Shown here piece by piece: positions 1-33,491 of a DNA stretch of 33,491 nucleotides. Source of the DNA: an uncultured Clostridia bacterium (GTDB lineage: Bacteria; Bacillota_I; Bacilli_A; RF39; UBA660); the NCBI GenBank assembly GCA_946619755.1, contig CAMOMI010000007.1:1-33491 (forward strand), in the 5' to 3' direction. The translations under genes were made by a program, and so were the position numbers. A model generated the notes under the pieces. The model was not told the origin of the DNA. It saw only the letters and a program-made list of their open reading frames with translations, and ran no database searches. How positions within the stretch are numbered: position 1 is the stretch's first letter; every line of letters starts with the position of its first letter.

Positions 1-184
1 ATTTAAATGAATTACCTAAATAATTAATTCTTAAACCTCTATCTTCATCAATATAGTCTTGCTTTAGTGACAAGATTAGTCCTTTAGCCTCTTCAGGAGT
101 AATTTCTAAGATATCAGATACTTGATCGATTGTTAATCCTTGATCACCTTGAACATATAATAATCCTTCAATTATGCCTTTCAT
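1..184 (-). CDS. scpB: Segregation and condensation protein B, N-terminal part (runs off the left edge)
   Basis: Minus-strand translation MKGIIEGLLYVQGDQGLTIDQVSDILEITPEEAKGLILSLKQDYIDEDRGLRINYLGNSFK matches the ScpB N-terminal winged-helix pattern; start codon overlaps the scpA stop (ATGA), the usual scpA-scpB order. Confidence 0.9.
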   Translation of the reverse strand, partial: MKGIIEGLLYVQGDQGLTIDQVSDILEITPEEAKGLILSLKQDYIDEDRGLRINYLGNSFK

Positions 185-912
185 TCTTTCACCTCGATCA
201 TTATGTCTTTAAAGTTGGCATCTTGTCTAATATTTATTTCTTTTTCTTTAACCATTTCTAAGATTGATAAAAAAGTTACAACAATAAAACCTACATCATT
301 TTTTTCAAATAATTCTGTAAATAGAACTTTTTTTCTTTCTTTTAAAATATTTCTAATATGTTTTTTTCTTTCTTTTACACTATATTCTTTAGTGGTTATT
401 TTAGTAGTAATAGGTTTTTCACGGTCTACTCTTTCTAAAAATTTTTTAAAAGCAGCAACTAAGTCATCGACTGTTACATCATCATTATTGATAATTACGT
501 TATCAATATAGTTACTAATTTTTTCTGGGGCTTTAACATAGATTTTTTGTCTATCGTTTTCCATTTCTTTAAAGGTATTAACCATATCTTTATATTTTTG
601 ATATTCTATTAATTTATTAATAAGATTTTCTTTGGAAATAACTTCTTCATCTTCATTTTCAACTTCTTCTTCAGTAACTGGTAGTAATGATTTAGATTTA
701 ATTTCCATTAATTCAGCAGCCATTACTAAATAGGAAGCAGCAACATTAATATTTAATTCTTCCATCTTATTAATATAATCTAGATATTGTTTAGTTATTT
801 CATTTATTTCAATATCAACGATATCAATATTAGATTGTTTTATTAAATGAAGGAGTAAATCTAAGGGGCCTTCAAACTCATTTATTTTAATACTATAATC
901 CATATCTAACAC
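181..912 (-). CDS. scpA: Segregation and condensation protein A
   Basis: ORF with ScpA N-terminus (YSIKINEFEGPLDLLLHLIKQSNIDIVDIEINEITKQYLDYI) and C-terminal winged helix; coupled to scpB. Confidence 0.96.
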   Translation of the reverse strand: MLDMDYSIKINEFEGPLDLLLHLIKQSNIDIVDIEINEITKQYLDYINKMEELNINVAASYLVMAAELMEIKSKSLLPVTEEEVENEDEEVISKENLINKLIEYQKYKDMVNTFKEMENDRQKIYVKAPEKISNYIDNVIINNDDVTVDDLVAAFKKFLERVDREKPITTKITTKEYSVKERKKHIRNILKERKKVLFTELFEKNDVGFIVVTFLSILEMVKEKEINIRQDANFKDIMIEVKE

Positions 913-953
913 CTAGTTTAATTATAGCAAAAATAAAGTTTTAAGTAAACTAA

Positions 954-983
954 AAATCATCTAATACTTTATTTAGATGATTT
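954..983 (-). terminator. Rho-independent terminator overlapping the stop codon of the kinase-like gene
   Basis: Perfect 11-bp inverted repeat AAATCATCTAA / TTAGATGATTT with 8-nt loop, T-rich on the minus-strand exit; stop codon at 969-971 lies in the loop. Confidence 0.7.
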
Positions 984-1904
984 CTTTTTAAGATATGAAT
1001 ATACATGATAGTTACTACGACCAATAAATGGAATTAAACTATCTAATAATTCATATGGATTTTCATTTTCTGAACAAGTCGCTATTTTTTCAAAATATGA
1101 TAATAATTCTTTATCAACACCGATATATTGTAAATATTCTAAATAATCATAAAATTCTTGAAGGGTAAAATTTTGAATATTATCACCATATAAGAAATTT
1201 AATATTACAATTATATAACAATATAAATCAGTATTTTGATCAGGGATAAAAGCTCCTGAGATATCAGTTGAATATTTATGATAGGTATAATCACTATTAC
1301 ATTCACTATTTTTTACATATTTATATACTTCTTTTATAAATGATTTACGGGATAAATATTTACTGTTAAATATGTCATTACCATTTATTTTACATGAATC
1401 AATATCAATGACTTTTACAGTATCATTTTTATCTACTATAAAATTACTTTCATGTAAATCATTAATGTAAAATTCAGATACACTGGTATAATCTCTTCTT
1501 AATTTCATTTTTTCGAGAATCATACCTATTTGACGCAAATATTTTATTTTTCTTTCATTATCTATTTCTTTTGATCTTAGAGCAGTTGATAAATTTATGG
1601 AATCAATTAAGGGCATGGTAAAGCCTACTATTTCACCACCAACAGTAGCAATCTTTTCTGGAAATACTATTTCTTCAATATTAAGTTCTTCTTTATTATC
1701 AATTAATGAATTGATAGTCTGAAGTTTATTTCCAAATACTTTACCATTGGTTAAAAATAGTCTTTTTAATAATTTTAATTGGGTAGTCCATCTATTCTTT
1801 ATAGGTAAAACATATAACGTACCTTCCGTGTTATAGACATAATTAGGTAATTCATAAGGAGTTAATGTTTCAAATCTTTTCTTAGTTAAACTAATTGTTT
1901 CCAT
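969..1904 (-). CDS. Protein kinase-like / aminoglycoside-phosphotransferase-like fold protein
   Basis: Catalytic-loop-like motif YINDLHESNFIV and DID motif VKVIDIDSC. Start at 1904 (METISLTKK) preferred over the ORF-track start at 1940 because of the GGGGGA RBS and a promoter whose -10 lies at 1931-1936. Confidence 0.7.
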   Translation of the reverse strand: METISLTKKRFETLTPYELPNYVYNTEGTLYVLPIKNRWTTQLKLLKRLFLTNGKVFGNKLQTINSLIDNKEELNIEEIVFPEKIATVGGEIVGFTMPLIDSINLSTALRSKEIDNERKIKYLRQIGMILEKMKLRRDYTSVSEFYINDLHESNFIVDKNDTVKVIDIDSCKINGNDIFNSKYLSRKSFIKEVYKYVKNSECNSDYTYHKYSTDISGAFIPDQNTDLYCYIIVILNFLYGDNIQNFTLQEFYDYLEYLQYIGVDKELLSYFEKIATCSENENPYELLDSLIPFIGRSNYHVYSYLKKKSSK

Positions 1905-1930
1905 ATTATTTCCCCCGTTTTCGAGGAAAT

Positions 1931-1959
1931 ATGATAGCACATTTGTTTGTTTTTGTCAA
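1931..1959 (-). promoter_or_regulatory. SigmaA-type promoter for kinase-like gene
   Basis: Minus strand TTGACA - 17 nt - TATCAT. Confidence 0.75.
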
Positions 1960-2040
1960 AATAGTGTTAAAAACAATTTATTATTTAAGGTTGATATAAA
2001 TTGTTTTCTGTAATTAATTTTTTTTATAATTTATATAACT

Positions 2041-2300
2041 TTATTTTGATGAAATCAATTTTTTTACTTTAGCACCTTTTGCTTCAGTTATTTTTCCATA
2101 AATTTAATCTAATGATTGAAGTTTTAATATTTCTCTTAGGCCAATGTTATTATATACTCTAAGTTGGCTATCTAATGCATAGTTTGGCGTAACTAACATA
2201 TCATTATTGAATAATCTAAATGTATCTTGATTAATTAAGAAAAACTATCCTTGTTATTTCCTGATAATTATTTTGCTATTATGTATTCAACTGTTTTAAA
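2041..2300 (-). pseudogene. Decayed coding remnant (two in-frame stops and one apparent frameshift)
   Basis: Minus-strand conceptual translation FKTVEYIIAK*LSGNNKDSF / FFLINQDTFRLFNNDMLVTPNYALDSQLRVYNNIGLREILKLQSLD*IYGKITEAKGAKVKKLISSK*; protein-like composition without an intact ORF. Confidence 0.5.
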
Positions 2301-2324
2301 TAAATTTTTAATAAAAAATGAGGG

Positions 2325-2349
2325 CAAAAAAAAAGAACAATATTGTTCT
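2325..2349 (-). terminator. Rho-independent terminator of polA-mutM unit
   Basis: Perfect palindrome AGAACAATATTGTTCT (2334-2349) followed on the minus strand by TTTTTTTTT; overlaps the mutM stop codon. Confidence 0.75.
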
Positions 2350-3163
2350 ATTTTTGACAATTTGGGCAATAATATGTACCTCTTGTGTTAACAACGATCT
2401 TTACTATTTTTGTTTTACAATTAGGACATTCTTCATCTTTTTTTCCATGAACCAACAACTCTTGTTGAAATCTGCCAGTAATACCATCAACAGCCGTATA
2501 GGTATGAATGGTAGTTCCACCCATTTTAATAGCTTTTTCTAGAATATTTTTGGTGTTATTAATAATATCTTGTAAGTTTTTATCTGTTAAATCACAGCCA
2601 TTGGTTTCCGGGTTTATTCTTGATGTAAATAATATTTCATCAGCATAGATATTACCAATACCAGTAATAATTTCTTGATCTAATAGTAAAGTTTTGATTG
2701 CTTTTTTCTTATTTAATTTATCTTTTAAATAATCAACTGTTAAATCTTTATCCCATGGTTCCTTTCCTAATTTAGATATAGGACTATTATATAATTCATC
2801 TTTTTTGACTAAGTGCATTTTACCAAATTTGCGGGTATCATTATATCTTAGTTCTTCTTTATTATCTAAGGTAAAAATGACATGATCATGTTTAGATAAT
2901 GGTTCTTCTGGATTTTTAATAAAGTATTTTCCTTCCATACGCAAATGACTTGTTAAGTAATAGTCGTCTAAGATAAACATTAAGAATTTTCCTCTTCTTT
3001 TGATATCATTAATAGTCTGATTTTCAATTTCTTTAATAAATTCTTTAGGACTTGGATAAGCAATAATACCATCCCATCTAACAATACATTTAGTAATTTT
3101 TTTACCTTTAACTTTTTTTAATAATCCATTTTTAACAGTTTCTACTTCTGGTAGTTCTGGCAT
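2348..3163 (-). CDS. mutM: Formamidopyrimidine-DNA glycosylase
   Basis: N-terminus MPELPEVETVKNGL, C-terminal zinc finger CPNC...CPNC (ECPNCKTKIVKIVVNTRGTYYCPNCQK). Confidence 0.97.
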   Translation of the reverse strand: MPELPEVETVKNGLLKKVKGKKITKCIVRWDGIIAYPSPKEFIKEIENQTINDIKRRGKFLMFILDDYYLTSHLRMEGKYFIKNPEEPLSKHDHVIFTLDNKEELRYNDTRKFGKMHLVKKDELYNSPISKLGKEPWDKDLTVDYLKDKLNKKKAIKTLLLDQEIITGIGNIYADEILFTSRINPETNGCDLTDKNLQDIINNTKNILEKAIKMGGTTIHTYTAVDGITGRFQQELLVHGKKDEECPNCKTKIVKIVVNTRGTYYCPNCQK

Positions 3164-3173
3164 AATACTTCAC

Positions 3174-5735
3174 CTACTTTGCATCGTACCAATTGGTTCC
3201 AGTTTCAATATCTACAACTAATGGTACGGATAATTCTATGGTATTTTCCATAATATTCTTAACTATTTCTTTTACTTTTTCTAACTCATTATTTTTTACA
3301 TTAAAGATTAATTCATCGTGTACTTGAAGTAACATAGTACTTTCTAGGTTTTCTTTAGTGAAGGCATCATCAATTTCAATCATAGCTTTCTTTAAAATAT
3401 CGGCACTACTTCCTTGAATTGGAGTATTTAGGGCCATACGTTCACCCATGCTTCTTTGCATATAGTTACTGCTTTGTAATTCATCGATTGTTCTTTTACG
3501 ATTCATTATGGTTTTGACATAACCGTTTTTATGTGCCTCTTCTATTTCTTTATTCATATAATCTTTAATACCAGGATAAGTTTGAAAATAAGTATCGATA
3601 AAGTTCTTGGCTTCTTTAGGACTAATACCAATATCTTCAGCTAAACCATAAGGACTAATACCATAAAGAATGCCAAAGTTAACAGCTTTAGCTTGACGAC
3701 GCATATTTTTAGTTACTTCTGATTCTGTTACTTTAAAGATATCCATGGCAGTTTTAGTATGAATATCCATATTATTTTTAAAAGCATTTATTAATTCGTC
3801 TACTTTAGCTAAATGGGCAAAGATACGTAATTCGATTTGTGAATAATCTGAAGATAAAATCAATGAATCTGTTTCAGGGATAAATGCTTTTCTAATTAAT
3901 TTTCCAAATTCATTCCTAACGGGTATGTTCTGAAGATTAGGCTCAATTGATGATAATCTACCGGTTCTAGTTAAGGCTTGAGTATAGATAGTATGTATTT
4001 TACCATCAAGAGCTATTGATGATAAGATACCTTCTAGATAAGTAGTATATAGTTTATTTAATAGTCTATATTCAAGTATTAATCTAACAATTGGGTATTC
4101 AATTAATTTACCTAAAACATTAGCATCAGTAACATAACCAGTTTTGTTCTTTTTAGCATGAGGTAGATTTAAATCATCAAATAATACTTCACCTAATTGT
4201 TTTGGACTAGCAATATTAAAAGTTTTCCCAGCTAAATTGTATATTTTACTACTTATATCATCAATTTTTTCTTTAATATCTTTTTTCATATCTTCCAAAA
4301 TTGATTTATCAATACGAATACCATTTAATTCCATTTTAGCTAGAACGGTGGATAATGGTAGTTCAATATCTTTAAATAAATCTAATACATTATTGTCCTT
4401 CATTTGATTTAATAATTCATCATATGTGTGATAGATAAATGAAGTTTTATTTAAACTTCTTTTGATAAACTCATCTTCGGTTAGGTTTTCTTTTTTGTCA
4501 TAGATAGGTATATCATAATTAAGGGTATTTGCAAAATAAGCAATATCATCTTTGACAGGATAGTTTAATAAATAACCGGCTAGCATGGTATCCATCACAC
4601 AGTTAGGAACATACATTTTTCTTCTTTTTAAACTGGAATATATTTTTTTATAGTTATATGTATAGATATCTATATCTTTTAGGAAATCTGTGTTAGTAAG
4701 ATTCTCTCCTTTTATATATAAATGTTCTTTTTCATTATAAATGCTCATACCAATAATATTTGCATTATGATAATTATCATTATCTAATTCTAAATAAACA
4801 GATACTGGACTTGATAGTTTAATATCATTTAGATTATCGATTATTTTATAATCGATATTTTTAGTTTCTGTTTTTTTATTTTCTTTTCTTAAAAATGAAT
4901 GAAAATCTAAATCATTAAAAAGATCTATTAATTCATCGGTTACTTCCCCGGTATATTTTATGCCTTCAAATGATGTATCAATTGGAACTTCACGATAGAT
5001 AGTGGCAATATCATATGACATATAGGCGTTGTCTTTGTCACTTGCTAGTTTATCATGAACACTACCTTTAATTGTATCTAAGTGTTCATATACGCCATCT
5101 AAGGTACCATACTCAGTAAGTAATTTAATAGCAGTTTTTTCGCCAATACCTTTAACACCAGGAATGTTATCAGATGCATCACCCATAAGTGATTTTAAGT
5201 CAATCATTCTGATTGGTTCAATACCGTATGTCTCAAAGAAAACATCACGATTCATACGAATATAATCTTTAGGTTTTAATAATTTAACATCGACATCATC
5301 AGAGATTAGTTGTAATAAATCTTTATCACTGCTGATAATAGTTCCAATAAAATCATCATTTTCATCTATCTTTTTAGCAAATGTGCCAATTATATCGTCT
5401 GCTTCGTATCCCTCTAATTCAAAGTATTTAATGCCCATAGCATTAAGGATTTTTTTAGCGATAGGAAACTGTTTTTTTAAATCTGCTGGAGTTTCATCTC
5501 TTTTACCTTTATAATAGTCATATTTTTCATGACGAAAGGTTTTTCCAATATCGAAAGCAACCATGATGTATTCAGGTTTTTCTTCAGTTATTATTTTATT
5601 CATCATATTGACAAAGCCATATAAGGCATTAGTTGGAAAGCCATCTTTGGTAGTCATTGTAGCACCAGAGTATAAGGTTGCATAGAAGCTACGAAACATT
5701 AAATTATTTCCATCTACTAAAATCACTTTTTTCAT
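3174..5735 (-). CDS. polA: DNA polymerase I
   Basis: 5'-3' exonuclease domain (ILVDGNNLMFRSFYA, GYEADDIIGT, SLMGDASDNIPGVKGIGEKTA) and family A polymerase motifs (DYSQIELRIFAHLA, RRQAKAVNFGILYG, QVHDELIF). Middle domain appears to lack the proofreading acidic residues. Confidence 0.97.
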   Translation of the reverse strand: MKKVILVDGNNLMFRSFYATLYSGATMTTKDGFPTNALYGFVNMMNKIITEEKPEYIMVAFDIGKTFRHEKYDYYKGKRDETPADLKKQFPIAKKILNAMGIKYFELEGYEADDIIGTFAKKIDENDDFIGTIISSDKDLLQLISDDVDVKLLKPKDYIRMNRDVFFETYGIEPIRMIDLKSLMGDASDNIPGVKGIGEKTAIKLLTEYGTLDGVYEHLDTIKGSVHDKLASDKDNAYMSYDIATIYREVPIDTSFEGIKYTGEVTDELIDLFNDLDFHSFLRKENKKTETKNIDYKIIDNLNDIKLSSPVSVYLELDNDNYHNANIIGMSIYNEKEHLYIKGENLTNTDFLKDIDIYTYNYKKIYSSLKRRKMYVPNCVMDTMLAGYLLNYPVKDDIAYFANTLNYDIPIYDKKENLTEDEFIKRSLNKTSFIYHTYDELLNQMKDNNVLDLFKDIELPLSTVLAKMELNGIRIDKSILEDMKKDIKEKIDDISSKIYNLAGKTFNIASPKQLGEVLFDDLNLPHAKKNKTGYVTDANVLGKLIEYPIVRLILEYRLLNKLYTTYLEGILSSIALDGKIHTIYTQALTRTGRLSSIEPNLQNIPVRNEFGKLIRKAFIPETDSLILSSDYSQIELRIFAHLAKVDELINAFKNNMDIHTKTAMDIFKVTESEVTKNMRRQAKAVNFGILYGISPYGLAEDIGISPKEAKNFIDTYFQTYPGIKDYMNKEIEEAHKNGYVKTIMNRKRTIDELQSSNYMQRSMGERMALNTPIQGSSADILKKAMIEIDDAFTKENLESTMLLQVHDELIFNVKNNELEKVKEIVKNIMENTIELSVPLVVDIETGTNWYDAK

Positions 5736-5781
5736 ATTATCACCTACATATATATAATATCATAAAATAACAGGCTATTAG

Positions 5782-5808
5782 AAGAAAAAACTTTACGAAT
5801 GTAAAGTT
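5782..5808 (-). terminator. Rho-independent terminator of the surface-protein gene pair
   Basis: Perfect IR AACTTTAC-GAAT-GTAAAGTT (5789-5808), T-run on the minus-strand exit; overlaps the stop codon at 5807. Confidence 0.8.
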
Positions 5809-7348
5809 ATTTTATAATATATGGATTATCCAATGTACCATCACCTGATACAAGTAACATTCTTGATTTTAAATAGATTACTGGTCTTACATTAAACTCA
5901 TTATCGATAGTTTCATCTTTTATTTCATTGCCAACTGTATATATAGTATTATTTTCAGGAGTAATTAATTCTTCAGTTTCACTATCATTATATGGTTCTT
6001 CATATTTAGTAGTCATTGTCCATTCAGAATTATTTTTGTTTAACCAATTGTTTTTTAGGCAAGCACTATCATACTCTTCAATATTTCTATTTTCGCAGAT
6101 TGAAGCATTTAAATAATCAGATAAGGATAAGATAGATACTTTATCAACAATTTCGTCAGGTAAATAATTAATATTACCTATTTTTGATTTTAAATTAAGA
6201 AGATTTTCTTGTTTATAAGAATATTCGGCCATATAGTTATTATTTAATCTATATTCTTCTTTAAAATATTTATTAATTAATGAATCGGACCATTTTTGTG
6301 ATTCTTCGCTATATTTAGTTTTCTTTAAATAAGAAGTATTTACAAGTTTAGTTAGATATTTTTCTTCTTTTTGATCATAGACAAAACCTATGATACGCCA
6401 TAATTCACATGTTTTATTGTCTAATTCATTAGTACAATTTTGATAGATAAAGTTGTTTGGATTATCTCCATAATAACTGTAGTTATTATTAGTTAGTCTT
6501 CTTAATCCATTAGATCCGGCAAGATAGCCAATTAATAAATTATATTTAATAATATGATATTCTTCATTATCAGAAGATAATTCTTTAATATTAATTAATT
6601 CATTGCAACTACCACTGTTAAGGCACGTATAGAATGAACCATTACTATAATTTTCAATATCCTTAGAAGTTATTTCTATAGGTGCAGTTAAAGTAAATAA
6701 TTCATCTCGATAAGTAAATTTATCTGATATGTATATTGTTTCATCTTTTGCTAAAGGGATAATATTTGAATTATCCTTATAAGTTAAATAGCCAGCCTCA
6801 TTATTTATTATTTCAGTATTATTTATAAGAGTATCAGTAAGTAATTTAGGATTATTGATAGTATTAGCGATTAATGATTTATCTTCAGAAATCTTTAATT
6901 GGCATGTACCTTCATTTTTGATATACGTTAAGCCAAATTTAATTTTAACTGGCTGATTATTATCATTTGTAATTAATAAGCTAATTCTTTTACTACTAGC
7001 GGGTTCAATTGTGCTACTTACGGTTAGGGTATCGTCTGTTATTTCATATAGTTTTACATTTTTCTCTTCACCCAATACTTTATACCAGATACTATAACAT
7101 AGTTCATAATCAAAAGTATTATATAAATCAACATCAGTAGTAATATACGAATCTTTAGGAACAGCTACTTGACGATATTCCAATACATCTGATGATATTT
7201 CTAAACTATTTGGTGTCTTTATACTTACAATATCGCTGCTTTCACTTTCTAAAGTAAAAATGGCATATGTCGAATAAACAGATAATGTTATTATACCAAA
7301 GACAATAATAGCTAATAAATAAATTTGTTTAGTCGGTAATCTATTCAT
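5807..7348 (-). CDS. SipW-dependent-type surface protein with C-terminal WRIIG / VRPVIYLKS domain (candidate fibre tip/adhesin)
   Basis: N-terminal TM plus TYAIF motif; Cys-containing block YYGDNPNNFIYQNCTNELDNKTCELWRIIG and terminal NVRPVIYLKSRMLLVSGDGTLDNPYII. Start at 7348 fits GGAG spacing better than 7354. Confidence 0.7.
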   Translation of the reverse strand: MNRLPTKQIYLLAIIVFGIITLSVYSTYAIFTLESESSDIVSIKTPNSLEISSDVLEYRQVAVPKDSYITTDVDLYNTFDYELCYSIWYKVLGEEKNVKLYEITDDTLTVSSTIEPASSKRISLLITNDNNQPVKIKFGLTYIKNEGTCQLKISEDKSLIANTINNPKLLTDTLINNTEIINNEAGYLTYKDNSNIIPLAKDETIYISDKFTYRDELFTLTAPIEITSKDIENYSNGSFYTCLNSGSCNELINIKELSSDNEEYHIIKYNLLIGYLAGSNGLRRLTNNNYSYYGDNPNNFIYQNCTNELDNKTCELWRIIGFVYDQKEEKYLTKLVNTSYLKKTKYSEESQKWSDSLINKYFKEEYRLNNNYMAEYSYKQENLLNLKSKIGNINYLPDEIVDKVSILSLSDYLNASICENRNIEEYDSACLKNNWLNKNNSEWTMTTKYEEPYNDSETEELITPENNTIYTVGNEIKDETIDNEFNVRPVIYLKSRMLLVSGDGTLDNPYIIK

Positions 7349-7376
7349 TACCATCAGCTCCTTCGTTTATTACATT

Positions 7377-7946
7377 TTAATATTTTACTTGTTTTGCATA
7401 GACCATTATTTCTCCAGAAATGCGTGAACCCATTTCATCATTTTGATTATATCCTTTATTATCCCACCAAATAATTAAGGTATAGCGAGCAGTTGAACTA
7501 TGGGCTAGAAAAATATTATTTGTTAAATTTACTTTGCCACTCTTTGGAACATAACCAGTTTTTAATTGATTACCTTCACTGTTATAAATAGCATATTTAA
7601 GAGTGTTCTCGTTAAACTCATTTAAAGAAACATTTAAATCAATCATAATTGTTTGATCAAGGGTTCCTGTGCTAGTTACGGCAAAAGTGTTACGATATAC
7701 TTTATCATATGTATTATAGTTTACATTAGTTAAAGGATATAATTCAGGATCATTTATATAAGTACCATCAATATAGTTAATTTGTAAAGTACCTGTATAC
7801 AAAACAGTACCTTCTTCTTTTTGGCTTCCAACCAGTTTATATAAAGCAAGAGTTGCTCCAATTATCATCGTAATAAGTGTTAGAATTAGAACTATCATGT
7901 AGAATAATTTTTTCTTTTCGCTGCTATTCTCTATCATCATTATCAC
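7377..7946 (-). CDS. SipW/TasA-type signal-peptide surface protein
   Basis: N-terminal TM ending MIIGATLALYKLVG (TasA/camelysin-like cleavage region), beta-rich remainder. Confidence 0.65.
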   Translation of the reverse strand: MIMMIENSSEKKKLFYMIVLILTLITMIIGATLALYKLVGSQKEEGTVLYTGTLQINYIDGTYINDPELYPLTNVNYNTYDKVYRNTFAVTSTGTLDQTIMIDLNVSLNEFNENTLKYAIYNSEGNQLKTGYVPKSGKVNLTNNIFLAHSSTARYTLIIWWDNKGYNQNDEMGSRISGEIMVYAKQVKY

Positions 7947-7970
7947 CTATTATAATAATACAATAGATAG

Positions 7971-7998
7971 AAAAAAAAAGCAATAACAAATGCTTTTT
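7971..7998 (-). terminator. Rho-independent terminator of the TasA-like gene
   Basis: AAAAAAAGCA-ATAACAA-TGCTTTTTTT inverted repeat with T-run. Confidence 0.65.
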
Positions 7999-8006
7999 TT
8001 GGTTAA

Positions 8007-8774
8007 TTAATTTGCTTTACCTGTTATGATTGAATCAGTATTATCAGTAGCTTCGACAATAATTGTTCCAGTGTATTCTTTTCCTTGATCAATATTTTGA
8101 GGTTTGTTATTTTCATTTAAGAATAATACTAAATCATATACTTGTTCTGTAGTACCGACAGTTTTAGTAACATTTTTTGACTCACTATCATAACCAAATA
8201 TTGAATAAATTGCTTGAGGATTAGTGCTATATGTTTTTACGTTACTACTATCAAGTGTGAAGCACTCACTTCCTTCGTCACCGCAAGCAGATAAGGCAAT
8301 GTATTGTACAGCTCCATCTGCATTATTATCAAGTGTTAGCCAAGTATTATTGGTTACATCTCTTACAGCGTATGCTAAATATGTAAAGCCATTTGATTCA
8401 GAATTTAAAGTGGCTGTAATGGTTCTTTCAGCATCACTTTTTATTGAAAAACGATAAACGCTACATACTTGTTTGTTATTGACATCAGTACAAATATTAG
8501 CTCTAGAAGCTGCTTCTGAGCCAAAATCAGCACTCTTTCTTTCATAAATTGTTTTTACAACATCTAATGTTGAAGGAATTAATTTATCAGCTGCTGCTGT
8601 TACTTGTTGTCCATCATTATATTCAATACTTACTGTAGCAGCTTTGGCACTTACTGATCCTTCTCCAGATCCAGTAGCTATTGAGAAATATGCCAATGTT
8701 GCACCTACTAAAGCAACGATTAAAGTGGCAACTGCTACAACTCCATAAAATATATCTCTACTTTTGTTATCCAT
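8007..8774 (-). CDS. TasA/camelysin-like SipW-dependent secreted protein (likely major subunit)
   Basis: MDNKSRDIFYGVVAVATLIVALVGATLAYFSIATGSGEGSVSAKAATVSIEYNDG: typical SipW-type signal region VGATLAYFS. ATG at 8774 has a GGAGTG RBS. Confidence 0.75.
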   Translation of the reverse strand: MDNKSRDIFYGVVAVATLIVALVGATLAYFSIATGSGEGSVSAKAATVSIEYNDGQQVTAAADKLIPSTLDVVKTIYERKSADFGSEAASRANICTDVNNKQVCSVYRFSIKSDAERTITATLNSESNGFTYLAYAVRDVTNNTWLTLDNNADGAVQYIALSACGDEGSECFTLDSSNVKTYSTNPQAIYSIFGYDSESKNVTKTVGTTEQVYDLVLFLNENNKPQNIDQGKEYTGTIIVEATDNTDSIITGKAN

Positions 8775-8800
8775 CTTTATCACTCCTCTATTCATATTTA

Positions 8801-8829
8801 ATAATATCATTATATTTTTTAAAATGCAA
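8801..8829 (-). promoter_or_regulatory. SigmaA-type promoter for TasA-like gene
   Basis: Minus strand TTGCAT - 17 nt - TATTAT. Confidence 0.7.
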
Positions 8830-8882
8830 GGTTTTTATTTAAAATATTTATTTTTTCTGATATAATTGTCTTGGTGATAAAT

Positions 8883-9245
8883 ATGGATTGTGTTTTTTGT
8901 AAAATAATTAAAGGAGAAATTCCTTCTTATAAGTTATACGAAGATGATTTGATAATGGCCTTTCTTGACATTAATCCTTATGCTCCTGGACATACGTTAA
9001 TAATTCCTAAAGAGCACACTTTAGATATTAATACAATTCCAGAAGAAACACTTAATCATATTATGAAGATGGCAAAGGATATGGCTAAATTGGTAACAAG
9101 CAAACTTGATGCACCTGGATTTACATTAATTCAGAATAATGGTTTTGTTCAAGAAGTTAAGCATTTTCATTTACATGTTATTCCTAAATATAGAAAAAAC
9201 TTAGAAATGGATATTAAAGATGTATATAAAAAAATTACTCATTAA
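8883..9245 (+). CDS. HIT family hydrolase (histidine triad)
   Basis: CVFCKIIKGEIPSYKLYEDD and HIT motif HFHLHVIPKY; ATG at 8883 is the family-typical start (MDCVFC), the ORF track uses an upstream TTG. Confidence 0.95.
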   Translation: MDCVFCKIIKGEIPSYKLYEDDLIMAFLDINPYAPGHTLIIPKEHTLDINTIPEETLNHIMKMAKDMAKLVTSKLDAPGFTLIQNNGFVQEVKHFHLHVIPKYRKNLEMDIKDVYKKITH

Positions 9246-9259
9246 GAGTAATTTTTTTA
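9234..9259 (+). terminator. Rho-independent terminator after HIT gene
   Basis: ATTACTC-ATTAA-GAGTAAT followed by TTTTTT; overlaps the HIT stop codon. Confidence 0.8.
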
Positions 9260-9370
9260 TATATAATGATAACCAAATATTATGGCTAATAAAATATATA
9301 AGACTAGTACGATTAAAAATCCATTACCACTACTTGTGGTATGATGGCACTTATTATCACATGAATTCAT
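9257..9370 (-). CDS. 37-aa YjcZ-like single-TM microprotein
   Basis: MNSCDNKCHHTTSSGNGFLIVLVLYILLAIIFGYHYI; GGAGG RBS 6 nt upstream of the ATG. Too short for the ORF track. Confidence 0.7.
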   Translation of the reverse strand: MNSCDNKCHHTTSSGNGFLIVLVLYILLAIIFGYHYI

Positions 9371-9387
9371 GATATACCTCCTTTATA

Positions 9388-9474
9388 CTATATCCATGCT
9401 CCAAGTATGATTATTAATAAAATAAATAGTACTAGAACAATGGCACTTGAAGACCCGTTTCCACAGTTTCCCAT
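9388..9474 (-). CDS. 28-aa YjcZ-like single-TM microprotein
   Basis: MGNCGNGSSSAIVLVLFILLIIILGAWI; resembles the YjcZ sporulation-protein tail pattern (VLFILLIIVGA); AGGAGG RBS upstream. Too short for the ORF track. Confidence 0.75.
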   Translation of the reverse strand: MGNCGNGSSSAIVLVLFILLIIILGAWI

Positions 9475-9560
9475 ATTTTTAATCCTCCTTTTTTTATCTT
9501 TTCACATTATTTTATGGAATAATAAGAAAAATGTGCGTGTTTAAGCTAAAATAAAATTAA

Positions 9561-9601
9561 AGTTATTAAATATGGGTTTTTACCCATAATTTAAGATAAC
9601 T
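9561..9601. repeat. Extended imperfect inverted repeat upstream of prsA-like promoter
   Basis: AGTTAT-TAAA-TATGGGT-TTTT-ACCCATA-ATTTAAG-ATAACT. Confidence 0.6.
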
Positions 9602-9602
9602 A

Positions 9603-9631
9603 TTGAAATTAATTTTATTTTTTGCTATGAT
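9603..9631 (+). promoter_or_regulatory. Extended -10 sigmaA promoter for PrsA-like gene
   Basis: TTGAAA - 17 nt (ending TGC) - TATGAT. Confidence 0.8.
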
Positions 9632-9660
9632 ATATATTGTGTTTAGAGAGAGGAGATTTG

Positions 9661-10797
9661 ATGATGGCTAAAGACGCTAAGAAGACACAAAAAGAAAAAG
9701 TTAGTAAACAAGAAGAAAAAATTACTGAGAAAAAAAATAAAAAGGAAAAAAAGATTGAAGAGAAGAAAGTCAAGGAAAAGAAACAAATAAATACTGATAA
9801 AATGATATCTGTTATAAAAAAAGTAGATAATTACAGATGGCCAATCATTTTATTTATTGTTGGTTTTTTACTAGCAACATTAATATTTAGATGCTTGTTT
9901 TGGCCTGATAGAATTGCAACACTTAAGGATGGTACACAACCTGTTGTAACTCTTAAGGATGGTGTAATTACAGCAGATGACTTATATGAAGATATGAAAG
10001 AATATTATTCAGTAAATGTTTTATTAAACACAATTGATGATATGATATTATCTGAAAAATATCCATCTACCGATGAGATGGAAAATGAAATTAAAAGTAC
10101 TGCTGATTACTACTACTCTGCTTATGAAAAAAACTATGGGTATACTAAAGATAAGTTCTTAAGTCAATATGGATTTAGTAATGAAAAAGCATTCTTAGAA
10201 AGTTTAAGATTAGATTATCGTAAGAATAAGTATTATGAAGATTATGCATTGAGTTTGGTTACTGATAATGAAATTGAAAAATACTATAAAGATGAAGTAT
10301 TTGGTGATGTTGATTCAAAACATATCTTAGTTAGTATTAAGAGTGATGATGATAGCGATGGATTAACAGATGAAGAAGCTAAGAAGTTAGCTAATGAAAT
10401 TATTAAAGCATTAGATAGTGGAAAATCATGGGATGATGTAATTTCTGAATATAAAGATAAAATAATTAATGAGGATTTAGGCTATAATGCATTTAATGCA
10501 TCACTTGAAAGTGCTTACTTAAAAGAATGTAAGAATCTAAAAGTTGGTACTTATAGTAAGACACCAGTGTTAACTTCATATGGATATCATATTGTTTACA
10601 AAAAAGCACAAAAAGATAAACCTGAGCTTAAGGATGTAAAAGATGATGTTAAAGAAATTTTAGCTGAAGAAAAGAAGAATAATGATGAAAACTTGTATTC
10701 TAAATCATTAATTAACATGCGTGAAGAAGCTGGAATAGAATTTAATGATTCAAAACTTGCTGATGATTATAAAAAATACAAAAGTGAATATAAATAG
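9661..10797 (+). CDS. PrsA-like membrane-anchored parvulin peptidyl-prolyl isomerase
   Basis: Lys/Glu-rich N-terminus, one TM (WPIILFIVGFLLATLIF), parvulin domain SKHILVSIKSDDD...LGYNAF...TPVLTSYGYHIVYK; RBS GAGGAG before ATG 9661/9664. Confidence 0.88.
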   Translation: MMAKDAKKTQKEKVSKQEEKITEKKNKKEKKIEEKKVKEKKQINTDKMISVIKKVDNYRWPIILFIVGFLLATLIFRCLFWPDRIATLKDGTQPVVTLKDGVITADDLYEDMKEYYSVNVLLNTIDDMILSEKYPSTDEMENEIKSTADYYYSAYEKNYGYTKDKFLSQYGFSNEKAFLESLRLDYRKNKYYEDYALSLVTDNEIEKYYKDEVFGDVDSKHILVSIKSDDDSDGLTDEEAKKLANEIIKALDSGKSWDDVISEYKDKIINEDLGYNAFNASLESAYLKECKNLKVGTYSKTPVLTSYGYHIVYKKAQKDKPELKDVKDDVKEILAEEKKNNDENLYSKSLINMREEAGIEFNDSKLADDYKKYKSEYK

Positions 10798-10830
10798 AAG
10801 TTCTCCAAAATGGAGAACTTTTATTTTTTT
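10798..10830 (+). terminator. Rho-independent terminator after PrsA-like gene
   Basis: Perfect 9-bp stem AAGTTCTCC-AAAAT-GGAGAACTT then TTATTTTTTT. Confidence 0.88.
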
Positions 10831-11411
10831 AATTCTATATTTATTCTTTTTATACTTTGATAAATTTTACTTACATTTTTTTTAGATAATTCTCTTAAGT
10901 GATTATATATCTTATTTGCGTCATCTTCTTCTTCATTATATATGTCATAATAAATATATTTAAGTAAATATTCATCTTTTTTATAATCTAATTTCTTTAT
11001 GTATTCATTTATATAGTTAATCTTTTCTATTTCTATTCTTCCTTTATTATTTTGTTTTATTGGTTCATCAATATGATAAACAATTTTTATTTGTTTAAAA
11101 TTATCTTTATCTTCTAGAATATCATCAGATTCTTCAAAAATTAAGCTACTCTTTTTTAATACTTTTCCATGATTATCAATAAATAGTCCTAATATTTCAA
11201 TTCCACTAGTTATTAGAAATACTTTATTGGCTTTCGGAAGACTATCTCTTTTAATAGTTACCTTATTATTTTTTATATTTAGATAATCTTTAATTGATAC
11301 TTTATAGATAGGAAGTCTTTTTATATTAATTATTTTATCAGTCTTTTGCCATTCATAAAAATCATAGTAATTATCTTGAAAATTAAGAACAATGTCATAA
11401 ACATATTCCAT
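10821..11411 (-). CDS. Hypothetical protein (196 aa)
   Basis: Intact ORF, MEYVYDIVLNFQDNYYDFYEWQKTDKI...; start overlaps the upstream 73-aa ORF. Confidence 0.6.
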   Translation of the reverse strand: MEYVYDIVLNFQDNYYDFYEWQKTDKIINIKRLPIYKVSIKDYLNIKNNKVTIKRDSLPKANKVFLITSGIEILGLFIDNHGKVLKKSSLIFEESDDILEDKDNFKQIKIVYHIDEPIKQNNKGRIEIEKINYINEYIKKLDYKKDEYLLKYIYYDIYNEEEDDANKIYNHLRELSKKNVSKIYQSIKRINIELKK

Positions 11412-11616
11412 AGTTTTTATCTCCTTTTAAGTATACTGATAGATTCATTATTATTAAACCAATTATTGAAAAATAGCACTCTATTCTTCTAATAATAAAA
11501 TTAACATAATATGGAAAATTATACCCAATTGTAAGTAAATTTAAATATAATATAATATAAACAAAGCCTAATGTCATTAATCCAAAACCAAAAAGGAAGA
11601 AAAAAATACGGGTCAT
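11395..11616 (-). CDS. Small membrane protein, hypothetical (73 aa)
   Basis: Two predicted TM stretches; overlapping stop/start with the downstream ORF suggests translational coupling. Confidence 0.55.
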   Translation of the reverse strand: MTRIFFFLFGFGLMTLGFVYIILYLNLLTIGYNFPYYVNFIIRRIECYFSIIGLIIMNLSVYLKGDKNYGICL

Positions 11617-11659
11617 CTAAAATCACCTATAATAGTGTATTCTAATGACCTGTATTTTA

Positions 11660-12724
11660 TTATTCTAAATATTTGTTATCATCTAGTTTTACATCGCTAA
11701 TTGATTCAAATTTTTTAGTAATTTTATCTGAAGTTATATTTAGTGCATCGACATCTTTGTTGACGGTTTCAATACTTCTTGCTAATTTATCCCATCTTTC
11801 TTTATATCTCGAAAATTCAATACCTAATTTAGTTAATTCATCATGGACAACTTTGGCGTATTTATCTCTTTCCATATTTTTTAGTAATACTTGAATAGTT
11901 GTTAGAGATGATATTAAAGTGGTTGGTGAAGTTATCCAAACGTTTCTTTTATAAGCATATTCAATTAAATCGTTATGATAAGCGTTTATTTCAGCAAAGA
12001 TAGCTTCAGCTGGTAAAAACATAATAGCTTGATTAGAGGTTATACCGGGAATAATGTATTTGCTACTGATGGCATCAATATGTTTTTTGACATCAGCTTT
12101 AAATGCCTTTTCATACATAGAACGTTCGCTTTGACTAAGTGACTTATCGACCATAAGACGATAATTTTCAAGTGGAAATTTTGAGTCAATAGCTACCGTG
12201 CCTAATGGTTCTGGCGTAAAGACAACAGCATCAGCAATAGTTGTATTTGGCAGTGTATATTGAAGACGATATATCTTGTCATTTTTTTCACCAAAGACAC
12301 TTACTAAGATGTGTTTTAAATTAACTTCGCCAAAAATACCTCTACTCTTTTTATCAGTTAAAATACTTTGAAGAGATACAATATCACCTGATAGATTTTC
12401 AATTTTCTTTTGAGCTTCATCAATTTTTGATAATCTTTCTAAGACACTAGTAAATGTTTTGTTTGTTCTAGTAAAATTTTCGTCCAATCTTTCATTAACT
12501 TTATCGTTTATATAGTTTAATCTTTTATCTACTTTTTCTTCTAATCTATCAAAATCTTCAGTCATACTTTTTGATAAATCATTTCTAAAATCGGACAATT
12601 CTTTAATAGTTGTAGTTTCGACACGACCTAATTTTTCAATTAAACTATTATTGCCTCTAAATAGTAAGATAATAATTAATATTATTATAATTACTAGAAG
12701 ACCAATTATTATATATTCCAACAT
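11660..12724 (-). CDS. rmuC: DNA recombination protein RmuC family
   Basis: N-terminal TM, coiled coil, nuclease-like core (GIFGEVNLKHIL...AVAIDSKFPLENY region; LPAEAIFAEI). Confidence 0.93.
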   Translation of the reverse strand: MLEYIIIGLLVIIIILIIILLFRGNNSLIEKLGRVETTTIKELSDFRNDLSKSMTEDFDRLEEKVDKRLNYINDKVNERLDENFTRTNKTFTSVLERLSKIDEAQKKIENLSGDIVSLQSILTDKKSRGIFGEVNLKHILVSVFGEKNDKIYRLQYTLPNTTIADAVVFTPEPLGTVAIDSKFPLENYRLMVDKSLSQSERSMYEKAFKADVKKHIDAISSKYIIPGITSNQAIMFLPAEAIFAEINAYHNDLIEYAYKRNVWITSPTTLISSLTTIQVLLKNMERDKYAKVVHDELTKLGIEFSRYKERWDKLARSIETVNKDVDALNITSDKITKKFESISDVKLDDNKYLE

Positions 12725-12748
12725 ATTATCACCTATTTATATTATATA

Positions 12749-13036
12749 TTATTTTAAAGTATTTTTAAAGTATAAATAGCCTTCTTTGACATAATAGGTA
12801 TTATACCCAAACATATTTAATCTATCGCTTATTTCTTTACTTTGATGACCATAATTACAATATAGATAATACCTTTCATGTTTATTTAAATATAATGAAT
12901 AATTTGATAATAAGCTATAATATGGAATATTTAAGGCATTTTTTATATGTCCTTCATTATAACTATAATTATCTCTAATATCAATTATTATTGGATTGTT
13001 AATTTTTGATAATTCAGATATACTTATTTCATTCAT
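12749..13036 (-). CDS. Rhodanese-like domain protein
   Basis: IIDIRDNYSYNEGHIKNALNIPY and active-site loop YLYCNYGHQSKEI; start at MNEISISEL preferred. Confidence 0.85.
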   Translation of the reverse strand: MNEISISELSKINNPIIIDIRDNYSYNEGHIKNALNIPYYSLLSNYSLYLNKHERYYLYCNYGHQSKEISDRLNMFGYNTYYVKEGYLYFKNTLK

Positions 13037-13095
13037 ATTATCACCTAGTATTATTATATTCGCTAGGATTTTACGCAATAAGTTATAAAGTCATA

Positions 13096-13120
13096 GAAAA
13101 AGAAAAGATTACTCTTTTCT
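13096..13120 (-). terminator. Rho-independent terminator of FNT transporter gene
   Basis: AGAAAAGA-TTAC-TCTTTTCT with minus-strand T-tract; overlaps the stop codon at 13109. Confidence 0.7.
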
Positions 13121-13837
13121 TAGATAGTATACTGATATACCTAAAATCGTGCCGCCGATGATATTACCAATAGTTACTGGTAATAAATTATTTATGAATA
13201 ATTTCATTAATGTTATGCCACCATCTAATAAATATCCAAGGGATAGATATGACATATTAGCAACACTATGTTCAAACGATAAAGCGACAAAGGTAAATAT
13301 TGGTAAGAAAATTACAATTACTTTCTCGGTTATTGTATTAGCATTAGAGGCTAAGAAAACAGATAAACATACGAGAAAATTGCAAAGAATGCCTAAAATA
13401 ATCGCTTCAATAAAACTAAATGATATTTTTGCATTGGCTATTACAGATATTTTATCAGATAAAACATCTCTTAAAGGAGTATTTACTATTAATAGCGATA
13501 TAATTAATGATCCAAATAAGTTTCCTAGATAGACAACTAACCAATTTCTTAATAATTCTTTTAAAGTTATATCTTTTTTTAATAATGGTATTACCAATAA
13601 GGAATTACCAGTAAATAGTTCTGTCTTCATTAAAATTACTAGGATTAACCCTATTGGAAATACTAAAGCAGATATTAATTTTGATACACTATAATTCGTA
13701 ATTGAAATTGATACCACTGTCGATAAAATACCAGCTAAGGCAATGAATATACCGGCGTATGTGGCCAAAATAAATGTTTTGATTTTTTTATTGTTTATTT
13801 TTCCTTTAGCAATATTTAAGTAATTATTAATTTCCAT
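13109..13837 (-). CDS. Formate/nitrite transporter (FNT/FocA) family protein
   Basis: FTGNSLLVIPLL, NWLVVYLGNLFGSL, CNFLVCLSVFLA, SFEHSVANMSYL motifs. Confidence 0.88.
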   Translation of the reverse strand: MEINNYLNIAKGKINNKKIKTFILATYAGIFIALAGILSTVVSISITNYSVSKLISALVFPIGLILVILMKTELFTGNSLLVIPLLKKDITLKELLRNWLVVYLGNLFGSLIISLLIVNTPLRDVLSDKISVIANAKISFSFIEAIILGILCNFLVCLSVFLASNANTITEKVIVIFLPIFTFVALSFEHSVANMSYLSLGYLLDGGITLMKLFINNLLPVTIGNIIGGTILGISVYYLRKE

Positions 13838-13847
13838 TGTTATTCAC

Positions 13848-16097
13848 CTACTCATCACTGAAGAAATCATCAAAGAAATTATCATCATCGTTCTTGTTGT
13901 TATATACTTCGGTATTTTGTTTAGATAATTCGGCAATATTAGCCTTATCTCTTGATTCAGACTTATCATTTATTTCACTAGTTGGTATATTTATAGTAGG
14001 TTCTGATAAGATAACATTATTATTTGGTTGTGCTTGGCTAGATTTTTCTTCGACAATTATTGGAGTTTTAACAGTTTGAGGAATAACTTCTTGTTTCTGT
14101 TCAGTAACCATTCGATTGTTAGCTTCTTCGGCTTCTTTTTCTTTTCTTTCTTCTTCTTCTAATTCAGCAATTTTGGCATCTATTCTTTTTACCAAATCAT
14201 CGACATTAAATCCGCCACTTTCTTCACGAGGCATGCCAGAGCCTGAAAATGGATTAGGCATCCCCATCGCAAATGGATTTGGACTAAACATTGGGTTATT
14301 CATACCACTTGTCATTGGATTTAGCGATTGACCACCATTATTTGAAGTATCACCCATCATGGCAGCCATTTTTTTCTTTTTCATTTCTTTGACATATTCT
14401 CTTATATCAAATAAAGCGACTTCTTTCTTTTCTCTAGTCGGATAAGCGGCTTTAGCGTATTTTTTACCCCAATCCATTTTGAAATTAGGAACTAATTTTG
14501 TTTTAAATGGCATTGTCCTTAGTCTTAATGAAATAGTTTCAAACTGTTGTAATCTTTGTAAATCACTAACAGTTACTAATGGTGTTGAAGCTGTCTTATC
14601 TTTTTCTTTAGACTTCTTTTCACCACATAATTTACTTAATTCTTCAAGTGCTTGTAATTCATTGCTTATTAAGTACATAATATTACAGTTACCTTTAATT
14701 GTTTCAGCATTTTCTTTTCCATAAACTTGGGTTAACTGAGCATAGTTCTGAATAATAAAGGTAAATCTAATTAATCTTGAACGAGCAGCAGTTACCATCG
14801 TAGTAACATCTTTAAGAGGAGGCATATTAGCAAACTCATCTAAAATAAAATTAGTTCTATATGGTAATTTTCCACCAGATTCTTGAGCAACATCAATTAA
14901 TGTTTCATAAACTTGTTTAATAAAGATTGTAGCAAGTGGATGTAATGTTTTCTTTTCATCTTGAACAATCATGAAGACAGCTGTTTTTTGTCTGCCAATT
15001 TCTTTCATGTCGAAGTCACTATAGCTTAACATTTCAGATAAATTATCACGTGATGAGAATAATTTGATTTTTTGTTTAAATGTTGATAGGACTCCTTGTT
15101 TTGTATCTTCAGCTGAATAAACAGTACCTGAAGCGTTTACATAAGCAGGACGTGATGGATCTTTAGAATTAAAATATTCTTTAATATAATTGTTATTTGG
15201 TCCACCAAATTTTTCTTCACCTAAACTTGACATCAAGTTCATGCTATTTAAGTTAATCTGTTCTTCAGTGGCATCTTCAAATAATCCAAGAGCAAGACCA
15301 GTAAAATAGTCAGCTGCTGATTTTTCCCAAAATGGATCAGCATTTCCATTCTTTTCTTCATACAAAATATTTAATGCTAGGTCATCTAAAAGTTCAATAG
15401 CTTTATCAGTATTACCTTCTTTATATAATTGATAAGGCAAAGCCATGGGATTCCAACTATTACCATTTTGTGGACTACGAAAGTTTAAAATAACTATATT
15501 ATAGCCTCTTTCTTTTAACATAGTGGCTGTTTGTTCATATATTTCACCTTTAGGGTCGGTTATGATCATTGATTCACTATGTTTAGCTAAAGAGTAAACC
15601 ATTGGGAAAACGACAATTTGAGTTTTACCACTACCAGTAGAACCAACGATGATGTTATGAGCTTCACCATTATCAACCCATAAGTTTTTACCATCGTTAA
15701 TAACGACTAATCCCGCTGCATCTGCTTTATAGGCTTTTGGGTCTACTTTTACCAATTGTTTCTTTACGTCATTTTTTTTAGCCCAACTTGAATAGCCATC
15801 ATTCTTTTTACTACCGAAACTAAATCCGAAACCAGATTCTCTATCAAAGAAATATGAACTAACAGCTGTAAAAATACCAATTAATGCTAAAAAGAATAAT
15901 ATGAATGTAGCAGCAATATATTTAGGAGCAAACCCTTTAAAAGGATTTAAACCATAAAAATATCCAAAGTTTGCTAAATAACTAGCATTTACAACTACTA
16001 ATGAGCATAATAATAATAAAAATACACAAAATATACCAAAAATTATAACATCTTTAGGTTCTGCGCTAAATTTCATTTTATACACCTCGCTAATCAT
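13848..16097 (-). CDS. VirD4/TraG-type type IV coupling protein
   Basis: Two N-terminal TMs, Walker A IIVGSTGSGKTQIVVFP, DPKGEIYEQTA, Walker B NFILDEFANMPPL, plus long disordered acidic C-terminal tail. Confidence 0.92.
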   Translation of the reverse strand: MISEVYKMKFSAEPKDVIIFGIFCVFLLLLCSLVVVNASYLANFGYFYGLNPFKGFAPKYIAATFILFFLALIGIFTAVSSYFFDRESGFGFSFGSKKNDGYSSWAKKNDVKKQLVKVDPKAYKADAAGLVVINDGKNLWVDNGEAHNIIVGSTGSGKTQIVVFPMVYSLAKHSESMIITDPKGEIYEQTATMLKERGYNIVILNFRSPQNGNSWNPMALPYQLYKEGNTDKAIELLDDLALNILYEEKNGNADPFWEKSAADYFTGLALGLFEDATEEQINLNSMNLMSSLGEEKFGGPNNNYIKEYFNSKDPSRPAYVNASGTVYSAEDTKQGVLSTFKQKIKLFSSRDNLSEMLSYSDFDMKEIGRQKTAVFMIVQDEKKTLHPLATIFIKQVYETLIDVAQESGGKLPYRTNFILDEFANMPPLKDVTTMVTAARSRLIRFTFIIQNYAQLTQVYGKENAETIKGNCNIMYLISNELQALEELSKLCGEKKSKEKDKTASTPLVTVSDLQRLQQFETISLRLRTMPFKTKLVPNFKMDWGKKYAKAAYPTREKKEVALFDIREYVKEMKKKKMAAMMGDTSNNGGQSLNPMTSGMNNPMFSPNPFAMGMPNPFSGSGMPREESGGFNVDDLVKRIDAKIAELEEEERKEKEAEEANNRMVTEQKQEVIPQTVKTPIIVEEKSSQAQPNNNVILSEPTINIPTSEINDKSESRDKANIAELSKQNTEVYNNKNDDDNFFDDFFSDE

Positions 16098-16145
16098 TTA
16101 AATTATATCATACAAGATTAAAACTATCAAGAAAAATGAATGATA

Positions 16146-16868
16146 TTAATCATCCATTTCACTATTCTTTTTCACCATATTTTTAAATATAAAATACCCT
16201 ATTACCATAATAACTAATAAGATACCACAAAAGGCATAATATGTTATGTTGTTATTACGGCGTTCATTATTGTTTGGTTTGATATCTTTTTTATCATCCG
16301 ATTTGGTAGCATTGTCTGGATTATCATTTATAAGAATTAAATTTATTCCTTTATCATGATTACTGTTTGTTAAATGCCATGTATATGTTTTACCATTTAC
16401 ACTATCAGCATTATGAGTTTTTACTCCCCTATCAACAGTTATGTTGATAGAGACACTATCTAAAGTTGGATACTTATCAAAACAAATGGTATTTTGACTG
16501 CTAGAAATAATGGTACTATCTGGATAATTTTGAACAGTAAATGTTTTATAACAGTTCGATACAGCAGTAGAATTTTGATATCCATTTGTTGTAAAATCTG
16601 AGGTAAAGGTTAAAGTATTTCCTTGTAAAGTATATTTGTAGATATTGGAATTATTTTCTAAAGTGCTATCTGGATCTGTTCCTACATTAAAATCGTCTTT
16701 ATCGACAGGTACTTGCCAATTATTGTTAAAGCTACTTATTTCTGTAGCATCACTTCCAATTAATCTTATTTCTTCTTTATATTTATTGCCATCTATAGTA
16801 ACATTATATTGACAAGAACAACCTGTTAAAAACAATAAGACACTAATTATTAATAATCTTTTTTTCAT
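16146..16868 (-). CDS. T4SS-locus lipoprotein with C-terminal TM helix
   Basis: Signal peptide with lipobox LTGC (MKKRLLIISVLLFLTGCSC), extracytoplasmic domain, C-terminal TM YYAFCGILLVIMVIGYFIF. Confidence 0.75.
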   Translation of the reverse strand: MKKRLLIISVLLFLTGCSCQYNVTIDGNKYKEEIRLIGSDATEISSFNNNWQVPVDKDDFNVGTDPDSTLENNSNIYKYTLQGNTLTFTSDFTTNGYQNSTAVSNCYKTFTVQNYPDSTIISSSQNTICFDKYPTLDSVSINITVDRGVKTHNADSVNGKTYTWHLTNSNHDKGINLILINDNPDNATKSDDKKDIKPNNNERRNNNITYYAFCGILLVIMVIGYFIFKNMVKKNSEMDD

Positions 16869-16879
16869 ATTTTCCCCTT

Positions 16880-18691
16880 TTAGTAATTATTATCGACATT
16901 ACTACGATTGTTATAGAAATTATCTAAATGAAGAATTCTAGTTGGTGTATTACCACAATTTCCTGAGTGCATATTCCAAGGTCTTATAATCAATCCATAA
17001 CTACCTGTTGATTCTGCAACATAATATCTTTGACTTGATTCATCAACCGATACAATCATCTGAACGTGACAACCATTTGAATTAATTAAATCCCCAGGTT
17101 GGCCAATACATGATGAGTTTCCTATATCACAGCTATCTCCACTAAAGGCACTATGGAAAGTTGCTGTTGTATGTCTTGAAAAATTATATCCACCATTTCT
17201 GATTGCCCAGCTTGCAAAACCGCTGCAGTCGAATCCAGAGTAATAGAATGTTGATCCATGTGACGAAGTCGATGCACTAGTCTGACTTCCAAAGTTCGGA
17301 TCAACACCAATATGTTGATATTTTCCACCCCAATAATATGGGATACGTATATGACCACCATCATATAGAAAATTAACTAGTGATACGGCGGCGGTAACAA
17401 CGCCAGCACGCGAGCCAGCACCATTTTTTATGACATTATCATGAATTGCAGCATTCAAAGTTTCAATTGATGATCCATTCGCAGCTAAGTATGAAGACAG
17501 ATTTTGATGCAACTCTGTAGCATTGGTAGTATCTTTGATTTCTAGTCCAGCAATGGATGACATAAATGAGCCTGTACTTATGGTAATGTTATTATCTGAT
17601 AAATAATACTCTAAAATTTCGTTATGTTTTAAGCCTTGTTCAGTGGCTAAATAATATGAGCCCCATTGGCTTAAGCCACGCCCATGATTTCCTGCACATG
17701 TTCCCTGTTTCCATGATTCACTGATACCACTCTGGCTATCTACCCAACTACGAGGAATTTTTTGATTTGCTTGTTTAATTGTATAATAATTATCATCGAC
17801 AGCAATACTGCAAAAAGCATCATAACCAACACTAAATAATTCATTATTTGAAAGGAGAACTTGTCCTTTTGTTTCTTCAACTGCTTGATATATTAAATCT
17901 GCATAAGGATAAACACTTCTATCGGTTATATCCCTAAAAACTTGTTTACGATCACTTGATTCAATTGTACAATTATCATCATGTGTTAAAAAGTAAGTTC
18001 TAGCAGCTAAGGCAAATTCTTTATATACTTCTAAATTATTGAACATTCCGACTTCCGCACTGACAACGCCAGCAACATAGTCTTCAAGGGCATATGTACC
18101 AGTACCAGTGACCTCATATCCCTTGCTCTTATCTGTCATGATAACTGTAACTTCTTCACAGCGCATAGCATAGTATCCACTTGTTGCTAAGCCACCAGAC
18201 GAGCTTTCTTCGTCATCGACAAAAATGACTATAAACATAAGAAGAATTACCGTTATTGGCAGTAATATTAAAATTAGTTTTAAGACCAATGGATTAGTTA
18301 ACTTTATTTGGGGTAGTCCTGATTTGCTAGTAGTAGCAGTAGTAGAAGAAATATTCGATTTTTGATTTGTATTGCTTTTACTTTGAGTTGTTGTTGAATT
18401 ATTAGCAGCGCCACTTGGTGATAAAGCATTATTAGCTGCATCTAACGCTCCTGAATTATCTAATTTTTGGGCAGCATTTCTAAATCTACGATTTTTATTA
18501 GCTCTTTTAGCGCCACGCGTTAATACTCGATCTCCTAGTTTAGTTTTACTTAAACCATCTACAACTTTACCACCAAGTTTGCCTCCATATGCGGTTGCTA
18601 CACCTTGAGCGGCAGTTTTTAATGTTTTTTTACTAGATTCTAATTCTGCAGCTTGTTGTTCCTGTTGCTCTATTAATTCTTCTTCATCCAC
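16880..18691 (-). CDS. Membrane-anchored bifunctional wall hydrolase: SpoIID/LytB domain + NlpC/P60 domain (VirB1-like role)
   Basis: TM LILILLPITVILLMFIVIF; SpoIID motifs VVSAEVGMFNNLEVYKEFALAARTYFL and HGRGLSQWGSYYLA; NlpC/P60 motifs YYWGGKY, GFDCSGFASWA, QPGDLINSNGCHVQMIV. Confidence 0.88.
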   Translation of the reverse strand: MDEEELIEQQEQQAAELESSKKTLKTAAQGVATAYGGKLGGKVVDGLSKTKLGDRVLTRGAKRANKNRRFRNAAQKLDNSGALDAANNALSPSGAANNSTTTQSKSNTNQKSNISSTTATTSKSGLPQIKLTNPLVLKLILILLPITVILLMFIVIFVDDEESSSGGLATSGYYAMRCEEVTVIMTDKSKGYEVTGTGTYALEDYVAGVVSAEVGMFNNLEVYKEFALAARTYFLTHDDNCTIESSDRKQVFRDITDRSVYPYADLIYQAVEETKGQVLLSNNELFSVGYDAFCSIAVDDNYYTIKQANQKIPRSWVDSQSGISESWKQGTCAGNHGRGLSQWGSYYLATEQGLKHNEILEYYLSDNNITISTGSFMSSIAGLEIKDTTNATELHQNLSSYLAANGSSIETLNAAIHDNVIKNGAGSRAGVVTAAVSLVNFLYDGGHIRIPYYWGGKYQHIGVDPNFGSQTSASTSSHGSTFYYSGFDCSGFASWAIRNGGYNFSRHTTATFHSAFSGDSCDIGNSSCIGQPGDLINSNGCHVQMIVSVDESSQRYYVAESTGSYGLIIRPWNMHSGNCGNTPTRILHLDNFYNNRSNVDNNY

Positions 18692-18722
18692 TCAAATCAC
18701 CGCCTTTACTACTAGCTATTAA

Positions 18723-20510
18723 TTATAATCCACCACCTGAACCAAATGAATCTAATTCTTCTTGAGTTAATGTTACATCTATTTGCATTCTTCGATTACC
18801 GCATACAAATAGTGCTTCTCCTTGATTATATCTCTTTATATTTTCTTTTTCATTATCATTTAAATCGACAAGCATGGCTAAATCTTCAGCCGCTTGTTTT
18901 CTTAATCCCATAATTAAGTAATATGAGGCATTATCAAAAATGGCTTTACCATGCATTATCATATTATTAGCAACGAAGTCTGATGGTTGTTGAGTAATTA
19001 TAATAGTTCCTGTATTATATTTTCTTGCTCTTCTTTGTACTTGGGCTAAAAATTCAGCTCCAAGCTCATTTTGTGAACCTAATAATACATGGGCTTCGTC
19101 AACTGATAAAACTGTATTTTTATTTGGATTTAAACATAAACTCCAAGCATATTTTAATACATTGAATAATAAAGCATTTCTAATATTGACATCTGAATTC
19201 ATTACTTCTTTAATATTAAATACTAAATATTCATTTGTAGTATCAATAGTTGTATGGCCATTGAAATAATATTGTAGTTCTTTTACTAATGGTCTTAATT
19301 TCAATTCAAGTCTTTCCAAAACATCTCTTTCGTGAGTTTTTTCGGTCATAGATGTTAATTTACTTGTAACAGTAATATAAACATCTTGCATAATTGGAAA
19401 ATCTTTTGATGTAAAGTTAGAAAAATTAGTATTATATGCAATTCCAAATCTAGCATATGTTTCAAGAGCCATTTCGCCAAATAAAGTTAAAACATCTTCT
19501 TCAATGTTAGGTGAGTAATACTTCATAAAAGCTTTCAATGTTTGAAGAGTTGATGTTAATATTGTATAACCTAATCCTTGATTTTGAATAGTTTCATCAT
19601 CACTATCCATAACAATTTCTAGTGGGTTAATCATACCATATTGACCACCCTTACCAAGATCAACAACTTCACCGCCATAGGCTTTAGTCATTTCAGTTAG
19701 TTCACCTTCAGGGTCAACACAAACAATCTGATAACCATTTCTAATATGACTACGTAAAATTAGTTTAGCAGCTGTTGATTTACCACTACCAGATGAACCT
19801 AAAATAATCATATTGGCATTATTACGGTTATTTTCTTTTTTTATTTGATATAAGAATTGATTGAATAAAACTACTCCACCAGAAAACTCAACACCTAATA
19901 ATGTTGATAAGCCATCATCTTTTAAACTATCAAAAATGAATGGGTACATTGAGGCAATTGTTGGAGATGGCATTATAGAACCTACTCTATCTTCAATTAT
20001 TTGTTTACCAAAGATAGGAAGCATAGATTTTAAAACTCTTTCTTGTTCAAATCTTAATTGAATACCTGTCATTTCCATACCATCAAGATATGTTTTTAAG
20101 TTAGTTCTTTTATTTTCTAATTCTTCTTTTGTATCAGCAGTAATCATTATATGTAATTGAAAATCGAAACTCCTTGATTGGGATTGCGTATATTGTTGAA
20201 TAAATGTTTCTAGAGAATCAATATCTTGTCTAATTCTCTCTAGAATTGTATTATCCCTTTCATTTTGGTATCGTTGTCTAAGTTCGGCTAACTCATTATT
20301 TAACATTTTGTGTAAAATTGTTGATGAAACTGGTATATGTTTTATAACAACTTTAACACCTGGTATATTTGTTAAGTCTGATAAATAGCCATCATCTATA
20401 ATTCTTGGATATGAAATAACTGTTAAAATAGTAGCATATTTACCACTTATAACGAAATCAGCTGCGTTAAATTGTAATCCCTTAGGGGCAAGTTGTGATT
20501 TAATGTTCAT
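18723..20510 (-). CDS. VirB4-family T4SS ATPase, C-terminal portion
   Basis: Walker A MIILGSSGSGKSTAAKLIL, Walker B TVLSVDEAHVLLG, RRARKYNTGTIIITQQPSDF. Confidence 0.92.
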   Translation of the reverse strand: MNIKSQLAPKGLQFNAADFVISGKYATILTVISYPRIIDDGYLSDLTNIPGVKVVIKHIPVSSTILHKMLNNELAELRQRYQNERDNTILERIRQDIDSLETFIQQYTQSQSRSFDFQLHIMITADTKEELENKRTNLKTYLDGMEMTGIQLRFEQERVLKSMLPIFGKQIIEDRVGSIMPSPTIASMYPFIFDSLKDDGLSTLLGVEFSGGVVLFNQFLYQIKKENNRNNANMIILGSSGSGKSTAAKLILRSHIRNGYQIVCVDPEGELTEMTKAYGGEVVDLGKGGQYGMINPLEIVMDSDDETIQNQGLGYTILTSTLQTLKAFMKYYSPNIEEDVLTLFGEMALETYARFGIAYNTNFSNFTSKDFPIMQDVYITVTSKLTSMTEKTHERDVLERLELKLRPLVKELQYYFNGHTTIDTTNEYLVFNIKEVMNSDVNIRNALLFNVLKYAWSLCLNPNKNTVLSVDEAHVLLGSQNELGAEFLAQVQRRARKYNTGTIIITQQPSDFVANNMIMHGKAIFDNASYYLIMGLRKQAAEDLAMLVDLNDNEKENIKRYNQGEALFVCGNRRMQIDVTLTQEELDSFGSGGGL

Positions 20511-21057
20511 TTGGCAACACCACCTTACTATCTGTTGTCATTCCCCCATTTAAGAAACTATCTAAGACAACTCTTAAATCTGTATTAGATGTCTGGACTG
20601 AATCTAGGCCTGCATTTGATAAACCCATCATCAGTGTTCGCAACCTTTTTTGAATTATATCTGGATTTTTTTCTTTAAATAATATATAAAACTCTGTATC
20701 TGTTACATTATCACGCATAAAATCATTAGCTTTTTGAATATCTTGGCTAATTATTTTTTTAATACGTGGATCACCTTCTTGGTTATATTGAATTTGTAAA
20801 GTAGCTAAATAATTGGAAATATCAACAGGTCTATCAGCAGATATTAACCAAAACTCAAAATCAATTGAATCATAAAAAACTCTTAGTTGAGAAATAATAT
20901 TATTTCTAGAATTTGAATCTAAGATAAAGATATTTCTAGGTCTTATTTTAACTCCTGTTACTTTCATTTTGTTATCTAATTCAATCATCCCATTAGCAAT
21001 ATTTTTAACAGGTAACCAGTCTTCAGTATATTTACTATTTATCTTCTTTGAACTCAT
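20500..21057 (-). CDS. VirB4 N-terminal-domain protein (separate ORF)
   Basis: WLPVKNIANGMIELDNKMKVTGVKIRPRNIFILDSNSRNNIISQLRVFYDSIDFEFWLISADRPVDISNYLATLQ resembles the N-terminal domain of Gram-positive VirB4/TraE ATPases; overlaps both neighbours. Start MSSKK chosen. Confidence 0.75.
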   Translation of the reverse strand: MSSKKINSKYTEDWLPVKNIANGMIELDNKMKVTGVKIRPRNIFILDSNSRNNIISQLRVFYDSIDFEFWLISADRPVDISNYLATLQIQYNQEGDPRIKKIISQDIQKANDFMRDNVTDTEFYILFKEKNPDIIQKRLRTLMMGLSNAGLDSVQTSNTDLRVVLDSFLNGGMTTDSKVVLPNEH

Positions 21058-21355
21058 TTTGCATACACCAACCTCTCCAAATATAATTTTTTCTTCCATT
21101 ATAATAATTTAGAATACTTTGAATAGCACACAAAAAATTGTGATAATTTGGTACTGGTAATACCAAAAAGACACATATCAACATTGGTAATAAAGAGAGT
21201 ATCATCAACCATGTTGCAGAATTTGAGAATATAGCTAGTAGAGCAACTGTAACAATTGTTCCACTAGCTAATATTACTAAATCAGGCATAGGTCTAAACA
21301 TTCCTAATACTAATGTTGATCTTTTTGTGTTTGCAGGTACTAAACTACCATTCAT
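21035..21355 (-). CDS. PrgI/VirB3-like membrane protein
   Basis: Small two-TM protein (NTKRSTLVLGMFRPMPDLVILASGTIVTVALLAIF...LPVPNYHNFLCAIQSILNYYNGRKNYIWRGW) directly upstream of the VirB4 genes. Confidence 0.75.
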   Translation of the reverse strand: MNGSLVPANTKRSTLVLGMFRPMPDLVILASGTIVTVALLAIFSNSATWLMILSLLPMLICVFLVLPVPNYHNFLCAIQSILNYYNGRKNYIWRGWCMQNEFKEDK

Positions 21356-21384
21356 AAAGTATCACACTCCTTTTTTCTTTAAAA

Positions 21385-24300
21385 CTAGCTATTACCACCA
21401 TTAAAGTCGTTAGCAGCCTTTTGAGCGGCAGTAGCATTACTTGTCTCACTATATCTCTTTTCTTCTTTAAGCTGTTTAAGAATACGTTCATATTCATTTC
21501 CACTATTAATAGCAGCCGTTTTAATTTCATCAAGCGTTTCAAAGTCTTCAATTTTGCCACTTAAGAATGCAGACAATATAGTAGGTTTATCTTTTAATTT
21601 TTCTCTCATTTTTTCTACCGCTTCAGGATTTTGTCTTAAAACTTTTAAACTTTCAAGAGCATCTTGTACTTTTTCAACAGCTACTTTATCATATTTTTTG
21701 CTCTTGATATGATCAATGCTTTCACCAGCGGCCATGTCTTTAAGAATTGATGAATATTGATATCTTGCAGCATTCTTTTGGACTTGTGTTACGGCGTAAT
21801 CAGCATCAGCAGCTTCTTTTGCCTTAGTTTGTGCATTTGCTCTTAATGCATCAGCTTGAGCTTTTGCAGTATCATATGTTGCTTTGTCTGCATCACTTAA
21901 ACTATCACGATCTTTTGTCAAAATAGTGTTAGTGCCTTCAAAATCATCGACTCTCTTAGCGGCAGCTTCAGCTTCAGCTTTGGCTCTTTCAGCACGTCCA
22001 ACATACTTTCTGTGTAAGTCTCCAATTGTTTCATTTGCTCCAATATCAGCGTATTGTGTACTTCCATCAGCATTAGTTAAACCAGTTTTAATTTTTGCAG
22101 TTGGTGACACTACTTGAGTAAGTTCATTTATTTTTTCTTTCAATCTATCTTCAGCACTATCAGCAGTTGATTTAACATCTTTAGTAAGTGATGATTGTGC
22201 TTCGAGTTTCTTAATTTGTGGCTCTAAAGCCTTATTGTGTAATACGGTTCTTTGATATTGCGTTTCAATACCAGTTTTCTTTTCTATTTGTGCAGCTGTT
22301 CGATCAATAACACCTTGAATGCCACCAGCTCCACCGGCATCATAATATTTATTTAATTCAACAACTTGTTTAACATCTTTTTTAACGGCATCATCAACTT
22401 TTTTAGTGATATCTTCAAGTTTAGTTGCACCGGCTCCAGCCACAATTGTTTTAACAGTAGCACCTATGCCACCTATTGCTGCACCCGCAATTGATTTATA
22501 TTGTTTATTACTATCTTCAGCTACTTGTTCATTTGCTTGTTGAATCTGTGGTTCAAGATCTTTGATAAGTTGATTACGCTTATTTTCTGCTTTAACATTT
22601 TCTTCATTAAGGTAGTTAGCACGAGCAGTTTCATATTGAGTTTGAGCAGCTGTGTAATTTTCTTGTGCTGCTGTTATTCTTGCTTGATCGCCACTTGCAA
22701 TTGCGCTTTCAAGATTTTGTCTTGCTGTTTCTGCTGCTTGTCTATTTGCTTCAACAACTTTAGCCTCTTCTTTATTACTTTTGCGACTATTGGCATCACT
22801 ACTTCCATATTTCTGCATATTGGCAGTTTCTTTATCGAATTCAATTTGTGCCTCAGCTTGTCGTTTTGTTGCTTCAGCAATTGCTGTTGGATCTCCGCTT
22901 GCTTTTTTTTCATCTAAGTCTCTATTAGCGGCCGCTAAATTTCTTCCAGCATTTTGGAATCTAGTGAAATCAGCTTGATATATTTCATTTGCGCCTAAGC
23001 CACTAGTATTAATTTTTTCTTTTATTGCGTTTCTTTCTTTAGTTAAACGTTCAACTTCAGCTTGATCGCCTCTTTGTCTAGCATCATGTAATCTTCTGTC
23101 TATGTCTACTAAATCATTTAATCCGCCTCTTTGTTTTTGATATCTTGATAAAGCCTCATCTCTTGCTCTTGTTAAATTATCAATTTCTGATTGAGGTGCA
23201 TTTCTTCTTTTGGCATCATTTAATCTTCGATTAGCAAGTCTTAAATCATCTTCTGCTCTATTTAAATCATCAGTTCTGTTACTTAAATCTTGTAAGTTTC
23301 TAGCTTTACGTCTGTTTTCTCTTCTCTGTCGCCATTGCTCTTGGCCCTCTTTAGTAAGTATTGATTTTTGACCATTTGCTCTATTTCTGTTGACATTACT
23401 TACAATACGTCTTGCCATATTTGTTCCAAGTTTAGTAGCTCCTAAGGCAGCACCAAGAGTTCTGGCTGTTAGAGCGCCAACACGTTCGCCAGCTTTGAAG
23501 CCAAAGCCTATGCCAGCAGCACCACTTGATGGGAATAGTTCTCCCAATAGTTTTGGAGCACGACTTGCAAAAGTTAATAGTCCCATAATAAGAATAATAT
23601 ATGCAAATGTTTCCAAAGTCTTTGAAATTTGCAAGCCTTCAAATAACGTTCCACTATCATAAGCCGTTCCAATAATTTCAATTAATAATAATATAAAGTA
23701 AATAATAGCAATTCTAATAAATAAATCTACATAAGTTGTTAGGCATTGTTTTGTCCATTTTTGAAATATGCCATCTTTTTTTGGTAAGATGTATCCCATA
23801 ATGGCAATTGGAGCCATTACTTGTAAAAATAGTAATTGGGCATATCTTATACCAACATCAACACTATATAATGCGAGAACATATAAAATGAACGCACCAA
23901 CGCCAATGGCAAAGAAGCCATTAAAACTAATAGCTGGTGTATAACCATCAAAACGAATCAAAGATGATTCTACAGTTTCATTTATACCTTCTAATAAGTT
24001 TATTTTACCATTATTTCTTAGATTGCTTAGATTCTCTTCCACTTGCGCTGCAGCATCGGCACAATTACCGCTACCTGAAGCACATGCTTCTTCATCTATC
24101 CCATAGAACAAGCCTAAAATATTAGCAGAAAAAACTCCGCCAACTTGTTCGACGTTTGTATTAGTTTTACCTAAAATTATTTTTGAAATAACTTGATTTT
24201 CAATAATTTTACTTTGTAATGAATAGGCTAAAGAAAAAATTTTAGGTACAAATGCAATTAAAATAATTACAATAACTATTCTTTGTAAAATATTGCCAAC

Positions 24301-24573
24301 GCCCTTTTCTTTATCTTCAATGTTATCTGGTGTAATAACATATTTTACAAATTCAAACGTTATATAAAAAGTCATAACGATTGTTAGCACCATTGTTACT
24401 CTTTGATATATTGGTTCAACAGCATTGGTTGATAAAAAATTTACTTTAGCTAATGTTATAAATAATTGATAAACGCATGATATTAGCCAATATATTAAAT
24501 TACAAAGAAGGGCACCTAGTCCCCTTAAGCCTTGTCTCCAAAGTGGTAATCCGACGGCTACCAAAAAATTCAT
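21385..24573 (-). CDS. VirB6/TrbL-like polytopic membrane protein with long coiled-coil C-terminal extension
   Basis: Multiple TMs in the first about 340 aa (including QLLFLQVMAPIAIMGYILPKKDGIFQKWTKQCLTTYVDLFIRIAIIYFILLLI) followed by about 700 aa of charged/Ala-rich helical sequence. Confidence 0.85.
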   Translation of the reverse strand: MNFLVAVGLPLWRQGLRGLGALLCNLIYWLISCVYQLFITLAKVNFLSTNAVEPIYQRVTMVLTIVMTFYITFEFVKYVITPDNIEDKEKGVGNILQRIVIVIILIAFVPKIFSLAYSLQSKIIENQVISKIILGKTNTNVEQVGGVFSANILGLFYGIDEEACASGSGNCADAAAQVEENLSNLRNNGKINLLEGINETVESSLIRFDGYTPAISFNGFFAIGVGAFILYVLALYSVDVGIRYAQLLFLQVMAPIAIMGYILPKKDGIFQKWTKQCLTTYVDLFIRIAIIYFILLLIEIIGTAYDSGTLFEGLQISKTLETFAYIILIMGLLTFASRAPKLLGELFPSSGAAGIGFGFKAGERVGALTARTLGAALGATKLGTNMARRIVSNVNRNRANGQKSILTKEGQEQWRQRRENRRKARNLQDLSNRTDDLNRAEDDLRLANRRLNDAKRRNAPQSEIDNLTRARDEALSRYQKQRGGLNDLVDIDRRLHDARQRGDQAEVERLTKERNAIKEKINTSGLGANEIYQADFTRFQNAGRNLAAANRDLDEKKASGDPTAIAEATKRQAEAQIEFDKETANMQKYGSSDANSRKSNKEEAKVVEANRQAAETARQNLESAIASGDQARITAAQENYTAAQTQYETARANYLNEENVKAENKRNQLIKDLEPQIQQANEQVAEDSNKQYKSIAGAAIGGIGATVKTIVAGAGATKLEDITKKVDDAVKKDVKQVVELNKYYDAGGAGGIQGVIDRTAAQIEKKTGIETQYQRTVLHNKALEPQIKKLEAQSSLTKDVKSTADSAEDRLKEKINELTQVVSPTAKIKTGLTNADGSTQYADIGANETIGDLHRKYVGRAERAKAEAEAAAKRVDDFEGTNTILTKDRDSLSDADKATYDTAKAQADALRANAQTKAKEAADADYAVTQVQKNAARYQYSSILKDMAAGESIDHIKSKKYDKVAVEKVQDALESLKVLRQNPEAVEKMREKLKDKPTILSAFLSGKIEDFETLDEIKTAAINSGNEYERILKQLKEEKRYSETSNATAAQKAANDFNGGNS

Positions 24574-24589
24574 AATATCACTTCCCTAT

Positions 24590-25393
24590 TTATATGCTGC
24601 AACTACTATATAAGCCTTCCCATACAATATCTGCTAGATACATTATTACATTTATTAATACCGGAATTAAAAATATAGCTACGCCAATAATAACTCTCTT
24701 TATAAAAGTCATTTGGGCTTTTTTCATATCATCTTCTTTTTGTGCAATAACTGCTTTAAAGAAATCTAATGTGCCAAGAATAATAATTAGTATTGGAATG
24801 ATAATTTTTGGGTACATTAATACTTCATTTATAATATAAGCAATACTACTTGGATCATCTTTTGAGCCAAATATTGCTCCGCAATCAACTGTAGATTCAT
24901 CGCCTTCAAGTGCTATAGCCATTTTTTCATTTTTTATATAGCTTACATTTTTAGTTATTCCAGCTTCAAATTCTTCTTTTGTAATGCTTTTTTTGTCACT
25001 TGTCCATGCGGACATTTTATTAACTTGTTTAGAAGCACTGGCAAAAGAATTTGCATCTTGAGAATTATCAAATCCCCATATACCATCAGATGCCCACCAC
25101 AAAGCTCTTTCTTTTCTTCTATATACAATATAGTTAGGGCAAGCATTAGAAATTTTGTTTACTGTTAAACCAGTGTAATTATCTGATTTACTGGAATTCT
25201 TATTAATTAAAGGTTCATTATCGGCTAAAATATTTGTTTTAGTTCCCCTTTGTCTAATCGTAAATTGATTATTATTTGAATTATATTCAACAGAAACTTC
25301 TGTAGTTTGGTAATAACATACTTCTGCATATATATTTTTCATTCCAAACAACATTATTAATAACATAAATAATATGTAATTTTTATGTTTCAT
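24590..25393 (-). CDS. Secreted-domain protein with C-terminal VirB2-like TM hairpin
   Basis: Signal peptide (MKHKNYILFMLLIMLFGMKNIYAEVC), about 150-aa ectodomain, C-terminal hairpin IIIPILIIILGTLDFFKAVIAQKEDDMKKAQMTFIKRVIIGVAIFLIPVLINVIMYLADIV. Confidence 0.8.
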   Translation of the reverse strand: MKHKNYILFMLLIMLFGMKNIYAEVCYYQTTEVSVEYNSNNNQFTIRQRGTKTNILADNEPLINKNSSKSDNYTGLTVNKISNACPNYIVYRRKERALWWASDGIWGFDNSQDANSFASASKQVNKMSAWTSDKKSITKEEFEAGITKNVSYIKNEKMAIALEGDESTVDCGAIFGSKDDPSSIAYIINEVLMYPKIIIPILIIILGTLDFFKAVIAQKEDDMKKAQMTFIKRVIIGVAIFLIPVLINVIMYLADIVWEGLYSSCSI

Positions 25394-25440
25394 AAAGCAC
25401 CTCTTTTTTGGCATGAGTAAAATACCTCGTATACATTATA

Positions 25441-25473
25441 ACATAAAAAAATAGAAAAAGAAATAACTTTTTC
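25441..25473 (-). terminator. Terminator/attenuator directly after the VirB2-like gene
   Basis: GAAAAAG-AAATAA-CTTTTTC (25454-25473) followed on the minus strand by TATTTTTTTA. Confidence 0.7.
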
Positions 25474-25501
25474 CATTATTTTTTTGGCATTTTTATGTCA
25501 A

Positions 25502-25828
25502 TTATCTTTTTTCTAAACTATAGCATGCTAAGGCATTTTGAGATTCAGAATTTGCTTGCTCATTGCCTGCATTTGTAAGCACTCCGAAAGCAACACTTAC
25601 AATCCATGGAACTAAGAAAACAACAATGGCATAAATAACTCTTTGTATAGCCATCTTTTGAGCACTTTTAATATCGTCTTCCTTGCCTGCCATAACTGCT
25701 TTACCTAAATCTATTACTAATAATACGATAAGAATAATGATAATAGCAGCTTGAATTAGAGGGATAACTCCAAATTTAATAAGTCTAATGACTGGTCTTA
25801 ATGTTTCACAAGCATCTAATAATAACAT
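25502..25828 (-). CDS. VirB2/TrbC-like small two-TM protein (candidate pilin/channel subunit)
   Basis: IPLIQAAIIIILIVLLVIDLGKAVMAGKEDDIKSAQKMAIQRVIYAIVVFLVPWIVSVAFGVL; RBS GGAGGAG. Confidence 0.8.
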   Translation of the reverse strand: MLLLDACETLRPVIRLIKFGVIPLIQAAIIIILIVLLVIDLGKAVMAGKEDDIKSAQKMAIQRVIYAIVVFLVPWIVSVAFGVLTNAGNEQANSESQNALACYSLEKR

Positions 25829-25855
25829 TATAACTCCTCCTTTTTTTCTATCTAT

Positions 25856-25884
25856 ATAATATAATAATTTTTCTTTAATGTCAA
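25856..25884 (-). promoter_or_regulatory. Consensus sigmaA promoter for the T4SS locus
   Basis: Minus strand TTGACA - 17 nt - TATTAT, followed by GGAGGAG RBS. Confidence 0.85.
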
Positions 25885-25895
25885 TATTTTACATT

Positions 25896-27167
25896 TTATT
25901 TTGTGTATTCAAATTCATAATCAAGAATTTTGATAATATCGCCTTCTTGAATATTCATTTTTTCTAATTCTTCATCGACTCCCATACTTCTTAATTTTTT
26001 GGCAAATCTAGAAATAGCTTCTTCCGTGTTAAAGTTTATCATTTTAAATATTTTTTCAATTTTTTCACCTTTTACTATAAAAGTATGATCATTTTCTTTA
26101 ATTACGGTAAAAGGTTTTTCTTGTTTAAATTTATATAATACATGCTTTTCTTGGATATCTTCATCATATAATACTTCTTCTTTAGTATTCTTTACTAATT
26201 GTGATAAAGCGCTAATCAAATTATCTAAATTTTGATTATTTAACGCTGATATTTCATATACTTCTTTGTTTGTCTTCTTTTTAAATTTTTCTAAATTTTC
26301 TGATGCTCCAGGTAAATCCATTTTGTTAGCAATAATTATTTCTACTTTATTTAATAATTTAGGACTAAATACTTCTAATTCTTTTCTGATTACTTGATAG
26401 TCTTCATATGGATCTCGCCCTTCACTTGCTGACATATCAATAATATGAGCAATGATTTTAGTTCTTTCAATATGTTTTAAGAATTTATGGCCTAGACCAA
26501 CGCCAGTACTTGCTCCTTCAATTAGTCCTGGTAAATCAGCAATGACAAAATTATTATCTTTAGTAACAACAACACCTAAGTTTGGTGATAATGTTGTAAA
26601 ATGGTAAGCAGCTATTTTGGGGTTAGCGTTAGTTATCATCGATAATAGTGTTGATTTACCGACACTTGGTAAACCAACTAAGCCAACATCAGCAAGCATT
26701 CTTAATTCAACTTTTATCTTTCTTATCTCACCTGGTTCTCCGCGTTCGGCAAAAGATGGGCATGGATTACTTCTTGTAGCAAGAGTGACGTTTCCTCTAC
26801 CACCTTTGCCGCCATAAGCAACAATGACTTCTTCTCCATGTTTTGTAAGATCGGCAATGACTGCTCCAGTGTCATAATCTTTAATTGTTGTGCCAACAGG
26901 TACTTTTATAATTTTATCTTCAGCATAAGAACCTGATTTATTTTTTCCTTCGCCATTTTCACCGGCTTCACCTTTAATCTTTTTTTGATAACGTAAATCA
27001 AGCAATGTTCGCAACCCTTCATCGGCTTTAAAGATAATATCGGATCCTTTACCACCATTACCTCCATTAGGGCCTCCCATCGGAACAAATTTTTCTCTTA
27101 GAAAAGCCATACAGCCATCTCCACCACGGCCAGCTTCAACTTCCATTACTACTTCATCTATGAACAT
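25896..27167 (-). CDS. obgE: GTPase Obg
   Basis: Obg domain (FIDEVVMEVEAGRGGDGCMAFLREKFVPMGGPNGGNGGKG), G-domain VGLVGLPSVGKSTLLS, NKMDLP, C-terminal OCT domain. Confidence 0.98.
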   Translation of the reverse strand: MFIDEVVMEVEAGRGGDGCMAFLREKFVPMGGPNGGNGGKGSDIIFKADEGLRTLLDLRYQKKIKGEAGENGEGKNKSGSYAEDKIIKVPVGTTIKDYDTGAVIADLTKHGEEVIVAYGGKGGRGNVTLATRSNPCPSFAERGEPGEIRKIKVELRMLADVGLVGLPSVGKSTLLSMITNANPKIAAYHFTTLSPNLGVVVTKDNNFVIADLPGLIEGASTGVGLGHKFLKHIERTKIIAHIIDMSASEGRDPYEDYQVIRKELEVFSPKLLNKVEIIIANKMDLPGASENLEKFKKKTNKEVYEISALNNQNLDNLISALSQLVKNTKEEVLYDEDIQEKHVLYKFKQEKPFTVIKENDHTFIVKGEKIEKIFKMINFNTEEAISRFAKKLRSMGVDEELEKMNIQEGDIIKILDYEFEYTK

Positions 27168-27196
27168 AGTATCACCTCTTTTTAAAACTATTTATG

Positions 27197-27225
27197 ATTA
27201 TAACATATACTTTTTTTATAAGCAA
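27197..27225 (-). promoter_or_regulatory. SigmaA-type promoter for obgE
   Basis: Minus strand TTGCTT - 17 nt - TATAAT. Confidence 0.75.
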
Positions 27226-27307
27226 ATGTTTTGTTTACATTTTCATTTTATCATTTAACAAATTAAAGGTAAAGGAAATTATTTAATAAATAGACATATA
27301 ATTAACT

Positions 27308-27835
27308 ATGAAAAGAATAAAAAAATGGGGCGTTATTATTTCGTTTGTTTTAGCGATAATATTACATTTTATATATGAAATATTTCCGAATACTTTTTTT
27401 AGTATTATAGCGCCTGTTAATGAAAGTATCTGGGAACATATGAAATTAATTATTAGTGCTAGTTTAATTTTCAGTATATTTGAGTATTTTATGTATAAAA
27501 AGAAAGATATTGCATTTAATAATTTTATCTTTAGTTATGCAATATCTATAATACTTGGTATTATTATTTATTTAATTATATATATTCCGCTTAATGATAT
27601 ATTTGGACATAAAGCATATATTGCTATTTCCTTATTGTTTTTGATATTTATAGTAATCCAAGTTATTAGTTATTATTTATTAAACATTAAGAGAATAGTT
27701 CATATTAAATATTTGGGAATTCTTTTAATAATAATTATATATTTTATATTTGGATATTTTACTTATCATCCACCTAAAATTAATTTGTTTTATGATTACA
27801 TACATCAAGGATATGGAATTATTAAATCTTCTTAA
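27308..27835 (+). CDS. DUF6512-like multi-TM membrane protein
   Basis: Polytopic; HFIYEIFPNTFFSIIAPVNESIWEHMKLI is typical of this uncharacterised family. Confidence 0.7.
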   Translation: MKRIKKWGVIISFVLAIILHFIYEIFPNTFFSIIAPVNESIWEHMKLIISASLIFSIFEYFMYKKKDIAFNNFIFSYAISIILGIIIYLIIYIPLNDIFGHKAYIAISLLFLIFIVIQVISYYLLNIKRIVHIKYLGILLIIIIYFIFGYFTYHPPKINLFYDYIHQGYGIIKSS

Positions 27836-29249
27836 CAGCTGGTGAGCAAATTATATTACCATCAAGATCAAATCTTGAACCGTGGCATGGACAATCCCAA
27901 GTTTTTTCTTCTTTATTAAATACTAATGAACATTTCATATGAGGACATAATAATTTTACTTTATGTTCTATTCCATTTTTATCAAGATATACACCATAAA
28001 GAAAACCTTTTATTTTTACATAGTGGGGATTGCTTTTATGAAATAAACTTTCAAAATAGGCTTTTAAATAATGGAATATGCCAATAATTGAATTAATAAT
28101 TAAAGGAATATTAATTCTTCTTGGATTAAATAAAGTGATATATTTGTTATCTTTATTTTGAATTAAATCTGCAATTATCTTAGCACCAATGGTAGCACTT
28201 GTCATACCCCAAGCATTATATGCTGTCGATATATAAATATTTTCTTTAATTTTACCAATTATCGGTAATTTATCATTACTTACAATATCTTGATTTATCC
28301 AAGTGTATTCTGGTTTAACATTAAAGTATTTTATAAAATCAGATTGATGTTTTTTTAAGTTTTTTCCATAATCTATTTTACTAGTTAATCGGTGATCAAA
28401 CGAGCCATATATAAGATAATTTTTATAGTATCTTACTGAATACAATGATTTATCAATATTTATAAATGTTTTATTTTGGGGATTATTTATTTTAGCAACT
28501 GAAACATATTCTCTTTCTATATATGTTCTAAGGGGAAAGAAATAAGGAATTATAAAGAAAGGATAATGACATGCTAATACTATTTTTTTTGTATTAATTA
28601 AGCCATTATTAGTTAATACAATGTAATTGTTATTATCTTTTTTTATACTTTTAGCAATGGTATTTTCATATATAGTTGTTTTAGACTTAACTATATTTTT
28701 TAATGACATTAAATACTTTATAGGGTTAAATGTATAAGTATTGGATACTGAAAAGCCATATTTAATATGATTATCTTGATATTTTTTAGGGTTTTCTTTA
28801 TATGAAGATAAAATATTTTTTTCAGTTATAAGTTTGTTAATATTTTTCTTGTCATTTGTAAATAAGATAGATTGTACTAATTGTTTATCACACTCAATAT
28901 TGTTGTCATTAATAATTTTATTTAATAAAGTTATTGCATCTTTTTTTGATTCATAGTATTTTTTTGCAATACGGCTGCCGTGCATTCTCGTTAATTTTTG
29001 ATAAATATCTTGTTCAATATATGATATTTTAGCAGTTGTTTTAGCAGTAGTGCCATTTCCTATCTTATCTTTATCAATAACTGTAATTTTATAATTAGTA
29101 TCTTTTAGAAAATATGCAGTTGTAAGACCAGTTATGCCTGCTCCAATTATTAAAATATCGGTATTGATGTTATTAGCTATTTCTTGATTATTTGATTTAT
29201 CAGTTAGATAATTATTCCAAATTGATATATTTTTCATATAATCCTCCAT
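27822..29249 (-). CDS. FAD-dependent oxidoreductase with C-terminal Rieske [2Fe-2S] domain
   Basis: Rossmann DILIIGAGITGLTTAYFL; Rieske motifs CPHMKC...WDCPCHGSRFDLDG. Confidence 0.92.
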   Translation of the reverse strand: MEDYMKNISIWNNYLTDKSNNQEIANNINTDILIIGAGITGLTTAYFLKDTNYKITVIDKDKIGNGTTAKTTAKISYIEQDIYQKLTRMHGSRIAKKYYESKKDAITLLNKIINDNNIECDKQLVQSILFTNDKKNINKLITEKNILSSYKENPKKYQDNHIKYGFSVSNTYTFNPIKYLMSLKNIVKSKTTIYENTIAKSIKKDNNNYIVLTNNGLINTKKIVLACHYPFFIIPYFFPLRTYIEREYVSVAKINNPQNKTFINIDKSLYSVRYYKNYLIYGSFDHRLTSKIDYGKNLKKHQSDFIKYFNVKPEYTWINQDIVSNDKLPIIGKIKENIYISTAYNAWGMTSATIGAKIIADLIQNKDNKYITLFNPRRINIPLIINSIIGIFHYLKAYFESLFHKSNPHYVKIKGFLYGVYLDKNGIEHKVKLLCPHMKCSLVFNKEEKTWDCPCHGSRFDLDGNIICSPAVKKI

Positions 29250-29285
29250 TTATAATATGGAATAATTAATTATAAATATTTAAAA

Positions 29286-29307
29286 AAGAATGAAAAAAAT
29301 CATTCTT
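29286..29307 (-). terminator. Rho-independent terminator of the small-acidic-protein gene
   Basis: AAGAATGA-AAAAAA-TCATTCTT, T-run on the minus-strand exit; overlaps the stop codon at 29306. Confidence 0.65.
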
Positions 29308-29494
29308 ATCTTACATTTGTTTTTTCTTCAGTTTGATCTTTTGCTAATAATTGTTCACGTATTTCCTTTAATTCGGCAATTTGTTCTTGGCGAAACATAT
29401 CTTTATTTTTCATAGTCATTTCATAAGCTGCTTCATTATTTGCAAAGTTATTAACTTTTTCTAGTTCTTCAATACTTAATTCACCATCATCCAT
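29306..29494 (-). CDS. Small charged hypothetical protein (62 aa)
   Basis: MDDGELSIEELEKVNNFANNEAAYEMTMKNKDMFRQEQIAELKEIREQLLAKDQTEEKTNVR with GGGAGG RBS. Confidence 0.7.
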   Translation of the reverse strand: MDDGELSIEELEKVNNFANNEAAYEMTMKNKDMFRQEQIAELKEIREQLLAKDQTEEKTNVR

Positions 29495-29557
29495 AATTAT
29501 CCTCCCTTCATATTTTATGATTAGCATAATCTGTAAGAAATATATATTTATTTATAA

Positions 29558-29935
29558 TTATTTGATATCTTCAACCCAAAGACCATGCTTATTACAATAT
29601 GAATATATTTTACCATTTGAAATTTTATCAAATATAACTTTTGGTTCATCGCCAGGAGCTAAATATACATATTCTTCTCTATCTTCTGTAAGAAGACAAA
29701 ACCATTCAATATAATGATTCTCTTCCATAACATGATTTACAGTTACAATTAGTTTGTCATTATCTATCATATATGTTGGTTTATGTTTTTCAATAGCTGC
29801 ATCGGCACTATTTGCTTTCATTACTTTCATAGGTTTTCCACAGCAAGTAAGGCCACAATCATCACAATTACAATCAGTTATTACTTTTACTGTTGCACCA
29901 CAAGACATACATTTTTTTACTATCAATTCTTTCAT
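29558..29935 (-). CDS. Desulfoferrodoxin / superoxide reductase
   Basis: N-terminal CxxC...CC rubredoxin-like site (KCMSCGATVKVI...CGLTCCGKPM) and SOR iron ligands EKHKP, VNHVMEENHYIEW, YSYCNKHGLW. Confidence 0.93.
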   Translation of the reverse strand: MKELIVKKCMSCGATVKVITDCNCDDCGLTCCGKPMKVMKANSADAAIEKHKPTYMIDNDKLIVTVNHVMEENHYIEWFCLLTEDREEYVYLAPGDEPKVIFDKISNGKIYSYCNKHGLWVEDIK

Positions 29936-29960
29936 TATTTCACTCCTCTATTTAATTATA

Positions 29961-30470
29961 TCATAAGGTTCTTTTTTTTGTATATTTTTCGTAATAACGT
30001 TTGTAAACATCTTTGTCACCTTCTTGATAATATGCAATACTATTTAAAACATGAATAGATTTGGCAAATTTTGTTTTAAATAAAGCGATTTCTTCTTTAG
30101 TAAGTCTAAATTGTGAAACAAATCTTTCTGCTCTATATTCATATAGACTTAGTCCATAATCAATTATTTCTTTACGAGTTAATTTCTTTACAATGGTAAT
30201 ATATTCAAAAGCATACATATCATAATAATCATTTTGAGTATCCTCATATTCGGCATGTTTTCCAAACCCTTTAATCAAGCAAATGTCAACCTCATTATCC
30301 ATAGCATCAAAATATCTTAAAGTATCTTCTAAATTTTTACACATATGAAAAGCATGACCATTATTACCAAATATTATATCTTTTTCACAGTGATATGTCT
30401 TTCCTACTTCGAATTGTTTACCATAACGATTTATAAGTCCTTTATTAAAACATTTATAGCCATAAATCAT
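29961..30470 (-). CDS. DUF7666-like hypothetical protein
   Basis: MIYGYKCFNKGLINRYGKQFEVGKTYHCE...GHAFHMCKNLEDTLRYF pattern. Confidence 0.6.
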   Translation of the reverse strand: MIYGYKCFNKGLINRYGKQFEVGKTYHCEKDIIFGNNGHAFHMCKNLEDTLRYFDAMDNEVDICLIKGFGKHAEYEDTQNDYYDMYAFEYITIVKKLTRKEIIDYGLSLYEYRAERFVSQFRLTKEEIALFKTKFAKSIHVLNSIAYYQEGDKDVYKRYYEKYTKKRTL

Positions 30471-30515
30471 AACCGCACCTTCTTTTGAAATAAAATATTT
30501 TCATTATTATATCAT

Positions 30516-30551
30516 AAAAAAGTAGAATTATTTTCTTTTAGATAATTCTAC
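30516..30551 (-). terminator. Rho-independent terminator of the LysM/SpoIID-like cluster
   Basis: Perfect 10-bp stem GTAGAATTAT / ATAATTCTAC, minus-strand T-run; overlaps the stop codon at 30528. Confidence 0.8.
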
Positions 30552-31874
30552 TACTTTACGCCATAACAATGGACCAACAATGCCATTTATTTCAAAACCA
30601 TAGTCATCTTGAATTTTTTTTACTGATTTTTCAGTTAGTTCATCAAAAATACCATTTACTCTAACTCCGGGAATTGATTTATCAAAGCGACATATGGTAA
30701 GTAAGAACTGTTGAAATCTTTTGACATCATTACCAGTCATACCTCTGGTTAAAAAATAGTCAGGATATAATTCATAAACATATTCTTGATAATCAGCAGG
30801 AAATGATTTTAAAATATTACGATATGCATTTTTTAAAACAGTCCAATCACTATATGTAAATATACCAGTAACTGGAAGATTATATTTTTCTTGAAAGGCT
30901 TTAACCATTGTAATGGTATTATTATTATAAATAGAATTGGTAGGTAGTCTCGGTATATCTTTATCTAAGAAAGCAATGGCATCTAAAAAATAATGAATAT
31001 ATTCAACTTCAATACCTGTATCGCCATATTTTAATTCATCGGTATAAAGAAAAGTGGCTTCTTCTTCAGTAATACCTTCTGAATATAAGTCAGATAATTT
31101 TTTTACACTTGTATAGATATATTTTATTCGATACCAAGTTGCTTTATCTACTTCGCCAGTAATAGGCAGATTGAAAATTTCTTGGAATTTTTTTACTGCT
31201 TCTTCAGTTGATTTTTCATAGATACCTAGGGTATCAGTAATATCAGGAATAGCCGGATAATTCTGCCTAATTCTTCTTAAATCTCTTTGAATGGCTAAAA
31301 CAGGATTACCTGCATAACCAATACCAATTGTGTATCCTGGAAAACCTTCGGTTGTATCACCAACAGGGGCATCATATTTAATACCAATATCTTGGCCATA
31401 ATAGTTTTGTAATATTTGAATAGGATTTTTACCTTGATTAGCTAAGGTAACTGTTCCCCATTGGCTAAGTCCGTCACAAGTTTTAACACGGCCATCACAG
31501 TAAGTTGTAAAATATGGTTGAATTTGGCCAGATTTTACAACATAATTATTAAATATTTCGCTTACGATGTCATCAATGTTTTCATAAGTTGAGCGATTTA
31601 AAGTGTATGTTTGATCATATGTTGGTGATGATGTAATGTCAAAATTGTATCCTTTAGAGCGATACCATTCATTATAAATTCGATTCATAGCGAATGATAT
31701 TATGGCATAGATATTTGCAACAAGAGCATTTCGTGGCCATGTTGGATATAGTTCGGACGATGCAACATTAGCAATATAATCGGTAAAAGGAACAGTTATA
31801 TTACGAGCAGCTTCATCTGGAGCGCCTAGGTGAATTGTTATATTATTGGGAACTATGGGATATCTAACAGCCAC
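30528..31874 (-). CDS. SpoIID-like domain protein with three peptidoglycan-binding (PG_binding_1) repeats
   Basis: ITVPFTDYIANVASSELYPTWPRNALVANIYAIISFAMNRI and DGLSQWGTVTLA (SpoIID-like); VKKFQEIFNLPITGEVDKATW, VKAFQEKYNLPVTGIFTYSDW, VKKIQDDYGFEINGIVGPLLW. No signal peptide. Confidence 0.85.
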   Translation of the reverse strand: MAVRYPIVPNNITIHLGAPDEAARNITVPFTDYIANVASSELYPTWPRNALVANIYAIISFAMNRIYNEWYRSKGYNFDITSSPTYDQTYTLNRSTYENIDDIVSEIFNNYVVKSGQIQPYFTTYCDGRVKTCDGLSQWGTVTLANQGKNPIQILQNYYGQDIGIKYDAPVGDTTEGFPGYTIGIGYAGNPVLAIQRDLRRIRQNYPAIPDITDTLGIYEKSTEEAVKKFQEIFNLPITGEVDKATWYRIKYIYTSVKKLSDLYSEGITEEEATFLYTDELKYGDTGIEVEYIHYFLDAIAFLDKDIPRLPTNSIYNNNTITMVKAFQEKYNLPVTGIFTYSDWTVLKNAYRNILKSFPADYQEYVYELYPDYFLTRGMTGNDVKRFQQFLLTICRFDKSIPGVRVNGIFDELTEKSVKKIQDDYGFEINGIVGPLLWRKVVELSKRK

Positions 31875-32287
31875 TAAATACCACCTGCCATAGCATTTAA
31901 GTCTGGTACAATGTTAATTGTCTGCAAAACATAGATATTTTCATACATATTGACTCTATAAATACTACTTACATTATCTTTAGCATAAGTTGCTTTTATT
32001 TCATATGTTGTGCTATTAGGAGCATCTAAATTATTGGGATCTAGTTTGGGAGCTGGTAATACTATTCTTTCTATTACACCTGATTCGTTGGTTGTGCCTT
32101 CAAAAAAAATAACATCATTGTTATCAATATTTTTAGAAACAACGATTTTTAGCCCACTAATTGGTAGTGCTTGACTAGCCGCGTATGCTCTTATTCTTAG
32201 ATAACCTTGACTGGAATTATCAGATATAAATTTCTGATAAACAGCGGTATTTTTAAAATCTTCATCATTAAAATTATAGGTATTCAT
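31874..32287 (-). CDS. Carboxypeptidase-regulatory-like beta-sandwich protein of the LysM/SpoIID-like cluster
   Basis: YLRIRAYAASQALPISGLKIVVSKNIDNNDVIFFEGTTNESGVIERIVLPAP; stop overlaps next start. Confidence 0.65.
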   Translation of the reverse strand: MNTYNFNDEDFKNTAVYQKFISDNSSQGYLRIRAYAASQALPISGLKIVVSKNIDNNDVIFFEGTTNESGVIERIVLPAPKLDPNNLDAPNSTTYEIKATYAKDNVSSIYRVNMYENIYVLQTINIVPDLNAMAGGI

Positions 32288-32297
32288 TTTCCCTCCT

Positions 32298-33179
32298 TTA
32301 GATAATTAATTTTTGACCAATACTTAGATTATTGGATGTAAGATTATTTTTTCTTTTAATAACATCTATAGTCGTATTGTATTTTCTAGCTATTCCATAG
32401 AGATTATCTCCTTTTTTTACAATATAAGTAATGGTAGATGGTGTCGTTGGAGTTGTCTTGGTAATAGTGCTTTGACTTGGTATTTTTAGTTGCTGACCAA
32501 TTGATAAATTTTGGCTAGTTAAATTATTTAAGTTCATAATAGCTGTAACGCTAGTATTATAACGAGCTGCAATGTTATAAAGATTATCCCCTTTTTTAAC
32601 CGTATATGTGGTTGCTATGGGAGTTGTATCAACTGGTGGTGTATAATCTGGGCCTATACATTCTTCGATGGTTACAGAACCATTAGTACTAGGAACTCTA
32701 ATTTTTAATATCTGACCAATATTTAAAGAATTACTGTTAAGTGAATTATCTTTAATAATCATATCAACAGATACATTGTTAGCTCTTGCTATCGAATACA
32801 GGGTATCGCCTTTTTTTACAATGTAGTTAATATAATTAGGGAGAACCATTTCATCTTCTTTAGTATAAGTTTCGGGTATTCTTAAGGTTTGACCAATTTG
32901 TAATATGGTACTCTTTAGGTAATTTAGATCAATAATTTTTTGAGGAGTAGTATTATATTTAGTAGCAATAGAATATAGAGTATCTCCTTTTTTAATGGTA
33001 TACATAAACATATTATTGGGATTAGTTCCACCATTTATTGGAATAGATAAAACTTTACCTACTGGTAAACTCGAGCCTTTGATATTATTTAATTCAGCTA
33101 ATTCAGTTACTGATACACCAAATTGATTACTTATTCCATAAAGAGTATCACCAGGTTTTACAGTATATGTTTGATTCAT
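32298..33179 (-). CDS. LysM-repeat protein (five LysM domains, no signal peptide)
   Basis: Five copies of YxVKKGDTLYxIAxxxNTxxxxIxxLNxLxSxxLxIGQxLxIP. Confidence 0.92.
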   Translation of the reverse strand: MNQTYTVKPGDTLYGISNQFGVSVTELAELNNIKGSSLPVGKVLSIPINGGTNPNNMFMYTIKKGDTLYSIATKYNTTPQKIIDLNYLKSTILQIGQTLRIPETYTKEDEMVLPNYINYIVKKGDTLYSIARANNVSVDMIIKDNSLNSNSLNIGQILKIRVPSTNGSVTIEECIGPDYTPPVDTTPIATTYTVKKGDNLYNIAARYNTSVTAIMNLNNLTSQNLSIGQQLKIPSQSTITKTTPTTPSTITYIVKKGDNLYGIARKYNTTIDVIKRKNNLTSNNLSIGQKLII

Positions 33180-33271
33180 TTATTATGTCACCTCAATAAA
33201 GTATATGTAAATGATGAAAAAAAAGAAGTTTTAAGTTTTATTAGATTTTAAATGGTAATTTTTTTATATAC

Positions 33272-33352
33272 AAAAAAAACGAGCACCAATTGGTGTTCGT
33301 ATGTAAGCTTTATGGTGCGTCAAGCCGACAGCTAACGAACACCTTACCTCGT
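33272..33352 (-). ncRNA. Structured leader RNA or small RNA with mutually exclusive terminator/antiterminator
   Basis: Minus strand ACGAGGTAAGGTGTTCGTTAGCTGTCGGCTTGACGCACCATAAAGCTTACATACGAACACCAATTGGTGCTCGTTTTTTTT; terminator ACGAACACC-AATT-GGTGCTCGT + U8; ACGAACACC is also exactly complementary to upstream GGTGTTCGT. Confidence 0.7.
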
Positions 33353-33367
33353 TTCACTACAAGTATA

Positions 33368-33395
33368 ATTTTACTCTCAATATTAAAATTTACAA
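33368..33395 (-). promoter_or_regulatory. Putative sigmaA promoter for the structured RNA
   Basis: Minus strand TTGTAA - 16 nt - TAAAAT. Confidence 0.45.
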
Positions 33396-33402
33396 GTATT
33401 AT

Positions 33403-33491
33403 TTATTTTTTTAATTTTTTTGTTTTATTTTTCGTGTTTACTTCATTCAAAACTAGTAGCAAACCATATTTTGGAATATTATTTGCAACTG
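33403..33491 (-). CDS. C-terminal end of an unidentified protein running off the right edge
   Basis: Open minus frame VANNIPKYGLLLVLNEVNTKNKTKKLKK*. Confidence 0.4.
   Translation of the reverse strand, partial: VANNIPKYGLLLVLNEVNTKNKTKKLKK

What the first reader, a model, noticed from the sequence alone, without database searches (positions are those of the whole stretch)
13848..25828. Self-contained, relaxase-less type IV secretion-like locus embedded between housekeeping genes
Seen: nine consecutive minus-strand genes encode VirD4, a lipoprotein, a SpoIID+NlpC/P60 hydrolase, VirB4 (two ORFs), PrgI/VirB3-like, VirB6-like and two VirB2-like proteins. The block is bounded by obgE and an FNT transporter gene and begins with its own consensus promoter. 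No relaxase, integrase, replication, partition or excision gene is visible in the window. Known: Gram-positive conjugative elements normally carry a relaxase and usually an integrase close to the mating channel. Inference: this may be a domesticated secretion system (protein effector export, contact-dependent antagonism, or DNA release/uptake) rather than an active ICE. A distantly encoded relaxase cannot be excluded.
Basis: partly seen in the sequence, partly recalled or inferred. Interest (0 to 1): 0.9.

Follow-up and report, generated by a model that had tools for sequence, protein, structure and literature searches.

The report
Order-wide domesticated type IV secretion locus
A cell-to-cell transfer machine of the kind that conjugative plasmids use has become a fixed, inherited part of the chromosome in nearly a whole order of small-genome gut bacteria, without the gene that plasmids need to send their DNA, so it probably serves the bacterium itself when it touches other cells.

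Summary
In detail: nine minus-strand genes at 13848-25828 encode a Gram-positive type IV secretion system (T4SS) between obgE and an FNT gene, with no relaxase or integrase in the window. The orthologous locus is single-copy in about 133 of 147 sampled genomes of the family, nearly all of different genera, and in about 263 of 289 sampled across the order (gut "RF39"-type Bacilli; the name is inferred). Its VirB4 tree follows the PolA species tree. VirB4 and VirD4 are under strong purifying selection and have intact ATP-binding motifs, while the surface parts evolve fast. No relaxase lies near it: the nearest on the same contig is 54.7 kb away, and 58 of 133 carriers have none of four relaxase families. 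In most genera the T4SS sits directly behind a Tad (type IVc) pilus operon. The same T4SS-plus-Tad gene set, with a relaxase, occurs on conjugative Bacillus thuringiensis plasmids, the likely kind of ancestor. Substrate and function are not shown. I favour contact-dependent delivery into neighbouring cells; DNA exchange or scavenging is the main rival. The closest precedent is the relaxase-less, lineage-wide T4SS of Patescibacteria.

The parts
25856..25884 (-). sigma-A-like promoter TTGACA-N17-TATTAT ahead of the block
   Evidence: 11 of 12 matches; such sites only slightly above shuffles; read
25502..25828 (-). VirB2-like small membrane protein (B2a), 108 aa
   Evidence: position and two-helix topology; orthologues in most loci; no library hit
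24590..25414 (-). VirB2-like protein with an N-terminal ectodomain (B2b), 274 aa
   Evidence: weak NF045889 ICE transmembrane hit 0.006; fast-evolving, dN/dS 0.29-0.36
21385..24573 (-). VirB6/TrbL-like polytopic protein with a long coiled-coil-like C-terminal extension, 1062 aa
   Evidence: PF19597 4.5e-7; dN/dS 0.39-0.47
21035..21355 (-). PrgI/VirB3-like membrane protein, 106 aa
   Evidence: profile of orthologues hits the PrgI of pBMB67 at 4.8e-6
20500..21099 (-). TrsD-like N-terminal part of VirB4, 199 aa
   Evidence: NF045975 5.6e-15; profile hits the TrsD-like gene of pBMB67 at 3.8e-27; split conserved in 116 loci
18723..20510 (-). VirB4 ATPase part, 595 aa
   Evidence: NF045975 4.9e-100; Walker A and B intact in 117 of 117 orthologues; dN/dS 0.04-0.07
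16880..18691 (-). membrane-anchored wall hydrolase (SpoIID + NlpC/P60), VirB1-like slot
   Evidence: the same slot holds M23, SpoIID, CHAP, lysozyme or glucosaminidase in relatives
16146..16868 (-). lipoprotein with C-terminal membrane helix; model resembles LppM of M. tuberculosis
   Evidence: lipobox LTGC read directly; AlphaFold mean pLDDT 75, Foldseek 2nc8 6.4e-6; dN/dS 0.39-0.61
13848..16097 (-). VirD4 coupling protein, CD1115 family, with long C-terminal tail
   Evidence: Walker motifs intact in 89 of 89 orthologues; dN/dS 0.13-0.15
13109..13837 (-). FNT formate/nitrite transporter, 11 bp downstream of VirD4; local insertion, not part of the system
   Evidence: PF01226 7.6e-71; FNT next to VirD4 only in the window
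12749..13078 (-). rhodanese-like protein, conserved downstream neighbour
   Evidence: PF00581; within 3 kb of VirD4 in 49 of 72 loci with room
11660..12724 (-). RmuC, frequent downstream neighbour
   Evidence: PF02646; 32 of 72 loci with room
25896..27167 (-). ObgE GTPase, upstream boundary in this genus; the Tad operon stands here in other genera
   Evidence: PF01018; adjacency also in two relatives only

Best explanation
The block is an ancient, domesticated descendant of a Gram-positive conjugation apparatus (MPF_FATA-type T4SS plus a Tad-type pilus) that lost its relaxase and became a core chromosomal locus of this order of small-genome gut Bacilli. Shown by computation: gene content, near-universal single-copy distribution, vertical inheritance, purifying selection on the motors, absence of a linked relaxase, and operon-like linkage to Tad genes in most genera. 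Inferred: Tad pili bring cells into contact; the wall hydrolase opens the peptidoglycan; VirB6, PrgI and VirB4 form the membrane channel; VirD4 recruits a substrate and the machine passes it to a neighbouring cell. I commit to contact-dependent delivery of VirD4-recruited substrate, most likely protein, into neighbouring bacteria, in the service of the host's own life rather than of element transfer. Confidence: domesticated and not self-mobile, about 0.9; this particular use, about 0.45.
For: Core distribution: split VirB4 at 59-85% identity, one core copy per genome, in 123 of 147 family genomes; a further 10 have the orthologous VirD4, or other T4SS genes at a contig edge; about 263 of 289 in the order. 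Outside the family, 35% identity at most and sporadic; best plasmid match 29%. Vertical descent: VirB4 against PolA in 28 genomes, Mantel r 0.63 (0 of 5000 permutations), 10 of 13 well-supported PolA splits recovered, one conflicting pair. Selection: dN/dS 0.04-0.07 for VirB4 and 0.13-0.15 for VirD4, against 0.05 for RmuC and about 0.3-0.6 for the lipoprotein, VirB6 and B2b. Motors intact throughout. Relaxases: none linked; 58 of 133 carriers have none of four families. Tad linkage: CpaE-like gene next to the VirB2-like gene in 54 of 78 loci, median gap 58 bp; CpaF, TadB, TadC, TadE and CpaB identified. Plasmid counterpart with the same gene set plus MobP3: pBMB67. Hydrolase slot swaps enzymes.
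Against: No substrate or effector was identified. MobV relaxases occur in 72 of 147 genomes, including G063 of the same genus, so DNA transfer in trans is possible. About 15 T4SS-positive genomes lack a strong CpaF orthologue, so Tad is not obligatory. ComEC is kept in 133 of 147, including T4SS-negative genomes, so DNA uptake is a live alternative. Nearly all genomes are MAGs, and joint absence of T4SS and Tad may be a shared assembly gap.
Confidence: 0.6

Rival explanations
1. DNA exchange or nucleotide scavenging: Tad pili, the T4SS and ComEC together move DNA between cells or take it up, for repair or as food, like Ups pili plus the Ced system of Sulfolobales or Tad-mediated DNA uptake in Liberibacter.
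For: T4SS is linked to Tad genes; ComEC kept in 133 of 147; RF39 bacteria are reported to lack de novo nucleic acid synthesis (PMC13155120); in Liberibacter, which also lacks nucleotide biosynthesis genes, Tad pili are needed for DNA uptake (PMC8513845); RmuC, a DNA-recombination-family protein, is a frequent neighbour.
Against: ComEC is equally kept where the T4SS is absent; an intact VirD4 suggests export of a recruited substrate; no DNA-processing gene is in the block.
Confidence: 0.27
2. Helper conjugation machine: the resident T4SS is used in trans by mobilisable elements that bring their own MobV, MobP or MobL relaxase.
For: 75 of 133 T4SS-positive genomes carry some relaxase; about 55 of these have no listed fused ICE-type VirB4; G063 has MobV relaxases and only the core VirB4.
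Against: T4SS presence does not depend on relaxase presence (75 of 83 with, 58 of 64 without); selection for the use of other elements does not explain order-wide conservation.
Confidence: 0.13
3. An active or decaying integrative conjugative element inserted between obgE and FNT.
For: Gene content derives from conjugation systems.
Against: Near-universal presence, vertical tree, purifying selection, no linked relaxase, conserved neighbours; true ICE-type T4SSs in the family look different (fused VirB4, relaxase beside it).
Confidence: 0.03

Closest known systems
Patescibacteria chromosomal T4SS (PMC12102498)
   Same: MPF_FATA-type origin, lineage-wide, chromosomal, mostly without relaxase, small dependent genomes, TrsD-like gene with VirB4, VirB2-like gene arrays, hydrolases next to VirB4, type IV pili acting alongside
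   Different: Here VirD4 is a regular member of the gene block (rarely near virB4 there); the partner is a Tad pilus in the same block; host is Bacilli. Whether the two VirB4 clades are sisters was not tested
Bacillus thuringiensis conjugative plasmid pBMB67 (T4SS plus Tad genes)
   Same: VirD4 (CD1115), TrbL, PrgI, TrsD, VirB4 and CpaB-CpaE-CpaF-TadB-TadC-TadE set
   Different: Plasmid, carries MobP3 relaxase beside VirD4; VirB4 only 28% identical
pAW63/pXO2-type plasmids (PMC1196294)
   Same: VirB4, VirD4 and a VirB11/CpaF-type ATPase with neighbours of TadB/TadC size
   Different: Plasmid with its own DNA-processing genes
Mycoplasma ICE VirB4 family (NF045975) and CD1110/CD1115 conjugation families
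   Same: Best profile matches for VirB4 and VirD4
   Different: VirB4 is one fused protein in that model; mobile elements
Ced/Ups DNA import system of Sulfolobales
   Same: T4SS-derived, relaxase-free, works with type IV pili
   Different: Archaeal, importer; recalled and cited through PMC12102498, not compared here

Membership tests
MPF_FATA-type T4SS (Gram-positive conjugation machinery) | VirB4 ATPase with intact Walker motifs | tested here: met
MPF_FATA-type T4SS (Gram-positive conjugation machinery) | VirD4-type coupling protein | tested here: met
MPF_FATA-type T4SS (Gram-positive conjugation machinery) | VirB3 (PrgI) and VirB6 (TrbL) membrane subunits | tested here: met
   PF19597 4.5e-7; PrgI through orthologue profile 4.8e-6
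MPF_FATA-type T4SS (Gram-positive conjugation machinery) | VirB8-like subunit | tested here: inconclusive
   None in the window; in relatives a 297-aa protein models as tandem NTF2-like domains, weak Foldseek hit to VirB8-like OrfG, E 0.025
MPF_FATA-type T4SS (Gram-positive conjugation machinery) | VirB1-like wall hydrolase next to VirB4 | tested here: met
Integrative conjugative element | relaxase on the element | tested here: not met
   none in window; PF03432, PF18555, PF03389, PF01076 all absent from the own MAG; nearest same-contig relaxase in relatives 54.7 kb away
Integrative conjugative element | integrase/excision module | tested here: not met
   no such protein among the window proteins scanned; integrases were not searched genome-wide
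Integrative conjugative element | sporadic distribution, gene tree at odds with species tree | tested here: not met
Patescibacteria-clade T4SS | VirB4 within the Patescibacteria VirB4 clade | not tested
   no Patescibacteria VirB4 sequences were fetched
Tad (type IVc) pilus operon linked to T4SS | CpaF, TadB, TadC, TadE, CpaB, CpaE genes | tested here: met
   met in relatives; own genome has CpaF, CpaB and TadB-like genes on contig C14, cut by the contig end

The most novel reading that the evidence does not exclude
An entire order of genome-reduced gut Bacilli relies on a relaxase-free T4SS coupled to a Tad pilus as a contact machine for living off, or acting on, neighbouring cells, a convergent counterpart in Bacillota of the T4SS-plus-pilus equipment of epibiotic Patescibacteria.
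Probability: 0.33. Interest if true: 0.88.

Novelty: new variant of a known kind. Interest (0 to 1): 0.72.

Why it matters
RF39-type Bacilli are common, uncultured gut bacteria with reduced genomes and many auxotrophies, and how they obtain what they cannot make is unknown (PMC6784871, PMC13155120). An order-wide contact secretion machine under purifying selection gives a concrete, testable candidate for how they interact with other cells. It is also a second case, after Patescibacteria, of a conjugation machine turned into a core organ of a small-genome lineage, here with VirD4 kept and a Tad pilus in the same block. No paper in the searched library links RF39 with such a system.

Tried and rejected
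Split VirB4 as frameshift, assembly error or novelty: rejected; conserved in 116 loci and ordinary for TrsD + VirB4 plasmids. Absence in about 15% of genomes as true loss: in part contig breaks; 9 of the 22 first-pass negatives have an orthologous VirD4, and G001 has PrgI, VirB6 and VirB2-like genes at a contig edge. Promoter as strong evidence: weak. PDB sequence search with the VirB8-like family: only a chance match. PHROGs on the small subunits: nothing. Foldseek on the lipoprotein: LppM-like, with no functional conclusion. PF03389 (MobQ): 0 of 147. One NCBIfam call failed on a bad reference.

Full report
What is there. The nine genes are present at the coordinates given. Library hits establish VirD4 (CD1115 family), VirB4 in two ORFs, a TrbL/VirB6-like protein and a SpoIID/NlpC hydrolase. 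The lipoprotein, PrgI-like and VirB2-like assignments rest on position, topology and orthologue profiles. The window is a whole contig of a 76%-complete MAG of 827 kb. No relaxase, integrase, replication or partition protein is among the scanned proteins.

The split VirB4 is ordinary. An N-terminal ORF of about 200 aa followed by about 600 aa recurs in 116 loci, in 71 of them with a 4-base overlap. It corresponds to the TrsD + VirB4 pair of Gram-positive plasmids: pK79-1-A and an S. aureus plasmid are annotated that way, and the N-part profile hits the TrsD-like gene of pBMB67 at 3.8e-27.

Distribution. A genome drawn from nearly every genus of the family was searched with the VirB4 C-part. 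125 of 147 matched; two of these (G085, G096) matched only through a fused ICE-type VirB4, which leaves 123. A VirD4 search added G011, G014, G032, G035, G058, G061, G069, G134 and G137 as carriers whose VirB4 is probably lost in contig breaks, and G001 has PrgI, VirB6 and VirB2-like genes at a contig end. That gives about 133 of 147. In a denser sample of the order, 268 of 289 matched, about 263 of them with the core orthologue. All order members sampled belong to one family. Elsewhere in the class VirB4 relatives are at most 35% identical and sporadic, and the best plasmid match is 29%. Records of close relatives are titled uncultured Bacilli, Tenericutes or Candidatus Onthousia from goat, rabbit and other animal guts. 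I infer the GTDB order RF39; the tools do not state it.

Descent and selection. In 28 genomes the VirB4 and PolA trees agree: Mantel r 0.63, no permutation of 5000 as high, 12 of 25 splits shared, 10 of the 13 well-supported PolA splits present in the VirB4 tree, and one conflicting pair. In a wider VirB4 tree the core copies form one group (90/84; 92% of bootstrap trees), apart from ICE and plasmid copies. Against three close relatives dN/dS is 0.04-0.07 for VirB4 and 0.13-0.15 for VirD4, against about 0.05 for RmuC, but about 0.3-0.6 for the lipoprotein, VirB6 and the second VirB2-like protein. dS is near or above 1, so these ratios are rough. Walker motifs are intact in all 117 VirB4 and 89 VirD4 proteins checked. 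The hydrolase slot exchanges enzymes freely: of 48 members, 18 have M23, 17 SpoIID, 11 CHAP, 10 phage-tail lysozyme, 6 glucosaminidase and 6 NlpC. The pattern is a conserved engine with a fast-changing cell-surface end.

Relaxases. The own MAG has none of PF03432, PF18555, PF03389 or PF01076. In the family, PF03432 matches 34, PF18555 20, PF01076 72 and PF03389 0 of 147 genomes. The union is 83; 58 of 133 T4SS carriers have none. The T4SS is as frequent with a relaxase (75 of 83) as without (58 of 64). Of the same-contig cases I checked, the closest relaxase lies 54.7 kb from the T4SS. MobL relaxases mostly sit beside the separate fused-VirB4 loci, for example G052:C2, G096:C1 and G136:C13. 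Other MOB classes were not tested.

Tad coupling. In 54 of 78 loci with room, a CpaE-like gene follows the VirB2-like gene at a median of 58 bp, usually followed by TadE-, TadC-, TadB- and CpaF-like genes. CpaF is PF00437 and CpaB TIGR03177; the TadB and TadC calls rest on profile hits to plasmid genes in the same order. In the window's genus obgE stands in this place and the Tad operon lies on another contig: complete in G063:C20, cut by the contig end in G000:C14. T4SS and Tad co-occur (118 of 133 against 3 of 14, Fisher p 1.7e-7), but relatedness and shared assembly gaps inflate this. About 15 carriers lack a strong CpaF orthologue, so Tad is not obligatory.

Origin. pBMB67, a conjugative B. 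thuringiensis plasmid, carries MobP3-VirD4-small membrane protein-TrbL-PrgI-TrsD-VirB4 and, further on, CpaB-AAA ATPase-CpaF-TadB-TadC-TadE-like genes. pAW63 was described with VirB4, VirD4 and VirB11 homologues (PMC1196294). The order's locus therefore looks like such a module that lost its relaxase and was fixed on the chromosome. That direction is inference.

Function. Shown: a complete-looking, conserved, relaxase-less machine. Inferred: contact through Tad, wall opening by the hydrolase, export of a VirD4-recruited substrate to a neighbour. The Patescibacteria T4SS, also relaxase-less and lineage-wide, includes genes essential for epibiotic growth in Saccharimonadia (PMC12102498). RF39 genomes are reduced and auxotrophic (PMC6784871) and are reported to lack de novo nucleic acid synthesis (PMC13155120). 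Tad pili mediate DNA uptake in Liberibacter, which also lacks nucleotide synthesis genes (PMC8513845), and ComEC is kept in 133 of 147 genomes here. So DNA scavenging or exchange is a serious rival. No effector was found, and the substrate is open.

Noticed in passing
G000:C14:19357-20832 (L186; also L163): A second VirD4 in the window's own genome, 40% identical to the window's, broken by five stop codons, on the same contig as the Tad genes: remnant of another T4SS or ICE.
   Followed up: partly
L055 (G104:C18): A fused 778-aa VirB4, 39% identical, stands in the same gene block as the core split VirB4, between PrgI and VirB6; it branches as sister to the core clade.
   Followed up: partly
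window 5807-7354, 7377-7946, 8007-8810: Three neighbouring secreted or membrane proteins without Pfam hits; the first is picked up by the profile of the c12 (DUF6273-type) proteins that sit inside the T4SS/Tad blocks of other genera.
   Followed up: no
L087:7878-8771 and relatives (families c25, c23, c35): A cassette of one fused or two separate NTF2-like proteins goes with the M23/lysozyme hydrolase version, while the LppM-like lipoprotein goes mostly with other hydrolase versions: alternative surface cassettes in one slot.
   Followed up: partly
L066 and others: VirB2-like genes occur in arrays of up to six per locus, as reported for Patescibacteria.
   Followed up: partly
window 27822-29249: FAD-dependent oxidoreductase with a C-terminal Rieske domain near a desulfoferrodoxin gene (29558-29935).
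   Followed up: no
window 30528-31874: A second SpoIID-domain protein, with three peptidoglycan-binding repeats, near a five-LysM protein, in a small-genome bacterium.
   Followed up: no

Follow-up and report, generated by a model that had tools for sequence, protein, structure and literature searches.

The window analysed here, a stretch of 33,491 nucleotides from an uncultured Clostridia bacterium (contig CAMOMI010000007.1), encodes within a T4SS operon a predicted bifunctional wall hydrolase in which a SpoIID domain takes the place of the lysozyme-type domain known from related enzymes. The protein is very likely a dedicated peptidoglycan hydrolase which does the work of VirB1 for a chromosomally fixed T4SS, and one version of a cassette which is exchangeable throughout a family of gut bacteria.

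Positions 16880..18691 of the minus strand are filled exactly by an intact open reading frame of 603 amino acids with a GTG start and Pfam matches, preceded by a good ribosome-binding site (AAAGGCGGTGA). As the initial annotation had proposed, the product has one transmembrane anchor only, at residues 140-158 (18218..18274, minus strand; hydropathy 3.36), where the AlphaFold model forms a helix from residue 134 to 157, and residues 1-139 are predicted to be cytoplasmic. The model has a mean pLDDT of 72, which rises to about 90 in large parts of the two catalytic domains. The gene, its domains and its residue motifs are not a product of chance. A search with the full protein against plasmid and phage records yielded no match at 1e-5, and a search of the genome contig collection yielded one relative only.

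The first catalytic domain, about residues 178-370 (17582..18160, minus strand), is recognised by the SpoIID family PF08486 (E 6.5e-12), its 46.4 bits exceeding the cut-off of 23. It is modelled with a pLDDT of about 90, SpoIID structures are the best PDB matches of the hydrolase model in Foldseek (5i1t, E 1.3e-6), and a profile match to 4rwr reaches an E value of 5.9e-28. The predicted catalytic residue is glutamate 213, the codon of which lies at 18053..18055 on the minus strand and which aligns with the glutamate of YLCGVLAGE in the C. difficile SpoIID (5txu/5i1t). Across 15 relatives C178, Y205, E213, R231, Q250, H336, G339, S341, and Q342 are invariant, and the motif HGRGLSQWG is found in the domain. 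The SpoIID domain with its conserved glutamate and GRGLSQWG motif, which had been read from the sequence alone, was thus recovered by Pfam above cut-off, by the alignment of E213, and by fold, which are the profile and structure comparisons suggested for this part of the protein. The Pfam search found no lysozyme or SLT domain in the hydrolase, only SpoIID and a weak NLPC_P60 match. With the sporulation SpoIID (TIGR02870; 5i1t, 5txu, 4rwr) the domain shares the fold, the glutamate motif YVxGVVxxE, and the motif HGxGMSQxG, but it is shorter, fused to a peptidase, and encoded in a T4SS operon. A weak fold match of the SpoIID part was also obtained with the germination lytic transglycosylase SleC (9h68, E 1.9e-3), which unlike the window protein is a spore enzyme with a peptidoglycan-binding part.

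The second catalytic domain, about residues 406-598 (16898..17476, minus strand), is papain-like and of the NlpC/P60-CHAP type. It is modelled confidently by AlphaFold and matches the NlpC/P60 structure 8er5 in a profile comparison (E 2e-6), and CHAP-type relatives and models match it likewise. Candidates for the catalytic triad are C489 (DCSGF), H542 (GCHVQM), and, less certainly, E560. The cysteine and the histidine named by the initial annotation are therefore present and its assignment to NlpC/P60 is right at the level of the superfamily only: Pfam NLPC_P60 (PF00877) gave 20.1 bits, under the cut-off of 23. As several sister proteins (L087, L173, L035) pass this cut-off, the domain is called NlpC/P60-CHAP-like here.

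The VirB1-like hydrolases of Gram-positive T4SS include CwlT of Tn916, PrgK of pCF10, and TraG of pIP501. Like them the window protein is membrane-anchored, is bifunctional, as they usually are, and is encoded beside VirB4, VirB6, and VirD4; their peptidase partner is NlpC/P60 or CHAP, and its own is NlpC/P60-CHAP-like. It differs from them in that its glycan cutter is SpoIID instead of lysozyme or SLT, in that it belongs to a chromosomally fixed T4SS in which no relaxase was found, and in that its cassette varies among close relatives. The open-access literature searched yielded no previous record of SpoIID together with a T4SS. In the proposed mechanism the single helix would anchor the protein so that its two catalytic domains lie outside the membrane, SpoIID would cut glycan strands by lytic transglycosylation using E213, and the papain-like domain would cut stem peptides or remove them from the glycan by means of C489 and H542, so that both cuts together would open the wall for the T4SS channel. 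Sporulation SpoIID prefers denuded glycan, and a peptide-cutting partner in cis therefore makes sense. From sequence and model we infer the enzymatic activity, the cleavage site, the role in channel assembly or transport, and the owner of the wall that is cut. The hydrolase would thus work like a VirB1 enzyme from outside the SLT fold family, and the drilling of a secretion channel, as the initial annotation put it, is to be taken as its presumed task.

The association with a T4SS was borne out by the neighbouring genes, as the hydrolase gene lies between those of VirB4 and VirD4 in the window and likewise in sister loci. In the order of transcription, and all on the same strand, the genes are obg, two candidate pilins, a TrbL/VirB6-like protein, a small protein with two transmembrane segments, VirB4 in two genes, the hydrolase, a predicted lipoprotein, VirD4, fnt, a rhodanese, and rmuC, followed by polA, mutM, and scpA. 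The first candidate pilin (25502..25828, minus strand) is a small membrane protein with two transmembrane segments which cross-matches T4pilin genes of sister loci. The second (24590..25414, minus strand), a candidate pilin or ICE membrane protein, gave weak matches to PF18895 T4SS_pilin (E 0.039, 14.5 bits against 26.6) and Mbov_0396 (E 0.006). The polytopic VirB6/TrbL-like channel protein (21385..24573, minus strand) has six transmembrane segments and reaches 30 bits with Pfam TrbL_4, over a cut-off of 27. For the small protein (21035..21355, minus strand), which is PrgI/VirB3-sized, a family search gave no match. The N-terminal part of the VirB4 ATPase (20500..21099, minus strand) covers positions 93-277 of NF045975 and overlaps the separate gene for the C-terminal motor half (18723..20510, minus strand), which carries a TraG P-loop and scores 335.6 bits with NF045975 (model cut-off 590) and 49.3 with AAA_10, over 27.5. 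Downstream of the hydrolase, where it is the usual neighbour by synteny, lies the predicted lipoprotein (16146..16868, minus strand), which has a C-terminal transmembrane segment and a lipobox model score just under the cut-off. The VirD4 coupling ATPase of the CD1115 family (13848..16097, minus strand) passes the NF045973 equivalog with 306.5 bits over 250 and matches T4SS-DNA_transf with 193.7 bits. The core set of VirB4 ATPase, VirD4 coupling protein, and VirB6-like channel is thus present.

This system occurs family-wide, as judged from draft metagenome-assembled genomes and counts obtained with home-made HMMs. A split VirB4 was found in 123 of 145 sampled family genomes, a number which includes a few whose only match is a fragment or an ICE-type VirB4 that is not split; it occurs in single copy as a rule and is mostly 63-85% identical. 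The VirB4s which a class-wide sample gave outside the family were all distant (29-35%). The gene order is conserved in regions of twenty kb from about 120 genomes. Among the neighbours of the C-terminal VirB4 gene in 124 loci, the N-terminal VirB4 gene is adjacent in 121, the small protein with two transmembrane segments occurs in 114, VirB6 in 104, and VirD4 lies downstream in 95, contig ends cutting many of the remainder. Family-wide presence together with conserved gene order indicates that the T4SS is chromosomally fixed. The two VirB4 genes overlap by 4 nucleotides in 64 loci, by 1 in 36, by 11 in seven, and by 8 in five, so that overlaps in two frames across the family point to a true split and not to a frameshift site. 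Two genomes show a different arrangement. In G030 the T4SS is found at two places, the VirB4 core on one contig and the hydrolase, lipoprotein, and VirD4 on another (L029:7148-12434, L147), and in G036 a second pair of SpoIID hydrolase and lipoprotein lies about 30 kb from the T4SS with no adjoining VirB4 or VirD4 (L034:9294-11305).

No relaxase gene was recognised within the T4SS locus (13848-25828 of the window), and the relaxase family PF03432 had no match in the genome of the window, a draft of 34 contigs which is 75.8% complete; a PF03432 gene is present in 31 of 141 family genomes. That the locus is a conjugative or integrative element of the usual kind, with SpoIID in its hydrolase by accident, would agree with the fact that VirB4 and VirD4 are nearest to the CD1115/Mbov_0397 ICE families. 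This explanation is very improbable in view of the locus with no recognised relaxase gene, the genome with no PF03432 match, the housekeeping genes obg, rmuC, polA, mutM, and scpA which flank the operon in the window, and the single copy in the same order throughout the family. The same genomes contain eight further T4SS, of ICE type, in which the hydrolase next to VirB4 is M23-type and SpoIID is absent, which indicates that SpoIID goes with the fixed T4SS. A description of this family-wide, fixed T4SS with no relaxase in its locus was not found in the open-access literature searched.

Within this fixed system the hydrolase slot itself is variable. Its domains were assigned by Pfam for 20 slot proteins and by our own HMMs, run on 146 slot ORFs, for the rest. 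SpoIID was counted with a stricter model and with a second one seeded on the unnamed part of L109, which converged on SpoIID; an iterated model (SpoIIDx) was dropped because it had strayed into M23 regions. SpoIID is present in 54 of 95 complete loci (49 by the stricter model) and is the commonest glycan-cutting module detected at the T4SS of this family. Lysozyme or glucosaminidase is found in 15 of the 95, in 13 of them without SpoIID and in two with it. The claim that SpoIID stands in place of a lysozyme-type domain is supported by these sister loci, in which the reverse choice has been made. In 28 complete loci neither SpoIID nor lysozyme or glucosaminidase was detected by our HMMs; a glycan-cutting domain may be dispensable there or too diverged. 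The partners of SpoIID in the slot are C39-like, which is the commonest, NlpC/P60-CHAP, M23, and amidase_3, and some slot versions carry Phage_lysozyme or a phage tail lysozyme with M23. Only two of the 59 SpoIID domains in the slot lack the predicted catalytic glutamate, which the other 57 retain. In L132, one of the two loci with both types, the SpoIID glutamate is replaced by tyrosine and a phage-type lysozyme is present. Mutual exclusion of SpoIID and lysozyme gave a Fisher p of 0.0003 from counts which ignore relatedness, and with phylogenetically independent pairs the two were opposite 5.9 versus 0.3 times on average, a borderline result (median p 0.0625).

These exchanges occur beside a motor which hardly changes. 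The VirB4 of the window is 92% identical to that of G005, whereas the hydrolases, SpoIID-NlpC in the one and SpoIID-C39 in the other, are 23% identical; an M23-lysozyme locus (L119) and a SpoIID locus (L123) have VirB4s which are 90% identical, and different hydrolases are found with VirB4s of 88-92% identity. On the VirB4 tree, a quick tree with many weak branches, SpoIID has to be gained or lost at least 15 times if starred branches are counted, and 26 times on the best tree. Repeated swaps at near-identical VirB4 imply that SpoIID in place of lysozyme is a recurrent state and not a one-off event. Within the genus the identity is 85-92% for the C-terminal VirB4 half and 75-82% for VirD4, as compared with 51-66% and 39-58% for the pilins, 36-45% for VirB6, and 22-47% for the lipoprotein. 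The outward-facing parts of the T4SS thus vary most, and the frequent exchange hints at a pressure from outside, for which target-cell walls are a possible source.

It is possible, if on balance doubtful, that a neighbour's wall is the main target of the hydrolase, in which case the T4SS would be a contact-dependent delivery device with a cassette matched to its targets. The hydrolase has been replaced repeatedly and the remaining envelope components have diverged strongly next to conserved ATPases, which would fit this, as would a chromosomally fixed T4SS in a genome with no PF03432 match. On the other hand the protein is anchored in the membrane of its own cell, drilling of the own wall is the known role of VirB1-like enzymes, and envelope divergence could stem from phage or immune pressure. 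A fuller version, in which a whole family of small-genome, probably spore-forming gut Bacilli uses a vertically inherited, relaxase-less T4SS for delivery to neighbours, its mostly SpoIID-based hydrolase being a rapidly exchanged cassette fitted to changing target walls, is rather speculative and should be regarded as improbable.

Another question concerns the origin of the SpoIID domain, which the initial annotation took for a recruited sporulation-type transglycosylase. The domain is of SpoIID type, but it is not the sporulation enzyme itself: the sporulation equivalog TIGR02870 scores 53.0 bits on the hydrolase, below the cut-off of 234.75, and 303.2 bits on the true SpoIID of the genome, a separate gene elsewhere. 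A carefully built tree unites the slot SpoIIDs in a single long-branched cluster (support 86/99) and 28 sporulation SpoIIDs in another group (88/98); a single clade of slot SpoIID domains was not rejected (p 0.377). Equivalog scores and separate tree groups argue for a diverged SpoIID/LytB relative and against a recent takeover of the sporulation enzyme. The slot cluster also takes in a long-branched, SleC-like second SpoIID gene of the window (30528-31874), which combines SpoIID with three PG_binding_1 repeats, lies two genes from a protein with five LysM domains (32298-33179), and is probably related to spore cortex or coat.

The same data bear on the idea that T4SS and hydrolase are part of sporulation, for example as a channel between mother cell and forespore. 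SpoIID is an engulfment enzyme, the family is almost uniformly Spo0A-positive (130 of 141 genomes), and RF39-type Bacilli are predicted sporulators which are also predicted to keep a wall (PMC10868615); the family itself probably consists of RF39-like uncultured Bacilli. A role in sporulation is nevertheless most improbable, because, where Pfam finds no SpoIID whatsoever (13 sampled genomes), 8 genomes keep VirB4 all the same, some of them with truncated or absent Spo0A (G011, G067, G072, G153, G165), and because the true SpoIID is a separate gene with which the slot domains do not group. Several genomes with a slot SpoIID (e.g., G010, G019, G069, G085, G096) have no strong match to the usual sporulation SpoIID of 300 amino acids; most of them have a full Spo0A, and the sporulation enzyme may have diverged in them or be absent.

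Frequent occurrence of the same fusion away from T4SS genes had been named as evidence against the initial reading, and it was encountered to a small extent. Matches with both domains in 392 genomes of the phylum were confined to this family and to T4SS loci, whereas in IMG/VR a few contigs of temperate phages carry enzymes with SpoIID, NlpC/P60, and SH3 (L249-L253), so that the fusion is not exclusive to T4SS. These endolysins resemble the window protein in having SpoIID and NlpC/P60 in one chain, but they have an SH3 wall-binding domain and an integrase context. Capture of such an endolysin-type cassette, the fusion coming from phages, would also fit the phage-type lysozymes in other slot versions. 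It is an unlikely origin all the same, since the phage enzymes are only remotely related (34% over the SpoIID part) and have no transmembrane anchor in the ORF, and no donor sequence was found in the phage records searched. On the phage contig L248 (7953-9991) the genes for SpoIID and for NlpC/P60-SH3, which are one fused gene in sister phages, are separated by an HNH endonuclease gene, as if split by a homing element. Plasmid records gave no match with a SpoIID-C39 relative. A seemingly plasmid-borne SpoIID of Monoglobus was set aside, as it has chromosomal-type neighbours and no T4SS, and so were "SpoIID-like" domains described for polyvalent proteins, for which the family cited is PF07486, which we take to be the SleB-type Hydrolase_2 and not SpoIID.

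With the hydrolase seen as the VirB1 analogue of a fixed T4SS, a SpoIID-type transglycosylase, as its predicted activity suggests, is able to supply the glycan-cutting part of a T4SS hydrolase. The family provides a natural interchangeable set, in which SpoIID, lysozyme, and glucosaminidase occur with NlpC/P60, C39-like, M23, CHAP, and amidase domains on a near-constant motor, and with which one can ask whether the choice of hydrolase is set by the own wall, by that of the target, or by pressure from phages. The analysis also brings a family-wide and apparently non-conjugative T4SS to notice.
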